Of a stretch of 64,000 bases of DNA, positions 1 through 64,000 are shown one piece after another. The position numbers and the translations under genes are program-made. The notes beneath the pieces are model-generated. The model searched no databases, was not told the origin of the DNA, and saw only the letters and a program-made list of their open reading frames with translations. Every line of letters begins with the position of its first letter. Positions within the stretch are counted from its first letter, which is position 1. Source of the DNA: Erythrobacter sp. HL-111 (GTDB lineage: Bacteria; Pseudomonadota; Alphaproteobacteria; Sphingomonadales; Sphingomonadaceae); contig NZ_LT629743.1 in the NCBI RefSeq assembly GCF_900105095.1, forward strand, positions 992,001 to 1,056,000, in the 5' to 3' direction.

Positions 1-321
1 GTCGAGCCGTTCCTGCGCCCGCGCCAGCTTCGCCTCGGTCTGTGCGGCGGCTTTCGCCTTGGCTTCGGCGATCAGGCCCTGGGCGCGGGCGCGGTTCTCG
101 GCCTCGCGGGCCTTCCATGCCTCCTCCTGCTCGTCGGCGGCATCGCGCGCGGCCTGGGCGGCGGCGAGGTCGTCGGCGATCTGGCGGTCGCGCAGCTGCA
201 CCGTCTCCATCACCTTGGGCACCATGCCGCGCCCGATCAGGAAAAAGGTGATGCCGAAGAACACCAGCGTCCAGAGAACCTGGCTGGAGAAGAATTCGGC
301 GAGCTGGGATATCTGGGGCAT
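1..321 (-). CDS. atpF': ATP synthase F0 subunit b' (partial)
   Basis: Peripheral-stalk subunit of the F1F0 ATP synthase, which holds F1 static against the rotating c-ring. Only the first 107 residues are present; the gene runs off the left edge. It opens with MPQISQ, has one membrane segment (about residues 10-30, VLWTLVFFGITFFLIG), then the motif RGMVPKVMETVQLRD and a long Ala/Glu/Lys/Arg-rich coiled-coil helix. The MPQ start and the MVPKV motif favour the b' form that precedes b in alphaproteobacteria, rather than b itself, but the two are hard to separate in a fragment. It lies 71 bp downstream of atpE on the same strand, in the usual order atpI-B-E-F'. Confidence 0.85.
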   Translation of the reverse strand, partial: MPQISQLAEFFSSQVLWTLVFFGITFFLIGRGMVPKVMETVQLRDRQIADDLAAAQAARDAADEQEEAWKAREAENRARAQGLIAEAKAKAAAQTEAKLARAQERLD

Positions 322-392
322 GGCCGGTCCCGGTCAGCTTGGGGAAAGGAACGGGGGCGCCGACGCGCTGCGCCTGGCGCCCCCGGAACGCG

Positions 393-620
393 TCAGGCGA
401 CGAAGATCAGGATCATCGCGACGACGAAGGCCAGCAGGCCCAGGAGTTCCGCCGCGGCAAAGCCGATGAACAGGCGGCCCTGCTGCCCGTCGGCCGCGCC
501 CGGGTTGCGCAGCGCGCTTTCGAGGAACGAACCGAAGACGTTGCCCACGCCGATCGCCGCCATGCCGGCACCGATCGCTGCGAGGCCGGCGCCGACGAGC
601 TTGGCTGCTTCAGGATCCAT
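393..620 (-). CDS. atpE: ATP synthase F0 subunit c
   Basis: Proteolipid of the proton-translocating c-ring in the inner membrane. It has 75 residues, the normal family length, in two hydrophobic hairpin helices. The Gly/Ala-rich first helix reads AGLAAIGAGMAAIGVGNVFG. A polar loop follows, then the second helix AAELLGLLAFVVAM, whose Glu58 is the expected proton-binding carboxylate. The lack of sodium-type Gln/Glu pairs suggests a proton-driven enzyme (inference). It sits between atpB and the b' gene in the F0 operon. Confidence 0.95.
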   Translation of the reverse strand: MDPEAAKLVGAGLAAIGAGMAAIGVGNVFGSFLESALRNPGAADGQQGRLFIGFAAAELLGLLAFVVAMILIFVA

Positions 621-669
621 TTCAAAACTCCTTTGAATTCAGAACTGTTGGGAAGGAAAGAGAGGTGAC

Positions 670-1458
670 TTAGTGAAGGTTCTCGGCGTCGTTGATGTAC
701 AGCGACGTGAGCAGCGCGAAGACATAGGCCTGGATGCCCGCGACGAGGATTTCGAGCGCGCTGATGGCGACCATCAGGACGAAGCTCGGAATGCCGATGA
801 ACCCGCCGAAGACCGGCCCGGCATTGACGCTGTCGATCACGAAGCTCGAGAGAACCTTGAGCAGGACGTGGCCGGCCATCATCGCCACGAACAGGCGCAG
901 CGCGAGGCTGAAGGGGCGCACGAGGAAGGAGATCAGTTCGATCACCGGGATCAGCCAGATCAGCCACAGCGGCGTGCCGTGCGGCACGAAGAGCGAGAAG
1001 AAATGCAGGCCATGGCGCCAGAACCCGACGATGAGGACGATCGAGAAGCTCAGGATCGCGAGCACGCCGGTGACGGTGAAGTGGCTGGTGAAGGTGAAGG
1101 GATGCACCCCGAATACGCCGATCGGCAGCAGGCCGAGCAGGTTCGCGAAGAGGATGAACATGAACAGCGAGAAGATGTAGGGGACGTATTTGCGCCCCGC
1201 CTTGCCGACATTCGCTTCGAGCATGTCGTCGATGAAGCCGGTGAAGCTTTCCACCGCCATCTGCCAGCGCCCGGGGACGAGCTCGCGCTTCATGCCGCCC
1301 GCGACGAAGGCCCACAGGAGCAGGACGGTGATCGCCATCCACAGGGCCGAATTGGTGAACGCGATGTTGAAGCCCGCCAGTTCCCAGCTTTCCGAGCCGA
1401 ACAGGGGCTCCAGCATGAACTGCTTCATCGGATCGACTTTGCCTTGTTCGGCTGCCAC
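670..1458 (-). CDS. atpB: ATP synthase F0 subunit a
   Basis: Stator subunit a, which forms the two proton half-channels against the c-ring. It has 262 residues with five or six membrane helices. The conserved stretch RPFSLALRLFVAMMAGHV carries the essential arginine (LALRL), and the C-terminal helix contains EILVAGIQAYVFALL. The N-terminus includes an amphipathic segment (MKQFMLEPLFG) and the W-containing first helix typical of alphaproteobacterial AtpB. It lies 49 bp upstream of atpE and 56 bp downstream of atpI, and all read the same way. Confidence 0.95.
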   Translation of the reverse strand: MAAEQGKVDPMKQFMLEPLFGSESWELAGFNIAFTNSALWMAITVLLLWAFVAGGMKRELVPGRWQMAVESFTGFIDDMLEANVGKAGRKYVPYIFSLFMFILFANLLGLLPIGVFGVHPFTFTSHFTVTGVLAILSFSIVLIVGFWRHGLHFFSLFVPHGTPLWLIWLIPVIELISFLVRPFSLALRLFVAMMAGHVLLKVLSSFVIDSVNAGPVFGGFIGIPSFVLMVAISALEILVAGIQAYVFALLTSLYINDAENLH

Positions 1459-1514
1459 GATGTCGGTCCCTGATCCCTATGTGAAGCGCGCCCTTCCGGG
1501 CGGACCCGCCGCGC

Positions 1515-1859
1515 TCACCCGTCCTCGGGCTCGTCCAGCTTGTCCTCGGGGCGCGCATTCGCCGCACGAATGATGTTCCTGAAGGCCACCACCGTCCCGA
1601 GGAACAGGCCGACCAACAGGCCCCAGGGCAATGTCCCGGCGAGCGCGTCAACCGCCCAGCCGATCACACTGCCTCCGATGATCCCGCCGAGCAGGTCCGC
1701 CAGCGCGCGGTTCCCGGCGCGATAATTCGCATCGGTCCCCTGCACCTTTGGCCGGTTGCGCTGTTCCTCACGCTCGCGTGCGGCCTTGAGCCGCGCTTCG
1801 AGCGCGTCGATCCGCGCATCCTCGGCATTGGATTCTCGGGCGGGTTTCTCGTCGCTCAT
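1515..1859 (-). CDS. atpI: AtpI/AtpZ-type F0 assembly protein
   Basis: Small membrane protein that opens the F0 operon. In the family it helps assemble the c-ring and may move Mg2+; that role is known from homologues, not shown here. Of 114 residues, the first 60 are charged (a short coiled coil EARLKAAREREEQRNR). Two membrane segments follow, LADLLGGIIGGSVIGWAVDAL and WGLLVGLFLGTVVAFRNII, and then an acidic tail. The glycine-rich first helix and the FRNIIRAA motif fit AtpI/AtpZ-like proteins. The F1 genes are not in this window, consistent with the split F0/F1 arrangement of alphaproteobacteria. Confidence 0.85.
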   Translation of the reverse strand: MSDEKPARESNAEDARIDALEARLKAAREREEQRNRPKVQGTDANYRAGNRALADLLGGIIGGSVIGWAVDALAGTLPWGLLVGLFLGTVVAFRNIIRAANARPEDKLDEPEDG

Positions 1860-1920
1860 GCCTGCTTTCCGTCAAGGGTCGCGAGACACGTTCAGTGAGG
1901 TGCCCGCCGAGGGCGCGGAC

Positions 1921-1949
1921 CCCTTAGAAGGGGGCCAAACCCAAGTCAA
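1921..1949 (-). promoter_or_regulatory. Candidate promoter of the F0 operon
   Basis: On the minus strand TTGACT (plus-strand agtcaa at 1944-1949) lies 17 nt before TAAGGG, or 15 nt before TCTAAG, about 65 bp upstream of atpI. The -35 matches consensus at five of six positions and the -10 is weak. A perfect TATAAT also occurs on the minus strand at about 1972-1977 but has no clear -35. The rest of the 1860-2074 gap shows no gene. Confidence 0.35.
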
Positions 1950-2074
1950 CCGTGGGGGAGCGGGAGCGGTCGATTATATGACAACTCCTTGAGCGGGCGC
2001 GAGGCACGGCCCATGCACGCTGCCCATGCACGCTGCCCGTGCGCGCGGCCCCGCCCGCACGGCCCGCCGCCGGA

Positions 2075-2467
2075 TCAGGGGCATCTCGGATCGCGTTCGG
2101 GCGGAGCGCTGGTGCGGGTCTTCCACGTGCCGTCGGGCGCTTCGTACATTTCCCCCGGTGCGGTCTGCGCGATCGCCTGGCAGCCGGCGGTGAAGGCGTA
2201 TTCCTCGATCGTCGCGTTGTTCTGCTGCGCCCGGCGGGCGTAGACCGCGCGGCGCTTGATGTTGATGTCGTCGACCAGGCGCTGGAGTTCGGGGGTCGGC
2301 TGGCCGACGATGCCGAGATAGCCGTCCCTGCCCTCGCCCACCATGCCGCCCGCGCGCGCGGCGGCATAGGCCGGGTCGCGCTGGGCCATCGCGGGGGCGG
2401 CGAACCCCACTGCCAGCGCCGCGCCCGCAGCCGCCGCGAACACCGCGTTTCGCACCTGAGACCTCAT
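2075..2467 (-). CDS. ydbL: YdbL family periplasmic protein (DUF1318)
   Basis: Exported 130-residue protein with a Sec signal peptide ending in AAPAMA-Q. The mature part has the YdbL/DUF1318 features GYLGIVGQPTPELQRLVDDIN and KRRAVYARRAQQNN, followed by a C-terminal Cys pair. In E. coli ydbL is the third gene of ydbH-ynbE-ydbL, and the same order is seen here on the minus strand. Recent work in enterobacteria ties YdbH and YnbE to phospholipid transport to the outer membrane, with YdbL as a modulator of YnbE. The role here is inferred from that context. Confidence 0.85.
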   Translation of the reverse strand: MRSQVRNAVFAAAAGAALAVGFAAPAMAQRDPAYAAARAGGMVGEGRDGYLGIVGQPTPELQRLVDDINIKRRAVYARRAQQNNATIEEYAFTAGCQAIAQTAPGEMYEAPDGTWKTRTSAPPERDPRCP

Positions 2468-2501
2468 CGCATTCCTCCAAAGGGCGGCGCATCCTTCCGT
2501 G

Positions 2502-2699
2502 TCAGAAGATGTCCGCGTTCTCCTCGATCGTATTGGCCGCGTCCTCGGCCAGCCGGTAGATCACTTCCTGCCGGATGTTGATGTTGAGCTCGATCACGAT
2601 CGGCTCGTCGGGCGCGTTGACGTTGATGCACCCGCCGAGCGGCGCGAAAGCGCCGAGCGCGAACACGCCCGCCGCCGTCCTCTTCCATCGCCCCGCCAT
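2502..2699 (-). CDS. ynbE: YnbE family lipoprotein
   Basis: Small outer-membrane lipoprotein of 65 residues. The signal segment GVFALGAFAPLGGC gives a lipobox with Cys24, followed by INVNAPDEPIVIELNINIRQE, a beta-strand-like repeat typical of YnbE. I chose the ATG at 2699 because GGGGAGGA lies just before it; a start at 2774 would overlap the ydbH stop as ATGA and add 25 residues before the signal peptide. The YnbE family is thought to stack with YdbH to bridge the periplasm. It sits between ydbH and ydbL. Confidence 0.85.
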   Translation of the reverse strand: MAGRWKRTAAGVFALGAFAPLGGCINVNAPDEPIVIELNINIRQEVIYRLAEDAANTIEENADIF

Positions 2700-2770
2700 G
2701 GTTCCTCCCCGAACGCGCCTTGCGGCAGCGGTCTTGGCAGCACCGGCGGGTCCGGTCAATTTGCTCGGCT

Positions 2771-5700
2771 TCATAGGTTCACTTCGCTTTCGGGCAGTTG
2801 AACGGGCGGGTCTTCGGGCCGGGTCGCCTCGTCCGGCCCGGGCGGTTCGCTGCCGGGTCCGGGGGCGGGTGCGGGTCCGGGAGCGGGTGCGGGTCCGGGC
2901 CGGGGCGTGCGCGGGACGAAGCGTCCGTCCTGCGTCTTCAGCAGGCCGCGATCGACCGGGTTGCCGAGATAATCCGCGTCCCAGAAGGAGCGCACCATGG
3001 TCGCAAGCTGGTGGAAGTTCTGCGAACGCACGTTGATCTTGAACCGGATCGGCAGGCGCGACAGGCGTCGGGTGACGAAATTGCGGCTCGCCCCCTCGCC
3101 CTGGCCGACCCCGTCGAAGGTGAAGCGGGTGACGATCTCCCCCGCGAGGCTCCCCTCGAGCGCGACCGCCATGCGCGTGTAGTCGAGCGAGCGCAGCGCG
3201 TTGAAGGCGAAATTGGCCATCGCCCCCATGTCCTCGTAGGTCAGTTCCCCGACATAGGCGACGTTCCCGCCGGGCGGGCGCGAGAGCAGCAGGCCCTCCT
3301 CTATCCGCCCGTTCCCGTCCGCATCGAACACGATCGGCACCACCCCGTCGAAGGTTCCGGTGGCGGAAAGATTGGTCAGCTCCATCTCCGCGACGAAGCG
3401 CGCGGCCTCGAGCCCGACGATCTCGAAGACATAGGCTTTCTCGCCGGACCTGCCGTAATCGAGATCGACCGGGCGCATGACGAGCGTCCCGCCCATGAAG
3501 GGCCAGCGCGCGTCCTCGACGCGCACGATCCGCCCCTCGCTGAGCGAGAAGGCGACGCGTCCGGCCAGCACCTCGACGCCGGGATTGATCGTCTCGATCG
3601 TCACGACCTGCCCCGGCGCGGTGGTGAGCGCGAGGAGGTCGGTGAAGACGATCTCCCCCGCAAGCCCCGTCAGCGGGCCGAAGGCGGCGGCAAGGTCCAG
3701 GTCGTCGGTGCGGAAGCGGCCCGAACTGGTCACCCCCTCGCCGTCCCACTCGATTCCCCCCTCGCCGGTGATCGTGCCCTCGACGTCGGCGACGACGCCC
3801 TTGGCGAGGTAGGTGAGATCGTCGGGAGCGAGCCTGTCGCCGAACACGACGCCGGGCACGTCGAGCACCGCGCTGCCCCGCGCCGTTTCGAGATCGTGCC
3901 GGATCGCGACCCGGGTCACCAGTGCATCGGAGCCGGGGTGGCGCAGGGCGGCTTCGGCCTGCACGGTCCGGCCGTCGATGGCGAGCACCGCATCGCGCGC
4001 GATGAGCGGCTCGAACCGCGCCTCGCCCCCGGTCCGCTCGGACAGGAGGAAGGCGCCCCGGTCGAGCGAGAGCACGCCCTCCTCGTAGGCCCAGCGGCCC
4101 GAAAGCGCGGCGAGATCGAGCGGCACCGGATCAAGCGCCGCGGTGCCCCCGGCGAACTCGCCCGCAAGCGTCTCGCCCACCGTGCCCGTCAGCGTGGCGG
4201 CGGCGAGACGCACCGCGGCCTCGTCCTCGCCCAGCACGACATCGAGGCCGTCGAGGGCGAATCCCTCCGGCGAGGTCAGCACCGCGCGCTCCGCCGCCAG
4301 CCGTAGCCGCGTCTCGCCCAGCCGCCCGTCCAGCGCGAGATCCCGCGTGGCGAGCGAGAGGCGGAGCGCCTCGTCATAGGCCAGCATCGCGCCCGTGCCG
4401 TGCGGGCAGAGCGTCACGCTTTCCCGCCCGAGCGCGAGATCGGCATAGACGAGCCGGTCGAAGGAGACGCGCGTGCAGCCCCGCCCGAACGAGAGCCGGC
4501 CGTCCGCATAGCTCCCCGCGAGCGGCAGGGCGAAACCCTCGATCCGCCCGCCGGGGATCGGCCCGCTCGCCTCGGCGCGGCCGGCGAAGGTGATCGCGCC
4601 CGCAGCCTGGCGCAGCTCCATGCCCGGGACCGAGATCCGCGCGCCCTCCGCCTCGTAAGGGGCCATGGCGAGCCGGAAGACAAGCTCGCCGCTTTCGCCC
4701 GCCTGCTCCATCCGCCCGGTGATCCGAGGCAGGCCCGCGCCGCCCGTCACCAGGTTGCCGCGCAGCGCCCCGCCCGCCCAGCTCACCCGCGAGGCGGCGA
4801 GGATCGTCTCGCCCCCGCGCGCGGCGAGCCGCGCTTCGGGCACGAGGACCGAAAGCGCGCCGTCCTCCTGCCGCAGCGTCACGTCGGCGCGCAAAGTGCC
4901 TCCCGCCATCGCGGCGTCGAGATTGCGCGCGAACTTGCGGGTCAGCGGGGCGAGCAGGGTGTCCTCGAAACTGTCCCCGAACGCGGCGAGGTCCGCCCCG
5001 TCAAGCGCGGCGATCGCCACCCCCTCGCCCGTGAGCCGCGCGTCCCATTCGCTGCGCGCGAAACCGCCGACGCTGCGCAGCGCCCCGTCCGCGGCCAGGC
5101 TGTCAAAGCGCGCAAGACCAGTGTCGACCCCGCGCGCGGCAAGATCGTGGCGCAAGTTGAAGATGCCGCCCTTCCAGCCGACCTGCCCGTTCCCGCCGAG
5201 CCGCTGCGCGGCAAGCCCCTCTCCCGCAAGCCCCGCTGCGGCGAGGCCGAACCCGCCTTCGAGCGAATCGAGCGATGGCGCCAGCGCGAGCCGCGCGGCG
5301 ATGTCGGCGCGCGCGACCCGGGTGCCGCCGCATTTCGCCCCGCGCAGCCGGATCGGCCCGGCGAAGGAGGGTGCGCCGTCATCGGTGGTGATCGCACCAT
5401 AGAGCGACGCGCGGGCCGCGCGGCAATCGCCGCTGCCGATGCCGGGCGCGGTCGCGGCGATCGTGCCGGCAAAGCCGTCATCGAGCCGGCCCGACCCCTC
5501 GGCCTTGACGCCGACGTTTCCGTAATCGGTTTCGATCAGGGCGCGCCCGTCGACGAGTTCGAGCGCGAGGTCCGGCAGGCCCGCTTCGCCCTCGCCGGGT
5601 TCGAGCAGCGGATCGAGCGCGCCCGCGCTGAACGTGCCATCGCGATAACTGGCGTGGAGCCGCGGGCGCACCAGCCGTACCCGGCCGATCGCGGGGAGGC

Positions 5701-6031
5701 CGAGCATGTAATCGATCCCGATCACCGCCCGCTCGATTACCAGGTCGGGCCGTGCGGGATCGCCCACCACGATGTTCGCCAGCACCTGTTGCCGCGGCCC
5801 GACCGAGACGATGTCGTAGCTGGCCGGGATGTCGAGCTCCTCCAGCGCGTCGTCGATCACGCCGACCGCGATCCTTTCGCGGGCGGACCATCCGAGGAGC
5901 GCCGCGACGACCAGCGCGAGCAAGAGGGCGGCGAGGATCGTCGGCCCCCGGCGCGCGGGCCGGGGGTCAGCGGACACGCCTTCGGGACCTTCATCGGGGG
6001 CACTCGCCATCGTGCCGCCCACTTGCGCCAC
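2771..6031 (-). CDS. ydbH: YdbH family AsmA-like phospholipid transport protein
   Basis: Large 1086-residue envelope protein with an N-terminal signal anchor (ILAALLLALVVAALLGW). A long repetitive beta-rich body follows (AsmA/TamB/YhdP-like fold), ending in a Pro/Gly-rich tail (PAPGPAPAPGPG). The C-terminal region with LDYGRSGEKAYVFEIVGLE and the FNALRSLDYTRMAVALEG segment matches the dicarboxylate-transport/YdbH domain. In E. coli YdbH, TamB and YhdP together carry phospholipids to the outer membrane. It is the first gene of ydbH-ynbE-ydbL. A second Met at residue 8 is a possible start. The next gene upstream, radC, is divergent. Confidence 0.85.
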   Translation of the reverse strand: MAQVGGTMASAPDEGPEGVSADPRPARRGPTILAALLLALVVAALLGWSARERIAVGVIDDALEELDIPASYDIVSVGPRQQVLANIVVGDPARPDLVIERAVIGIDYMLGLPAIGRVRLVRPRLHASYRDGTFSAGALDPLLEPGEGEAGLPDLALELVDGRALIETDYGNVGVKAEGSGRLDDGFAGTIAATAPGIGSGDCRAARASLYGAITTDDGAPSFAGPIRLRGAKCGGTRVARADIAARLALAPSLDSLEGGFGLAAAGLAGEGLAAQRLGGNGQVGWKGGIFNLRHDLAARGVDTGLARFDSLAADGALRSVGGFARSEWDARLTGEGVAIAALDGADLAAFGDSFEDTLLAPLTRKFARNLDAAMAGGTLRADVTLRQEDGALSVLVPEARLAARGGETILAASRVSWAGGALRGNLVTGGAGLPRITGRMEQAGESGELVFRLAMAPYEAEGARISVPGMELRQAAGAITFAGRAEASGPIPGGRIEGFALPLAGSYADGRLSFGRGCTRVSFDRLVYADLALGRESVTLCPHGTGAMLAYDEALRLSLATRDLALDGRLGETRLRLAAERAVLTSPEGFALDGLDVVLGEDEAAVRLAAATLTGTVGETLAGEFAGGTAALDPVPLDLAALSGRWAYEEGVLSLDRGAFLLSERTGGEARFEPLIARDAVLAIDGRTVQAEAALRHPGSDALVTRVAIRHDLETARGSAVLDVPGVVFGDRLAPDDLTYLAKGVVADVEGTITGEGGIEWDGEGVTSSGRFRTDDLDLAAAFGPLTGLAGEIVFTDLLALTTAPGQVVTIETINPGVEVLAGRVAFSLSEGRIVRVEDARWPFMGGTLVMRPVDLDYGRSGEKAYVFEIVGLEAARFVAEMELTNLSATGTFDGVVPIVFDADGNGRIEEGLLLSRPPGGNVAYVGELTYEDMGAMANFAFNALRSLDYTRMAVALEGSLAGEIVTRFTFDGVGQGEGASRNFVTRRLSRLPIRFKINVRSQNFHQLATMVRSFWDADYLGNPVDRGLLKTQDGRFVPRTPRPGPAPAPGPAPAPGPGSEPPGPDEATRPEDPPVQLPESEVNL

Positions 6032-6078
6032 AAGCGCGGCAAAGGCAATGAAGCAGGCAGGCGAAAGGGACGCAGCGC

Positions 6079-6828
6079 TTGCCGCAAGGGGACGACAGCT
6101 TCGATTTCGGGGAGGAGCGCCCGCCCGCGCCCCGCTCCTTCGTTTCGGACGCGGGCAGCCACGCCGGCTCGGGCCACCGCGCCCGCCTGCGCGAGCGGCT
6201 GCTGAAAGGCGGGGCCGAGGCGCTCGCCGATTACGAGGTGCTCGAATACCTGCTCTTCGCCGCGATCCCGCGCGGCGACACCAAGCCGATCGCCAAGGCC
6301 CTGCTCGCCCGGTTCGGCAGCCTTGCCGGCGTGCTCAACGCCGATCCCAAGGCGCTCCAGCGGACGAGGGGCGTGGGCGAGAACACCGCGGCGGCGCTGA
6401 AGGCGGTCGCCACCGCCTCGCGTCGCATGGCGCGCAGCGAGGTCGGCAAAAAGCCGGTGCTCGGCAGCTGGCAGGCGCTGATCGACTACCTCACCGCCGA
6501 CATGGCGCATCTCACGGTCGAGCGGGTGCGGGTGCTCTACCTCGACACCAGGAACCGCCTGATCGACGACCACCACCTCGCCGACGGGACCATCGACGAG
6601 GCGAGCCTTCACCCGCGCGAGGTGATCCGCCGGGCGATGGACGTGGGCGCGGCGGCGCTGATCCTCGTCCACAATCACCCCAGCGGCCATCCCGAGCCGA
6701 GCCGCGCGGACATCGACGTCACCCGCCGGATCGCGGAGGCCGGCCGCCTGCTGGGCGTCACTGTCCACGACCATGTCATCGTCGGGCGCGAGGGCCATGC
6801 GAGCCTGCGCGCGAAGGGGCTGATCTAG
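6079..6828 (+). CDS. radC: RadC family JAB-domain protein
   Basis: RadC/YicR-type protein of 249 residues. The N-terminal part holds a helix-hairpin-helix-like segment (LARFGSLAGVLNADPKALQRTRGVGENTAAALKA, split here for length only). The C-terminal MPN/JAB domain has the metal signature H-x-HPSG-x6-S (HNHPSGHPEPSRAD). Despite its old name, a DNA-repair role is doubtful, and the biochemical function of the family is not settled. No in-frame ATG is available, so the start is TTG at 6079. It is divergent from ydbH with a 47-bp gap. Confidence 0.88.
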   Translation: MPQGDDSFDFGEERPPAPRSFVSDAGSHAGSGHRARLRERLLKGGAEALADYEVLEYLLFAAIPRGDTKPIAKALLARFGSLAGVLNADPKALQRTRGVGENTAAALKAVATASRRMARSEVGKKPVLGSWQALIDYLTADMAHLTVERVRVLYLDTRNRLIDDHHLADGTIDEASLHPREVIRRAMDVGAAALILVHNHPSGHPEPSRADIDVTRRIAEAGRLLGVTVHDHVIVGREGHASLRAKGLI

Positions 6829-6899
6829 GGCGGGGCTTGATCTCGCCGCTTCCGGGGCCTAGCCGCCCCTCACCCAATTCCATTCATCCGGAGCCCCCG

Positions 6900-8210
6900 A
6901 TGGTCCCCCGCTACGCCCGCCCCGCCATGACCGCCCTGTGGGAGCCGGAGGCGAAATACCGCATCTGGTTCGAGATCGAGGCCCATGCGACCGAGAAGCT
7001 CGGCGAGCTCGGCGTCGTCCCGAAATCCGCGGCGAAGGCGTTGTGGGACTGGTGGGCGACCGATCCCGTCATCGACGTCGCGGCGATCGACGCGATCGAG
7101 GCGGTAACCAGGCACGACGTGATCGCCTTCCTCACCTGGGTGGCCGAACAGGTCGGGGAAGAAGCGCGCTTCATGCACCAGGGCATGACCAGTTCCGACG
7201 TGCTCGACACGACGCTCTCGGTGCAGCTGGCACGCGCCACCGACATCCTTCTCGACGACATGGACGCGCTGCTCGCCGCGATCAGGACGCGCGCGGAAGA
7301 GCACAAGTACACGCCGACCATCGGTCGCAGCCACGGCATCCACGCCGAGCCGGTGACCTTCGGGCTCAAGCTCGCGCAGGCCTATGCCGAATTCGACCGC
7401 TGCCGCGAGCGGCTGGTCGCCGCGCGCAGGGAAATCGCCACCTGCGCGATCAGCGGCGCGGTCGGCACCTTCGCCAATATCGACCCCGCGGTCGAAGCCC
7501 ATGTGGCAGGGAAGCTCGGTCTCGCGGTCGAGCCGATCAGCACGCAGGTCATCCCGCGCGACCGCCACGCGATGTATTTTGCGACGCTCGCCGTCATCGC
7601 GGGCAGCATCGAACGGCTGGCGGTGGAAATCCGCCACCTCCAGCGCACCGAGGTGCTGGAGGCGGAGGAATATTTCTCCCCCGGCCAGAAGGGCTCGAGC
7701 GCGATGCCGCACAAGCGCAACCCGGTGCTGACCGAGAACCTCACCGGGCAGGCGCGCATGATCCGCAGCTTTGCCCTCCCCGCGCTCGAGAACGTCGCGC
7801 TGTGGCACGAGCGGGACATCTCGCATTCCTCGGTCGAACGCTTCATCGGCCCGGACGCGACGATCACGCTCGACTTCGCGCTCGCGCGGCTGACGGGCGT
7901 TCTCGAAAAGCTGCTGGTCTATCCCGAGCGGATGCAGAAGAACCTCGATGCCATGGGCGGCCTCGTCCATTCGCAGCGCGTGCTGCTGGCGCTCACCCAG
8001 GCGGGGATCAGCCGCGAGGACGCCTATGCCATCGTCCAGCGCAACGCGATGAAGGTGTGGGAATCGCAAGGCGCGCTCGGGCTGCTCGACCTGCTCAAGG
8101 CCGATCCGGACGTCACCGCGGCGCTGGGCGAGGCCGAGCTCGAGGAGAAGTTCGACCTCGCCTACCACTTCCGCCACGTCGACACGATCTTCGCGCGGGT
8201 GTTCGCTTGA
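6900..8210 (+). CDS. purB: Adenylosuccinate lyase
   Basis: Fumarase/aspartase-superfamily enzyme that acts twice in purine synthesis: it splits SAICAR to AICAR and adenylosuccinate to AMP, releasing fumarate each time. It has 436 residues. The family signature GSSAMPHKRNP is complete, the catalytic His region HQGMTSSDVLDTT is present, and the segment RSHGIHAEPVTFGLK fits PurB. The start is the ATG at 6900 (MVPRYARPAM), with cGGAGccc upstream. It stands alone between radC and lapA. Confidence 0.95.
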   Translation: MVPRYARPAMTALWEPEAKYRIWFEIEAHATEKLGELGVVPKSAAKALWDWWATDPVIDVAAIDAIEAVTRHDVIAFLTWVAEQVGEEARFMHQGMTSSDVLDTTLSVQLARATDILLDDMDALLAAIRTRAEEHKYTPTIGRSHGIHAEPVTFGLKLAQAYAEFDRCRERLVAARREIATCAISGAVGTFANIDPAVEAHVAGKLGLAVEPISTQVIPRDRHAMYFATLAVIAGSIERLAVEIRHLQRTEVLEAEEYFSPGQKGSSAMPHKRNPVLTENLTGQARMIRSFALPALENVALWHERDISHSSVERFIGPDATITLDFALARLTGVLEKLLVYPERMQKNLDAMGGLVHSQRVLLALTQAGISREDAYAIVQRNAMKVWESQGALGLLDLLKADPDVTAALGEAELEEKFDLAYHFRHVDTIFARVFA

Positions 8211-8292
8211 CGCCGCAAGCGTCGGGGGTGGACCTCCCCGCCAGATCGCCTAGGCTGGTGCGGATCGCGCAACACGAGAGGAACGAGCCCGC

Positions 8293-8700
8293 ATGCAGAT
8301 CGTGAGAACCATCGTGTGGGTGTTGATCGTCATCGCGGTCCTTGCCTTTTCCCTGTTCAACTGGGAGCCGGTCGAGATCACGCTGTGGGACAACCTCGTG
8401 CTCGAAACGAAGGTCCCCGCGCTCGTCATCATCGCCTTCCTGCTCGGCCTGGTGCCGATGTGGCTCTACCATCGCAGCGTGAAATGGAGCCTCAGGCGAC
8501 GCATCCGCAGCCTCGAGAACTCGCTCAAGTCGAACGCGCTCTCGCGCCGGCACGAACCCCATCACGGCGATACGCCTGCCCCTGCCACCGCACCCACCCC
8601 TGTCCCCGCCCCGGTGCACGATCCGGCGCCCAAAAGTGTGGACAGCGACGGAGCGAGCGGCGACACGCTCGCGCCGGTCCCGCGCAATCCCTCGGAGTGA
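8293..8700 (+). CDS. lapA: LapA domain membrane protein (DUF1049)
   Basis: Membrane protein of 135 residues with two N-terminal membrane helices (VWVLIVIAVLAFSLFNW and ALVIIAFLLGLVPMWLYH). A basic segment SLRRRIRSLENSL follows, and then a Pro/Ala/His-rich tail that is probably disordered. This is the LapA/DUF1049 pattern; in E. coli LapA works with LapB in LPS assembly control. The tail is longer than in most family members. It ends 2 bp before the pyrF start codon, so the two genes are probably cotranscribed. Confidence 0.85.
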   Translation: MQIVRTIVWVLIVIAVLAFSLFNWEPVEITLWDNLVLETKVPALVIIAFLLGLVPMWLYHRSVKWSLRRRIRSLENSLKSNALSRRHEPHHGDTPAPATAPTPVPAPVHDPAPKSVDSDGASGDTLAPVPRNPSE

Positions 8701-8702
8701 AC

Positions 8703-9377
8703 GTGACTAACCCGGTCTATCTCGCCCTCGATATCCCCCAGATCGAGCCGGCCAAGGCGTTGCTGGCCAAGGTCAAGGCCCATGTCGGCGGGGTCAAGCT
8801 CGGCCTCGAATTCTTCTGCGCCCACGGCGCGCACGGCGTCCACGAGATCGCCCACATGGGCCTGCCGATCTTCCTCGACCTCAAGTTCCACGACATCCCC
8901 AACACCGTCGCCGCGGCGATGCAGGCGATCCACGTCTACGAACCCGCGATCGTCACCGTCCACGCATCGGGCGGGCGCGCGATGATGGAGGACGCCAAGG
9001 CCGCTGCCGCCGAAGGGTGCAAGGTCGTGGGTGTCACCATGCTGACCAGCCTCGATACGGGCGACCTCGCCAAGACCGGCATCTACGGCAGCGAGGAGAC
9101 GCAGGTCATGCGCCTCGCCGAACTCGCGCACGAGGCGGGGCTCGACGGGATCGTGTGTTCGGGCCACGAGGTCGCGCGCGTGAAGAAGGCGTGGAAGGAC
9201 GGGTTCTTCGTCGTGCCGGGCCTGCGCCTGCCGGGTTCGGGCACGGGCGACCAGAAGCGCGTCGTCACCCCGCGCGCGGCGCGCGATGCGGGGGCGAGCG
9301 TGCTCGTCATCGGCCGCCCGATCAGCCGCGCCGAGGACCCGGAGGCCGCCGCGCGCGCGATCGAGGCGACGCTCTAG
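8703..9377 (+). CDS. pyrF: Orotidine 5'-phosphate decarboxylase
   Basis: Last step of de novo UMP synthesis: OMP is decarboxylated to UMP. It has 224 residues in a TIM barrel. The catalytic motif DLKFHDIPNT (Asp59, Lys61, Asp64) is intact, and the phosphate-binding end contains PGLRLPG and VIGRPIS. Translation starts at GTG (8703), 2 bp after the lapA stop. trpF follows 7 bp downstream, so pyrimidine and tryptophan genes share an operon, a common sphingomonad layout. Confidence 0.95.
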   Translation: MTNPVYLALDIPQIEPAKALLAKVKAHVGGVKLGLEFFCAHGAHGVHEIAHMGLPIFLDLKFHDIPNTVAAAMQAIHVYEPAIVTVHASGGRAMMEDAKAAAAEGCKVVGVTMLTSLDTGDLAKTGIYGSEETQVMRLAELAHEAGLDGIVCSGHEVARVKKAWKDGFFVVPGLRLPGSGTGDQKRVVTPRAARDAGASVLVIGRPISRAEDPEAAARAIEATL

Positions 9378-9384
9378 GCTCGTC

Positions 9385-10026
9385 ATGTCGGTGCACATCA
9401 AGATCTGCGGGCTTTCCACGAGCGAAACCGTCGCCGCGGCGGTGGCGGGGGGCGCGAGCCATGTCGGCTTCGTCCATTTCGAGCCGAGCCCCCGCCATGT
9501 CGGTCTGAAACAGGCCGCCGACCTGCGCGAAGGGCTGCCCGCCGGGGTCAAGGCGGTGCTGCTGCTCGTCAACGCCGGGATCGAGACGACGGCGCACGCG
9601 ATCGAGGTGGTAAGGCCCGACGTGATCCAGTTCCACGGGAAGGAAACCCCCGAATGGATCGCCCTCGTGCGCGAGCGGACGGGGGTCGAGACGTGGCGCG
9701 CGATCGGGGTCAGGGGCGCGGAGACATTGGACAAGGCCAGCCGCTACAGGGACGCCGCCGACCGCCTGCTGTTCGACGCGCCCCCGCCGCAGGCGAGCGC
9801 GCTGCCGGGCGGAAATGGGGTCGGTTTCGACTGGACCGTGCTGGCACACCACGACCACGTGCTGCCCTGGGGCCTCGCGGGCGGGCTCACCCCCGACAAC
9901 GTCGCCGCGGCGATCCGCGCGACCGGCGCGCCGCTGGTCGATGCCTCCTCCGGCCTCGAAAGCGCGCCCGGCGTCAAGGACGTGGACAAGATCGCGGCCT
10001 TCTGTCAGGCGGCGCGCTCGGCGTGA
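9385..10026 (+). CDS. trpF: Phosphoribosylanthranilate isomerase
   Basis: Amadori isomerisation in tryptophan synthesis, converting N-(5-phosphoribosyl)anthranilate to CdRP. It has 213 residues with the N-terminal motif VHIKICGLS (general base Cys8), the barrel segment [15 protein letters not shown], and the phosphate-binding end [12 protein letters not shown]. It starts at ATG 9385. A 97-bp gap containing a palindromic repeat separates it from trpB. Confidence 0.95.
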
Positions 10027-10046
10027 CCCCTCCCCCCCGGTCGCCG

Positions 10047-10100
10047 CGAGCGCAGTCGAGACGCGTTCGCGCTGGGGCGAAGGTGTCTCGACTTCGCTCG
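10047..10100. repeat. Palindromic REP-like element between trpF and trpB
   Basis: Two 16-nt arms (10047-10062 and 10085-10100) pair with one mismatch. The interior (ttcgc...gcgaa) can pair further. The arm reads gtctcgacttcgctcg on the right. It sits inside the trp operon just before the trpB start region, so it may act as an mRNA processing or stability element. Sequences of this type are scattered in sphingomonad genomes (recollection, not searched). Confidence 0.7.
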
Positions 10101-10123
10101 ACACCAACGGCATTAGCAACAGC

Positions 10124-11335
10124 ATGAACCAGCCCAATTCCTTCCGCACCCTGCCCGACGAGAACGGCCATTTCGGCGACTATGGCGGGCGCTATGTCGC
10201 CGAAACGCTGATGCCGCTCGTGCTTGACCTCGAACGCGAATATCGCAAGGCGCAGGCCGATCCCGAATTCGCCGCCGAATTCGACGACCTGATGAAGCAC
10301 TATGTCGGCCGCCCCTCTCCGCTCTATTTCGCGGAAAGGCTGACCGAGGCGCTTGGCGGCGCGCAGGTGTGGTTCAAGCGCGACGAGCTCAACCACACCG
10401 GCGCGCACAAGATCAACAATTGCATCGGCCAGATCCTGCTCGCGCGGCGCATGGGCAAGACCCGCATCATCGCCGAAACCGGCGCGGGCCAGCATGGCGT
10501 CGCCACCGCCACGGTCTGCGCGCGGTTCGGCCTACCTTGCGTGATTTACATGGGCGCCGAGGACGTGCGGCGGCAATCGCCCAATGTCTTTCGCATGAAG
10601 CTGCTGGGGGCCGAGGTCGTCCCCGTCACCAGCGGTCGGGGCACGCTGAAGGACGCAATGAACGAAGGGCTTCGGGACTGGGTCGCCAATGTCCACGACA
10701 CCTTCTACATCATCGGCACGGCCGCCGGCCCGCATCCGTACCCCGAGATGGTCCGGAATTTCCAGAGCGTCATCGGGACCGAGGCGCGCGCGCAGATGCT
10801 CGAGCGGGTGGGTCGCCTGCCCGACCTCCTCGTCGCCTGCATCGGCGGCGGGTCAAACGCGCTGGGGCTGTTCCACCCCTTCCTCGACGATCCCGAGGTG
10901 GCGATGCTCGGCGTGGAGGCGGCGGGCCACGGCCTTGACGGCGACGAACACGCCGCATCGCTCCTCGGCGGCGCGCCCGGCGTGCTTCACGGCAACAAAA
11001 CCTATCTGCTGCAGGACGAAGACGGCCAGATCACCGAAGGCCACTCGATCAGCGCCGGCCTCGACTATCCCGGAATCGGGCCTGAGCACGCCTGGCTGAA
11101 GGAATCGGGCCGGGTCGAATACACCGCCGTCACCGACGACGAGGCGATCGAGGGCTTCCAATTGCTCTGCCGCACCGAGGGAATCATCCCGGCGCTTGAA
11201 CCGAGCCACGCCATCGCGGCCGTGGCGCAGCGCGCCAAGCAGATGGACCGCGAGGCGATCATCCTGATGAATCTGTGCGGAAGGGGCGACAAGGACATCT
11301 TCACCGTGGCGGAGAAGCTCGGGGTGGAGATGTGA
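10124..11335 (+). CDS. trpB: Tryptophan synthase beta chain
   Basis: PLP enzyme that condenses indole and serine to tryptophan. It has 403 residues. The PLP lysine is Lys96 in [10 protein letters not shown], the phosphate-binding loop is GGGSNALG, and the conserved [19 protein letters not shown] segment is intact. The start ATG at 10124 gives the usual N-terminus ending in [15 protein letters not shown]. The distance to trpA is 379 bp, which is unusual because the two subunit genes are normally adjacent; the gap holds a repeat and a small ORF. Confidence 0.97.
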
Positions 11336-11352
11336 GCCGCAACCTCTGCCCC

Positions 11353-11441
11353 ACCGTCATCCCGGACCGGATCCGGGATCCCGCTTCTTCAGGCGCGGGG
11401 GCAAAGGCAGCTGGACCCCGGCTCGGGGCCGGGGTGACGGT
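11353..11441. repeat. Inverted-repeat element with gtcatcccgg ends
   Basis: The ends 11353-11365 (accgtcatcccgg) and 11429-11441 (ccggggtgacggt) form a 13-nt inverted repeat with one mismatch. Inside are smaller palindromes (ggatccgggatcc-like and accccggctcggggccgg). It lies between trpB and the small ORF. It resembles the dispersed gtcatcccgg repeats seen in many Sphingomonadales (recollection). Confidence 0.65.
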
Positions 11442-11461
11442 TCTTGATCGGGGGTAAGAAT

Positions 11462-11722
11462 TTGAGGCGGGACCGAAGCCCTGAAGCGGTTTGGAAGATC
11501 AAGAAAGCCATTGCGATTTTCGCGGCATTGGCCGGTGCGGTGGCCATGATATGGTTCTATATCGAGGCCGGACCCGAGCTTTGGGAATATCCCGAACATG
11601 GACGAAGGCGCTTCTCGAGATGGCTGATCGGCCCGTTGCTTCCTGCCATAATCTACGGAGGTTTTCTCCTCTGCCGCTACAGTTGGCTCTTGCCGGAAAT
11701 GTTGAATCGATCGGATGACTGA
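11462..11722 (+). CDS. Small predicted membrane protein between trpB and trpA
   Basis: Unrecognised protein of about 86 residues with two predicted membrane helices (AIAIFAALAGAVAMIWFYI and LIGPLLPAIIYGGFLLC). A basic N-terminus precedes them, and a charged loop PEHGRRRFSRW lies between them. The stop overlaps the trpA start by 8 bp, which argues for a real, coupled gene. No ATG suits; TTG at 11462 with GGGGGTAAGA upstream is preferred, and TTG at 11444 is the alternative. Base composition is visibly less GC-rich than the neighbours, suggesting acquisition. It interrupts the trpBA pair. Function unknown. Confidence 0.5.
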   Translation: MRRDRSPEAVWKIKKAIAIFAALAGAVAMIWFYIEAGPELWEYPEHGRRRFSRWLIGPLLPAIIYGGFLLCRYSWLLPEMLNRSDD

Positions 11723-12524
11723 CCGCCTCTCTCCGCGTCTTTCGGGCGCCTTCTCCGCCCCCCACCCCGCCTTCGTCGCCTTCATCACCGCTGGCGATGG
11801 CGACACCGCCGCGAACCTCGATGCGCTGGTCGCGGGCGGTGCGGATGTGATCGAGCTGGGCATGCCCTTCACCGATCCGATGGCCGATGGCCCCGCGATC
11901 CAGAGCGCCAACTTGCGCTCGCTCGCAGCGGGAACCACCACCGCCGATGTGCTCCGCATGGCGAGCGAGTTCCGCTCGCGCCACCCCGACGTGCCGCTCG
12001 TCCTGATGGGCTATGCCAACCCGATGATCCGGCGCGGGCCGGAATGGTTCGCTGACGCCGCCGCCGCAGCAGGCGTGGACGGCGTCATCTGCGTCGACAT
12101 CCCGCCGGAGGAAGACGAGGCGCTCGGTCCCGCCCTGCGCGCGCGCGGCATCGCCCCGATCCGCCTCGCCACGCCGACCACCGACGCCGCGCGCCTGCCG
12201 CGCGTGCTCGAAGGCTCGGAGGGCTTCGTCTATTACGTCTCGGTCGCCGGGATCACGGGCAAGCAGCAGGCGGCGATCGATTCGATCGAAGCCAACGTCG
12301 CCCGCATCAAGCAGTCGACCGACCTGCCCGTCGCGGTCGGCTTTGGCGTGCGCACGCCCGAACAGGCCGCCGCCATCGCGCGCGTCGCGGACGGTGTCGT
12401 CGTCGGTTCGGCCTTCGTCGATCTCGTCGGCGAATTTGGCAAGGACGCGCCCGAGCGGCTAAGGGAACTGACTTCGGCAATGGTGGGCGCGATCAGATCC
12501 GCGCGTGAGAGGCAAGAGACATGA
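11715..12524 (+). CDS. trpA: Tryptophan synthase alpha chain
   Basis: Cleaves indole-3-glycerol phosphate to indole and glyceraldehyde 3-phosphate; the indole is channelled to TrpB. It has 269 residues in a TIM barrel. The catalytic acids are Glu47 and Asp58 in [16 protein letters not shown], and the segments [10 protein letters not shown] and GFGVRTPEQ bind the phosphate. The stop overlaps the accD start as ATGA. Confidence 0.97.
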
Positions 12525-13372
12525 GCTGGTTGACCCGCGTCCGCAATTCCCTCGGCTTCGGTTCGGAGAAGAAGAGCACCGAGAAGGACCTTTGGATCAA
12601 GTGCCGCAATTGCCAGGAAATGCTCTTCGTCCAGGAATTCGAGGAGAACCTGTCGGTCTGCCCGAAATGCGACCATCACGGGCGGATCGGGGCGGATGCG
12701 CGGCTGCAATTGCTGCTCGATCCCGGTTACGAGCTGCTCCCGCTGCCGCAGGTGACCGAAGACCCGCTCAAGTTCCGCGATTCGAAGAAGTACACCGACC
12801 GGCTGAAGGGTGCGCGCGCGGCGAATCCCTATGAGGACGCCTTCATCGTCGGCTCGGGCGCGATCGACGCGCGGCCTGCCGTCGTCGGCGTGCAGGATTT
12901 CGCCTTCATGGGCGGATCGATGGGCATGGCGGTGGGGCAGGCCTTCGTGAACGGGGCGGAAAAGGCGCTGGAGCGGCGCTGCGCCTATGTTGTGGTGACG
13001 GCGGCGGGCGGCGCGCGGATGCAGGAGGGGATTCTTTCCCTGATGCAGATGCCGCGCGCGACGGTGATGACCCGGCGGCTCAAGGCGGCGGGCCTGCCCT
13101 ACATCGTCGTCCTCACCGACCCGACCACCGGCGGCGTCACCGCGAGCTATGCCATGCTCGGCGATATCCACATCGCCGAACCCGGCGCGCTGATCGGCTT
13201 TGCCGGCCAGCGGGTGATCCAGGACACGATCCGCGAGCAATTGCCCGAAGGCTTCCAGCGCGCCGAATATCTCCACAAGCACGGCATGGTCGACATGGTG
13301 GTGCACCGCCGCGACCTGAAGGCGACGCTGGCACGAGTGCTCGGCTATCTTCAGCCGGTAAAGGCGGCGTGA
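12521..13372 (+). CDS. accD: Acetyl-CoA carboxylase carboxyltransferase beta subunit
   Basis: Beta half of the carboxyltransferase that makes malonyl-CoA for fatty acid synthesis; it pairs with AccA, which is not in this window. It has 283 residues. The N-terminal zinc ribbon has two CxxC pairs (IKCRNCQ and CPKCDHHGR). The carboxyltransferase core contains [25 protein letters not shown] and [15 protein letters not shown]. It is translationally coupled to trpA through a 4-nt overlap. folC follows after a repeat-filled gap. Confidence 0.96.
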
Positions 13373-13378
13373 TTTCTC

Positions 13379-13469
13379 CCCCTCCCGTGTGGGAGGGGTC
13401 CGGGGGGTGGGTTTCCCGACTTCCCGGCGTGTCACTTCCCTCTCCAACCCCTCCCATTGAGGGGAGGGG
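13379..13469. repeat. Two perfect GC hairpins in the accD-folC gap
   Basis: Two stems share the arms cccctccc/gggagggg: 13379-13386 with 13391-13398, and 13448-13455 with 13462-13469. Each has 8 perfect base pairs and a 4-nt or 6-nt loop. The 3' arm of the second stem is also the purine-rich Shine-Dalgarno region of folC, so the structure could hide the ribosome site. The segment between them (cggggggtgggtttcccgacttcc) completes a repeat type common in alphaproteobacteria (recollection). Confidence 0.65.
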
Positions 13470-13475
13470 CTCGAA

Positions 13476-14777
13476 ATGAAGCCGCTCGATTTCGGGCGGT
13501 CGGACGATCCGCGCGTTCAATCCCAGCTCGACCGGCTTTCCCGCCTGAGCGTCCCGCAGGGGCGGCTCGGGCTCGACACCATCCGCGCGTTGATGGAGCG
13601 GCTCGGCAACCCGCACCGCGCGCTGCCGCCGGTCTTCCATGTCGCCGGGACCAACGGCAAGGGCTCGGTCTGCGCCTTCCTGCGGGCGATGCTGGAGGCC
13701 GAAGAGTATCGTGTCCACGTCACCACCAGCCCCCACCTCGTGCGCTACAACGAGCGCATAAGGCTCGCCGGAAAGCTGATCGACGACGCGATGCTGGCCG
13801 ACCTGCTCGAAGAGGTGCTCGATGCGGGGGAGGACCTGCATCCCAGTTTCTTCGAAGTCACCATCGCCGCCGCCTTCACCGCCTTCGCGCGCGTGCCCGC
13901 CGATGCCTGCGTGGTCGAGGTCGGCATGGGTGGCCGCTTCGATGCGACCAACCTGCTCGAACCCGGCGCGCTGGCGGCCTGCGGCATCGCGGCGCTGGGG
14001 CTCGATCACGAGAAGTTCCTGCTCGCGCCCGAGGACGGCACGCCCGCAGAGCCCATGGCGCGGATCGGATTCGAAAAGGCGGGGATCGCCAAGCCGGGCG
14101 TGCCGCTGGTGACGCTGCGCCACGATCCCCTGCCCGCAGGCGCGGTTATGGCGCAGGCGGAGCGGTTCGGCGCGCCGCTGCTCGTGCAGGGCGATGCGTG
14201 GGAGGCGCGCGAAGCGGACGGGCGGCTCGCCTATCGCGATGACCACGGCGCGCTCGACCTCCCCTTTCCCGCGCTGCCCGGCGCGCACCAGGTCGCCAAT
14301 GCGGGCCTTGCGATCGCCATGCTGCGCGCGCAGCAAGGCGTGGCGGTATCGCGGGAGGCGATCGAGCGGGGCCTTCGCACCGCGACGTGGCCCGCGCGGC
14401 TCCAGCGCCTCAGGCCCGGCCCGCTGACGGGCGGCCGCGAAACATTGCTCGACGGGGGGCACAATCCGAGCGCGGGGGAGGTGCTGGGCGCCCATTTCAG
14501 GGGCCGGCGCGTTCATCTCGTGCTCGGGATGCTTGCGAACAAGAACCCGCTGGCGTTGATCCGCCCGCTCGGCGAAACCATCGCCTCGCTCACCATCGTT
14601 CCTGTGCCCGGGCACGAGACGCATCCGCCCGAGGCATTCGGCCCGCGCGCAGCGGCCGCGCCCGACCTGCCGGGCGCGATGGCGATGATCCGCGATGACG
14701 GCCTGCCGGTGCTGATCGCGGGTTCGCTCTACCTCGCGGGCGAGGCGCTGCGCCTCAACGGCGAGCTGCCGGACTAG
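13476..14777 (+). CDS. folC: Bifunctional folylpolyglutamate/dihydrofolate synthase
   Basis: Adds glutamate to dihydropteroate and to reduced folates, using ATP. It has 433 residues. The P-loop is GTNGKGSV (about residues 58-65), the Mur-ligase-type segment FFEVTIAAAFTAFA and the metal site EVGMGGRFDATN are present, and the C-terminal domain has LDGGHNPSAGEVL. The start ATG at 13476 follows gaggggaggggctcgaa. Finding accD and folC next to each other is normal for proteobacteria. Confidence 0.95.
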   Translation: MKPLDFGRSDDPRVQSQLDRLSRLSVPQGRLGLDTIRALMERLGNPHRALPPVFHVAGTNGKGSVCAFLRAMLEAEEYRVHVTTSPHLVRYNERIRLAGKLIDDAMLADLLEEVLDAGEDLHPSFFEVTIAAAFTAFARVPADACVVEVGMGGRFDATNLLEPGALAACGIAALGLDHEKFLLAPEDGTPAEPMARIGFEKAGIAKPGVPLVTLRHDPLPAGAVMAQAERFGAPLLVQGDAWEAREADGRLAYRDDHGALDLPFPALPGAHQVANAGLAIAMLRAQQGVAVSREAIERGLRTATWPARLQRLRPGPLTGGRETLLDGGHNPSAGEVLGAHFRGRRVHLVLGMLANKNPLALIRPLGETIASLTIVPVPGHETHPPEAFGPRAAAAPDLPGAMAMIRDDGLPVLIAGSLYLAGEALRLNGELPD

Positions 14778-14784
14778 GGATTTC

Positions 14785-14807
14785 CCGGTCCGGCCGCATC
14801 GGACCGG
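14785..14807. terminator. Stem-loop between convergent folC and ampG-like genes
   Basis: Perfect 8-bp stem ccggtccg/cggaccgg with a 7-nt loop in the 107-bp convergent gap. Only a weak T-run (cccctgttt) follows on the plus strand, so it may be a bidirectional but inefficient terminator. Confidence 0.45.
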
Positions 14808-14884
14808 CCGCCCCTGTTTCCCTGTCCTGCCGCGATTTTTCCGGCCTGCACGAAGCTCGCGCCGCGGCCGGAACCGCCCTTGCG

Positions 14885-16210
14885 TCAGGCATCCTCGGGC
14901 GCGGGCCGGGTTCCGGCGGTTCCCATCGCATCGTCGACCAGTCCGGCGCGCATCATCCACCAGAACAGCACGATCCCGGGGAGCGCGGCGACCGTCGTGA
15001 GAAGGTAGAAATTGACATAGCCGATCCAGTCGATCAGCGCGCCCGCGGTCGTTCCGGTCAGCAGCCGCCCGACAATGCTCGCCCCCGCGCTGATCAGGGC
15101 ATATTGCGCGGCGGTGAAACGCAGGTCGCACAACGCCGAGAAATAGGCGACCACCACCACCCCGCCATAGCCGCTGGCGAAATTCTCGAACCCGATCGCG
15201 GCCGCCATGCCGAGATTGGAATCGCCCGCAGCGGCCAGCGCGGCAAAGCTGACATTGGAAACCGCCATCAGGATGAGCGCGATCAGCACCGATTTCTTGA
15301 GCCCGAGGCGGGCATAGATGATCCCGCCCACGAACACGCCGATGATGAGCGCCCAGAATCCGACCCCGACATCGTAGATCGCGATCTCGTCGTTGCTGAA
15401 GCCGAGATCCTCGAACAGCAGGCGGAAGGTGAGGTTCGCAAGCGTGTCGCCGATCTTGTGGACGAGGATGAACAGCAGGACCAGCCAGGCGCCGTTGCGA
15501 CGGAAGAACTCGGAGAAGGGATCCGCGATCGCGCGGGCCATCTCGACCAGGCTGCGCCGCTCGGCCTGCTTCTGGTGGCGCGCGGGCTCGCCCAGGATCA
15601 GGGCGGTCAGCATGGCCGGCAGCGCAAAGATCGAACACACCGCATAGGCCACCGTCCAGTCGCTGCGTGCGGCGACCACCAGCGCAAGACCGCCCGCGCC
15701 GGCCGCGCCGATGCGCCAGCCATACTGGCTCATCCCCGAACCCGTGCCGAGCTGGTAGGGCTTGAGCGTCTCGATCCGGTAGGCGTCGATGATGATGTCG
15801 AACGTCGCGCCCGCCGTCCCGAGCATGACGGCCGAGACAGCAACCCAGACGATGTCCTGCCGCGGGTCGGCGACGGCGAGATTGATCGTCGCCGCGATGG
15901 CGAGGAAGCCGATCACGATCATCCAGCTCACCCGCTGGCCCAGCCGGCCGATCACCGGAAGCGTGACCGCATCGATCACCCACGCCCACAGGAATTTCAC
16001 GTTGTAGACGAGAAAGGCGAGCGTGAAGGCGGTGACGGTCGCTTTCTCGATCCCCTCCTGCGCCAGCCGCGTCGTCAGCGTCGCGGCCAGCAGCGCGAAG
16101 GGAAAGCCCGACGAAACGCCGAGAAAGAACGCGGCGAGCGATTCCTTTTCCAGATAGGGCCGGAACGAGCCCCACAGGTCCCGCTTCGGGGTCACCCCAG
16201 CCTCAGCCAT
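14885..16210 (-). CDS. AmpG-like MFS permease
   Basis: Inner-membrane transporter of the major facilitator superfamily with 441 residues and about 12 helices. The N-terminus [32 protein letters not shown] (read in parts) and the VDAYRIE-like motif IDAYRIETL place it near AmpG, which imports anhydromuropeptides for cell-wall recycling. Substrate assignment is by resemblance only. The start at 16210 ([11 protein letters not shown]) has AAGGA upstream; longer in-frame starts would overlap the divergent Rieske gene. Confidence 0.75.
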
Positions 16211-16283
16211 TCGCTCGCATCCTTGTCGTGATCCCCATATTGCTGCACCATTAGGGGTAGAGAGAGGAAATAGGAACGCCGCC

Positions 16284-17456
16284 ATGAACACCGGCACAAC
16301 CGCATCAACAGATTCGCCGCCGCACCATCGGCCCACCGCAGGCCAGCTCGCGCTCGCCGAGGCGATCCGGCACGGCGCGGGGCGCGCGGCCGCGGGGATC
16401 GCCACGGTCCCGGCGAGCAATTACACGAGCGCAGAGCACTTCGCGCGCGAAAAGGCCGCGCTGTTCGACCGGATGCCGCAGGTGCTGTGCCCATCGGCGC
16501 TGCTGCCCGATCCCGGCATGGCCGTGCCGCACGATGCGACCGGGCGTCCGCTGCTCGTCACCCGCGACGGCGAGGGCCGCGCCCACGTCTTCCTCAATGT
16601 CTGCCGCCATCGCGGCACGCGGCTGGTCGAAGGCGAGGAGGCGGTCTGCGCGAAGCGCCTCGTGTGCCCCTATCACGCCTGGACCTACCGGCTCGACGGC
16701 AAGCTTCTCGCGCTGCCGCGGCCGGAGACCTTCCCCGGCCTCGACAAGTCGCAATACGGCCTCGTCGAATTGCCGAGCATCGAGGCGGGCGGCCTCATCT
16801 GGTTCGCGCCGCGCGAAGGCGCGGATTTTTCCGATGCCCGAAACCTCGGAGCCGATTTCGCGGCGCTGGGAATGCCCGAGGCGCACCTGTTCCGCCGCAA
16901 GATGCACGAGGTGAAGGGCAACTGGAAGCTCATCATGGATGCCTTCCTCGAAAGCTATCACGTCACCCGCCTCCACGCGAAGACGATCGGGCCGTTCTTC
17001 AAGGACGGGATCACGGCGGGCGATCAGGTCGGCCCGCACCAGCGTTCCGCGGTGGGGCGGCTCGAGGAGATGGAGAAGATCGACCTCACCGACATGGCGC
17101 AATTGCGGCGCGTCGTGACCTTCGCCTATCAATTGATGCCTGCCACGATCATCGTCCCCAGCCCCGATTACGTGAACGTCATGGTACTGATGCCGCAGGC
17201 CCACGATCTCACCCTGGTCGAGGACTTCATGCTCATCCCCGAAGAACCGAAGAGCGACAAGGCGCGCAATCACTGGGAGCGCAGCTGGGCGCTGCTCGAC
17301 GGCGGGGTCTTCGCCAGCGAGGATTTCCGCGCCGCCGAACTGGGCCAGCAGGGGCTCGCATCGGGCGCGGTGCCGCATCTGACGCTCGGCACGCTCGAAG
17401 GCGGGATCGTGCGCTTCGACGAACTGGTGCGGGACGCCTTGCGGGCCGCCAACTGA
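16284..17456 (+). CDS. Rieske aromatic-ring-hydroxylase-type oxygenase alpha subunit
   Basis: Mononuclear non-haem iron oxygenase of 390 residues. The Rieske 2Fe-2S cluster ligands are Cys107, His109, Cys128 and His131 (CRHRG and CPYHAW). The catalytic iron site is ESYHVTRLH (His226, His231) with Asp219 or Glu223. The fold matches the ring-hydroxylating/quaternary-amine oxygenase alpha family, but there is no reductase or beta-subunit gene nearby, so the substrate is unknown. It is divergent from the AmpG-like gene and 17 bp upstream of the pseudouridine synthase gene. Confidence 0.8.
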
Positions 17457-17473
17457 GCGCCTAGGCGCGCGCC

Positions 17474-18250
17474 ATGCCCACCAAGCCGCCCCGCCACGAC
17501 GACCGCCCCGAAGGGGACCGGATCGCGAAACTGCTCGCCCGCGCCGGGGTTGCCAGCCGCCGCGAGGTCGAACGGATGATCGCCGAAGGGCGCGTCGCGC
17601 TCGATGGCAAGCCGGTGGAAAGCCCCGCGACCTTCCTCACCAGCCTGCGGGGCGTCGCCGTCGATGGAAAGCCGGTCGCCGCGCCCGAGGAGACGCAGCT
17701 TTTCGCGTTTCACAAGCCGACCGGCCTCATCACGGCGGAGCGCGATCCGGGGGGCCGCTCGACGATCTACGATGCGCTGGTCAACGCCCTGCCCAGCGAC
17801 GCGCCGCGGGTGATGCCGGTGGGCAGGCTCGACATCAACACCGAGGGCCTGCTGCTGCTCACCAATGACGGGGAACTCAAGCGGCGGATGGAACTGCCTT
17901 CTTCCGCCGTGCCGCGCACCTACCGCGCCCGCGCCTTCGGCGACGTGTCGCAGGCGCAGCTCGACGATCTCATCGAAGGGGTGGAGATCGAAGGCGTGCG
18001 CTACGGCTCGATCGACGCCAATCTCGAACGCGGGTCGGGCCGCAACATCTGGATCGAGATGACCATCACCGAGGGCAAGAACCGCGAGGTGCGCCGGGTG
18101 CTCGAATGGCTCGGGCTCAAGGTCAACCGCCTGATCCGCACCGCCTATGGCCCCTTCGAACTCGGCGACCTGCCGCGGGGACAGGCCGCGCGCATCCGCA
18201 AGCAGGATCTCGGCCGTTTCATGAGCACCCTGAAGAAGGGCGAGCGGTGA
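17474..18250 (+). CDS. rluB: Pseudouridine synthase (RsuA/RluB family)
   Basis: Converts a uridine in rRNA to pseudouridine. It has 258 residues. An N-terminal S4 RNA-binding domain (RIAKLLARAGVASRREVERM) is followed by the catalytic domain with GRLDINTEGLLLLTNDG, where Asp120 is the expected nucleophile. KPTGLIT and EGKNREVRRVLEWLG are further family motifs. RluB (23S) is more likely than RsuA (16S) from the NREVRR region, but this is not certain. The stop overlaps the rsmD start by 4 nt. Confidence 0.88.
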   Translation: MPTKPPRHDDRPEGDRIAKLLARAGVASRREVERMIAEGRVALDGKPVESPATFLTSLRGVAVDGKPVAAPEETQLFAFHKPTGLITAERDPGGRSTIYDALVNALPSDAPRVMPVGRLDINTEGLLLLTNDGELKRRMELPSSAVPRTYRARAFGDVSQAQLDDLIEGVEIEGVRYGSIDANLERGSGRNIWIEMTITEGKNREVRRVLEWLGLKVNRLIRTAYGPFELGDLPRGQAARIRKQDLGRFMSTLKKGER

Positions 18251-18837
18251 GGATCATCGCCGGGGAATGGCGCGGGCGGCGGATCGAGGCGCCGAAGGGC
18301 GAGGCGACCCGCCCCACCGCCGACCGCACGCGCGAGACCTTGTTCAACATGCTGACGAGCCGGCTCGGCAGTTTCGAGGGGTTGCGGGCCGCGGACCTCT
18401 TCGCCGGCAGCGGCGCGCTGGGGCTGGAGGCGCTTTCGCGCGGGGCGGCGCATTGCCTGTTCGTCGAGCAGGACCGCGCCGCGCTGAGTGCGATCCGGGC
18501 GAACATAAGGGCGCTCGATGCGGGCGCCCGCGCGAGCGTGGAGGCGGGATCGGTCATGGGCCTGCGGGCGGCGCGCGAACCGCTCGACCTCGTGCTCGCC
18601 GATCCGCCCTATGGCACCGGCGCGGGCAGCGTCGCGCTCGACCGGATGCTGCGCCTCGGCTGGATCGGCGAGGCGACGTGGATCGCGCTCGAGACCGGCA
18701 AGGCCGAGGAGGTCGCGGTCAAGGGCCTCGAGGTCGAAACCGAACGCCGCATCGGCAAGGGCAAGGGCAAGCTCACGCTGCTGCGTCCCGCTTCCCCGAA
18801 TGGAGCCCCCGCCGATCCGGGATCGGGTCCGGCCTAG
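18247..18837 (+). CDS. rsmD: 16S rRNA (guanine966-N2)-methyltransferase
   Basis: SAM-dependent methyltransferase that modifies G966 of 16S rRNA. It has 196 residues and starts with GTG (MRIIAGEWRGRRI). The family motifs RPTADRTRETLFNML, DLFAGSGALGLEALSRGA (SAM site) and LADPPYGTG (catalytic DPPY) are all present. GTG and the TGA stop of the preceding pseudouridine synthase overlap, so the two rRNA modification genes are coupled. Confidence 0.94.
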   Translation: MRIIAGEWRGRRIEAPKGEATRPTADRTRETLFNMLTSRLGSFEGLRAADLFAGSGALGLEALSRGAAHCLFVEQDRAALSAIRANIRALDAGARASVEAGSVMGLRAAREPLDLVLADPPYGTGAGSVALDRMLRLGWIGEATWIALETGKAEEVAVKGLEVETERRIGKGKGKLTLLRPASPNGAPADPGSGPA

Positions 18838-18838
18838 G

Positions 18839-19294
18839 TCAGCCGTCCGAGGGCGGGTTCGCCATCCGCTGCTCGAGCACCTTCCACGAGGCTTCCTGGC
18901 GGTCGGCGCCCATCCGGGTGATGGCGATCTTGTCCTCGTCGCGCAGGCGCCAGAAGATCTCCTGCCGTTCGGGGGTGAGGCTCCAGTAGTAGCTCTTCGT
19001 GTCTTCGGGCCAGGCGTCGTAGGCGCTCTGCCGCTCGGCGGGCCAGGCGTCCCGCTGGGCCTGCTCGTCCGGCGTCAGTTCCCGCATCGTGCCGGGATCC
19101 GTGCGATCGGTCGGCATGGTGTCGGGCCTCGTCGGCTCGGGCGGCATGGTGTCGGGCCTCGTCGGCTGCGGCGGCGTGGTATCGGGCCTTGTCGGCTGGG
19201 GCGGCATCGTGTCCTGCGCGCTCGCCGGGGCAAAGGCGACGACCGCCACCGTCGCCGCGGCGACACCGTAAAGCCAGATATGTGATTTCCGCAT
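18839..19294 (-). CDS. Exported Pro/Thr-repeat protein of unknown function
   Basis: Protein of 151 residues with a Sec signal peptide (GVAAATVAVVAFAPASA-Q). The mature N-terminus holds about four copies of a decapeptide of the form DTMPPQPTRP. The C-terminal 70 residues are charged and Trp-rich (RDAWPAERQSAYDAWPEDTKSYYW), resembling proteins found in sphingomonads that I cannot name. AAGGAG precedes the ATG at 19294. It converges on rsmD with 1 bp between the stops. No function is assigned. Confidence 0.75.
   Translation of the reverse strand: MRKSHIWLYGVAAATVAVVAFAPASAQDTMPPQPTRPDTTPPQPTRPDTMPPEPTRPDTMPTDRTDPGTMRELTPDEQAQRDAWPAERQSAYDAWPEDTKSYYWSLTPERQEIFWRLRDEDKIAITRMGADRQEASWKVLEQRMANPPSDG
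19111..19214. repeat. 30-nt in-frame tandem repeat
   Basis: Units at 19111, 19141 and 19171 keep an exact 30-nt period, with a partial fourth unit at 19201. The unit reads like gcggcatggtgtcgggcctc plus gtcggctcgg. Being a multiple of three it codes for the decapeptide repeat of the exported protein, so copy number can change without a frameshift. Confidence 0.85.
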
Positions 19295-19550
19295 GGGATT
19301 CTCCTTCGTTTCCAGACCCTCGCGTGCTCGAACGCGGACTTCCTTGCGGCCCGGTGGGCGCATCCCCTCGCCCCCGGGCAGCGCCACCATGGGCCAGCAG
19401 GTCCGGCCTGCGAACCCGCGCGCCCTGCCCTGCGTCCCGAAGCAGGCACGACCCGCCGGGAGGCGTGGGCGCACCGGGACGGACCGATGGCGCGCACGAA
19501 AAAGGGCGACCGAAGGCCGCCCTTTCATCGTGCCGATGTGCCTGTTCGCC

Positions 19551-19838
19551 TCAGCCGCGACGATCTTCCGGAAAGTCCCTCGCCGGGTAGTCGCCCCAAT
19601 CGAGGCCCGCGGCGCGCGGCTGGATGCAGGAATCCTGCGATTCGCTCATGCAGACTTCGTATTCCTCGCCCTCGACGCGGACCTTGATGGCCTTGCCTTC
19701 GTCGTTGCGCTCGACGATTTCGGGCGACTTCGCCTTCCAGTCCGCGTCCTGCGACTGCCCGTCATCCTGGGCAGCGGCGGGCATGGCGATCCCGGCGGAA
19801 AGGACGGCGGCGGCGGTGATTGCTAGAAAATTCCTCAT
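19551..19838 (-). CDS. Small exported protein of unknown function
   Basis: Protein of 95 residues with a signal peptide (FLAITAAAVLSAGIAMPAAA-Q). The short mature domain contains EGKAIKVRVEGEEYEVCMSESQ and a second Cys in DSCIQP, so a disulfide is possible. GGAGCTGATATC precedes the ATG. It lies 256 bp from the repeat-protein gene on the same strand, with no gene seen between them. Function unknown. Confidence 0.7.
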   Translation of the reverse strand: MRNFLAITAAAVLSAGIAMPAAAQDDGQSQDADWKAKSPEIVERNDEGKAIKVRVEGEEYEVCMSESQDSCIQPRAAGLDWGDYPARDFPEDRRG

Positions 19839-19985
19839 GATATCAGCTCCTCCATGTCGTTTGCTTGCACCTGATCAATGGGATGCCGGGGCGTGAGGTT
19901 CCGAATTTTCCGGGTTCCACCGTCCGTCGCCCCTGCCGAAGCAATGGTCGAAAACCGTCCCTCGCGGGTTGCGGGAACCGGCTGC

Positions 19986-20000
19986 GTTCCCTACCTGTTC
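19986..20000 (+). promoter_or_regulatory. LexA box of uvrD
   Basis: GTTCCCTACCTGTTC is an exact GTTC-N7-GTTC direct repeat, the alphaproteobacterial LexA operator. It lies 11 nt before the uvrD start codon. It matches the site before recA in this window at 14 of 15 positions. Confidence 0.8.
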
Positions 20001-20011
20001 GCGGGGATATC

Positions 20012-22318
20012 ATGACCGACCGCAGCCCCCTCCCCGCCTCCGCGCAAGGCGAAGTTCCGCCCTATGCCGCGCGGCTCAACCCGCCGCAGCGCGAGGCGGT
20101 GCTGACCACCGAGGGGCCGGTGCTGATGCTCGCCGGGGCCGGCACGGGCAAGACCGCCGCGCTCACCGCCCGGCTCGCCCACCTGGTGGCGACGCGGCGC
20201 GCCTATCCCTCGCAGATCCTCTGCGTCACCTTCACCAACAAGGCCGCGCGCGAAATGCGCGAGCGTGTCGGGGCGCTGCTCGGCCAGGGCGCGGAAGGGA
20301 TGCCGTGGCTCGGCACCTTCCATTCGGTCTGCGCCAAGATGCTGCGCCGCCATGCGGAACTGGCGGGGCTCGAGGCGAACTACACGATCATCGACACCGA
20401 CGATCAGCTGCGACTGCTGAAGCAGCTCATCGCCGACAGCGACCTCGACGAGAAACGCTGGCCCGCGCGCCAGCTCGCCGGCCTCATCGACCGCTGGAAG
20501 AACCGCGGGCTCAACCCCGAGGATCTTGATCCGGCCGAAAGCGAAGCCTATGCCAATGGTCGCGGACAGGCGCTCTACCGTGCCTACCAGGACCGGCTGA
20601 AGGCGCTCAACGCCTGCGATTTCGGCGACCTGATGCTGCACGTGCTCAACATCTTCCGGGCCCGCCACGACGTGCTGGCCGAATACCAGCAGCGCTTCCG
20701 CTACATCCTTGTCGACGAATACCAGGACACGAACGCGGTCCAGTATCTCTGGCTACGCCTGCTCGCGCAGGAACATAAGAACATCTGCGTGGTGGGCGAC
20801 GACGACCAGTCGATCTATTCCTGGCGCGGGGCGGAAGTGGCGAACATCCTGCGCTTCGAGAAGGATTTTCCCGGCGCCCACGTGATAAAGCTCGAACAGA
20901 ACTACCGTTCGACCCCGCACATCCTCGGCGCCGCCTCGGGCCTTATCCGCGCCAATTCGCAGCGCCACGACAAGACCTTGTGGACCGAGGCGAACGGGGG
21001 CGAGAAGGTCCGCGTCATCGGCGTGTGGGACGCGCCCGAGGAAGCGCGCCGCGTCGGGGAGGAGATCGAACGGCTCGAGGGCGAAGGCGCGCCGCTGGAC
21101 CAGGTCGCGATCCTCGTGCGCGCGCAGTACCAGACCCGCGAATTCGAGGACCGTTTCATCCAGATCGGGGTCAATTACCGGATCATCGGCGGTTTCCGCT
21201 TCTACGAACGCGCCGAGATCCGCGATGCGCTCGCCTACCTGCGCGTCATCGCCCAGCCGCAGGACGATCTCGCCTTCGAACGCATCTACAACCAGCCCAG
21301 GCGCGGGCTGGGCGCGAAGACGCTGGAGAAGATGCACCAGCACGCGCGGCGCGTGGGCCTGCCGCTGGCCGCCGCCTCGCTGCAACTGGCGGACAGCGAC
21401 GAATTGCCGAAACGCGCCGCGAACACGATCGGCGCGCTGCTGAGGCAATTCCTGAGCTGGCGCGCGGCGGCGGAGGAGATGACGCCGGCCGACCTGCTGC
21501 GCCTCGTGCTCGAGGAATCGGGCTACAACGCCATGCTCGCCGCCGACCGCTCGGCCGAAAGCGCGGGGCGCGCGGAAAACCTCACCGAACTCGCCCGCGC
21601 GATGGAGGAATACGAGACGCTGGGCGATTTCCTCGAGCACGTCAGCCTTGTCATGGACACCGACGGGCGCGAGGACGAGGAAACGGTGACGATCATGACG
21701 ATCCACGCGGCCAAGGGGCTCGAATTCGACCACGTGTTCTGCGTCGGCTGGGAGGAAGGCGTGTTCCCCTCGCAGCGCGCGCTCGACGAAGGGGGGCTCG
21801 CCAGCCTCGAAGAGGAGCGCCGCCTCGCCTATGTCGCGATCACCCGCGCGCGGCGGCGCTGCATGATCCTGCACGCCGCCAATCGCCGCATCTACGGCCA
21901 GTGGACGAGCTCCATCCCCTCGCGCTTCATCGAGGAACTGCCCGAAGAGCACATCGAGCAGGAAACGACGCTCACCGGCGGCGCCTCGCTGTGGCGGGCG
22001 AACTGGTCGGAGAACGAGGACCCCTTCGCCCACGTCGCCCGCGACCGCCCCGAACGCGCCCAGGCCCGCGGCCCCGGCTGGCAGCGCGCGATCGCGAGCG
22101 GATACGAGACGAAGCAGCAGCGCATCCGCGAGAGCGGTCGCTCCGCGGCGAGCTTTGCCGGGCAGGCGCGTTCCGACATCGCGATCGGCGCGATCGTCCG
22201 CCACGACAAGTTCGGTACGGGCTGCGTGATCGACCAGGAAGGCAACAAGCTGACGATCAATTTCGCGGACGCTGGCGAAAAGCGCGTCATCGACAGCTTC
22301 GTGACGGTGGTGGACTAG
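20012..22318 (+). CDS. uvrD: UvrD/PcrA-type DNA helicase
   Basis: Superfamily 1A 3'-5' helicase of 768 residues, which acts in nucleotide excision and mismatch repair and removes proteins from DNA. Motif I is AGAGTGKT (residues 41-48), motif II is DEYQDTN, and GDDDQSIYSWRGA, QNYRST, TIHAAKGLEFDHVF and VAITRARRR are the other helicase motifs. The C-terminus has a short SH3-like end (IVRHDKFGTGCVIDQEGNKLTI), as in PcrA/UvrD. The start MTDRSPLP at 20012 is chosen because an upstream extension would cross the LexA box. SOS control is inferred from that box. Confidence 0.93.
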   Translation: MTDRSPLPASAQGEVPPYAARLNPPQREAVLTTEGPVLMLAGAGTGKTAALTARLAHLVATRRAYPSQILCVTFTNKAAREMRERVGALLGQGAEGMPWLGTFHSVCAKMLRRHAELAGLEANYTIIDTDDQLRLLKQLIADSDLDEKRWPARQLAGLIDRWKNRGLNPEDLDPAESEAYANGRGQALYRAYQDRLKALNACDFGDLMLHVLNIFRARHDVLAEYQQRFRYILVDEYQDTNAVQYLWLRLLAQEHKNICVVGDDDQSIYSWRGAEVANILRFEKDFPGAHVIKLEQNYRSTPHILGAASGLIRANSQRHDKTLWTEANGGEKVRVIGVWDAPEEARRVGEEIERLEGEGAPLDQVAILVRAQYQTREFEDRFIQIGVNYRIIGGFRFYERAEIRDALAYLRVIAQPQDDLAFERIYNQPRRGLGAKTLEKMHQHARRVGLPLAAASLQLADSDELPKRAANTIGALLRQFLSWRAAAEEMTPADLLRLVLEESGYNAMLAADRSAESAGRAENLTELARAMEEYETLGDFLEHVSLVMDTDGREDEETVTIMTIHAAKGLEFDHVFCVGWEEGVFPSQRALDEGGLASLEEERRLAYVAITRARRRCMILHAANRRIYGQWTSSIPSRFIEELPEEHIEQETTLTGGASLWRANWSENEDPFAHVARDRPERAQARGPGWQRAIASGYETKQQRIRESGRSAASFAGQARSDIAIGAIVRHDKFGTGCVIDQEGNKLTINFADAGEKRVIDSFVTVVD

Positions 22319-22346
22319 GCCGGAGCGGCCCGATCCCCGGCCGGGG

Positions 22347-23423
22347 TCAGCCGTCGCCGGGCGCGAAGCTGCCGCGCGTGCGATTGGCGATCGCCACCAG
22401 CGAGAGCATCACCGGCACCTCCACCAGCACGCCGACCACGGTGGCAAGCGCGGCCCCGCTGCCCAGCCCGAACAGGCCGATGGCGACCGCCACCGCCAAC
22501 TCGAAGAAATTCGACGTTCCGATAAGCGCGCACGGGGCCGCGATGGCGTGCGGCACGTTCCACGCCTTGGCCCAGCCATAGGCGATGAAGAAGATCCCGT
22601 AGCTCTGCACGATGATCGGCACCGCGATCAGCACCACCAGCAGCGGGCGCGCGACGATGGTTTCGGCCTGGAAACCGAACAACAGCAGCACGGTCGCCAG
22701 CAGGCCGATCACCGAGAGCGGCTTCATTCGCCCGGTGAAATCCGCCACGGCGCGCTCGTCCCCCGCGTGCGAGGCGAGCAGGCGGCGACGCACGAAGGCC
22801 CCGGCGGCAAGCGGCACGACCACGTAGAGCGCGACCGAAAGCAGCAGCGTCTCCCACGGCACGGCGATGTCGGTCACGCCCAGCAGCAGCGCGACGATCG
22901 GCGCGAAGGCGACGATCATGATGAGATCGTTCGCCGCCACCTGCACCAGCGTGTAGGCGGGGTCGCCCCTGGTCAGCTGCGACCAGACGAACACCATCGC
23001 GGTGCAGGGTGCAGCGCCCAGCAGGATCAGGCCGGCGATGTATTGCTGCGCGTCGGCGGGCGCGATCAGGTCGGCGAAGACCACCTCGAAGAACAGCACG
23101 CCCAGCGCCGCCATCGTGAACGGCTTGACCAGCCAGTTGACCGCGAGAGTGATGATCAGCCCCTTGGGCTTGTCGCCCGCCCTGCGAACCGCGCCGAAAT
23201 CGACCGCGACCATCATCGGGAAGATCATCGCCCAGATCAGCACCGCGACCACGAGGTTGACCGAGGCATATTCGAGGGCGGCCAGCGCCGCGAAGAGTTC
23301 CGGGGCGGCATTGCCCAGGCCGACTCCCCCCAGGATCGCGGCGGCGACCCAGACGCTCAGCCACTTTTCGAACAGGCCCAGCCCCGCGGCTGCAGGCTCG
23401 ATGTCGGCGGTTGCGGTGGTCAT
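22347..23423 (-). CDS. acr3: Arsenite efflux permease, ACR3 family
   Basis: Inner-membrane carrier that expels As(III). It has 358 residues and about ten helices. The ACR3 signature includes [20 protein letters not shown], with the Cys required for transport in the family, and the opening [19 protein letters not shown] and [13 protein letters not shown] segments. It is the last gene of arsR-arsI-arsC-acr3 and overlaps arsC as ATGA. Confidence 0.92.
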
Positions 23424-23917
23424 GCCTCTTCGGCCTCCCCTTTGACAGGCGCGCCGATCCGCTGCAATTCGACGCGCAGGGCCTCGTGCGACAAACTGTC
23501 GAGCGGCAGCGCGACAAATCCGTCGATGCGGCGTTTCAACCGCTCGAAGGCCTGTTCGAACGCGGCTTTCTTGTCACTGTCGCTGCCGTCGACCGCGGCG
23601 GGGTCGGGAATGCCCCAATGCGCCGAGATCGGGCGACCGGGCCAGACCGGGCAGCTTTCGGCGGCCGCGCTGTCGCAGACGGTGATGATCAGATCAAACG
23701 CAGGGCCGTCGGCAAAAGTGTTCCAGCTCTTGGAGCTGAACCCCTCCGCCGGATAACCGTGCGCGGCGAGGGTCTTGAGCGCCCACGGATTGACCTTTCC
23801 GGTTGGCTGGCTTCCGGCACTGTAAGCGGCGAAGCGCCCTGCGCCGTCATGGTTCAGAATCGCTTCGGCGAGGATCGAGCGGGCCGAATTGCCCGTGCAC
23901 AGGAACAGGACGTTCAT
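23420..23917 (-). CDS. arsC: Arsenate reductase, low-molecular-weight-phosphatase type
   Basis: Reduces As(V) to As(III) for export by Acr3. It has 165 residues. The P-loop is CTGNSARS (Cys7-x5-Arg13), and Cys81 and Cys89 in [13 protein letters not shown] form the relay expected of the thioredoxin-coupled type. The FWGIPDP-like segment AHWGIPDPA is also typical. Start [10 protein letters not shown] at 23917; the arsI stop lies 10 bp upstream. Confidence 0.92.
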
Positions 23918-23927
23918 CGTCTCAGCC

Positions 23928-24404
23928 TCAGCAGCAGGTGGCGGCGCGAGCGGTGGCCGGCGCTTGAGGCACGCAGCAAGCGCCAGTCGCCGCATCGGCG
24001 TTGGCAAGCTGTTCGAGATCGGGGCTCCCGCCATATGTGGTGCTGCCCCCATTGGTGAGGAAGGCTTCCCAAACCACGCCGTCAGGGTCGGCGATCCAGC
24101 TCTTCTTCGACTTGGCGTAGCAGCAGGTGGTGGCGCCTTCCTCCAGCACGGGTCGGTCGGCGGCTTCGAGCCGGGCATAGACCTCGCTCAGTTCGCCTTC
24201 CTCCTCGACCTGCAAGCCGACATGCTCGATGCCCTTGGCGGCACCCTCGCGCATCGAGATCGCGAAGTTGATGCGCGGATCCTCCAGCATCCACTTGGCG
24301 TAGTCGGGCTTCACCACGCTGGGCTCGGCACCGAACAGGTGCGTGTAGAAAGCGATCGAGACATCGAGATCGGTCACGCCGACATGCATGTGGAAGCGTT
24401 TCAT
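23928..24404 (-). CDS. arsI: ArsI-type C-As lyase (VOC dioxygenase)
   Basis: Two-domain vicinal-oxygen-chelate enzyme that in characterised ArsI proteins breaks the carbon-arsenic bond of trivalent methyl or aromatic arsenicals. It has 158 residues. The predicted Fe(II) ligands are His5, His61 and Glu113, and the substrate cysteines are Cys94-Cys95 in TTCCYAKSKKSW. These spacings agree with the known ArsI/CadI family. Extra Cys pairs lie in the C-terminal tail (143-144 and 157-158). The start is set at 24404 because it overlaps the arsR stop (TGATG). Plain CadI-like metal resistance is the alternative. Confidence 0.85.
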   Translation of the reverse strand: MKRFHMHVGVTDLDVSIAFYTHLFGAEPSVVKPDYAKWMLEDPRINFAISMREGAAKGIEHVGLQVEEEGELSEVYARLEAADRPVLEEGATTCCYAKSKKSWIADPDGVVWEAFLTNGGSTTYGGSPDLEQLANADAATGACCVPQAPATARAATCC

Positions 24405-24742
24405 CAGGCACTCTTTCGGTTGGAGGAAGGTTCGCAAGGCGCAGCATCGTCGCAGGTGGCGCCGCCGCAGCAGTTCTCGGTCAGATAGCCCATCAGCGCG
24501 TTCATCGCGCCATAGTCCGCCGAATAGATGATCGAACGGCTTTCACGCCGCTGGGTCACCAGCCCCGCATTGGCGAGCTGGGCGAGGTGGAAGCTCATCG
24601 AGGACGGCGGCACGCCGACACGCTCGGCGAGGATGCCGGCCGGGATGCCTTCGGCACCGGCTTGCACGAGCAGGCGATAGGCAGCCAGGCGGTGTTCCTG
24701 CGCGAGCGCGGAGAGAGAACGTATGACCTGATCCGGCAGCAC
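24404..24742 (-). CDS. arsR: ArsR family arsenic-responsive repressor
   Basis: Winged-helix repressor of 112 residues that releases its operator when As(III) binds. The recognition helix is in GVPPSSMSFHLAQLANAGLV. The As(III) site is probably the C-terminal Cys91, Cys92 and Cys97 (TENCCGGATC), the spacing of the Acidithiobacillus-type ArsR. It starts with GTG, with GGAG 7 nt upstream. It heads the ars operon and probably controls itself and the three downstream genes. Confidence 0.92.
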   Translation of the reverse strand: MLPDQVIRSLSALAQEHRLAAYRLLVQAGAEGIPAGILAERVGVPPSSMSFHLAQLANAGLVTQRRESRSIIYSADYGAMNALMGYLTENCCGGATCDDAAPCEPSSNRKSA

Positions 24743-24758
24743 CTTAAAGCTCCGATGA

Positions 24759-24782
24759 TTCGATAAATGTGGAAATATTGAA
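24759..24782 (-). promoter_or_regulatory. Candidate ArsR operator
   Basis: TTCGATA (24759-24765) and TATTGAA (24776-24782) form a 6-of-7 inverted repeat around a 10-nt spacer, 17 bp upstream of arsR. It overlaps the predicted -10 of the ars promoter, the position expected for a repressor site. Confidence 0.5.
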
Positions 24783-24800
24783 GAAGGCGAAGCTCGTCAA
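24772..24800 (-). promoter_or_regulatory. Candidate ars operon promoter
   Basis: On the minus strand TTGACG (plus positions 24795-24800) is followed after exactly 17 nt by TATTTC (24772-24777). The -35 is strong and the -10 is weak. The rest of the 260-bp gap up to the helicase stop shows no gene. Confidence 0.4.
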
Positions 24801-25002
24801 CGAGGATCGTCCCCGATTCCGTCGGCGCCCTTCGGTCTTATCGACCCGCAAGGCCCCGACGGATCCGGCGATCCCGGTCCAGGCCCTTGATATCGGATGC
24901 AAAACGGCGTGCAGGGTCGCGATCGCAATCCTGCGGAGAATTTCCGGTAAAACCCGCCAGGGATGATTTTCACCGACTCGCGCGGCAAGGGGCGCAGGCG
25001 GA

Positions 25003-26421
25003 TCAGCCCACGCCGATGTCGAGGAAGCCGGGACGCGGCCCGTTCCATTCGCCCGCCGGCACCGGCCCATCGTCCTCGTCGCGGCGGCTCGAGCGGGAGG
25101 CGCGTTCGGGCTTGCCCTCGGCGCGGTCCTTGCGCGGGGCGCGTTCCCGCTTCGGCTTGTCGGGAGCGTCCTCGCGCTCCTCGTCGCGGCGGCGCGACTG
25201 TCGCTTGGGCCTGTCCGAGGCCTTATGCCCGGTCTCGTCCCCGACCCTATCCCCGGTCTCGTTCCTGCCGTCGTCCGAGCCAGGCTCGGCCAGCGGCACG
25301 CGCACGTCTTCCTTGCCGAACACCTTGATCGGACTGCCGGTCAGCTTTTCCACGTTGGCGATCGCTTCGGCATCGTCCTCGGAGACGAAGGTGAAGGCCC
25401 GACCCTTGGCCCCGGCGCGGCCGGTGCGGCCGATGCGGTGGACGTAATCGTCCGGGTGCCAGGGCGTGTCGAAGTTGAAGACGTGGGAGACGCCCTTGAT
25501 GTCGAGCCCGCGCGCGGCGACGTCGGAGGCGACGAGGATGTTGACCTCGCCCTTCTTGAAGCGGTCGAGTTCCTTGATCCGGCTCGACTGGTCCATGTCG
25601 CCGTGAATCTCGCTCGACCGGAAACCGTCGCGCTGCAGGTGCTTGTTGAGTTCGCGCACGGTCGTCTTGCGGTTGGCGAAGATGATCGCGGTCTCGACCT
25701 CGTCGTTTTCGAGCAGCCACTGCAGCGTGTCGCGCTTCTGCCGGGATTTCACCGGGATCTTGAAGGCGGTGATGTTCTCGTTGGTGGAGGCCGCGCGGCT
25801 GACCTCGATCCGCTTGGGGTTGTTCAGGAACTTCGCGGCCAGCTTCTCGATCGGCGGGGGCATGGTCGCCGAGAACAGCATGGTCTGGCGCGTTTCGGGA
25901 AGCTTCGAACAGATGAACTCGATATCCGGGATGAAGCCCATGTCGAGCATCCGGTCGGCTTCGTCGATGACGAGCAGCTCGCATCCGTTGAGGAGGATCT
26001 TGCCGCGCTCGAACAGGTCCATCAGCCGGCCCGGCGTCGCGATCAGCACGTCGACGCCTTCGTCGAGGGTCCTGAGCTGGTCGCCCATCTGCACGCCGCC
26101 GATCAGCAGCGCCATCTTGAGATCGTGGTTCGCCCCGTATTTCTCGAAATTCTCGGCCACCTGCGCGGCGAGCTCGCGGGTCGGTTCGAGGATCAGCGAG
26201 CGCGGCATCAGCGCGCGCCTCCGCCCGGAAGCCATGACATCGATCATGGGGAGCACGAAGCTCGCGGTCTTGCCCGTGCCGGTCTGCGCGATGCCGATGA
26301 GATCGCGCATCATCAGCACGGCCGGGATGGCCTGGGCCTGAATCGGGGTCGGCTCGGAATAGCCGGCGTCCTCGACGGCCTTGAGCAATTCGGGGGAGAG
26401 GCCGAGATCGGCGAAAGTCAT
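25003..26421 (-). CDS. rhlE: DEAD-box RNA helicase, RhlE type
   Basis: ATP-dependent RNA helicase of 472 residues. In order: Q motif with FADLGLSPELLKAVEDAGY and PTPIQ, Walker A AQTGTGKT, PTRELAAQ, VIDEADRMLDMGF (DEAD), SAT, and HRIGRTGRAG. The last 85 residues are a charged low-complexity tail rich in Arg, Glu, Asp and Lys, typical of the RhlE group, which acts in ribosome assembly and RNA turnover. It stands upstream of the ars operon on the same strand, with 260 bp between them, so is not clearly part of it. Confidence 0.92.
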   Translation of the reverse strand: MTFADLGLSPELLKAVEDAGYSEPTPIQAQAIPAVLMMRDLIGIAQTGTGKTASFVLPMIDVMASGRRRALMPRSLILEPTRELAAQVAENFEKYGANHDLKMALLIGGVQMGDQLRTLDEGVDVLIATPGRLMDLFERGKILLNGCELLVIDEADRMLDMGFIPDIEFICSKLPETRQTMLFSATMPPPIEKLAAKFLNNPKRIEVSRAASTNENITAFKIPVKSRQKRDTLQWLLENDEVETAIIFANRKTTVRELNKHLQRDGFRSSEIHGDMDQSSRIKELDRFKKGEVNILVASDVAARGLDIKGVSHVFNFDTPWHPDDYVHRIGRTGRAGAKGRAFTFVSEDDAEAIANVEKLTGSPIKVFGKEDVRVPLAEPGSDDGRNETGDRVGDETGHKASDRPKRQSRRRDEEREDAPDKPKRERAPRKDRAEGKPERASRSSRRDEDDGPVPAGEWNGPRPGFLDIGVG

Positions 26422-26568
26422 GCGTGGGGTAATGTCCGGATGGCGGGCAGGACCGTCCTGCCCGATCGCTGTGCCCGGCCTGCGCGAAGGCCCGCCGGGA
26501 CCGCGCGCGCTCTCGCGCAGAAAACGGCGAAAGTCAAGGAAACGCGCAGGCGAAGCGCGCGAAAGCCG

Positions 26569-27174
26569 CTATTCCTTCACCGCGACGAGCTGGCGCATCC
26601 GTTCGACCTCGCATCTCAGCCCCGTCCGGCTCTTGATCCTGTCGCGCTCGACGCAGAGCTGGCCGTCCTCGTTTCGCTCGACATAGAAGCCCGAATAGAA
26701 GTCGCGCGCGCGGCAGGTCTTCTCGAGGTTGACGCTGACGATCCGTTCGTCGGTGAGGAACAGCAGCAGGCGGTTGCCCGATCCGGTCTGGACACCGGCA
26801 ATCCGTTCGACCGGCAGGCATTTCGCCATCTCGCGCTCCTCGAAACGGGTCTTCACCCCGCGTTGCGGGAGCGCGGCGAGGAGTTCCTGCCGGGCGGCGG
26901 GGGGCTGCGGGGCGATCCGGATGACGACGCGCTGCTCGATCCGGACCTGGCGGACGCGCTGGCCCTGGTGAAAGGCGGTGAGCGGCGCGGCCCCGGGCAG
27001 CGGCCGCGGCGGCAGCGCGCGCGGCGAGCGCTCCTCGCCCTCCGCATGGTCGGTTCCCGCCGCGCTCAAGCCGACCGGGCCGGATGCCGCCTCCCCGGCG
27101 GGCGCGACGAGGCCCTGCCCCAGGGCCGGGAGCAGGAGCGCAAGCGGCGCGGCATAGGCCAAGAGGCTCGGCAT
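26569..27174 (-). CDS. Putative exported protein, unknown function
   Basis: Protein of 201 residues with a hydrophobic N-terminus (LLAYAAPLALLLPALGQGLVA) that is a probable signal peptide. A Pro-rich stretch follows, then a basic segment RVVIRIAPQP, and a C-terminal domain with CLPVERIAGVQTGSGNRLLLFLTD and paired Cys residues (CRARDF, LCVERDR, RCEVERM). The four cysteines suggest two disulfides in the periplasm. It is not recognised as a known family. Confidence 0.7.
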   Translation of the reverse strand: MPSLLAYAAPLALLLPALGQGLVAPAGEAASGPVGLSAAGTDHAEGEERSPRALPPRPLPGAAPLTAFHQGQRVRQVRIEQRVVIRIAPQPPAARQELLAALPQRGVKTRFEEREMAKCLPVERIAGVQTGSGNRLLLFLTDERIVSVNLEKTCRARDFYSGFYVERNEDGQLCVERDRIKSRTGLRCEVERMRQLVAVKE

Positions 27175-27314
27175 TGCGGCGGGGAAATCCTCCGTGTCGC
27201 AGGGCGCTCCGGCCCGAGGATGGCGAGGGGTGCGACCCTAGGCCGCGCGATTGAACACCGGCTTAACTGCCCCCGTCCGCAGGGCAAGGCACTGGTCACT
27301 TGGCCTGCGCCTGT

Positions 27315-27398
27315 GGCATGGAGGCCACATTGATGAGCGAGCGGCACCAAGGCCGCATTGATGATAGGGTGGCGTGGAGGCCACGATGCTGACCGAAG
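27315..27398. repeat. 28-nt tandem repeat at the FAD-oxidase start
   Basis: Three units start at 27315, 27343 and 27371, with exact 28-nt spacing. The first 22 nt of unit 1 match units 2 and 3 at 18 of 22 positions. Units 1 and 3 carry ggaggccac followed by a start codon, so the translation initiation region appears to have been duplicated. Unit 3 holds the real start of the FAD-linked oxidase. Confidence 0.7.
27333..27392 (+). CDS. Possible 19-residue leader peptide (uORF)
   Basis: ATG at 27333 has GGAGG 8 nt upstream and opens a 19-codon frame (MSERHQGRIDDRVAWRPRC) whose TGA stop overlaps the downstream oxidase start codon region. This is the geometry of translational coupling. It may also be only a by-product of the repeat. 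No attenuation structure was recognised. Confidence 0.35.
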   Translation: MSERHQGRIDDRVAWRPRC

Positions 27399-28840
27399 AG
27401 AACACTGCCGACCCCGCGGCCGACACCTTCCTCGCCGAAGCCGCCGACCTGCTGGGCGCGCGCGGCCTGACGCGCGATCCCGACCTGATGGAACCGTGGC
27501 TGACCGATTGGCGCGGGCGCTACACCGGGCGCGCGCTCGCCCTCGCCTCGCCCGGTTCGACCGGGGAGGTCGCGGCGCTGGTGGGGCTCTGCGCCCGGCA
27601 CGGCATCGCCATCGTGCCGCAGGGCGGGAACAGCGGGATGGTCGGCGGAGCGACCCCGGATGCGAGCGGGCGTTCCCTGCTGCTTTCGCTCCGGCGCATG
27701 GACCGGCTGCGCCGCATCGACCCGGAAGCGGGGCAGGCCGTGTGCGAGGCGGGGATGATCCTGGAGACGCTGCACGAACTTGCCGCGGCCAACGGCCTGC
27801 GCTTTCCCCTGACGCTGGGCGGGAAGGGTTCGGCGACGGTCGGCGGGCTGATCTCGACCAATGCCGGGGGCACGCAGGTCCTGCGCCACGGGACGATGCG
27901 CGCGCAGGTGCTGGGGATCGAGGCGGTGCTCGCGAACGGCGATGTCTATGACGGGCTGACCGCGCTCAGGAAAGACAATCGCGGCTTCGACCTCAAGCAA
28001 TTGCTGATCGGTTCGGAAGGCACGCTGGGCATCGTCACCGCGGCGACCCTGCGTCTGCTCCCCGCCCCGACCGCGCGGGTCACCGTGTGGGCCGGGCTAC
28101 CCGGCATCCTCGAGGCGCGCGCGCTGCTGCGCGCGCTCGACCGGGCGATGGGCGGCGCGCTCGAAGGGTTCGAGGTGGTGCCCGCCCATTGCCTCGAAAG
28201 CGTGCTCGCGCACCTGCCCGATGCGCGCGCGCCGCTTTCGCAAAGGCACGAATGGAACGCGCTGATCGAATTCGTCGCCTCGGACCTGGACGACGCCGCC
28301 CTGCGCGAGCGGGCCGAGGCGGCGCTTGGCGCGGCGATGGCGGACGGCCTCTTCGAGGACGCGGCGATCGCGGCGAACGAGACGCAGGCCGAGGCGTTCT
28401 GGACCCTGCGCGATTCGATCTCCGCCGCCGAGCGCGCGCTGGGCCCCGCGATGCAGCACGACATCTCGGTGCCGGTCGAGCGGATGCCCGAATTCATCCT
28501 CGCCGCGACCCGCCAGCTGGAGGACGAATTCCCCGGCACGCGCGGCGTCGCCTTCGGGCATCTTGGCGACGGGAACGTCCATTTCCACGTCCTTGCCCCG
28601 CCGGGCGCAGCCGCTGGCGCATGGGAAGAAGGCGAAGGCAGGCGCGTCAGCGCGCGGGTCCATGACCTCGTCACCAAATGGGGCGGCTCGATCAGCGCGG
28701 AACACGGCATCGGGCAGGTCAAGCTCGGCGAACTCGCGCGGCTCGGCGATCCGGTGGCGCTGTCGATGATGCGCGCGGTCAAGCGGGCGCTCGATCCGCA
28801 GGGCCTGCTCAACCCCGGCAAGCTCGTCCCGCTCGCCTGA
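27386..28840 (+). CDS. FAD-linked oxidase, GlcD/D-2-hydroxyacid dehydrogenase type
   Basis: Flavoprotein of the vanillyl-alcohol-oxidase fold with 484 residues from ATG 27386 (GGAGG 5 nt upstream). The FAD/PCMH domain contains VPQGGNSGMVGGATPD, GGKGSATVGGLISTNAGG and GSEGTLGIVTAA. The C-terminal domain has FGHLGDGNVHFHV, a His-rich metal or substrate site, and SAEHGIGQVKLGELARL, then ends in the family's NPGKLVP. Likely substrates are D-lactate, glycolate or D-2-hydroxyglutarate; the sequence alone does not decide. GTG at 27374 is a less likely start. Confidence 0.85.
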   Translation: MLTEENTADPAADTFLAEAADLLGARGLTRDPDLMEPWLTDWRGRYTGRALALASPGSTGEVAALVGLCARHGIAIVPQGGNSGMVGGATPDASGRSLLLSLRRMDRLRRIDPEAGQAVCEAGMILETLHELAAANGLRFPLTLGGKGSATVGGLISTNAGGTQVLRHGTMRAQVLGIEAVLANGDVYDGLTALRKDNRGFDLKQLLIGSEGTLGIVTAATLRLLPAPTARVTVWAGLPGILEARALLRALDRAMGGALEGFEVVPAHCLESVLAHLPDARAPLSQRHEWNALIEFVASDLDDAALRERAEAALGAAMADGLFEDAAIAANETQAEAFWTLRDSISAAERALGPAMQHDISVPVERMPEFILAATRQLEDEFPGTRGVAFGHLGDGNVHFHVLAPPGAAAGAWEEGEGRRVSARVHDLVTKWGGSISAEHGIGQVKLGELARLGDPVALSMMRAVKRALDPQGLLNPGKLVPLA

Positions 28841-28979
28841 CCGGCGCGAATCGGCAGGCGGCTTGCGCCTCAAGGCGCAAGCGCCTAAAGCGCGCCGCGA
28901 CCGGCGGATGCGGGGCCGAGGCGGCTCCCGCTCGTTCGCTGCGACCAGATATCTCACAGCAGTCTTCGGAGACAGATTC

Positions 28980-29765
28980 ATGGCCAGCGCGCCGCAGCAG
29001 CCGCAACTTCCGCTGTTTTACAAGGACCTCCTGCCGCTCAACAGCCGGGACCACGGCGACTGGAAGGTAAGCGCCTTCGAAACCGCCGCCCATGTCGCCT
29101 CGACCCACGCGATCCCGCTGACGGTGGACGAGTTCATCGACGCGCAGCGCAACTACCCGATCGTCTTCACCGCCGGGGACAACCCGCTGCCGATCGCGCT
29201 CATGGGGCTCAACGAAGGCGTCAACACCTTCATCGGCGAGGACGGCAAGCTCGTCGCGGGCGTCTATGTCCCGGCCTATATCCGCCGCTATCCCTTCATC
29301 CTCGCCAAGATGAAGCCCGATTCGAACGACATGTCGCTCTGCTTCGATCCGACCGCCGGCGTGATCGCCAAGCAGGACGAGGGCCAGCCGCTGTTCGACG
29401 GCGAGGGCAAGCCGACCGAATACACCAACCAGGTGCTCGATTTCTGCTCCAGGTTCGAGGAATCGGGCCAGCGCACCCGCGCCTTCCTCGAAGAGCTCAA
29501 GAAGCTCGACATCCTGATGGACGGCGAGGTCGCGATCACGCGCGGCGACAACCCGGACAAGCCTTTCGTCTATCGCGGCTTCCGCATGGTCGACGAAAAG
29601 AAACTGCGCGAGCTTTCGGCCGAAACGCTCGAAGCGCTGAACAGGAACGGCCTGCTCATGCTGATCCACGCGCATCTGTTCTCGATGAATCTGATGCGTG
29701 CGCTGTTCGAACGCCAGGTCGTCCAGGGCAAGGTGCCGCAGATGCAGCCGGCTTCCGCGAACTGA
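28980..29765 (+). CDS. sapC: SapC family protein
   Basis: Protein of 261 residues that matches the SapC family, named after a Campylobacter S-layer-type locus but of unproven function in alphaproteobacteria. It shows LPLNSRDHGDWKV near the N-terminus, NYPIVFTAGDNPLPIALMGL, and YVPAYIRRYPFIL. There is no signal peptide. ATG at 28980 follows cGGAGacagattc. Neighbours give no clear functional link. Confidence 0.85.
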   Translation: MASAPQQPQLPLFYKDLLPLNSRDHGDWKVSAFETAAHVASTHAIPLTVDEFIDAQRNYPIVFTAGDNPLPIALMGLNEGVNTFIGEDGKLVAGVYVPAYIRRYPFILAKMKPDSNDMSLCFDPTAGVIAKQDEGQPLFDGEGKPTEYTNQVLDFCSRFEESGQRTRAFLEELKKLDILMDGEVAITRGDNPDKPFVYRGFRMVDEKKLRELSAETLEALNRNGLLMLIHAHLFSMNLMRALFERQVVQGKVPQMQPASAN

Positions 29766-29999
29766 GCTTCCGCGAACTGATTCGAACGCCCGGAAAACGG
29801 CGCAACGCCGCCGATCCGGAACCTTTTTGATGGCGGGGGGGCTTGAAGTCCCGCCCGCCATTTACCATGTCACGCTCAGGCGGTGTTCCCCTCATCGACC
29901 GCCTGGAGCCGCGCCTCAGAGCGCGCTCCCCCCTGAACCTCAGCCCACCTCGTGCACATCCCCCCTCTTGCACGGGGTGGCGCTTTTTCCTTCAGATGT

Positions 30000-31025
30000 T
30001 CATTCCGCCGCCTGGGCGAAGTCATCGCCCGGGGCGAGCCGAGCCGTTTCCGCGCCCAGTTCGCGCACCAGCCCGGCGACCACCTGCGCGACCGACCCGA
30101 CCTCGTCGGTCGGCTCGGCGAGATCGACATCGAGATAGGCCGAACGGCACACCTCCACCTGGATCGCGTGGAGCCCGCGCGCCGGCGCGGCATGGCGATC
30201 GAGCACGTAGCCGCCGGCATAGGGCCGGTTGTGTGCGCTCGCGCAGCCTTCGGCGTCGAGATGGCGGAAGGCGCGTCCGACCAGCCGCGCGCTGCACGAC
30301 GCGCCGAAGCGATCGCCGAGGACGAAGCGCGCCGGCCGATCCTCCCCCGCCTGCCGCCGCAGCGGCGGCATGGAGTGGAGATCGACCAGCAGCGCCCCGC
30401 CCCACTGCGCGCGGACGCGGCGAAGCTCGCGCTCGATCAGGGCATGGTAAGGCCGGTGGATCCGCTCGATCCGCGCCTCGATCTCGCCGGGGGCGAGCGG
30501 GCGGTTCCAGATTTCCCCGAACCCGGGCAGGCGGCGCGGGACGAGCCCGAGCCCGCTGCGCGCCCGGTGGTTGGGCTTGCCATCCCCCTTCTCTGCGCGC
30601 GCCTTGTCCGGCTGCGCCTTGCGCCGGGCCTCCTCGCCGCCCCTGACCATGCCCCAGTCGACATCGTCCTCCGCGCGGTTGAGGTCGAGCACCGCGCGCG
30701 GCGCATGGGCGACCAGCAGCGCGGCCCCGGTCAGCCGGGCCGCTTCGCGCGCGACCAGATCGATCAGCCGGTCCTCGAGCCGCAGCTGCGACAGCCGCAC
30801 GTCGCGCATCGCGGCCAGCGTTTCGCCCGGGTACACCCGCCCCGCATGGGGCACGGCGATCAGGACGGGAAGCGGCATCGCGCGCGGCGCGTGATAGGTG
30901 AAGGCCGGACCGCAGGCCGGATCGCCGATCGCCCCGCCCTCGATCGTGATGCTGCCCTGCGGACGCCCCGATATCGGTTCGCCTCCGGTCGGGTCCGCCG
31001 GTCCTGGATCGCCCTGCCTCGTCAT
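30000..31025 (-). CDS. N-formylglutamate amidohydrolase family protein
   Basis: Zinc-dependent amidohydrolase-type protein of 341 residues. Family motifs include LPVLIAVPHAGRVYP, DLNRAEDDVDWGMV, RIHRPYHALIERELR, LLVDLHSMPP and HNRPYAGGYV. HutG-type N-formylglutamate deformylase of histidine degradation is the namesake, but no other hut gene is nearby, so the role is open. I chose the ATG at 31025, with AAGGATCC upstream. Confidence 0.82.
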   Translation of the reverse strand: MTRQGDPGPADPTGGEPISGRPQGSITIEGGAIGDPACGPAFTYHAPRAMPLPVLIAVPHAGRVYPGETLAAMRDVRLSQLRLEDRLIDLVAREAARLTGAALLVAHAPRAVLDLNRAEDDVDWGMVRGGEEARRKAQPDKARAEKGDGKPNHRARSGLGLVPRRLPGFGEIWNRPLAPGEIEARIERIHRPYHALIERELRRVRAQWGGALLVDLHSMPPLRRQAGEDRPARFVLGDRFGASCSARLVGRAFRHLDAEGCASAHNRPYAGGYVLDRHAAPARGLHAIQVEVCRSAYLDVDLAEPTDEVGSVAQVVAGLVRELGAETARLAPGDDFAQAAE

Positions 31026-31153
31026 GGATCCTTGCCTGCTGAACGCATTGCGCGCGCGTGTCAAAGCGTAGTTGGCCCGCCGCGCCTGTTCCAAAGCAGG
31101 GCAAGGCCAAGGGCGAGAAGATTTCTTAAGCGCCGCGTGCTAAGGCGCGCGCC

Positions 31154-31558
31154 ATGAGCTTGAATACGACCCCGAAAAGCGGCGTCCCGCGCATCCTCCT
31201 GGCCGAAGACGAGGAAGCGATGCGGACCTACCTCACCCGCGCGCTGACCAATGCGGGATACGAGGTGCGCGCGGTCGATCGCGGCACCGAGGCGATTCCC
31301 CTGCTCGAGCAGGAGCGTTTCGACCTGCTTTTGTCGGACATCGTTATGCCGGAGATGGACGGGATCGAACTCGCCCAGCGCTGCGCCGAGATTGCCCCGG
31401 CGACGCGGGTCATGTTCATCACCGGTTTCGCCGCGGTGAGCCTGCGCGCGAGCCGGGAGCAACCCGATGCGAAGGTCCTGTCCAAGCCTTTCCATCTGCG
31501 CGATCTCGTGCTCGAGGTGGAACGCGTGTTCGAGGAACAGGCCGAGGCGCGGCTCTAG
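31154..31558 (+). CDS. cpdR: CpdR-like single-domain response regulator
   Basis: Stand-alone receiver domain with 134 residues. The acidic pocket is AEDEEAM, the phospho-acceptor Asp lies in LLLSDIVMPEMDG, and Lys is in LSKPFHLRDLV. This layout fits CpdR, which links the CckA phosphorelay to ClpXP-driven CtrA proteolysis in Caulobacter. A cckA gene is at the right end of the window. It could be another CheY-like receiver, because CpdR is defined mainly by context. Upstream is gcgcgcgccATG without a strong Shine-Dalgarno. Confidence 0.75.
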   Translation: MSLNTTPKSGVPRILLAEDEEAMRTYLTRALTNAGYEVRAVDRGTEAIPLLEQERFDLLLSDIVMPEMDGIELAQRCAEIAPATRVMFITGFAAVSLRASREQPDAKVLSKPFHLRDLVLEVERVFEEQAEARL

Positions 31559-31657
31559 CCGCGTTCGAATCGCTTGCACATGATGGCGGCCCGCGCTAAT
31601 GGGCCGCTCCGCCCCGAAGCCCGAGAGGGTGACGCGGGCCATCCGGCGGATGGGTTC

Positions 31658-31732
31658 GGGCGTATAGCTCAGTGGTAGAGCACTGTGTTGACATCGCAGG
31701 GGTCGGAAGTTCAACTCTTCCTACGCCCACCA
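31658..31732 (+). tRNA. tRNA-Val(GAC)
   Basis: 75-nt tRNA with encoded CCA. The acceptor stem gggcgta pairs with tacgccc, the D-arm is gctcagtggtagagc, and the anticodon loop is ttGACat inside the stem ctgtg/cgcag (one G-T pair). The T-arm is ggaag/cttcc around ttcaact. GAC reads GUC and GUU valine codons. A terminator follows directly. Confidence 0.93.
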
Positions 31733-31740
31733 TCGCAAGA

Positions 31741-31772
31741 CCCCGCAACTCTTTGAGTTTGCGGGGTTTTTG
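31741..31772 (+). terminator. Rho-independent terminator of tRNA-Val
   Basis: ccccgcaaactc-type stem (ccccgcaa...ttgcgggg) with a short loop, followed by tttttg, 8 bp after the tRNA. The 319-bp stretch from here to katG holds no gene that I can support. Confidence 0.8.
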
Positions 31773-32004
31773 TTTGCCTGTCGATGACGGTGAGGCGAGC
31801 GGGGGTCGCCCGGATCGGACCCGCGGACAATGTATTTCCCGAAATGCATCTCCGGGCTTGCCCGGACACCCGCCCGCCGTAAGGCGACGCGGAAACGGCG
31901 CTGCGGGAGTGCCGGGTCTCGATGGCAAAACCTGATTTATGTGATCGGCATTTCCGGTTTCCCCCCATCGAGCGAGGCGATTAATGGCCCCTCCACTGAT
32001 CGAT

Positions 32005-32026
32005 AAAGGCCGACGTCCGGCCTTTT
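32005..32026 (+). terminator. Terminator-like hairpin in the katG leader
   Basis: The stem aaaggccg/cggccttt has a 5-nt loop and is followed by a T (ctttt cc). It ends 25 nt before the katG ATG, so there is no room for a promoter after it. It may act as an attenuator or as an mRNA-stabilising hairpin rather than ending an upstream transcript. Confidence 0.5.
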
Positions 32027-32051
32027 CCAGAATGTCAGGGGAAACCTCGAA

Positions 32052-34349
32052 ATGACCAAGACTTTCAAATCCGTGCTGCTCCTTTCGACGAGCGCGATGC
32101 TGGCCAGCGGTGCGTTCGCCACGCCGCCCGGCTTCGACGGGCCGGGCATGGGACAGGTGCCCGTTCGCGCGGCGGGCGACATGGCTCCGCGCGACGTGCA
32201 GGACTGGTGGCCGGAAGTGGTCGATCTGGAGCGCCTTCGCCAGAACGAGATCGACGCCGATCCGCTCGGCGAAGACTTCGATTACGCCACCGAATTCGCA
32301 AAGCTCGATCTTGCCGAGGTGAAGGCGGACGTGGCGGCCGTGCTCGGGGAGTCGCAGGACTGGTGGCCGGCCGACTACGGCAGCTACACCGGCCTGTTCA
32401 TCCGTCTTGCCTGGCACAGCGCGGGAACCTATCGCTCCGGCGACGGACGCGGGGGGGCCGATGGCGGCCAGATCCGGTTCGAGCCGCTCAACAGCTGGCC
32501 CGACAACGCCAATCTCGACAAGGCGCGGCGTCTGCTGTGGCCGGTGAAACAGAAATACGGCCGCAGCCTGTCGTGGTCCGACCTCATCGTCCTGTCGGGT
32601 AACGTCGCACTCGAACAGGCGGGTCTCGAAACCTTCGGCTTCGCCGGCGGAAGGACGGATGACTGGCAGCCGGAGCTTGTCTACTGGGGGCCGGAGAGCA
32701 AGTTCCTGACGGCTTCGCGCTTCGACCACGGGAAGGGTCGCCCGGCGGGCGAAGGGGAGATTCCGCAAGAGCTGGAAGACGATCTCGGTGCGTCCGAAAT
32801 GGGCCTCATCTACGTCAATCCCGAAGGCCCGGAAGGCAATCCCGACATCCTCGCCTCGGGCGAGCGTATCCGCACGACCTTCGCGCGGATGGGCATGAAC
32901 GACGAGGAAACGGCCGCGCTGATCGTCGGCGGGCACACGCTGGGCAAGAACCACGGGGCAAGCCCGAAGGACTGCATCGGGAAGGAACCCGCGGCGGCAG
33001 GCGTCGCGGAACAGGGTTTCGGCTGGAAGAATTCCTGCGGCACGGGCGCAGGTCCCGACACCACGACGAGCGGCCTGGAGGGCGCCTGGACGGCGACGCC
33101 GGACACCTGGAGCAGCAATTTCCTCGACAACCTCTACGGCTTCGAATGGCGCCTGACGACCAGTCCGGCCGGCGCCAAGCAGTGGATCCCGGTCAACGCC
33201 GACGAGGTCGAATTCGTCCCGGACGCCTTCGACCCGGAGAAATTCCACCCGCCGGTGATGCTCACGACCGACCTCGCGATGCGGTACGACCCCAAGTACG
33301 GGCCGATCACCAGGCGCTGGGCGGAAAATCCGGCGGAGCTGGACGCGGCCTTCGCCCGGGCGTGGTTCAAGCTCACCCATCGCGACATGGGGCCGGCGGC
33401 GCGCTATGTCGGGGCCGAAGTGCCCGGGGAGCAGTTCGTCTGGCAGGACCCGCTCCCGGCGGCGGACTACGAGACCGTCACGAGGTCCGATATCGAGCTG
33501 CTCGAAGGCAAGATCCGCGCTGCCGGGCTTTCGACCTCGGACCTGGTCCGCGCGGCATGGGCCGCGGCCGCGACATATCGCGACACGGACATGCGCGGCG
33601 GAGCGAACGGGTCGCGCATTCGTCTCGCCCCGCAGAAGGACTGGGCCGTCAACGATCCCGAAACCCTGGCCAAGGTCATCGGCGCGATGGAGGCGATCCA
33701 GGCCGAGTTCAACGCCATGGGAACCGGGCGCAAGGTGTCGATCGCCGATCTCGTCGTGCTGGGCGGTACCGTCGCGATCGAGGACGCGGCCAAGGCTGCC
33801 GGCCATGAGATCGACGTGCCGTTCACGCCGGGCCGGGTCGATGCGACGCAGGACATGACGGATACGGAGAGCTTCGAATATCTGCGCCCGGCCGCGGATG
33901 GCTTCCGCAACTTCTACGGCGAAAGGGCCCGTCTCTCGCCGACGGAGATGCTGGTCGATCGCGCGGACCTGCTGACTCTGACCGTACCGGAGATGACGGT
34001 GCTCGTCGCGGGGATGCGGGCGCTCGATGCGAACGCGGATGGTTCGAGGCACGGCGTGTTCACCGACACGCCGGGCGCGCTGACCAACGACTTCTTCGTC
34101 AACCTGCTCGACATGGGGACCGAGTGGTCGCCGGTCGAAGGCGAGGAATACGTCTTCGAGGGCCGCGATCGCAAGACGGGTGAACTCAAGTGGACGGCGA
34201 CCGAGGTCGATCTGGTGTTCGGCTCCAATTCGGAGCTTCGTGCCGTGGCGGAGGTCTACGCCTACGCCGATGGCGAGGAGCGCTTCATCAAGGACTTCGC
34301 GAAGGCGTGGAACAAGGTGATGATGCTCGACCGGTTCGACCTGCGCTGA
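32052..34349 (+). CDS. katG: Exported catalase-peroxidase
   Basis: Bifunctional haem enzyme that destroys H2O2 and oxidises donors. It has 765 residues with a signal peptide ([17 protein letters not shown], cleavage near residue 23), so it should act in the periplasm, unlike the common cytosolic KatG. The distal site is Arg118-Trp121-His122 ([11 protein letters not shown]), the proximal ligand is His295 ([10 protein letters not shown]), and the Met-Tyr-Trp adduct is predicted as Trp121-Tyr254-Met280. All spacings match KatG with a 14-25 residue offset. A cupredoxin gene follows 78 bp downstream. No OxyR site was recognised. Confidence 0.95.
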
Positions 34350-34361
34350 TCGCAAGGGAGA

Positions 34362-34398
34362 GGGCGCGCGGTCGGCCAGGCATGGCTGCCGCGCGCCC
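34362..34398. repeat. Perfect 10-bp stem-loop between katG and the cupredoxin gene
   Basis: gggcgcgcgg (34362-34371) and ccgcgcgccc (34389-34398) pair fully around a 17-nt loop. No T-run follows, so it may be an RNA stability or processing site that separates expression of the two genes. Confidence 0.5.
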
Positions 34399-34427
34399 CT
34401 CCGTCCCCACAAGAAAAGGAGCAGGAC

Positions 34428-34883
34428 ATGCTCGACCGACGCGCCGCCATCCTCGGCACCGTCGCCATGCTGGCATTGCAGGGTTCCCGCGCGCTCGCCG
34501 AACCGGGCCGGCACATCGTCGAAATGACCGGACATCCCGGCGGCGAGATGGCTTTCGCGCCGCGCATCCTGCGTGTCGCCGCCGGCGACGTGGTCACCTT
34601 CCGCCCGGCGGCACCGTCGCACAGCTGCGTTTCGACGCCCGGAATGTTGCCGGCAGGCGCCGAGAGCTGGCGCGGCGGGATCGGCAAGCCGGTCACCCTC
34701 ACCTTTAGCAAGCCCGGCTTCTATGGCGTTCACTGCCTTCCCCACCGAAGTCTCGGCATGGTCGGCCTGGTGATCGTCGACGGGCCCGGGCGCGACGCCA
34801 ATCTCGCGGAAGCGAAGGCGGTGAAACATCCCGGAAAGGCAGCGGCCGCGTGGCAGGAAATCTGGCGCGAGGCGGGGGTCTAG
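34428..34883 (+). CDS. Pseudoazurin-like cupredoxin
   Basis: Exported blue-copper-type electron carrier with 151 residues. The signal peptide is AAILGTVAMLALQGSRALA. Type-1 copper ligands are predicted as His65 (PSHSC), Cys103, His106 and Met111 (GVHCLPHRSLGM). The spacings 38, 3 and 5 are those of pseudoazurin (40, 78, 81, 86). AAGGAG precedes the ATG. It may hand electrons to a periplasmic peroxidase or other oxidase; its place after an exported katG suggests a pairing, which is inference. Confidence 0.8.
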   Translation: MLDRRAAILGTVAMLALQGSRALAEPGRHIVEMTGHPGGEMAFAPRILRVAAGDVVTFRPAAPSHSCVSTPGMLPAGAESWRGGIGKPVTLTFSKPGFYGVHCLPHRSLGMVGLVIVDGPGRDANLAEAKAVKHPGKAAAAWQEIWREAGV

Positions 34884-34983
34884 GCATCCGTCCCGGCCCT
34901 GGGAAGTCACCGGATCGGCCGGCCGCAAGTCCAGGAAATGCAGGGCTTCGCACTCCCTTCGCGCCGCCCGTACTCCCATGCTG

Positions 34984-35014
34984 AAAAAAAGGCCCCGCAC
35001 GGTCATGCGGGGCC
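34984..35014 (-). terminator. Terminator of the TonB receptor gene
   Basis: ggccccgc.../...gcggggcc stem (10 bp plus loop) followed on the minus strand by a run of seven T. It lies 60 bp after the receptor stop codon. Confidence 0.85.
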
Positions 35015-35076
35015 GCAGTTTATCCGTGACAGAGAGATCAATGCGTCACGGGATCGCAGGTCGTGCGCGGGCCCCT

Positions 35077-37458
35077 TCAGAAGTTGAAACCCAGCTCGAC
35101 ACCGTACAGCCGGGGCGGCGAGAGCGTCCCGAAATCGACGATCGAATTGGTCAGGCCGAAATTGATCTGTTCATCGAACAGGTTCTCGACGAAGGCGGTG
35201 ACGCGGAACATCTCGCGGTCCGGCCCGCCGAAGGCGATCGTCGCCGAGCTGTCGACCCGCCACAGCCCCTCGACGAGGCCGCGCGGCGAGTTGAAGAATT
35301 CCTGGAACCGCTCGCCGACATAGCGCGCATTGCCGTTCAGCTGCAGTTCGCCGAAGCCGAGATCGGCGGTATAGGTCGCCGCCACGCTCCCCGTGATTTC
35401 GGGCGCATTGCGCAAGTCCAGCGTCGACAGGTCGGCGAGGATCAGCGTGCCGGGCGGTTGCGGCGGGGTCGAGATATAGGTCGAGGACGCGATGAAGGCC
35501 TCGTAATCGGTGTATTCCGCATCGAGGTAACCCAGTGTCGCATCGAGCCTGAGCCCTTCGACCGGCAGCGCACTCACTTCCAGTTCGACCCCGCGAATGC
35601 GCGCCTCGGCGACATTGCGCACCGTGGTCGAGGTGAAGGTCGGCGGCGGGCCGGGCTCGATCGCCTCTTCCTGCTTGTCCTTGTATTCGTTCCAGAACAG
35701 CGCCGCGTTCAGGCGCAGCTTGCGATCGAGCAGGTCGAGCTTGCCGCCGATCTCGAAGGAATCGATGATTTCCGGATCGAACGGCGTCGTCACGTCCAGC
35801 ACCGTGCCCGCGCGCGCGCTGAACCCGCCCGCATTGTAGCCGCGCGTGAACGAAGCGTAATAGAGCATGTCCGGGTCCGGTTCCCAGGTCAGCATGACCT
35901 TGGGGGTGAATTCGAACCAGTCCTCGTTCGCCGATCCCGCTTCGGTCAAAGGGCGGCCCTCGGGGATGCCGTCGGTGATCTGGTAGGGCGCGGTCGGCGG
36001 CAGGCCCGCATCGTAGAAGCGTGTCGCGATCCGCTTTTCGTCCCAGGTCGCGCGCCCGCCCAGCGTCAGGGTGAGCGTGTCGGTCATCGCCCAGTCGGCC
36101 TGCGCGAAAATCGCGGTGGTGGTCGCCTCGTGATCGTCCTCGTCGCCCGCGCCGTTGACGAACAGCGCCCCGGGCGGGACCGGCGCGCCGACCAGCGAGA
36201 GATCGAGCTTGATCGCCTGCCTCAAGCTGTATTCGGAATGGAAGTGGAACGCGCCCGCCACGAAGTTGACCGGTCCGTCGAATGAACTCGCCAGCCGGAT
36301 TTCGCCGCTGTACTGGCTGTAATCCTGTTCGCGCACGACGTTGAAGGCGGTGGCGCTCGAACCGTCGAAATCGATGAACACCTCCTCGCGCGAATCCCGC
36401 ATCCCGAATACGGTCGACAGGGTCAGCGTGTCGGAAAGGAAAATGTCGCCCGTCACCGTCAGCGCATCGAGCCTGGCGTCGAGGAAATGCGGGTCGGTCG
36501 AGGTGGAAACCGGGTTGTCGGGATCATTGCAGATGTTCTGGATCAGGCACAGCGGGTCCGGGCCGAAAGCGGGCGTGACCGTCGCGGGAACCGGAAAGGT
36601 CGTCTGGATGAGATCGATCGGAAGCGGCTCCACCCCGGCGATGCCGCGCGGGACGTAAGGGGTGAGGTCGGAATTGTCCTCGGCATGGTCGTAGATGATG
36701 TCGAAGGTCGCGACGCCCGGCTGGTCGATCCGCAGCACCGTGCCGAAGGACCAGCGGTCGCGCGCCCCGCGCGAGCCTCCGGCGGGATTTTCGAAAAAGC
36801 CGTCATCGGTCAGATACTGCCCGCGCACCAGCAGCGAGACGGTGTCGCCGATCAGGGGCGAATTGATCTCGCCGCGATAATCGACCGTGCCGAAATTGCC
36901 GATCGCAACGACGCCGCGCGCGCTGAATTCGCCGGTCGGGCGGCGGCGGGTGGCGTTCAATGCGCCGCCGGTCGTGTTGCGGCCGAACAGCGTGCCCTGC
37001 GGCCCGCGCAGCACCTCGATCCGTTCAAGGTCGAAGGTGTCTAGCAGGTTGAAGGCCGAGGTGCCGAGATAGATCCCGTCGAGGAAAGTGCCGACCGCCG
37101 GATCGAAGCTCTTTTCGGGATCCTGCGAGTTCACCCCGCGGATCGAGACCTGCGCGAGGCTCGGCCCGATCGACACTTCGGTGAGGACCAGGTTCGGCAC
37201 CTGCCCGGTCAGTTCGGAAATGTCGCGGGCGTTGAAGCGCTCGACTTCGGCTTGGTCGAAGGCGGTGATCGCGATCGGCACGTCCTGCTGCGCTTCGGCG
37301 CGGCGTTGGGCGGTGACGACGATCTGTCGCAGGCCCTCGTCGGTGGTCGCCTCGGATCCGCCTTCGGAGACAACCTGCGCGTGTGCGGCAGCCGGCAGGA
37401 CGAGGCAGGCCGACCCCACGGCAAGACCTGCACGCAAGCGCGTAGTGAACTGGCTCAT
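35077..37458 (-). CDS. TonB-dependent outer-membrane receptor 1
   Basis: Outer-membrane beta-barrel of 793 residues that imports a ligand using TonB energy. The signal peptide ends in AHA-Q. A TonB-box-like segment (GLRQIVVTAQRRAEAQQDVP) precedes the plug domain, which contains RGPQGTLFGRNTTGGALN. The barrel ends with ELGFNF, an aromatic C-terminus as required. It is divergent from the thuA-like gene across a shared 104-bp promoter region, so it probably imports a substrate for the catabolic genes (inference). Ligand unknown. Confidence 0.9.
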   Translation of the reverse strand: MSQFTTRLRAGLAVGSACLVLPAAAHAQVVSEGGSEATTDEGLRQIVVTAQRRAEAQQDVPIAITAFDQAEVERFNARDISELTGQVPNLVLTEVSIGPSLAQVSIRGVNSQDPEKSFDPAVGTFLDGIYLGTSAFNLLDTFDLERIEVLRGPQGTLFGRNTTGGALNATRRRPTGEFSARGVVAIGNFGTVDYRGEINSPLIGDTVSLLVRGQYLTDDGFFENPAGGSRGARDRWSFGTVLRIDQPGVATFDIIYDHAEDNSDLTPYVPRGIAGVEPLPIDLIQTTFPVPATVTPAFGPDPLCLIQNICNDPDNPVSTSTDPHFLDARLDALTVTGDIFLSDTLTLSTVFGMRDSREEVFIDFDGSSATAFNVVREQDYSQYSGEIRLASSFDGPVNFVAGAFHFHSEYSLRQAIKLDLSLVGAPVPPGALFVNGAGDEDDHEATTTAIFAQADWAMTDTLTLTLGGRATWDEKRIATRFYDAGLPPTAPYQITDGIPEGRPLTEAGSANEDWFEFTPKVMLTWEPDPDMLYYASFTRGYNAGGFSARAGTVLDVTTPFDPEIIDSFEIGGKLDLLDRKLRLNAALFWNEYKDKQEEAIEPGPPPTFTSTTVRNVAEARIRGVELEVSALPVEGLRLDATLGYLDAEYTDYEAFIASSTYISTPPQPPGTLILADLSTLDLRNAPEITGSVAATYTADLGFGELQLNGNARYVGERFQEFFNSPRGLVEGLWRVDSSATIAFGGPDREMFRVTAFVENLFDEQINFGLTNSIVDFGTLSPPRLYGVELGFNF

Positions 37459-37523
37459 TTTCCCTCTCCCCGTCGCCGCCCGCCCCGTGCCGCTACGGCA
37501 TTGGGGCTTGCGGCGCTCACAAA

Positions 37524-37556
37524 CTTTTTGACAGGCCAGTAAGAAAAGTCAAGATT
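37524..37556. promoter_or_regulatory. Overlapping divergent promoter region of receptor 1 and thuA-like gene
   Basis: TTGACA (37528-37533) on the plus strand with a 17-nt spacer to AAGATT (37551-37556) faces TTGACT on the minus strand (37547-37552), so the two -35 elements face each other. Both -10s are weak. A near-palindrome ACAGGCCAGT (37531-37540; 8 of 10) sits between the -35 elements. Confidence 0.4.
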
Positions 37557-37562
37557 AGCACT

Positions 37563-38381
37563 ATGGAGAGGTCAGGCACGGGCAAGGAGCGCGCCCTCGA
37601 AAGCGTCCAGGCAGGCGGGCGGCGCGAGGTCCGGCTCGTGGTCGGCGGCATGGCGCATGATTTCGATTTCGTGCGGATGGAACTGCTCCGCGCGCTGGGC
37701 CGCGATCCGCGCAACCGGGTGGCGGTGTCCTCCGGTTTCGAGGAGTTCGAGGGCGACACGCGAACGGCGCTGATCAGCTATACCTGCAATGTCGAACCAT
37801 CGCCCGAGGCTGCGCAGCGCCTGCGGCGTTTCGTCGAGTGCGGCGGGCGCTGGCTCGCGCTCCATGCGACCAATTCGCTGCTCGAATGGAGCGAGGAAGG
37901 CGTATCGGGGCGGCCTGCGTGCGGCGATTTCCTCGAGACGCTCGGCTCCTCCTTCCAGGCGCATCCGCCGATCGCGCCCTACGAGGTGCGGCCCGGTCCG
38001 GTCGCGGACCCGCTGACCGCTGGCGTCGCCCCCTTCACGATCGAGGACGAGCTTTATCTTTCGGACTATGCCGAAAGCGAGGACGGGTGCGAAATCGAGG
38101 TGCTGCTCCACGCGTGTTTCGGCGGTGCGGCGCCCGGTTTCGTGCGCGACGACTGGCCCGAGGGCGAGCAGGCGGTGCTCTATCGCCGCAGGCTGGGCGC
38201 AGGCGAAGTGCTCTATTTCACGCCCGGCCATGCGCGCGGCCATTACGACGCGCCCCATCGCACGCCGTTCTATCCGGATGTGGAGCGCGGCGCATGGGAG
38301 GAGCCGGCCTTCCGCGAAGTGCTCGGACGGTGCCTGCGCTGGGTCTGCCGCCAGCCCGTGCTTGAAGGAGAACACGCATGA
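37563..38381 (+). CDS. ThuA-like domain protein
   Basis: 272-residue protein with the ThuA/glutamine-amidotransferase-like fold. Motifs are VVGGMAHDFDFVRMELLRAL, LISYTCNVEPS, RWLALHATNSLLEW and YFTPGHARGHYDAP. ThuA proteins are named for trehalose use but many occur in other catabolic clusters. It is the first gene of a three-gene run with ATGA overlap to the next gene. The plus-strand promoter would leave an almost leaderless mRNA. Function here is unknown. Confidence 0.78.
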   Translation: MERSGTGKERALESVQAGGRREVRLVVGGMAHDFDFVRMELLRALGRDPRNRVAVSSGFEEFEGDTRTALISYTCNVEPSPEAAQRLRRFVECGGRWLALHATNSLLEWSEEGVSGRPACGDFLETLGSSFQAHPPIAPYEVRPGPVADPLTAGVAPFTIEDELYLSDYAESEDGCEIEVLLHACFGGAAPGFVRDDWPEGEQAVLYRRRLGAGEVLYFTPGHARGHYDAPHRTPFYPDVERGAWEEPAFREVLGRCLRWVCRQPVLEGEHA

Positions 38382-38956
38382 GAGGACCGGGCCTTCCCCC
38401 GCTGGCCGACGAGGAAATTCCCGAAAGCCTCGCCAAGGTAATCGAGGCGTGGCCCTACAATCTCCACCGGACCCTGGCCCATTCGCCCGGCACCCTGCTC
38501 AAATGGCTGCCTTATGGCGAGCATATCCTGAAGGAGAACGCCCTCCCCTTCCGCGAGCGCGAAATCGCGATCCTGCGCGTGGGGTGGAACTGCAGATGCG
38601 CCTATGAATGGGGGATGCATTCGCTGGTCGCGCGGCGCGGCGGGTTCGGGGATGCGGATTTCGAGGCGCTGTGCGTCGGGGCGGACAGCCCGCACTGGAC
38701 CAACGGAGAGGCGGCGGTGGTGGCGGCGGTCGACGACATGATGCGCGACTGGACGATTTCGCAAGACGTGTGGGCGCGGCTGGCGGCGCATTACGCGCCC
38801 GAACAGCTGGTCGACCTCGTCTGGCTCTCGGGCAACTTCATGACGATTGCGCTGCAACTGAACGCGCTGCGCGTGCCGCTCGAGGAGGGGCTGCCGCCGC
38901 TGCCCGATGACGCACCCCTCTACACCAGGGCCACACCATTCGTAACAGGGAGCTGA
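38378..38956 (+). CDS. Carboxymuconolactone decarboxylase-like protein
   Basis: Protein of 192 residues from the AhpD/CMD family. The active-site-like helix is VGWNCRCAYEWGMHS (Cys-x-Cys and His), preceded by ENALPFREREIAILRV. True CMDs open gamma-carboxymuconolactone in protocatechuate breakdown, and AhpD members are thiol reductases; the sequence does not settle which applies. It overlaps the thuA-like stop and lies 2 bp before the SDR gene. Confidence 0.82.
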   Translation: MRGPGLPPLADEEIPESLAKVIEAWPYNLHRTLAHSPGTLLKWLPYGEHILKENALPFREREIAILRVGWNCRCAYEWGMHSLVARRGGFGDADFEALCVGADSPHWTNGEAAVVAAVDDMMRDWTISQDVWARLAAHYAPEQLVDLVWLSGNFMTIALQLNALRVPLEEGLPPLPDDAPLYTRATPFVTGS

Positions 38957-38958
38957 GA

Positions 38959-39717
38959 ATGGACCTCGAAATGAAGGGCGCCAAGGCGATCGTCACCGGG
39001 GCGACGCGGGGGATCGGCAACCGGATCGCCGAAAGGCTGTTCGAAGCCGGGGCGGACCTCGCCTTCTGCGCGCGCGACGCGCAGGCGGTGGCGCACTGCG
39101 AGAAGGGCTGGGCCGAACGCGGCTTTCGCGCAAAGGGGACGGCCGTCGATGTCGGGGACCCGCAGGCCTATCGGAAATGGCTCGCCGACGCCGCGCACTG
39201 GCTCGGCGGGTGCGATGCCTTCGTCCATAACGTGTCGGGCGGAGGCGGCGCGGGCGGCGACGAGAAATGGCGGCTCAATTTCGAAATCGACATGATGGGC
39301 GCGGTGCGCGGACTGGAGGCGCTCGAAGACGATCTTGCGAAGGACGGGGGCGCGGTGCTGTTCGTCTCGAGCACGGCCGGGCTCGAAACCTATCCCTTCG
39401 TCCAGCCCTACAACGTGATGAAGGCGGGGCTGATCGTCTATGCCAAGCAGATCAGCAAGCTGCTTGGCAGGAAGGGCGTGCGGGTCAACTGCATCTCGCC
39501 CGGCGCAACGACCTTTCCCGGCGGCAACTGGGAGCGGCACAAGGTGAACCATCCCGACTATTACGATGCGACGGTGGCCGAGATCCCCTTCGGCCGGCTC
39601 GGCACGGCGGAGGAGGTGGCGGACGCTGCGGTGTTCCTGCTGAGCAGGCGCGCCTCGTGGATCACGGGGGCGAACCTGATCGTCGATGGCGGGCAGACGC
39701 GGCGCGTCTCGCTCTAG
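38959..39717 (+). CDS. Short-chain dehydrogenase/reductase (SDR) 1
   Basis: NAD(P)-dependent oxidoreductase of 252 residues in a Rossmann fold. The cofactor motif is TGATRGIGNRIAERL, the catalytic Ser is in VLFVSSTAG, and YNVMK carries the catalytic Tyr and Lys. The C-terminal GANLIVDGG segment is classic. The stop codon TAG shares bases with that of the oppositely oriented SDR2. It may oxidise an alcohol made by the oxygenases (inference). Confidence 0.88.
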   Translation: MDLEMKGAKAIVTGATRGIGNRIAERLFEAGADLAFCARDAQAVAHCEKGWAERGFRAKGTAVDVGDPQAYRKWLADAAHWLGGCDAFVHNVSGGGGAGGDEKWRLNFEIDMMGAVRGLEALEDDLAKDGGAVLFVSSTAGLETYPFVQPYNVMKAGLIVYAKQISKLLGRKGVRVNCISPGATTFPGGNWERHKVNHPDYYDATVAEIPFGRLGTAEEVADAAVFLLSRRASWITGANLIVDGGQTRRVSL

Positions 39718-40490
39718 CCCGCAATGCTCGCGCCGCCATCGACGGGAAGGTCGATACCGGTGATGAAGGCGGAATCCTCGCAGGCGAGGAACAGCACCGC
39801 TTTCGCGACGTCCTCGGGCAGCACGATCCGCCCCGTCGCTGCGCCCAGCGGGTGGACCGCCACGCGGCGGGCGTAGTTCGCCTCGCGCTCCTGCTCGCTC
39901 GCGCCGAGATTGGCCTCCATCATCGGCGTCAGGGTCGATCCCGGATGGACGGCATTCACGCGGATATATTCGCCGCGCCCGGCGAAATGCAGCGCATAGG
40001 CCTTGGTCTGGGCGCGCAGGGAGGCCTTGGCGGCGCAATAGGCCGGAAGCGCGGCATTGGGCCTCAATGCGAGAAGCGAGCCGACATTGACGATCGCGGC
40101 ATGGTTCGATGCGCGCAGCAAGGGGGCCATGGCCTGCACCGAATGGAAAATGCTGTCCGCATTGATCCGCTGGAACCGCTCCCAGAAACCGGCATCGATG
40201 CTGTCCACGTCGCCCATGCCGGAGATCCCGGCATTGTTGACCAGCACGTCGAGCCGCCCGTGCCGCCGCTCGATCGCGCTCGCCAGCCTGTCCCAATGTG
40301 CCCGCTCGGCCACGTCGAGCAGCGCGCCCTCCGCGCCCTCCCCCAGCTCCCCGGCGAGCGCAAAGGCCGCCTCGCTTTCCAGGTCGGCGCAGATCACGTG
40401 GGCGCCCTCGGCAAGCAGGAGCCGCGCCACTGCCGCGCCGATCCCGCCCGCAGCGCCCGTCACCAGCGCGATGTGTCCGGCAAGCTTCAT
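39714..40490 (-). CDS. Short-chain dehydrogenase/reductase (SDR) 2
   Basis: 258-residue oxidoreductase. The cofactor motif is TGAAGGIGAAVARLL, the adenine-binding Asp is in ICADLES (suggesting NAD preference), the structural NNAG is present, and YCAAK gives the catalytic Tyr and Lys. The end has VDGGASIAG. The start overlaps the MFS stop as ATGA. It is the last gene of the operon that begins at the ferredoxin. Confidence 0.9.
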   Translation of the reverse strand: MKLAGHIALVTGAAGGIGAAVARLLLAEGAHVICADLESEAAFALAGELGEGAEGALLDVAERAHWDRLASAIERRHGRLDVLVNNAGISGMGDVDSIDAGFWERFQRINADSIFHSVQAMAPLLRASNHAAIVNVGSLLALRPNAALPAYCAAKASLRAQTKAYALHFAGRGEYIRVNAVHPGSTLTPMMEANLGASEQEREANYARRVAVHPLGAATGRIVLPEDVAKAVLFLACEDSAFITGIDLPVDGGASIAG

Positions 40491-41806
40491 GTTTCTCTGC
40501 GAAGCGCGCGATAGGGACGAAAGGCGGCGAGCAGCAGGACGAAGGCGACCGGCGCCGAAACCGCGTTCACCCAGGCAAGCGAATAGCGCACGCCCTCGGG
40601 ACCGGTGAACAGCGCATCGTTGAACACCCCCACCACCAGCGGCCCTGCGCCCAGCCCGACGAGGTTGATGACGAGCATGTAGAGCGCGCTCACCTGCCCG
40701 CGCATCCGGCCCGGCGTCACCAGCTGGATCGCGGTCCCGGCCATCGGATAGGGCATGGTCGACATCAGCATGGCGGGCGCGAAGACCGCCAGAGCCGTTT
40801 CTCCGGTCGGCATCAGCGGGCCGAGTCCGCCGAACAGGCCGGTGCCGAGATAGCCCCACGCCGCCACCTTCAACGGCGCATCGCGCGACCCCCGGGCCGT
40901 CATCCGGTCGCAGATGGTCCCCGCCAACAGCGCGCCCGCAGGCCCCAGGACGAGATAGAGCGCGCCATAGGCGATCCCGATCTCGCCCGCCGACCAGCCG
41001 AAAGCGCGGATGAACAGGGCCGGGGTCCATACGGTCGAAGCATAGCCCGACAGGGTGATCATGCTGAACCCTGCAAAGACAAGCGCCAGGGTGCGGCGTT
41101 GCCCGGAAAGATGCGCGGCGACCGCGCGCAGGGGGACCTTCGCCTGTCCCTTACCGCCGCGCCGCTCCGGCTCCTTCAGCACCAGCAGCAGCGCCAGCGC
41201 GACGAGCAGGCCGGGCACGGCGACCAGCAGGAAGGTCCGCCGCCACGGGGCGAGCTCGCCAAGAAAGCCCGGCGCGTCCCACCTCGCCACAGCCGCGATC
41301 GCCACTCCGCCCGCAATATAGGCAAGGCCGATGCCGATGAAGGCGGTCATGGTGAAGACGCTCATCGCCCGGCCCAGCTTCTCGGGCGGGAACATGTCGG
41401 AGATGATCGAATAGGCGGTCGGCACGACGCTCGCCTCGCCTGCGCCGACACCTATCCGGGCGATGAACATCTCGCCGAATGTGCGCGCCAGGCCCGAAGC
41501 CAGCGTGAACAGGCTGAAGACCGCGACCCCGATGGCGATGATCGGCTTGCGCGGCCCGTTGTCGACCAGCCGCCCGATCGGCAGCGCCATGGCGGTGTAG
41601 AACAGGCCGAAGGCGACGCCCTGCAACAGGCCGAACCCGGTGTCGCTGATCGCCAGATCGCGCTGGATCGGCTCGACCAGCAGGTTGATGACGATCCGGT
41701 CGAGATAGGACAGGACATTGGCGAGCGCGAGGATCGCGAGCGCAGTCCAGGCGAGCCTTGCCGCGGGCCATGGCCGAGCCTCGAGGAACCCGGCCTCGGC
41801 CTTCAA
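40487..41806 (-). CDS. MFS transporter, Spns/sphingolipid-type subfamily-like
   Basis: Permease with 439 residues and about 12 helices. The segment LSYLDRIVINLLVEPIQRDLAISD is typical of MFS proteins found in sphingomonad catabolic clusters, and GVGAGEASVVPTAYSIISDM fits the same group. It starts with TTG, overlapping the tetR stop as TTGA, with GAGGA upstream. It may import the substrate or export an intermediate. Its ligand is not known. Confidence 0.82.
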   Translation of the reverse strand: MKAEAGFLEARPWPAARLAWTALAILALANVLSYLDRIVINLLVEPIQRDLAISDTGFGLLQGVAFGLFYTAMALPIGRLVDNGPRKPIIAIGVAVFSLFTLASGLARTFGEMFIARIGVGAGEASVVPTAYSIISDMFPPEKLGRAMSVFTMTAFIGIGLAYIAGGVAIAAVARWDAPGFLGELAPWRRTFLLVAVPGLLVALALLLVLKEPERRGGKGQAKVPLRAVAAHLSGQRRTLALVFAGFSMITLSGYASTVWTPALFIRAFGWSAGEIGIAYGALYLVLGPAGALLAGTICDRMTARGSRDAPLKVAAWGYLGTGLFGGLGPLMPTGETALAVFAPAMLMSTMPYPMAGTAIQLVTPGRMRGQVSALYMLVINLVGLGAGPLVVGVFNDALFTGPEGVRYSLAWVNAVSAPVAFVLLLAAFRPYRALRRET

Positions 41807-42507
41807 GCCGCATCGTCCTCGTGCGCGCCCCGGGCCACCTTGCGCAGCAGCGCGACGCCTTCCTGCGTGCCGATCAGCAGCTTGAGAAAGCGCAGCAGCG
41901 CGCCTGTCCGTTCCTCGCGATTGAACGTGATGCCGTCCTGCTGTGCCACCCCTTCGAGAAGGAAGCGCACGATGTCGCGGCGCAGGTCGAATTCGACGCT
42001 GTCCGAAAGGTAGCGCGGGAAGAGGCCCAGCGCCGCTTCGCGCCGCGCGCGGTCGAAGGCGGCGAGCGCGGGCTCCATCAGCGCGCGCAATGCGGGATCG
42101 GTGCGCGAGGCCAGCGAGAGTTCGGTATAGGCCTCGAATTCCGGGGTCTGGAGCTGCTCCCAGGCGATATCGACCGCGCGTTCGAGGAAGCCCTCGTCAT
42201 GCGGCAGGCCCTCCATCGCCGCGGTGTACATGTCGATCCTGCGGCGGGTGACATGGCGGATGATCGCCTCGATCAACTCGGCGCGCGATCCGAAATGGTA
42301 GAGCATGGCCGCGCGCGTGATCCCGGCCTCTTTCGCAACGCCGGTGGTGGAGAGCTTCTTGTAGCCGTCCCGCGCCAGCACGGCGACGCCCGCACCGAGG
42401 ATCCTGAGGCGCGTGCGGCGCGAGCGGTTGAATTCGCCGGAGCTCAGCGCCGCCGGGTCGGGCAGGCGGGTGATGTGGCTGTTTTCGGTGTCGTCTCGAT
42501 CGTTCAT
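41803..42507 (-). CDS. TetR family transcriptional regulator
   Basis: Repressor-type regulator of 234 residues. The HTH is in LARDGYKKLSTTGVAKEAGITRAAMLYHFGSRAELIEAII (quoted in parts), a clear TetR_N domain after a 30-residue extension. The C-terminal helices form the ligand pocket. It is embedded in the operon between P450 and MFS genes, with overlaps of 4 nt on both sides. It is the best candidate to bind the palindromes upstream of the ferredoxin and oxygenase genes. Confidence 0.88.
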   Translation of the reverse strand: MNDRDDTENSHITRLPDPAALSSGEFNRSRRTRLRILGAGVAVLARDGYKKLSTTGVAKEAGITRAAMLYHFGSRAELIEAIIRHVTRRRIDMYTAAMEGLPHDEGFLERAVDIAWEQLQTPEFEAYTELSLASRTDPALRALMEPALAAFDRARREAALGLFPRYLSDSVEFDLRRDIVRFLLEGVAQQDGITFNREERTGALLRFLKLLIGTQEGVALLRKVARGAHEDDAA

Positions 42508-43763
42508 CGCTCGAATTCCAGAGGCAGGCAAATCATGCCCCGTTGGTGGAAATTCGTGCGAAAGGGAAGGTCGTCTTCGCTGCCCACGAGCCGGACCGAT
42601 CGGTAGCGCGTCAGAATCTCGCCGAGCGCGAGCCGCATTTCGAGCCGCGAGAGCGCCGCGCCGACGCAGAAATGGATCCCGCTGCCGAAGGCCATGTGCG
42701 GCTTTGGCGGCTTGCGGTCCAATCGGACCTCGCCCGCCCCTTCGCCCCAGACCTTCTCGTCGCGATTGGCCGCGCCGAACCGGACATGGAGCATGGTGCC
42801 ATCGGGGATGGTGTGCCCTCCCAAGCGCTGTTCGCCGACGGCCTTGCGGAACTGGCCCTGGATCGGGCTGTCCAATCGCAGCACTTCCTCGAGGAAGGAG
42901 GCGATCTTGTCCGGTTCGCCCCCGAGCCGCGCAAACAGCGCCGGATCGCGGGCGAGGCGCAGCAGGGCAAACCCGAGCGTGGAGGTTGTCGTCTCGTTGC
43001 CCGCCACCATCAATTGCGTGAGGATCGAAAGCAGTTCCGGATTGTCGAGCGGTTCGCCATCGGGTTTTCGCGCATTGGCGAGCGCGGTGATGATGTCCTC
43101 GCCCTCTCCCCCGCGCCTTTCGTCGCACAGCGCGACCATCGCCCTGTGGCATTCGAGCGTGAGCCTGGCGATCTCGACGGCGCGCTCGTCGCTGGTGAGG
43201 AACCCGATCTCGTCGGCGAAGGCATCGGACCAGCGTTTCACCGTCTCGTCGCCGAGGTGCCGCATCCCCAGATATTCGCCGATCACCGAAACCGGCAGCG
43301 GGACGGCGAAATCGGGGAAGAAATCGCACGCGCCGCCCTTCGCATCGATCGCATCCAGCAGTTCACCGATCCGCGCGGCGACGAAGGGTTCCATCGTCTT
43401 GAGACGGCGCGGCAGGAAGAAGGGGCCGACGAGCTTGCGATAGTCGTCGTGGCTCGGCCCGTCGTTCTGGACCATTGTGAGCGCGAGCGGCCACCCCTGC
43501 GCCTTGATCTCCAGCACTTCGGCAGGCAGCCCGCCCTTGCGCATCGCGGCGCGGTCGGCAAAACTGGAAAAGCGGGTGTGGCTGCGCATCACCTCTTCGG
43601 CCAACACGTAATCGAGCACGAAGACGACGCCCGTTTCCGGTTCCTCCCAGAGCGGCCCCTGCTCCTCGCGCATCGCCTCGTAGGCCAGCCACGGCGCGCG
43701 CATGAAGCCCGCCGCGCGCGGTTTCGGTTCCCCCGGGCGGGCGATATCCTCAACCCTGTCCAA
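42504..43763 (-). CDS. Cytochrome P450
   Basis: Haem monooxygenase of 419 residues, soluble bacterial type. The haem loop is FGSGIHFCVGAALSR with Cys366, the I-helix motif is AGNETTT (254-260), and the ExxR motif is Glu293-Arg296. The first codon is TTG, 14 nt inside the preceding Rieske gene. The operon's Rieske ferredoxin could supply electrons, but no reductase gene is present. Substrate unknown; terpenoids and aromatics are typical for such clusters. Confidence 0.92.
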   Translation of the reverse strand: MDRVEDIARPGEPKPRAAGFMRAPWLAYEAMREEQGPLWEEPETGVVFVLDYVLAEEVMRSHTRFSSFADRAAMRKGGLPAEVLEIKAQGWPLALTMVQNDGPSHDDYRKLVGPFFLPRRLKTMEPFVAARIGELLDAIDAKGGACDFFPDFAVPLPVSVIGEYLGMRHLGDETVKRWSDAFADEIGFLTSDERAVEIARLTLECHRAMVALCDERRGGEGEDIITALANARKPDGEPLDNPELLSILTQLMVAGNETTTSTLGFALLRLARDPALFARLGGEPDKIASFLEEVLRLDSPIQGQFRKAVGEQRLGGHTIPDGTMLHVRFGAANRDEKVWGEGAGEVRLDRKPPKPHMAFGSGIHFCVGAALSRLEMRLALGEILTRYRSVRLVGSEDDLPFRTNFHQRGMICLPLEFER

Positions 43764-45108
43764 GGCTCTTGTCCAGCATCGCGTGGAAATGGCGGATGCG
43801 CGCTTCCTGGTAAGCGCCGGTCACCGGGCCAGTCTTGCGCATCGTCCTGAGGCCCCGCTGGAGCGCGGCGAGATTGGCCGAATCCTCGTCGAAGACGGCG
43901 CAATATCCACCCAGCTGGGGCGCTTCCTGAAGGCTCGCATCGGGGCCGACCACCTGCGGCTCGGGCACGGCACCGGGATCGCCGCCGGGGACGACGAACA
44001 TGATGTCCATGACGCTCATGTCGGGGTCGGTGCCGAGCGGGCGGAAGCGATAGACGAGATAGCTCCCCCAGCCTGCCCAGCACACGAGATTGGGAAAGAC
44101 GTGATACTGGATCGTGTCGATCAGTTCGCAATCGGTCGCTTCCGCGGCGATTTCGACCCCCTGCCCGACCAGCGCCTTGCGCCGCGCCGCGGCGATCGCC
44201 TCGCGCGCGCTTTCGGCGGTATCGGGCAGGGTCAGCGCGTCCGCCGCATCGCCCAGCGCGGGGCGCATCCCGGCGCGGTAGACCTCCTCGTCCGAAAGCG
44301 GCCCGACATTCGGGCTCGCGAGCCCGCGCGGGGAGATCATGCGGGTGTGCGCCGTCCCTTCCCACACGTCGTACTGGGTGTTCGCATCGCCCAGATAGGG
44401 CGCCGCGCTGGCATGGGTTTCGGTGACGTGGAAGCTTTCGATGAAAGCCTCGAGCGCGATCTTCCAGTTGCAGCGGTTGATCTTCTGGACATGGACCGCC
44501 TTGGTCCGCTCGGCCAGCGACCAGCCGCGCGTCTCGTAGGCCTCGACCACGGGACCGAGGAAGTGCTCGAGGCTCTGCTCGCATCCGTCCGGGCAGACGA
44601 AGACGAATCCGCCCCAGATTCCCACCTGCGCTTCCGGCAGTGCGAAATCGGCCTTGTCGACATGGGCGAAATCCCATTCGTTGACGATCCGCTTGCACGC
44701 CCCGTCCAGGCCCCATGTGAAACCGTGAAAGGGGCAGCGGAATTCGCTGGCCGTGCCGTCCGCATCGCGCAGCGCGCGGCCGCGATGCAGGCAGGCGTTG
44801 AAGAACGCCTTGACCGTGTCCCTGTCCGAACGGACAACGATCAGGGAAATTTCGGCGATCTCGTAGAGGACATAGTCTCCCACTTCCGGAATATCCTCGA
44901 GCCGGCAGGCCATCTGCCAGGTCCGGGGCCACAGCCGCGCATTCTCGAGCGCGGCGAAATCCGGGTCGTAATAACGCCTCCGGTCGATCGGTTTGACGGG
45001 GACCGAGGCCTCGCCGCGCTCGGCAAGGAGCGGGGGCACGGGACGCTTTTCGCGCGCGAGCATCTGGCTGAGCGTCGGCCGCGGGGCCCTTGGTGAACGC
45101 TGGGGCAT
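43750..45108 (-). CDS. Rieske oxygenase alpha subunit 2
   Basis: Non-haem oxygenase of 452 residues. Rieske ligands are Cys106, His108, Cys125 and His128 (CLHRGR and CPFHGFTW), and the iron site is IESFHVTETH (His227, His232). Sequence style resembles ring-hydroxylating oxygenases of aromatics or terpenoids without a beta subunit. I chose the ATG at 45108 (GGAGAG 8 nt upstream) over one at 45156, which would run through the palindrome. The stop overlaps the P450 start. Confidence 0.88.
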   Translation of the reverse strand: MPQRSPRAPRPTLSQMLAREKRPVPPLLAERGEASVPVKPIDRRRYYDPDFAALENARLWPRTWQMACRLEDIPEVGDYVLYEIAEISLIVVRSDRDTVKAFFNACLHRGRALRDADGTASEFRCPFHGFTWGLDGACKRIVNEWDFAHVDKADFALPEAQVGIWGGFVFVCPDGCEQSLEHFLGPVVEAYETRGWSLAERTKAVHVQKINRCNWKIALEAFIESFHVTETHASAAPYLGDANTQYDVWEGTAHTRMISPRGLASPNVGPLSDEEVYRAGMRPALGDAADALTLPDTAESAREAIAAARRKALVGQGVEIAAEATDCELIDTIQYHVFPNLVCWAGWGSYLVYRFRPLGTDPDMSVMDIMFVVPGGDPGAVPEPQVVGPDASLQEAPQLGGYCAVFDEDSANLAALQRGLRTMRKTGPVTGAYQEARIRHFHAMLDKSLGQG

Positions 45109-45134
45109 TGCAAGTCTCTCCGCGCACCTTTTTA

Positions 45135-45146
45135 CATACCTGTATG
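45135..45146 (-). promoter_or_regulatory. Candidate TetR operator before the Rieske oxygenase
   Basis: CATACCTGTATG has perfect 5-nt arms around two bases. It lies between the ferredoxin and oxygenase genes and shares 10 of 11 bases with the site at 45599-45610 (tatRcctgtat). Confidence 0.5.
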
Positions 45147-45159
45147 AATTCTGCAAGGC

Positions 45160-45480
45160 TCAGGGCCGGACCCACACCTCCCCCCCGGTGATCCGGACTT
45201 CGTACGTGCCGAGTGCCCGGCGCGTCGGTCCGGCCGTCGGGGCGCCGTCGGCAAGGCGAAACCGCGCACCGTGAAACGGGCAGGCGATCGTCCCGCCCCT
45301 CACCCGCCCGTTGGCCAGGGACTGCCCCGCATGGGGGCAGCGCGCATCCACGGCGAAAACCATCGTGCCCGACCGGCACAGCAGGACCTCCCGCCCGCCC
45401 AGCCCGACCGCGAGCGGGCGCGCGGCGGGGATCGCGTCCACCCGGCCCGCGCATTGCCAACCCCGTTCGCCATCGCCCAT
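45160..45480 (-). CDS. Rieske-type ferredoxin
   Basis: Electron carrier of 106 residues. The 2Fe-2S ligands are Cys48, His50, Cys67 and His70 (ARCPHAG and ACPFHG), spacing C-x-H-x16-C-x2-H. The start at 45480 (MGDGERGWQ) gives the usual length and has AGAGG 6 nt upstream; a start at 45591 would add 37 residues. It is the first gene of the oxygenase operon and probably feeds the Rieske oxygenase and perhaps the P450. Confidence 0.82.
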   Translation of the reverse strand: MGDGERGWQCAGRVDAIPAARPLAVGLGGREVLLCRSGTMVFAVDARCPHAGQSLANGRVRGGTIACPFHGARFRLADGAPTAGPTRRALGTYEVRITGGEVWVRP

Positions 45481-45598
45481 CGCGAGCCTCTTTGCCCCAG
45501 CTTGCCTGACCGCGCGCTTTCGCAAACGGACCTCCGGCCGCGCGCCCAGCCATGGGCACCCGTCTGCCGTCTGCGGGTCGACAAGCGCCATTTTTTGA

Positions 45599-45610
45599 TA
45601 TGCCTGTATA
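45599..45610. promoter_or_regulatory. Second candidate TetR operator
   Basis: TATGCCTGTATA, with 8 of 12 palindromic matches, shares the core with the site before the oxygenase. It lies upstream of the ferredoxin gene and just before the small ORF on the other strand, so it could control both directions. Confidence 0.4.
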
Positions 45611-45640
45611 AGGTTCTGTCGCCAAGCAGGGATTTGACAC

Positions 45641-45880
45641 ATGCAGCTAGACCGTCCCGCCCTTATTGAGGTCTGTCGCAGCAAGGAGGAACTGCAACGG
45701 GTTCGCGCCGAGGACCCGCTGCCCCTCTTCCGCGAACGCGCAACCGGCGAGGCCCGCCTTGAAGCAAGCGATCTCGACCCGCTCGATGCCGAACGCGCGA
45801 AAGCCCTGCCTGCCTGGCCTTCGATATTCGCAGGTCGCAGGAAAGCCGCGTTGCGATCAAAGAATGTTTTTGCGCCTTGA
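45641..45880 (+). CDS. Doubtful small ORF upstream of infA
   Basis: 79 codons with an acidic, Leu/Glu-rich product (MQLDRPALIEVCRSKEELQRV...). AGGGA lies 9 nt before the ATG. No family is recognised, and the region is otherwise without a gene between the ferredoxin and infA. It may be a remnant or an unrecognised small protein. Confidence 0.3.
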   Translation: MQLDRPALIEVCRSKEELQRVRAEDPLPLFRERATGEARLEASDLDPLDAERAKALPAWPSIFAGRRKAALRSKNVFAP

Positions 45881-45889
45881 TCATTCAAG

Positions 45890-45917
45890 TTGAAATATTT
45901 TCACGTCGCGCTATATC
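45890..45917 (+). promoter_or_regulatory. Candidate infA promoter
   Basis: TTGAAA, a 16-nt spacer, then TATATC, giving a 5' leader of about 155 nt before the TTG start. A second AT-rich patch (ttttttcctattctatatctc) lies just before the Shine-Dalgarno. The leader is unusually AT-rich for this genome. Confidence 0.4.
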
Positions 45918-46079
45918 AGTTTTGCCTTTCGTCGTTTGACGGATCATCATTGCCCCTTGGCTGCCTCACGGCGCGAAAAGCGGCATTTCATCCATTTCAT
46001 TCAACCTTGGCTTCGCACCGGAATGCGTCCGGGCGAAAGTTTTTTTCCTATTCTATATCTCACATGCAGGGAGCACGGT

Positions 46080-46346
46080 TTGGCGAAGGAAGAGCTCATT
46101 ACGCTGGAGGGCGAGATCGACGAGGTCCTGCCCGACGGGCGCTTCGGCGTCACCCTCGACAATGAGCATCGCATCATCGCCTACACGGCAGGAAAGATGC
46201 GCCGTTACCGGATTCGATCGGTCGCTGGCGACCGCGTGCATGTCGAGATGACGCCCTACGATCTGACCAAGGGTCGGATCGTCTTCCGCGAAAGGACCCC
46301 CGGCCAAGGTGCCGGCGGTGCCCGCAAGCGCGGATTCAGGCGCTGA
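46080..46346 (+). CDS. infA: Translation initiation factor IF-1, second type
   Basis: Ribosome-binding OB-fold factor of 88 residues. It starts with TTG ([20 protein letters not shown]), with GGGAG 7 nt upstream, and shows the IF-1 signature [24 protein letters not shown] and [11 protein letters not shown]. The tail is Gly/Arg-rich. The sequence is closer to the infA2 type seen beside a canonical infA than to the usual alphaproteobacterial IF-1 (from memory). The long AT-rich leader suggests regulation of its own. Confidence 0.85.
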
Positions 46347-46388
46347 TTTCTCAAGAAGGCGGCGGGAAGACCCGCCGAAGAATCACAC

Positions 46389-46541
46389 ATGATCACCACC
46401 ATCTCGCGCGCCCGTTCGCGCCCGAAACTCTCGCTGCGCTTCGGTGCAGAGCAATCACCTGCGCCGGCGCAACGAACTCCGGCCAAGCCTGCCATCCCGA
46501 CCGCGGACCTGCGACGCCTCGTCGCGGCGATGGTCGATTGA
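46389..46541 (+). CDS. Small basic ORF downstream of infA
   Basis: 50-codon ORF (MITTISRARSRPKLSLRFG...), 42 bp after infA, with GC-rich third codon positions. A hairpin (cggcggg/cccgccg) lies between. No family is known, but the codon usage fits this genome. Confidence 0.45.
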   Translation: MITTISRARSRPKLSLRFGAEQSPAPAQRTPAKPAIPTADLRRLVAAMVD

Positions 46542-46602
46542 AACGAATTCCACGCAGCTTGCGGCCACGGAGCCCCGTTCCCGCCTGCACAGGAGAACCG
46601 AC

Positions 46603-46797
46603 TTGGACCTCAATTTCGAATATGCCGCGCACCAGGCCGCTCTCATGAACGCGGACAGCGCCGCCAATGACGAAGAGCGCCGCAGCGGCCTGGCGGCAGC
46701 GGCGCGGGTCGCGGGGCGCATCGGCGCCTTCCAGCACGCGCTCGGCGCGGCCGCGGCCTGCGCCTGGAGCAAGGCGCAATTCGCGGAACCCGCGTGA
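46603..46797 (+). CDS. Small Ala-rich protein
   Basis: 64 codons starting at TTG with a strong AGGAGA 7 nt upstream (MDLNFEYAAHQAALMNADSA). The product is mainly helical and Ala-rich with a central basic patch, and no family is recognised. The good ribosome site is the main evidence that it is real. Confidence 0.55.
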   Translation: MDLNFEYAAHQAALMNADSAANDEERRSGLAAAARVAGRIGAFQHALGAAAACAWSKAQFAEPA

Positions 46798-47157
46798 GGC
46801 GCGCTCGCCTTTGACCGGGGGCGGAGCGGGCGACCGCCCGGCTCGCGCCCATCCGTCAGTGGCGGAAAAATGCAGCGCGAATGACAAATTCGCACGATTG
46901 CAATCCGTTTATCGAGGTTGACACAATCGCGCTTCGCCTGCAGCTTCGGCGGCGGGATGAGGTCAGGGACAGATTGACCGTTTAACCTTCGGAAGAATGC
47001 TTTCGACACTCCCGAAACCGGACCGGCCCCGAACCGGGTCGGGGCCGGGATACGGCCGAGAGGGCGGACACCCGTTGGAACGGGTTTTCTTCTTCCCGAA
47101 GGCAGGGGGCGGGCACGTTCTTTCCGATGCATCCCGGGATCATACTGGGAGCAAGGC
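46798..47157. other. Gene-free gap with two hairpins
   Basis: About 360 bp without a supportable gene. A perfect 10-bp stem ccggccccga/tcggggccgg lies at 47023-47048. A stem acccgt/acgggt at 47070-47085 followed by tttcttctt resembles a terminator. Both are upstream of the BLUF gene and may end transcription from the small ORFs. Confidence 0.5.
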
Positions 47158-48219
47158 GTGTCGATGCAGTCCGAAGATGCTCCGTCGGTTCCGACCGACT
47201 GGACCAGGAGCATCAGCTATCAGAGCCGGGCAACCGCAAGACCGACCGCGGCGGACCTGCGCGAACTGGTCTCGAAGGCCGAGGCCCGGAACCAGACCCT
47301 CGGCGTGACCGGGATGCTGCTTTACGACAAGGGCCGCTTTTTCCAGACTCTGGAAGGCCCGCCGAGGGCCATCGAAACCTTGTGGACCTCGATCCGCAGC
47401 GACCCGCGCCACACCGACATCGAGGTGCTGAGCGAGCACGTCATCCCTTCCCGCCTGTTCGGCGGGTGGAACCTGCTCGGCTATCACGGCGACGAAGTGC
47501 CCGAGGCGACACTGCGCCAGGCGAAGGCCGAGCATGAACTGACGGGCGAGATCCCGCAATTCATCGACCTTGTCCTCAATGGCGACGACATCGGCATCAA
47601 TCGCAAGATCGCCGCACTGATCGAGAGCGGGTGGAAGGGCGACCTGATCCTGACCCACCTGATCGAACCGACCGCGCGCGCGCTCGGCGATGCGTGGCTG
47701 TCCGACGACTGCTCCGAGCTGGATCTGGCGATCGGGCTCAGCATGTTGCAGCTCGCGGGCCACGCCATCGTGCACGATCCGACGCCGGCGAAGCTCCGCA
47801 CCAGCCAGTACCGCATCCTGCTCGCCACCGCGCCGGGGGAGCCGCACATGCTCGGGACCTCGCTGCTCGCGGATCTCTTCACCGATGCCGGCTGGAATGT
47901 CGACATGGCGTTTCCCGACAGCAATCAGGCGCTCGCCAACCAGCTCGCCGCGCAGCAGCCCGACGCGGTGGACATCGGGCTGTCGGACGCGCTTTCGCGC
48001 AAGAACAGCCTCGCGCTGCTGCGGCGGACGATCGAGCGCAGCCGGTTCGCCGCCCCCGATCACCTGACCGTGGTGTCCGTCGGGGGGCGCCTGTTTTCGG
48101 AGGCCGCGGCGACTGCCGAGAATGTCGGCGCGGATTACGCCCGCAAGACCGTGGCAGGCGCGAGCATCCGGATCGCCGAGCTCATCAGGCTCAAGCGGCA
48201 GGAACACCGCCAGACCTGA
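47158..48219 (+). CDS. BLUF-SCHIC blue-light sensor, AppA-like
   Basis: 353-residue sensor. The N-terminal BLUF domain (about 15-110) binds FAD; Tyr21, Asn45, Gln63 and Trp104 fall at the same numbers as in Rhodobacter AppA, with Leu106 in place of its Met106. The second half (about 150-340) is a B12-binding-type SCHIC domain (LLATAPGEPHMLGTSLLADLFTDAGW and VVSVGGRLF). The AppA C-terminal Cys-rich region is missing. AppA relieves PpsR repression of photosynthesis genes in light and oxygen; a similar role here is inference. GTG start with GGGAG upstream. Confidence 0.85.
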   Translation: MSMQSEDAPSVPTDWTRSISYQSRATARPTAADLRELVSKAEARNQTLGVTGMLLYDKGRFFQTLEGPPRAIETLWTSIRSDPRHTDIEVLSEHVIPSRLFGGWNLLGYHGDEVPEATLRQAKAEHELTGEIPQFIDLVLNGDDIGINRKIAALIESGWKGDLILTHLIEPTARALGDAWLSDDCSELDLAIGLSMLQLAGHAIVHDPTPAKLRTSQYRILLATAPGEPHMLGTSLLADLFTDAGWNVDMAFPDSNQALANQLAAQQPDAVDIGLSDALSRKNSLALLRRTIERSRFAAPDHLTVVSVGGRLFSEAAATAENVGADYARKTVAGASIRIAELIRLKRQEHRQT

Positions 48220-48260
48220 AGCGAAGGATGCCCGCCGCGCCGCAATCGTAGGGGCGCAGG

Positions 48261-49343
48261 CTACAGCGCTTCGAGAAACGCCACCAGCGCCGCGCGTTCC
48301 TCACGGGTGAGATCGCGCGGCTTGAGCAGCGGATCGGGCCGGGGCGGCGGAGCATCGGTGGTGGCGCTCTGTTCCTGCCGGTCCCTTCCGCCGCCGCCCA
48401 TGTAAAGGTTCACCACGCCTTCGAGATGCGGGAAGATGCCGTTGTGCATATAGGGCGCGGTGCGCCGCACGCCGCGCAGGGACTGGGTGCGAAAACGGCC
48501 GCTGTCGAGCGGATCGCCCGTCACCGCCCAGCGCCCGGTATCCTCGCGGCTGCGAGCGTAGAAGCTGATGCCGAGATTGTGATAGCGCTGGTCGGTCAGC
48601 AGCGGGCCGTTGTGGCAATTGGCGCAGCCCGCCTTGGTGCGGAACAGGTGGAGGCCGGTGAGTTCCTGGTCGGTCAGGATCTTCGTGCCCTCGGTGAACA
48701 CCCTGTCCCACTTTGAGCGCGGCGGGGGAATTGCCCGTTCGAAATCGGCCAGCGCCAGAGCGATGTCGGACAGGCCGATCCGCTCTACGCCGTAGGCCGC
48801 GCGAAAGCCTTCGCGATATTCGGGAATGGCGTTGATTCGCTCCTCGATCGCGCCCGCCTCGCCCGCCATCTCGATCGGGTCGACGATCGGCAGGTGGGCC
48901 TGGTCCTCGAGACTGGGGCTGCGCCCGTCCCAGAACAGTTCCTTCATGTAGGCCGCGGTGAACAGCGGCATGGCGTTGCGCGATCCGGTCTGGCGGTCGT
49001 GCCCGAAGGAAGTGGGCAGCCCGTCACCCCAGCCGAGCCGGCGGTTGTGGCAGCTTTCGCAGGCGATCTGGCCCGAGGCCGACAGGCGCGGGTCCTTGAA
49101 CAGCGCCTCGCCCAGATCGATGCGCGCCTGTTCGCTCTCGCCCGGCCTCTCGCGCGCCGGGAGCGGGCCGAATTCGGCGAAGCGCGCCCCCTCTTCGAGC
49201 TGCGGGCGCGGCCAGGTTGCGGGCGCACCGGCATAGGCCGCGCGCAATTCGGCGATGGCCCCCGCCCCGCTGTCGCCCGAGGCGACAGCGGCGACGAGGG
49301 TCAGGCTGGCCAAAGCCAGCGCGATCGCAGGCAGACGACGCAT
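48261..49343 (-). CDS. Di-haem cytochrome c peroxidase/MauG family protein
   Basis: Exported enzyme of 360 residues with two CxxCH haem sites (CESCH 95-99, CANCH 240-244) and the C-terminal motif TAPYMHNG. The family reduces H2O2 or, as MauG/MbnH, makes post-translational oxidations. The signal peptide is ALALASLTLVAAVASG. It starts 10 bp after the TonB receptor stop, with GAGGGG upstream, and so belongs to a tonB-receptor-peroxidase operon. Confidence 0.9.
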   Translation of the reverse strand: MRRLPAIALALASLTLVAAVASGDSGAGAIAELRAAYAGAPATWPRPQLEEGARFAEFGPLPARERPGESEQARIDLGEALFKDPRLSASGQIACESCHNRRLGWGDGLPTSFGHDRQTGSRNAMPLFTAAYMKELFWDGRSPSLEDQAHLPIVDPIEMAGEAGAIEERINAIPEYREGFRAAYGVERIGLSDIALALADFERAIPPPRSKWDRVFTEGTKILTDQELTGLHLFRTKAGCANCHNGPLLTDQRYHNLGISFYARSREDTGRWAVTGDPLDSGRFRTQSLRGVRRTAPYMHNGIFPHLEGVVNLYMGGGGRDRQEQSATTDAPPPRPDPLLKPRDLTREERAALVAFLEAL

Positions 49344-49353
49344 CGCCCCTCGC

Positions 49354-51852
49354 TCAGAAGCGGTAGCGCAGGCCGACCCAGGTCGAGCGTCCGAACTGGA
49401 ACGGCTGCGCGATCGCCGCCGAATTGGGCGCCGGGATGGTATCGAGCAGGTTGCTGATCCGGGCGTCGAGGGTGAGGGCTCCGAGCTGGTTGCGGAGCAG
49501 TTCGTACTGCAGGTTGAGGTCGACATTGATACGGTCTTCATAGCGCACGAAGTCATAGACATCGAACCGCGTTCCATCGACCTCTTCGTTGATGCCCGTA
49601 TCCTCGATCCGGTCGAAGCCCGAACGGTAACGCAGGTTGAGGTTGCTGGTCAGCCGGTCGTCGAGCCACAGGCCGGTCCAGCTGGCATTGATCAGCAGCG
49701 GGGCCGCGAACTGGAGCCGCTGGTTCTGTTCGAGCAGGGTGAGCAGGTCGGTCACTTCGCCTTCGAACAGCACCCTTTCGTCTTCTTCCTCGATATCCTC
49801 GGAGGTGAGGAAGAAGTCCTCGTTGGTCGTCTGGGTCTCGCTGTAATTGGCATTGAGCGCGAAGGTGTGCTTGCCGACGGTCCTGACCCATTCGAGCGAA
49901 ACCCCGCGATAGGTGCTCTCGCCCTCATTGGTCAGCGTGAAGAAGCGGCGGGTCGCGGTCGCCCCGGTCTCCAGCAGGATCTCCTCTTCGTTCTGCAGCG
50001 AGCGCGAGAATTCGTCCTTGCCCCAGCGCGCGATGCCGCGCAGCCGCACCACCCCGCCCAGCAGCGGCGCGCCGATCCCTGCGGTCAGCTCGTCGGAGAA
50101 GGGCGTATCGAGATCGCTGTCGGAGAAGCCGAGCGGCGCGCTGGTGCGGAACAGGTTCCACTGGTCGTCGGAGAACTGGAGCTGGCCGTTCACCTCCTCG
50201 CCGGCGCGGCGTTCGGTGATGCTGGGCGGATATTGCTCGCGGATGGCATAGGCCAGCATCGAACGACCGTAATAGCGGTTGGCACCGAAGGTCAGCTGCC
50301 AGTCGTCGTCGAGGTTCCAGGTAGCGGCCAGACGCGGCGCGAAGTTGTGGTTGCCGAGGAAGCTTTCATGGTCGTAGCGCAGGCCCGCACGCAGATCGAC
50401 CGGGCCCAATGGCACCGAGTATTCCGCCCATGCGCCGATCGCGTCCACCGCCACGTCGGCAAGATAGGCACGATAGACCTGCCGCTGCGTCAGCGCGTAT
50501 TCGCCGGTCGCGCAGGTCAGGCTCTCGCCATCGGGACAGGCGATGTCTTCGCCGCGCGCGGCGAGCTGGAAGGCGAAATTGGTCTCGGGCCGCTCGCGCA
50601 GGGCCTCGACCCGCTGCAGGTCGAGCCCGCCGCGCAAGGTCCCCGGCCCGACATCGAGCGCGATGCGGGCGTTGAGGCCATAGATGTCCTGCTGCTGGTC
50701 GAGAGTGCCGAAGCCGCCGATAATGCAATTGGTGTTCGAACACACCGCGCCGTTGGTGGTCGTCGAGGGGATCAAGAAATTCGCCGGCGGCGCGGTGCGG
50801 CCGGTGTCGGTGGAATTATAGGTCGCGGTCACGTCCCAGCGGATGTCGCCGGTCGATTCGAGCCGCAGCCGCGTCCCGATGCCGCCGCCCTTGGAGACGA
50901 TCAGGTTGTCGATGCCGTTGGCGTTGGCCGCCTCGCTTTCGTAGGGCGAATAGGTGACCTGCCCCGACAGCTTGAGATCGGGGGCGATGTCGTAATTGCC
51001 CGAAACGAGGAAGTTGTCGCTCACGCTGCTGCGGAAGCCAGGCTCGAAATCATAGCCGGCGGAACGGAAATAGAGCACGTCGGCGCGGCTGCGGTTGACC
51101 GCGAAGAGCAGCCCGCCCTTGTCCGACAGCGGCACGTCGACGCTCGCGCCGAAGCGCCAGCGGCGGAATTGGGGCGCCTCGGGCAGCGGGTCGCCGCTTT
51201 CCTCGAAGGCCGCGCGCGAGGCGTCGGACAGCAGGTAGTTGACCAGCCCGTCCTCGGTGTAGTTGACATTGCCCGACACGCCCCACGTGCGCCGCGCCTC
51301 GCGGGTCTCGATGTTGAGCGCGCCGCCGGTGAAGCGGCCATATTCCGCCGAGACGTTCGAATCGCGCAGGGTGATCTCGCCGATCAGCTCGGCATCGAGC
51401 CACAGGCCCTGCGCAGCGGCGCCGGCGGGTTCGTTGAAGTTGAACGGATTGTCGTTGGTGACATCGAGCCGGCTGCCCACGTCGATCCTGTCGACGGTGA
51501 TCAGGTTCTCGTAGATGCGTCCGCCGGAAATCGAGATGTCGGCGGGGCGGATGTCCTGGATGTCCTCGCGATTGGCGAGGCCTTCGTTGCGATCGAACTG
51601 GACGGTCGGCAGCAGCTTGAGCAGCTGGTTGACATCGCCCGAACCGGGCGTTCGCGCCTCGATTTCCTTGCGGTTGATGGTCGAGGTGCCGTTGTCGTTG
51701 CCGCGGCCGATTTCATAGGCGTCTTCGGCCCTTTCGCCCTCGGCTACCGCTTCGGGCAGTTCTTCGGCCTCATCGGCCTCCTGTGCGCGTGCGGCGACGC
51801 CGGTCGCGAGAAGTGCAGCCGTCGCTGCCCCCCAGAAAAGCGTGTACTTCAA
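49354..51852 (-). CDS. TonB-dependent outer-membrane receptor 2
   Basis: 832-residue receptor from TTG 51852 (AGGAAAC upstream), or 846 from ATG 51894. The signal peptide is FWGAATAALLATGVAARA-Q. A plug with GDVNQLLKLLPTVQ and ISGGRIYENLITVDRI is followed by a long barrel that ends in VGLRYRF. Its place between tonB and a di-haem peroxidase suggests a metal-chelate ligand, which is inference. It shows no close likeness to receptor 1. Confidence 0.88.
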   Translation of the reverse strand: MKYTLFWGAATAALLATGVAARAQEADEAEELPEAVAEGERAEDAYEIGRGNDNGTSTINRKEIEARTPGSGDVNQLLKLLPTVQFDRNEGLANREDIQDIRPADISISGGRIYENLITVDRIDVGSRLDVTNDNPFNFNEPAGAAAQGLWLDAELIGEITLRDSNVSAEYGRFTGGALNIETREARRTWGVSGNVNYTEDGLVNYLLSDASRAAFEESGDPLPEAPQFRRWRFGASVDVPLSDKGGLLFAVNRSRADVLYFRSAGYDFEPGFRSSVSDNFLVSGNYDIAPDLKLSGQVTYSPYESEAANANGIDNLIVSKGGGIGTRLRLESTGDIRWDVTATYNSTDTGRTAPPANFLIPSTTTNGAVCSNTNCIIGGFGTLDQQQDIYGLNARIALDVGPGTLRGGLDLQRVEALRERPETNFAFQLAARGEDIACPDGESLTCATGEYALTQRQVYRAYLADVAVDAIGAWAEYSVPLGPVDLRAGLRYDHESFLGNHNFAPRLAATWNLDDDWQLTFGANRYYGRSMLAYAIREQYPPSITERRAGEEVNGQLQFSDDQWNLFRTSAPLGFSDSDLDTPFSDELTAGIGAPLLGGVVRLRGIARWGKDEFSRSLQNEEEILLETGATATRRFFTLTNEGESTYRGVSLEWVRTVGKHTFALNANYSETQTTNEDFFLTSEDIEEEDERVLFEGEVTDLLTLLEQNQRLQFAAPLLINASWTGLWLDDRLTSNLNLRYRSGFDRIEDTGINEEVDGTRFDVYDFVRYEDRINVDLNLQYELLRNQLGALTLDARISNLLDTIPAPNSAAIAQPFQFGRSTWVGLRYRF

Positions 51853-51939
51853 TGTTTCGTTTCCTGCCTGAGCTTGTTTCGGGAGTGCGCCCATATCGCC
51901 GGGGATTGGCTACTGCAAGTGCGAATCAGTAGCGATTTT

Positions 51940-52701
51940 TCACGGCTGCCGGTTCGGGCGATAGGTCAGGCGGATCGTGAAGGCGCGCCCCTCGCGCTGC
52001 GGCGGGGCGGGAAAGGGGGCGGCTTCGCGCAGCTGCCCGAGCGCGATCTGGTCGAGCCGGCCATTGCCCGAGGACGCCTTCACCCTCTCGTCACGCAGAC
52101 GTCCGCGCGAATCGACGGTGAAGGCAAGCGTCGCGCTGCCTTCGATCCCCTTGCGGGCCAGTTCGCCGACATAGCTCTGGTGGGCCCTGATCCGGGCGAA
52201 CACCTTGCGGCCATAGGCATCGCCGTTGCCGCCCGAGGCCGCGCCTGCGGGCGCCGCATCGCCGGGTGGAGCGCCCGACGGAACAGCCACGTTCAGATTG
52301 AGCTGTCGTCCGCGCCCCATTCGCCCTTCCGCGCCCCCGGTCTCGTGCAGCCGCGGAAGGCCCGATACCAGCAGCAGGACCGGCTTTCTGGACACGGGGC
52401 CAGGCGCCGGCGCGGCGGCTTCGGGCTTTTCCTCCTTGACCGCTTCCTCCGGCGGATCGGCGGGGGCGGGCGGAGCGGGGCTTGCCGCTTGCTCGCGCAG
52501 TTCCTGCTCGACCGGGGCCGCGCTTTCCTCGGACGCGAACTCGTTCGCGGAAAGGAAGGTCATGGCCGGGCCTTGCGGGCCGGACGAATCGCGCCAGCCG
52601 AGCGTGGCGAGCAGACCGAACATCGCGCCCGACACGGCCACAGCCATGAAGGCGCTTCCGAAGCGTCCTGTAAGGGTCACGGAGCGGATAAGGTCGTGCA
52701 T
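51940..52701 (-). CDS. tonB: TonB-like energy transducer
   Basis: Periplasm-spanning protein of 253 residues. The N-terminal membrane anchor is FMAVAVSGAMFGLLATLGW, then a Pro/Ala/Glu-rich linker (PAPPAPADPPEEAVKEEKPE), and a C-terminal TonB domain (GSATLAFTVDSRGRLRDERV, RLDQIALGQLREAAPFP). A dedicated TonB just before a receptor suggests a private pair. ATG at 52701. No exbBD genes are nearby. Confidence 0.85.
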   Translation of the reverse strand: MHDLIRSVTLTGRFGSAFMAVAVSGAMFGLLATLGWRDSSGPQGPAMTFLSANEFASEESAAPVEQELREQAASPAPPAPADPPEEAVKEEKPEAAAPAPGPVSRKPVLLLVSGLPRLHETGGAEGRMGRGRQLNLNVAVPSGAPPGDAAPAGAASGGNGDAYGRKVFARIRAHQSYVGELARKGIEGSATLAFTVDSRGRLRDERVKASSGNGRLDQIALGQLREAAPFPAPPQREGRAFTIRLTYRPNRQP

Positions 52702-52824
52702 TGAGCCGTTTTGCCGGTCGCTCGAATTAAGGATGAATCGCCCTCGGGCTGGCGACGGATGCGGGGGTTGGAAACAGGCCCTCCGGAGTCGGTGGAGGCG
52801 CTCCTGCACTTATTAAGACTGATT

Positions 52825-52842
52825 TGCAATAACTTGTTTGCA
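52825..52842 (-). promoter_or_regulatory. Inverted repeat upstream of the tonB operon
   Basis: TGCAA-N8-TTGCA in an AT-rich patch 124 bp before tonB in the 312-bp gap shared with icd. The shape is that of a Fur-family metal operator, but the regulator is not identified. The rest of the gap shows no gene. Confidence 0.35.
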
Positions 52843-53013
52843 GCCGAGGCCCGGCAAGCCCTGCCTCCCGCGCCCGGCGCGGCGCGCGACCCCCGGCTTG
52901 CACGCCCGCCTTGCTCTGCTAAAGCCCCCCGCAGGGATTACACCGGACATTCGAACCGGCGCGCGGTCCTGTCCGCCGCGCCGGCACACACCTCTAGGAA
53001 GGCGGGACACTTC

Positions 53014-54234
53014 ATGCAGAAAATTCAGGTCAAGAACCCGGTCGTCGAACTCGACGGCGACGAGATGACGCGGATCATCTGGCAATGGATTCGTGAACGG
53101 CTGATCCTGCCCTATCTCGATATCGACCTGAAATATTACGACCTCTCGATCGAAAAGCGCGACGAGACCGACGACCGGATCACGGTCGACGCCGCCAACG
53201 CGATCAAGGAATTCGGCGTCGGCGTGAAGTGCGCAACGATCACCCCGGACGAGGCGCGGGTGGAGGAATTCTCGCTCAAGAAGATGTGGCGCTCGCCCAA
53301 CGGGACGATCCGCAACATCCTCGGCGGCGTGGTCTTCCGCGAGCCGATCGTGATCGACAACGTGCCCCGCCTCGTGCCGGGATGGACCGATCCGATCGTG
53401 GTCGGCCGCCACGCTTTCGGCGACCAGTATCGCGCGACCGACACGCTCATCCCCGGACCCGGCAAGCTGCGGCTCGTCTTCGAGGGTGCGGACGGCGAAA
53501 AGATCGATCTCGAGGTGTTCGAGTTCGAAAGCTCCGGCGTCGCGATGGCGATGTACAACCTCGACGATTCGATCCGCGCCTTCGCCCGCGCCTCGATGAA
53601 TTACGGCCTCGACCGCAAGTGGCCGGTGTACCTGTCGACCAAGAACACGATCATGAAAGCCTATGACGGGCGCTTCAAGGACCTGTTCGAAGAAATCTAC
53701 GAAAACGAATTCAAGGACAGGTTCGAAGCCGCCGGCATCCACTACGAACACCGCCTGATCGACGACATGGTCGCCAGCGCGCTCAAGTGGTCGGGCAAGT
53801 TCGTCTGGGCCTGCAAGAACTATGACGGCGACGTGCAGTCGGACACGGTCGCACAGGGCTTCGGCTCGCTCGGCCTGATGACCAGCGTGCTGATGACGCC
53901 CGACGGCAAGACCGTCGAGGCCGAGGCCGCGCACGGCACCGTCACCCGCCACTATCGCCAGCACCAGCAGGGCAAGGCGACCTCGACCAACCCGATCGCC
54001 TCGATCTTCGCCTGGACCCGCGGCCTGATGTATCGCGGCAAGTTCGACGAGACGCCCGACGTGGTCCGTTTTGCCGAGACGCTGGAGAAGGTCTGCATCC
54101 GCACGGTCGAAAGCGGCTCGATGACCAAGGACCTCGCGCTCCTGATCGGTCCGGGCCAGAACTGGCTGACGACGGAACAGTTCTTCGAGGCGATCGTCGA
54201 GAATCTCGAGAAGGAAATGGCGAACTGGGCCTGA
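53014..54234 (+). CDS. icd: NADP-dependent isocitrate dehydrogenase
   Basis: Oxidises isocitrate to 2-oxoglutarate in the TCA cycle and makes NADPH. It has 406 residues, the homodimeric type. Signatures are [36 protein letters not shown] and [10 protein letters not shown]. The ATG at 53014 has AGGAAGGCGG 11 nt upstream. A terminator follows. It is divergent from tonB. Confidence 0.96.
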
Positions 54235-54284
54235 TCGCCCCGCGCCGGCCCCGGAACGGCCAGCCCGGCGCGACGTAACATGGG

Positions 54285-54317
54285 GGCGGCCCTGCGTTGA
54301 GGCGGGGCCGCCTTTTT
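54285..54317 (+). terminator. Rho-independent terminator of icd
   Basis: ggcggccc/gggccgcc stem (one bulged G) followed by ttttt, about 50 bp after the icd stop. Confidence 0.8.
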
Positions 54318-54338
54318 CAATTCACCGGAGGGGCTTTC

Positions 54339-55979
54339 ATGGCATCGACCAGCAGCAAGGCACGGCTCGAGGTCCGGCAGGCCAAGATGAAGGACGTGCG
54401 CGCGATCGGCGATCTCGTCCGGCGCGCCTATGCCGAACTGCCCGCCTACACCCAGGGCGAGATCCGCGGGCAGATCAACAACTATCCCGACGGCTGCTTC
54501 ATCGCCAAGCTCGATGGCAAGCTCGTCGGCTATTGTGCGACCATGCGACTGGACGAGGACGTGGCCCTGTCGGATCACAGCTGGGACGAGGTGACGGGCA
54601 ACGGTTTCGGCAGCCGCCACGACCCGACCGGCGACTGGCTCTACGGCTACGAGATGTGCGTCGATCCGAACGTGCGGGGCACGCGCATCGGGCGGCGGCT
54701 CTACGAGGAACGCCGCGCCCTCGCCGAGCGGCTGGATCTCAAGGGCATCGTCTTCGGCGGGCGGATGCCGGGCCTTGCCCGGGCGATGCGGCGCAAGACC
54801 AACCGTGTCGAGGGACCGGCGGATTATCTGCAGAAGGTCATCGACACCAAGATCCACGACCCCGTCCTGCGTTTCCAGCTGGCGAACGGATTCGAGCCGC
54901 ACGGAATCCTCGCCAACTACCTGCCGGAGGACAAGGCCTCGCGCGCCTATGCCGTGCGGATGATCTGGCGAAACCCCTATGTCGACATCGACGCGCCCCC
55001 CAAGCACCGCCTGCCGCGCGACGTCGAAAGCGTGCGGATCGCCACCTGCCAGCTGCAGGCACGCGCGGTCGCCGATTTCGACGAATTCATGCGCCAGGTC
55101 GAGTATTTCGTCGACGTCGCGGCGGATTACGAAAGCGATTTCATCGTCTTCCCGGAAATGTTCACGCTCATGCTGCTCTCCGCCGAAGGCCGCGAGCAGA
55201 GCCCGCTGGAAGCGATCGAAACGCTGAGCGAGTTCACCCCCCGGATCCGCACCGCGCTGTCCGAGATGGCGCTGTCCTACAACATCAACATCATCGGCGG
55301 CTCCCATCCCACCCGGATGCCCGACGGCGACATCCACAATGTCGCGCTCGTCTGCCTGCGCGACGGATCGGTCCATTCGCAGGAGAAGATCCATCCCACC
55401 CCGAACGAGGCATACTGGTGGAACATCAAGGGCGGCGACAGCATCGACGCGATCCCGACCGACTGCGGACCGATCGGCGTCCTGATCTGCTACGACAGCG
55501 AGTTTCCGGAACTGGCGCGGCGCCTGGTCGACGAGGGCGCGCGGATCATCTTCGTCCCCTTCTGCACCGATTCGCGGCAAGGCTACATGCGGGTGCGCTA
55601 TTGCGCGCAGGCCCGCGCGATCGAGAACCAGTGCTACGTCGTCCTCTCCGGCAATGTCGGCAACCTGCCCAATGTCGCGAACATGGACATCCAGTACGCC
55701 CAGTCCTGCATCCTCACCCCCTGCGACTTTCCCTTCGCGCGCGACGGGATCGCGGCCGAGGCCAGCGAGAATGTCGAGACGCTGACGATCAGCGACGTGA
55801 ACCTGGCCGACCTGTCCTGGGCGCGGGCCGAGGGCACGGTGCAGAACCTCGCCGACCGCCGGTTCGACCTCTACCGGATCGAATGGGACAAGCGCGTGGG
55901 CAACATCACCGACCCCTTCGGCGAGGATCACGACAGCTCGATCACCCGGCCCTTGGGGCCGCCTCATGGCGGCGGCTGA
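54339..55979 (+). CDS. GNAT acetyltransferase-nitrilase fusion
   Basis: 546-residue fusion. Residues about 10-200 form a GNAT domain (CVDPNVRGTRIGRRLYEERR is the acetyl-CoA site). Residues about 230-530 form a carbon-nitrogen hydrolase with the triad Glu273 (FPEMF), Lys350 (EKIHP) and Cys384 (LICYDSEFP). Such fusions are known in many bacteria, but the amide or nitrile substrate and the acyl acceptor are not. ATG at 54339 follows GGAGGGG. It may acylate and then release an amide; this is inference. Confidence 0.88.
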   Translation: MASTSSKARLEVRQAKMKDVRAIGDLVRRAYAELPAYTQGEIRGQINNYPDGCFIAKLDGKLVGYCATMRLDEDVALSDHSWDEVTGNGFGSRHDPTGDWLYGYEMCVDPNVRGTRIGRRLYEERRALAERLDLKGIVFGGRMPGLARAMRRKTNRVEGPADYLQKVIDTKIHDPVLRFQLANGFEPHGILANYLPEDKASRAYAVRMIWRNPYVDIDAPPKHRLPRDVESVRIATCQLQARAVADFDEFMRQVEYFVDVAADYESDFIVFPEMFTLMLLSAEGREQSPLEAIETLSEFTPRIRTALSEMALSYNINIIGGSHPTRMPDGDIHNVALVCLRDGSVHSQEKIHPTPNEAYWWNIKGGDSIDAIPTDCGPIGVLICYDSEFPELARRLVDEGARIIFVPFCTDSRQGYMRVRYCAQARAIENQCYVVLSGNVGNLPNVANMDIQYAQSCILTPCDFPFARDGIAAEASENVETLTISDVNLADLSWARAEGTVQNLADRRFDLYRIEWDKRVGNITDPFGEDHDSSITRPLGPPHGGG

Positions 55980-56013
55980 TGACTTGCCTGCCCCGCCACG
56001 CTAAGCCTTGAGC

Positions 56014-57804
56014 ATGGCAGGCGAATTGACCCTTTCCCCGGTGATGTCGGATGCCCTGGTGATCCTGGGATCCGCCGGCATTGTCATCCCGGTCTTCGCC
56101 CGCTTTCGCGTCACGCCGATCATCGGCTTCATCCTGATCGGGATCCTCGTCGGGCCCTACGGCCTCGGGATGCTGGTCGAGGACGTCCCCTGGCTCAGAC
56201 ACGTCACGATATCCGATTCCGAACGATTGGCCCCCTTCGCGGATTTCGGGATCATCCTGCTGCTGTTCGCGATCGGGCTGGAATTGAGCTTCAACCGCCT
56301 GTGGCAGCTCCGCAAGCTGGTCTTCGGCCTCGGCAGCCTCGAACTGCTCATCATCGGCACCACTTCCGCGCTGTTCTTCGGTTATGCGAGCGAAATGGAT
56401 ACGACCGCCGCGATAGCGCTCGGCTTTGCGCTCGCCTTCTCCTCGACCGCGATCGTGCTGCCGATCTCGGGAACGAGCTCGCCGGTCGGGCGCGCGGCGC
56501 TTTCGATGCTGCTGTTCGAGGACATCATGATCGTGCCGATCATCTTTATCCTCGGCGCACTCGCCCCCAATGCGGAAGGCGGCTGGAGCGCCATCACCGA
56601 CACCTTGTGGCAGGGCGCGCTGGTGATCGGGATGTTGCTGGTGCTCGGCCGGGTCGCGCTCCCCCACCTTTTCTCGCAGGCCGCGCGGACCAAGAGCCCG
56701 GAACTGTTCCTCGCCGCCTCGCTGCTGGTGGTGATCGGGGCGAGCCTCGCCACCTCCGCCGTCGGCCTGTCGCCCATCGTCGGCGCGCTGATCGCGGGGC
56801 TTTTGATCGCCGAAACCGAATACCACGGCGAGGTCGAGAGCATCATGGAGCCGTTCAAGGGCCTTGCGCTCGGCGTCTTCCTCATCACCATCGGCATGAG
56901 CATCGACCTCATGGCGATCTGGAGCGATCTCGGCACGATCATGGGTGCGGTTGTCGCCGTGCTCGTGTTCAAGGCGATCGTCACCGGCGTCCTGCTGCGC
57001 CTGATGGGCGCGCGGCGCAGCACGGCGACCGAAACCGGGGTGCTGATGGCCTCTCCGTCCGAGACGACGCTGATCGTCCTCGCCGCCGCGACCAGCGCGC
57101 TGGTGATCGATCCCGAGACGGCGCAGTTCTGGCAGATCGTCACCGCGATCGGCCTTACGATCACCCCGCTTCTCGCCAAGCTCGGACGGGTCGTCGCCCG
57201 GCGGGTCGACGGCGTGCAGGAAGTGCTCGAGAGCGACGGCGAGGACGAGCCGCACACGATCATCATCGGCGGCGGACGCGTCGGGCGGCTGATCGCGGAC
57301 ATGATGACGCGGCACGGTAAGGCCTATGTCATGCTCGATTCGGACCCCGATCTGATCTCGCGCGCCCGGCGCGAGGGCTACCGCGCGGTGTTCGGCGATG
57401 CGGGGCGCGGCGATGCGCTCGCGCGGCTCGGGGTCGAGCACGCGCCCGCGGTGGTCCTCACCATGGACGAGCCGGTGCTCGCCCAGCGGCTCGTGGCCAA
57501 GCTGCGCGGCGAATATCCCGACCTCCTGATCGTCGCCCGGGCGCGCGACAGCGAACATGCCGCGGCGCTCTACCGTTCCGGCGCGAGCCACGCGGTCCCG
57601 GAAAACCTCGAAAGCTCGCTTCAACTCTCGGAGGCCGTGCTGGTCGATATCGGGGTCGCGATGGGCCCGGTGATCGCCTCGATCCACGAAAAGCGCGACG
57701 AGTTCCGCGAACGGATCGAGCGCGAGGGCGGCCTTTCCCGAAAGCCCGCGCTGCGGACCACGCCGAGCTCCTCGCCCGGCCTTGCCGCCGGTGCCGACGC
57801 CTGA
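56014..57804 (+). CDS. KefB/CPA2-type cation:proton antiporter
   Basis: Inner-membrane protein of 596 residues. The first 390 residues give about 12 helices (FIGFILIGILVGPYGLGML and FALAFSSTAIVLPISG). A TrkA-N Rossmann domain (TIIIGGGRVGRLIADMM, residues about 410-530) follows. This is the CPA2 family of K+/H+ or glutathione-gated exporters, and the cation is not decided here. ATG at 56014; TTG at 56008 is an alternative. Nucleotide control of the pore is typical. Confidence 0.88.
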   Translation: MAGELTLSPVMSDALVILGSAGIVIPVFARFRVTPIIGFILIGILVGPYGLGMLVEDVPWLRHVTISDSERLAPFADFGIILLLFAIGLELSFNRLWQLRKLVFGLGSLELLIIGTTSALFFGYASEMDTTAAIALGFALAFSSTAIVLPISGTSSPVGRAALSMLLFEDIMIVPIIFILGALAPNAEGGWSAITDTLWQGALVIGMLLVLGRVALPHLFSQAARTKSPELFLAASLLVVIGASLATSAVGLSPIVGALIAGLLIAETEYHGEVESIMEPFKGLALGVFLITIGMSIDLMAIWSDLGTIMGAVVAVLVFKAIVTGVLLRLMGARRSTATETGVLMASPSETTLIVLAAATSALVIDPETAQFWQIVTAIGLTITPLLAKLGRVVARRVDGVQEVLESDGEDEPHTIIIGGGRVGRLIADMMTRHGKAYVMLDSDPDLISRARREGYRAVFGDAGRGDALARLGVEHAPAVVLTMDEPVLAQRLVAKLRGEYPDLLIVARARDSEHAAALYRSGASHAVPENLESSLQLSEAVLVDIGVAMGPVIASIHEKRDEFRERIEREGGLSRKPALRTTPSSSPGLAAGADA

Positions 57805-57884
57805 TCGAACCTCGCGCCCAACTTACGGAAATTCGGGGATCTTTTCCCCTCGCCCGGGCATTGGTGGGGCAAGGAGAAAAGATC

Positions 57885-58067
57885 ATGGGCAAGGACACAG
57901 ACCCCACCAAGCCGATTCCGAACGACGAGAAGTTCAAGCCGCAGAACGTCAAGGACCCGCTCAAGAACAAGGCCCCCGGCTCGGGCCGCGGCGCCCCCGG
58001 CGATACCGAGGGCGACGATGTCGCACAGGGCAGCCGGCCGGTGACGAACAAGCGGCCCAGCAAGTAA
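57885..58067 (+). CDS. Small Pro/Lys-rich protein of unknown function
   Basis: 60-residue polar protein (MGKDTDPTKPIPNDEKF), with AAGGAGAAAAG just upstream of the ATG. It is rich in Gly, Pro, Lys and Asp and probably disordered. It converges on alaS with 25 bp between stops. No family recognised. Confidence 0.65.
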   Translation: MGKDTDPTKPIPNDEKFKPQNVKDPLKNKAPGSGRGAPGDTEGDDVAQGSRPVTNKRPSK

Positions 58068-58092
58068 GGACCGCCCCCGGGCGCAGGCCGGC

Positions 58093-60753
58093 CTAGCCGG
58101 CGAGCACCTGCTTCACCGCCGCGATCGCCTCGTCGGCCTTCGCGCCGTCGGGGCCGCCGCCCTGCGCCATGTCGGGCCGCCCGCCGCCGCCCTTCCCGCC
58201 CAGCGCCACGACGCCAGCACGCACGAGATCGACCGCGGAAAAACGCTCCGTCAGGTCGTCCGTGACAGCCGCGGCAATGCTCGCCTTGCCGTCGTTGACC
58301 GCGACGATCGTCGCCACGCCCGAACCGAGCCGCGTCTTCGCCTCGTCGAGCAGCGGGCGCAGTTCCCTGGGATCGAGCCCTTCGAGCACCTGGCCGGTGA
58401 AGCTCACCCCGGCGACCGTTTCCTGCGCCGGACCGCCCGCCGCCGCAGGCCCGCCGCCCCCGCCGAGCGCAAGCGCCTTCTTCGCTTCGGCCAGTTCCTT
58501 TTCGAGCCGCTTGCGCTCCTCGAGCAGCGCGGCGACGCGCGCGGGCACGTCCTCGGGCGTCGCGCGGATCGCGCTCGCCGCGGCCTTGAGCGCTTCCTCG
58601 CGCCCGACCAGCCACTGACGCGCGGCCTCCCCGGTCAGCGCCTCGATCCGGCGCACGCCCGAAGACACCGCGCTTTCCGAAACGATCCGGAACAGGCCGA
58701 TATCGCCCGTCGCCTCGACATGGGTGCCGCCGCACAATTCGACCGAGTAATTGCGCCCTTCCGCCCCCGCCCGACCCATCGCGAGCACGCGCACTTCCTC
58801 GCCGTATTTTTCCCCGAACAGCGCCAGCGCGCCTGCCTCGACCGCCTCGTCGGGGCTCATCAGGCGGGTGGTGACGATCTCGTTCGCGCGGATCTCGGCG
58901 TTGACCTCGGCCTCGATCGCGGCGATGTCCGCGTCGGTCAGCGCGGACGGATGCGAGAAATCGAAGCGCAGCCGGTCCTCCGCCACCAGCGAACCCTTCT
59001 GCGTGACGTGCCCGCCGAGCCGGTTGCGCAGCGCGGCGTGGACGAGATGGGTGGCGGAATGGTTGGCGCGGATCCGCGTGCGGCGCTCGGCATCGACATC
59101 GAGCTGGACGGTGTCGCCCACCGCGACCTTGCCCGCCTCGATCCGGGCGTGATGCGCGTGGAGCCGGCCGAGCGGCTTCGAGGTGTCGGTGACCACCGCG
59201 CGCAGGCCTGCCGGGGTGGTGATCGTGCCGGTGTCGCCGCTCTGCCCGCCGCTTTCGCCGTAGAACGGGGTCTGGTTGGTGAGGATGACCACTTCCTCGC
59301 CCACCTCGGCCGTATCGACCTCCTTCCCGTCCCTGAGGATCGCGACCACGCGGCCCTCGCCCGAAGTCGCGGCGTAGCCGGTGAACTCGCTGGCACCTTC
59401 GCGTTCGGCGATGTCGAACCAGACCTCACCCGAAGCCGCTTCGCCCGAACCCTTCCACGCCGCGCGCGCGGCCGCTTTCTGGCGGTCCATGGCCTCGTCG
59501 AAGCCGGCCTGGTCCACGCCGAGCCCGCGGGCGCGCAGGGCGTCCCGGGTGAGGTCGAAGGGAAAGCCGTAGGTGTCGTAGAGCCTGAACGCGGTCTCCC
59601 CGTCGAGCTCGCCGCCCTCGGACAGGTCGGCGGTCGCCTCGTCGAGCAGCTTGAGGCCCTTCTCCAGCGTTTTCCTGAACTGAGTCTCCTCGCGCAGCAG
59701 CACCTCCTCGATCAGGGCCTGGCCGCGCACGAGTTCGGGATAGGCCTGCCCCATCTCGGTCACGAGATGCCCGACGAGCCGGTGCATCAGCGGCTGCTCG
59801 GCACCGAGGAGGTGGGCATGGCGCATGGCGCGGCGCATGATCCGGCGCAGGACATAGCCGCGCCCCTCGTTCGAGGGCAGCACCCCGTCCGCCATCAGGA
59901 AGGAGGTCGAGCGCAGGTGGTCGGCGATGACGCGGTGGCTGCTCGCGTGCTCGCCCGCGGCGGCCATGCCGGTGAGGTTTTCCGAGGCCGCGATCAGCGC
60001 CTTGAAGGTGTCGGTGTCGTAATTGTCGTGCACGCCCTGGAGCACTGCGGCGATGCGTTCGATCCCCATCCCGGTGTCGATCGAGGGGCTCGGCAGGTCG
60101 CGGCGCGTGCCGTCGGCCTGCTGGTCGAACTGCATGAAGACGAGATTCCAGATCTCGACGAAGCGATCGCCGTCCTCGTCCGGGCTGCCGGGAGGGCCGC
60201 CGGGGATGTGCTCGCCATGGTCGTAGAAGATTTCCGAACACGGCCCGCACGGCCCGGTTTCGCCCATCGACCAGAAATTGTCGGCCGTCGCGATGCGGAT
60301 GATGCGCTCTTCGGGCAGGCCGGAAATCTTCCGCCAGAGATCGAAGGCCTCGTCGTCGTCGTGGTAGACGGTCGCCGTCAGCCTTTCCGCCGGCAGGCCC
60401 CATTCCCGGGTGAGCAAGGTCCAGGCGTGCTCGATCGCTTCGGCCTTGAAATAGTCGCCGAAGGAAAAGTTGCCGAGCATCTCGAAGAAGGTGTGGTGCC
60501 GCGCGGTGTAGCCGACATTGTCGAGGTCATTGTGCTTGCCCCCCGCGCGCACGCATTTCTGGGCCGAGGTCGCGCGCGGCCCGGGCGGCGTTTCGAGCCC
60601 GGTGAAGACGTTCTTGAACGGCACCATCCCCGCGTTGACGAACATGAGCGTCGGATCGTTGTAGGGGACGAGCGGGGCGCTCTGCACCTGTGCGTGTCCG
60701 GCCTTGCCGAAATAATCGAGGAAGGAGCGGCGGATGTCATTGGTCGACGTCAT
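58093..60753 (-). CDS. alaS: Alanyl-tRNA synthetase
   Basis: Charges tRNA-Ala. It has 886 residues, full length. The class II core opens with [36 protein letters not shown] (read in parts); the editing domain zinc ligands are in [16 protein letters not shown] and [13 protein letters not shown], and the C-terminal Ala/Gly-rich region forms the oligomer. ATG at 60753. Downstream of recA on the same strand, separated by a terminator. Confidence 0.97.
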
Positions 60754-60872
60754 GGGCGTTCGTTTCGCGTGAGGCTGCGGACAGGCGTTTGCATGAACCG
60801 GCAGTTAGGCAATGCGGGGCCGGGCGGCAAGCCGCGCCGTGCCTCCCGGCCCGCCGCCGCGGGAGACAAAGG

Positions 60873-60925
60873 AAAACCGGCGCCTTCGCGCGGCCATCGA
60901 AAGGCCACGGCCAAGCGCCGGTTTC
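60873..60925 (-). terminator. Terminator of recA
   Basis: Perfect 10-bp arms aaaccggcgc/gcgccggttt separated by 31 nt that can also pair, with TTTTCC on the minus-strand 3' side. It ends 57 bp after the recA stop. Confidence 0.65.
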
Positions 60926-60981
60926 GCAATTGTTCCGGGTGACTGGCCCCCGGCCCTTCGTGCGGGCCGTTCGCCCGCCCG

Positions 60982-62046
60982 TCAGTCTTCCGAATCCGCG
61001 TCCGGACCCGTCATCATTTCCTCGGCGACCTCGTCGGTCTTGCCGCGGATCGCGGCTTCGAGCCGGTCGCAGACCTCGGGGTTTTCCTTGAGGTAGGTCT
61101 TGGCGTTCTCGCGGCCCTGGCCGATGCGGATGCTGTCATAGGAGAACCAGCTTCCCGACTTCTCGACGATGCCGGCCTTCACGCCGAGGTCGAGGATCTC
61201 GCCGATCTTGGAAATGCCCTCGCCGTACATGATGTCGAATTCGACCTGCTTGAAGGGCGGCGCGACCTTGTTCTTGACCACTTTCACCCGGGTCGAGTTG
61301 CCGATGATCTCGTCGCGGTCCTTGATCTGGCCGGTGCGGCGGATGTCGAGGCGGACCGAGGCGTAGAACTTCAGCGCGTTGCCGCCCGTCGTCGTTTCCG
61401 GATTGCCGTACATCACGCCGATCTTCATCCGCAGCTGGTTGATGAAGATCACCATGCATTTCGAGCGGTTGATCGAACCGGTCAGCTTGCGCAGCGACTG
61501 GCTCATCAGGCGGGCCTGCAGGCCGACGTGCGAATCGCCCATCTCGCCTTCGATCTCGGCCCGGGGAACGAGCGCGGCAACCGAATCGACCACCAGCACG
61601 TCGATCGCGTTCGACCGCACCAGCGTATCCGTGATCTCGAGCGCCTGTTCGCCGGTGTCGGGCTGCGAGACGATCAGTTCGTCGATGTCGACGCCGAGCT
61701 TCCTGGCATAGACCGGATCCAGCGCGTGCTCCGCATCGACGAAGGCCGCGGTGCCGCCGGCTTTCTGCGCTTCGGCGATGACGTGGAGCGCGAGCGTCGT
61801 CTTGCCCGAGCTTTCCGGGCCGTAGACCTCGATCACGCGGCCCTTGGGCAGGCCGCCCACGCCCAGCGCGATGTCGAGCCCGAGCGATCCGGTCGAGATC
61901 GATTCGACCTGCATCGCTTCCTTCTGGCCCAGCTTCATCGCCGAACCCTTGCCGAATGCCCGGTCGATCTGGGCAAGCGCGGCGTCGAGAGCCTTCTGGC
62001 GGTCCACGTCCTTTTCCTTCTCTACCAGCTTCAATTGAGTAGCCAT
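60982..62046 (-). CDS. recA: RecA recombinase
   Basis: Strand-exchange ATPase of homologous recombination and coprotease for LexA. It has 354 residues from ATG 62046 (AAGGAG 8 nt upstream). The P-loop is GPESSGKT (76-83), and [25 protein letters not shown] and [17 protein letters not shown] are typical. The last residues are acidic ([10 protein letters not shown]). A LexA box lies about 90 bp upstream. Confidence 0.98.
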
Positions 62047-62135
62047 CGCACGCACTCCTTCGCTTGCCTAGGGGTGACCTGCCGGTTTTCGACCAGCCCT
62101 TTCACGAAGGAACGTGTATTCCATTTGTTCTCATG

Positions 62136-62150
62136 GAACAAGTAGGGAAC
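62136..62150 (-). promoter_or_regulatory. LexA box of recA
   Basis: On the minus strand GTTCCCTACTTGTTC is an exact GTTC-N7-GTTC alphaproteobacterial LexA operator. A second motif, gttccatgagaac, overlaps its 3' end. It differs by one base from the uvrD site in this window. Confidence 0.88.
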
Positions 62151-62181
62151 GAAAGAAATTCGCCCCCGCCCCGCAAGGATC

Positions 62182-64000
62182 CTATCCGGAAGCGTCGGCG
62201 CGCGCCTTGCGGGCGATCCGCATGACGGAGGCGACCTTGTCGGAGATCGCCGCGACGCTGAACGGCTTGGCGATGAAATGCATGTCGGGAATGTCGATGT
62301 CCTTTCGCAGCTGTTCCTCGGCATAGCCCGACATGAACAGCACCGGCATATCGGGATGCTTTTCGCGGATCGCGCGAACCATCGCCGGGCCGTCCATGCC
62401 GGGCATCACGACATCGCTCACGACGAGGTCGAAGGGTTCGGCCTCCCCTTGCGCGCCCAACGCCTCGAGCCCCTCTTCGCCCCCGGGGCAGGCGGTGACG
62501 TCGTATCCGGCGCGGGCCAGCGCGCGCTCGGCGACGGCGCGGACCATGTCCTCGTCCTCGACCAGCAGGATGCGCCCGCCCGCGGACCAGTCGGAGGACG
62601 TAACCGGCTCGAGCGGCTCGCGCTTCCTCGGCACCTCGCCGCGGTGCACCGGGAAATAGATCGTGAAGCGCGCGCCGGTTGGCCGGCCCTGCTTGTCGAG
62701 CAAGTTGTCGGCGAAGATGAAGCCGCCCGACTGCTTGACGATGCCGTAGGCGGTCGACAGGCCGAGCCCGATGCCCTTGCCCCGTTCCTTGGTCGTGAAG
62801 AAGGGCTCGAACAGCTTGGGCAGCACGTGCGGCGGAATGCCGCCGCCCGTGTCCTGCACGATCAGCACAGTGTAATCGGCAGCGGGCAGGACCTCGCTGC
62901 CGAGCTTGATCACCTCGGTCGCCTGCAGGCTGCGGGTGAGGAGCGAGATGCGCCCGGCACCCCCACCGCTGGACTGGATCGCGTCGCGCGCATTGACCGC
63001 GAGGTTCATGATGACCTGTCCGAGCTGCTGCGGATCGGCGCGGACCGGCCCGAGGTTGCGATCGTGCTGGACGTAGTAGGTGATCTTCTCGCCCAGCAGC
63101 CGCTTGATGAGCGGGCTCACCTCGCTCACCACGTCGGGCAGTTGCAGGATTTCCGGGCGGAGGGTCTGCTGGCGCGAGAAGGCGAGCAATTGCCAGGTCA
63201 GCGCGGCGGCGCGGTTCGAATTGGCACGGATCTGCTGGATGTCGTCGTAATCGCTGTCGCCCGGCGTGTGCCGCAACAGCATGAGGTCGCAGGTCCCGAT
63301 GATCGCGGTCAGCACGTTGTTGAAATCATGCGCCACCCCGCCCGCGAGCTGGCCGACCGCCTGCATCTTGGTGGCCTGCGCGACCTGGCGCCTCAGCTGG
63401 TTCTCCTGCGTCGAATCGGCGAGGCTGATGAGCACCGACGCCTCGCCCAGCCCGCGCACGCCCGCAAGCCCCATCGAGACCGGTTCCTCGGGGCTGGAGA
63501 CGAGCCGCACCGCCATGTCCCCGCTCGTCGCGGGGCCGCGCCCGTGGCGGCGCACCGCGTCGGACAAGGCCGCCTTGTCCTCGCGCACGACGAGGTCGGT
63601 CGGGAAGGACGGCAGCCCCCGCCCCTCGCGGTCGACCGACCGCAGGAACGCCTCGTTGCCGAACAGGAAGCGCCCGTCGCGATCGGTCATGGCGAGGCCG
63701 AGCGGAAGCTGCGAAAGCAGCGCGTCGAGCTGCGCCACGCCCGCCTGCATCGCCCCGTCCCAGCTGCTGCCGACCCCGACCCCGCTGTCGACCAGCAGCA
63801 TCAGCGTGTCGCCCGCGACCGGCTCGCTCGCCGGCGCCTTGCCGGGCGGGGTGTCGGTGAGCGGCACGTCGATCAGCGTCTGCGGCGTCCCGCCCCGCCC
63901 CTCGCGCGCAAAGAAGATCCGCTCGCGCTCGTCCGAGCGCAGGAAGCCGACGAAGTCCTGGCCGACCAGCGTCGCGCTTTCATCGCCCGCCGCGCGCTCG
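62182..64000 (-). CDS. cckA: CckA-type hybrid sensor histidine kinase (partial)
   Basis: The last 605 residues of a hybrid kinase; the 5' end lies beyond the window. The visible order is the end of a PAS domain (LVGQDFVGFLRSDERERIF), a second PAS (LDALLSQLPLGLAMTDRDG), HisKA with AGGVAHDFNNVLTAIIG, HATPase (NLAVNARDAI, DTGGGIP, GKGIGLGLSTAYGIV), and a receiver with VEDEDMV and VVSDVVMPGMDG. This is CckA, which drives ChpT-CtrA/CpdR control of the cell cycle in Caulobacter. The GTG at 63867 is an internal codon, not the start. Confidence 0.92.
   Translation of the reverse strand, partial: ERAAGDESATLVGQDFVGFLRSDERERIFFAREGRGGTPQTLIDVPLTDTPPGKAPASEPVAGDTLMLLVDSGVGVGSSWDGAMQAGVAQLDALLSQLPLGLAMTDRDGRFLFGNEAFLRSVDREGRGLPSFPTDLVVREDKAALSDAVRRHGRGPATSGDMAVRLVSSPEEPVSMGLAGVRGLGEASVLISLADSTQENQLRRQVAQATKMQAVGQLAGGVAHDFNNVLTAIIGTCDLMLLRHTPGDSDYDDIQQIRANSNRAAALTWQLLAFSRQQTLRPEILQLPDVVSEVSPLIKRLLGEKITYYVQHDRNLGPVRADPQQLGQVIMNLAVNARDAIQSSGGGAGRISLLTRSLQATEVIKLGSEVLPAADYTVLIVQDTGGGIPPHVLPKLFEPFFTTKERGKGIGLGLSTAYGIVKQSGGFIFADNLLDKQGRPTGARFTIYFPVHRGEVPRKREPLEPVTSSDWSAGGRILLVEDEDMVRAVAERALARAGYDVTACPGGEEGLEALGAQGEAEPFDLVVSDVVMPGMDGPAMVRAIREKHPDMPVLFMSGYAEEQLRKDIDIPDMHFIAKPFSVAAISDKVASVMRIARKARADASG

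Follow-up and report, generated by a model that had tools for sequence, protein, structure and literature searches.

Ten neighbouring genes in the window, the whole 64 kb stretch of DNA analysed here, appear to form a single TetR-controlled catabolic module for one hydrophobic compound, a reading to which we give a probability of roughly 0.6. The compound would be taken up, hydroxylated twice, dehydrogenated and then cleaved at a C–C bond. The gene set and its conservation, a dyad at both arms of the cluster, an acoABC trio that two relatives carry and the window has lost, and a sister module elsewhere in the genome are established at the level of sequence. A list of common families is thereby turned into a single system that can be tested, with its switch named.

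Gene layout and conservation of the cluster

All ten genes were verified in the window (Table 1); ORF positions and Pfam matches bear out the gene content and strands given in a preliminary description of this DNA. Scores above the gathering threshold were obtained for the TonB plug and barrel, ThuA (44.2 bits against 33.4), CMD, adh_short_C2 (twice), MFS_1, TetR_N, p450, Rieske together with Ring_hydroxyl_A, and Rieske, with SDR-B scanned without its first 14 residues (its start was assigned separately) and the TetR regulator scanned from residue 21 onward. The P450 carries all of its signature motifs, namely the heme cysteine motif FGSGIHFCVG, ExxR and the acid–alcohol pair AGNET.

Table 1. 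Features of the cluster and its surroundings, in window coordinates.
Feature	Position	Strand	Remarks
TonB-dependent outer-membrane receptor, 793 aa	35077..37458	-	PF00593/PF07715
Operator-like dyad, receptor/ThuA divergent promoter	37524..37544	-	TCTTACTGGCCTGTCAAAAAG; 22.0 bits; exact pattern match
ThuA-like protein, 272 aa	37563..38381	+	PF06283; subfamily found alongside this Rieske oxygenase
Carboxymuconolactone-decarboxylase/AhpD-like (CMD-like) protein, 192 aa	38378..38956	+	PF02627
SDR-A (short-chain dehydrogenase A), 252 aa	38959..39717	+	PF13561; G-x3-G-x-G and Y-x3-K motifs
SDR-B (short-chain dehydrogenase B), 258 aa	39714..40490	-	PF13561; motifs also checked
MFS transporter, 439 aa	40487..41806	-	PF07690
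TetR-family regulator, 234 aa	41803..42507	-	PF00440; proposed dyad binder
Cytochrome P450, 419 aa with TTG start	42504..43763	-	PF00067
Rieske oxygenase, alpha subunit only, 452 aa	43750..45108	-	Rieske and Ring_hydroxyl_A
Operator-like dyad before Rieske oxygenase	45127..45147	-	TCATACAGGTATGTAAAAAGG; 24.7 bits; top-scoring position in window
Rieske-type ferredoxin, 106 aa	45160..45480	-	PF00355; CPH...CPFH
Operator-like dyad between ferredoxin and acoA remnant	45591..45611	-	TTATACAGGCATATCAAAAAA; 21.8 bits
Decayed acoA (E1-alpha) remnant	45641..45808	+	Residues 1-13, then about 252-295; remainder lost

The receptor and ThuA genes diverge from a 104 nt spacer. In the ThuA arm, ThuA and CMD overlap by 4 nt and SDR-A follows after 2 nt, whereas SDR-A and SDR-B meet tail to tail with an overlap of 4 nt. 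In the oxygenase arm, the pairs SDR-B/MFS, MFS/TetR and TetR/P450 each overlap by 4 nt. The overlaps of 4–14 nt described for this chain hold in part: these three of 4 nt stand, the 14 nt overlap of the P450 and Rieske oxygenase genes requires a TTG start at 43763 (an ATG at 43703 would leave a 46 nt gap), and the ferredoxin gene is spaced by 51 nt. For the ferredoxin, 45480 is the most likely start, in which case what lies beyond it, up to 45610, in the stretch first described would be leader and dyad. The dyad common to both arms and the acoA remnant just past the ferredoxin had been overlooked.

The nine genes other than the ferredoxin occur together in 10 of 14 compared loci, with a rearranged order in some other proteobacteria. 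That this set outlasts rearrangement upholds the claim that the ten genes act as a single system; conservation and the dyad common to the arms together rule out a chance neighbourhood. Across 298 genomes of the family, the P450 and the Rieske oxygenase have orthologues (at least 60% identity) in the same six, where the two always lie at adjacent coordinates, and receptor copies with 52–94% identity are present at 10 of the other 13 loci compared. ThuA is missing from one cluster (L132), and of the 14 loci just three, the window and two close relatives (L124 and L125), have the ferredoxin in the cluster; the Rieske oxygenases of these relatives are 87–89% identical to that of the window. The Rieske enzymes of all 14 loci sit in one 23-row clade (support 100/99). 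Going by record titles, the patchy distribution takes in several families and two or more proteobacterial classes, which makes it probable that the compound is widespread.

A KatG–azurin pair to the left of the cluster is conserved in a genome without it (G359), and the flanks of L124 and L125 differ from those of the window; the block thus occupies different chromosomal places. Comparison of the flanks gave no demonstrable insertion site. A tRNA-Val at 31658, 3.3 kb from the receptor gene, is not implicated.

An operator-like dyad and the TetR regulator

The dyad pattern TACA-N4-TGTA-WAAAA is present at both arms. A matrix was built from nine sites in five other loci, from other genera only, the training sites being chosen by eye from spacers. 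When the 64 kb were scanned with it, the three window dyads ranked first to third among distinct sites, followed by sites of 14.9 and 8.3 bits. None of 200 simulated order-2 Markov windows reached 21.7 bits, but 11 of 200 20 kb stretches of random sequence with 50% GC did; a single dyad is consequently weak evidence in AT-rich spacers, and the argument lies in three at the right places. The 14.9-bit site (34968–34988) was not called, as simulation yields scores of 14.8 bits or more in 16 of 200 windows. A whole-genome search with the pattern fitted to the three window dyads gave no further match with zero or one mismatch.

In the rearranged locus L041, dyads stand before the receptor, before Rieske/SDR-B and before the MFS gene, and they are likewise found in L045, L046 and L044; the matrix scan detected none in L054 and L112, where cluster genes are present. 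The TetR gene and the dyad are co-conserved in most compared loci. The two arms probably belong to a single TetR regulon, since the dyad lies at both, the window copies rank highest and the genome holds no other match within one mismatch. The absence of co-expression of the two arms had been named as grounds for refutation; the common dyad favours co-expression, as far as sequence can indicate. TetR would repress both arms through this dyad and be released by an inducer, either substrate or product. The regulator and its dyad offer a direct route to the substrate: compounds that release TetR from the 37524–37544 site are candidates.

Predicted route and alternative readings

As their families suggest, the receptor and the MFS transporter would import a compound too large or too hydrophobic for porins. 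The P450 and the Rieske enzyme, acting as a monooxygenase, may then hydroxylate it at two positions, with electrons passing through the Rieske ferredoxin from a reductase encoded elsewhere; any order of the oxidation steps would be a guess. The two SDRs could convert the resulting alcohols to an alpha-hydroxyketone or alpha-diketone. On the C–C cut we can only speculate: two relatives may make it with AcoABC, a thiamine- and lipoyl-dependent complex, and the window strain with ThuA/CMD or with an E1-alpha/beta pair of the sister module. The Rieske, SDR-A, SDR-B, ThuA and E1 parts are repeatedly found together in Pseudomonadota and Actinomycetota; here a module with a receptor and TetR encloses them. 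Tentatively, and with some doubt, this might be an undescribed route to break unactivated C–C bonds, in which the P450 and the alpha-only Rieske enzyme hydroxylate neighbouring carbons, the SDRs yield an alpha-diketone or acyloin, from which acyl-CoA is released by a thiamine/lipoyl complex or a ThuA-like substitute. If a diketone-cleaving route were proved, the known aerobic degradation steps for hydrophobic natural compounds would gain a new one.

For the product's fate, earlier called not evident, the acoABC trio of two relatives and the remnant found here provide a lead. In L124 and L125, acetoin-dehydrogenase-like acoABC genes (E1-alpha, E1-beta and E2) lie next to the ferredoxin and read away from the same dyad. 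The L124 E2 (AcoC) scores 361.4 bits against an acetoin-dehydrogenase equivalog cut-off of 307; E1-alpha falls below both equivalog cut-offs compared, and E1-beta passes one subfamily cut-off. Beside the window cluster, where intact acoA, acoB and acoC are absent, a fragment of acoA aligns at the DNA level with the 5' ends of the two intact copies (tblastn against the 64 kb: E = 1.5e-14 and 73% identity for residues 252–295; 77% for residues 1–13). Because acoA is lost, AcoABC cleavage cannot be the present route of the window strain. AcoABC adjoins the cluster in only 2 of 14 compared loci. E1-alpha with at least 94% identity is confined to the L124 and L125 genomes (2 of 114 in the genus), and a homologue of 55–58% occurs in three genus genomes without a Rieske orthologue. 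Within 10 kb flanks of Rieske relatives, E1-alpha was found at 38 of 80 loci, mostly closely related Streptomyces, and at 37 of these together with E1-beta. Nine window-type loci of this set retain seven or more of the nine genes (L037, L038, L040, L041, L042, L045, L046, L054 and L112), and none of them has E1 within the flanks covered.

A larger, divergent sister module with an E1-alpha/beta pair lies at about 2.158 Mb. Among the 298 genomes, ThuA outside the cluster occurs in five of six carriers, against any ThuA in 63 of 292 others (Fisher p 0.003). In the eight carriers covered among the 14 loci (G000, G309, G346, G278, G038, G030, G113 and G256), a further sister-type Rieske gene at E 1e-60 was present in all eight and ThuA outside the cluster in seven. 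This co-occurrence is only suggestive, since three carriers come from one genus and three from another.

The genes might instead be the upper part of a 9,10-seco-type steroid or bile-acid pathway as in Sphingobium Chol11, with a KshA-like Rieske enzyme, which we consider improbable. The receptor, P450, SDRs and Rieske enzyme would suit sphingomonad steroid metabolism, a distinct KshB reductase is seemingly missing in Chol11 and Caenibius too, to judge from the available part of PMC8399759, and thiolase-, DUF35-, acyl-CoA-dehydrogenase- or Mce-like genes were recognised by eye in the sister module and in a Nocardia relative (L050). Nevertheless, TIGR03213, a model of BphC-type extradiol dioxygenases rather than of HsaC itself, has no match in the genome at E 0.001, the ketosteroid-dehydrogenase family is not among the ten genes (Pfam), and the genome has three Rieske oxygenases by our reading of its five Rieske matches.

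The type of Rieske oxygenase bears on two further readings. In the alignment with CntA, its top fold match (18–20% identity over the model), the bridging residue is E224, three residues before the first iron histidine (H227, H232), and this glutamate is invariant in 27 sequences. A CntA-like enzyme could serve the oxidative N-dealkylation of a large quaternary-ammonium compound. This is hardly probable: the Cys206/Cys209 pair that, in the accessible portion of PMC10952381, marks Group V enzymes (CntA numbering) is replaced by S225 and V228, a CntB-type reductase is not among the ten genes, and the GbcA score is far under its cut-off (93 against 670 bits). A PADLOC scan of the Rieske oxygenase gave nothing. 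For the electron-donating reductase, first described as not evident, a candidate ferredoxin reductase is encoded elsewhere in the genome, at genome positions 2387328–2388593.

TetR–MFS pairs are common in defence against toxic compounds, and the set is compact, with no CoA ligase or ring cleavage; its purpose might thus be not nutrition but the detoxification or inactivation of a toxic natural product or a signal. We regard this, too, as rather unlikely, because a dedicated TonB receptor would import the compound and the acoABC of the relatives would yield acyl-CoA, a catabolic end. Least probable is an aromatic ring-hydroxylating dioxygenase route, half suggested by the preliminary description: SDR-B, which would dehydrogenate the cis-diol, resembles 2,3-dihydro-2,3-dihydroxybenzoate dehydrogenase (154.9 bits, cut-off 300) and HcaE tops NCBIfam for the Rieske enzyme (95 bits, cut-off 830), but ring dihydroxylation is unlikely because Pfam finds no beta-subunit gene among the ten genes, with no room for one inside the clusters of L037, L038, L040 and L042 (largest gap 273 nt), and the bridging residue is Glu, with one residue fewer than in aligned alpha3-beta3 dioxygenases, instead of their aspartate, while the cluster has no ring-cleavage family and the genome no BphC-type match. 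The catabolic module that we favour retains the receptor, permease, regulator, two oxygenases and two dehydrogenases of the system of uptake, two oxidations and dehydrogenation first described; a usual ring dioxygenase becomes unlikely, and the ferredoxin belongs to it in only 3 of 14 loci.

Comparison with known systems

That no described pathway with this exact set was known agrees with our survey: neither a description of the gene set nor a characterised sphingomonad copy is among the matches listed in the open-access literature (titles, abstracts and term counts; most subscription journals lie outside this scope). In the parts of these sources available, a review of lignin dimers (PMC12997858) describes other gene sets, as does the report on the phenanthrene regulator PheR (PMC13273656), which belongs to the IclR family. 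The lumichrome operon of Nocardioides simplex (PMC12746152, in part) likewise combines a P450, a Rieske enzyme and a thiamine-dependent step. It differs in its two-subunit Rieske dioxygenase and its pyrimidine-ring hydrolase, xanthine-oxidase-like and catechol-dioxygenase genes, none of which is among the ten, and lumichrome catabolism was rejected on this basis.

The steroid and bile-salt clusters of Chol11, as far as the available text of PMC8399759 extends, share TonB receptors, SDRs, Rieske oxygenases and the absence of a dedicated reductase; unlike them, the window cluster has no ring-degradation genes. The Group V carnitine monooxygenase CntA, going by the parts seen of PMC7948474 and PMC10952381, is similar in its alpha-only fold, bridging glutamate and absence of a beta-subunit gene from the cluster. 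The window enzyme is only 18–20% identical to it over the model and lacks the Cys pair, and it is accompanied by a Rieske ferredoxin rather than a CntB-type reductase, with P450, ThuA and TonB receptor genes as neighbours.

The E1-alpha, E1-beta and lipoyl/alpha-beta-hydrolase E2 trio of the acetoin dehydrogenase AcoABC is matched in L124 and L125. Unlike that system, the window keeps a fragment of acoA only, and the linkage is to oxygenases and a TonB receptor, with the dyad in common. The ThuA-like protein resembles ThuA of trehalose utilisation (PF06283) in fold and family score; a sequence search of its profile against solved structures gave nothing convincing (best E 0.12), and no reaction is known to us for the subfamily that accompanies the cluster. 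In contrast to ThuA/ThuB trehalose catabolism, no ThuB-type oxidoreductase is among the ten genes, and the window subfamily, unlike trehalose ThuA, accompanies Rieske and SDR genes in both Pseudomonadota and Actinomycetota.

Conservation of the gene set

The preliminary description had listed ten genes with their strands and tight packing, all of which were confirmed by gene calls, Pfam and gap measurement. The genome is a single contig of 3.19 Mb, of which the window covers bases 992001–1056000, and relatives of the Rieske oxygenase at 87–89% identity carry the name Erythrobacter. Orthologues of the P450 and of the Rieske oxygenase (at least 60% identity) occur in the same six genomes among 298 of the family; at E 1e-130, 3 of 114 genomes of the genus hold a Rieske orthologue.

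A Rieske profile built from 27 relatives and scanned over species genomes yielded 397 relatives, and the best 80 of these 397 loci were kept and searched with all ten cluster proteins. At least seven of the nine non-ferredoxin genes were present in nine of these best 80 loci, six in L044 and fewer in the remaining 70. The nine loci and L044, together with the window, its close relatives L124 and L125, and L132, make up 14 compared loci, which lie within one 23-row clade of the Rieske tree (support 100/99), separate from the actinobacterial enzymes and the second copy of the window genome. All nine genes were found in ten of the 14; L132 lacks ThuA, and the other three end close to a contig end (L037, without the receptor; L046, without the receptor and CMD; L044, without the receptor, ThuA and MFS). 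The gene order of the window recurs in L124, L125, L037, L038, L040, L042 and L132 and is rearranged in L041, L045, L046, L054 and L112. Since the same genes stay together despite a changed order, the comparison speaks for selection on the set as a set. Of the 14 loci, the window, L124 and L125 are the only ones with the ferredoxin; candidates in L054 and L112 were rejected as weak matches inside the Rieske oxygenase gene itself.

Features located in the window and in other loci
Feature	Sequence	Coordinates	Remarks
Dyad	window	37524–37544
Dyad	window	45127–45147
Dyad	window	45591–45611
Weak extra dyad match	window	34968–34988	14.9 bits; between azurin-like and receptor genes; not significant (simulated windows)
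Dyad	L124	5705–5725	between acoA and ferredoxin (gene starts 5674 and 5828)
Sister module (L148 + L127)	own genome	about 2128001–2165000	module at about 2.128–2.160 Mb
Third Rieske oxygenase of the genome	window	16284–17456	390 aa; GbcA 90.6 bits, far under the 670 cut-off
KatG-type peroxidase and plastocyanin/azurin-like protein	window	32052–34883	pair also in genome G359 (85% and 65% identity), which has no Rieske orthologue
BLUF blue-light sensor domain fused to B12-binding-like domain	window	47164–48219	PF02310 31.8 bits, slightly under the 32.1 cut-off
MauG/MbnH-like di-heme enzyme (under cut-offs) adjoining TonB-dependent-receptor-like gene (by eye)	window	48261–51894	same strand
Another P450 cluster	L130 (own genome)	5867–13547	by eye: SDRs, TetR, histidine-phosphatase-like, CoA-ligase-like and TonB-receptor-like genes
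ORF	L130	15082–16395	near-identical to the L131 ORF over the compared part; probably an insertion sequence
ORF	L131	16344–17654	as for the L130 ORF

A candidate operator at both arms

Reading of the spacers in the window and seven relatives revealed the same dyad at both arms. The test matrix was built from nine eye-picked sites in five loci outside the window (L037, L038, L040, L042 and L132); the window dyads were left out, so the scan was made on data not used for building. Among the distinct sites of both strands, the three window dyads took the top three ranks (24.7, 22.0 and 21.8 bits), the next-best distinct sites scored 14.9 and 8.3 bits, and a score of 21.7 bits was attained in 0 of 200 simulated windows. 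When a pattern was fitted to the three dyads, the whole genome gave no other match with zero or one mismatch; two mismatches gave two matches, equal to the two of the control.

Other loci were scanned with a matrix that takes in the window sites. In L041, dyads precede both the receptor and MFS and also separate SDR-B from the Rieske gene; L045, L046 and L044 have them at promoter-like positions; this matrix found none in L054 or L112. No dyad was found in the three actinobacterial loci examined (L047, L050 and L058) or in the window genome's own sister module. The consensus of 27 sites is T-Y-W-TACA-NNNN-TGTA-WAAAA, and the simplest reading is a putative TetR operator serving both arms.

The acoABC trio and its remnant

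Past the ferredoxin, L124 and L125 carry a trio in the opposite direction, encoding E1-alpha, E1-beta and a lipoyl/alpha-beta-hydrolase E2; in the domain scan, made on the L124 proteins, E2 exceeded the NCBI acetoin-dehydrogenase cut-off. At the counterpart place in the window, a fragment ending before infA (46080) codes for AcoA residues 1–13 and then 252–295 at 73–77% identity. As both relatives hold the trio and L125 branches outside the window–L124 pair in the Rieske tree (support 99/94), the window lineage most likely lost it. E1-alpha at 94% identity or more is confined to the L124 and L125 genomes (2 of 114 of the genus).

Related modules and comparison with described systems

The same genome holds a larger, divergent sister module, whose P450, SDR-B, ThuA, Rieske and SDR-A proteins are 35, 46, 39, 37 and 43% identical to those of the cluster. 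It contains E1-alpha/beta (Pfam) and, named by eye, lipoyl, CoA-ligase-, acyl-CoA-dehydrogenase-, thiolase- and DUF35-like genes. A sister-type Rieske gene was present in all eight cluster carriers tested; separately, the sister-module Rieske gene is 95–96% identical in genomes G309 and G346.

Outside the genus, E1-alpha lay inside the 10-kb flanks at 38 of the best 80 of 397 loci, 37 of them with E1-beta too, all in Actinomycetota except L106; within the retrieved flanks of 10 kb, the nine window-type loci among the 80 showed no E1. ThuA and SDR-A matches flank the Rieske gene in 36 of 68 loci (L047–L116 minus L054 and L112), a count in which many loci are related Streptomyces and an SDR match is not necessarily an orthologue. 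The window cluster may feed the sister module or be its compact cousin.

The gene set was not recognisably described among the matches listed in an open-access library that covers few subscription journals. As an oxygenase cluster linked to a receptor it belongs to a known type, from which its unusual set of partner genes and its predicted control site set it apart.
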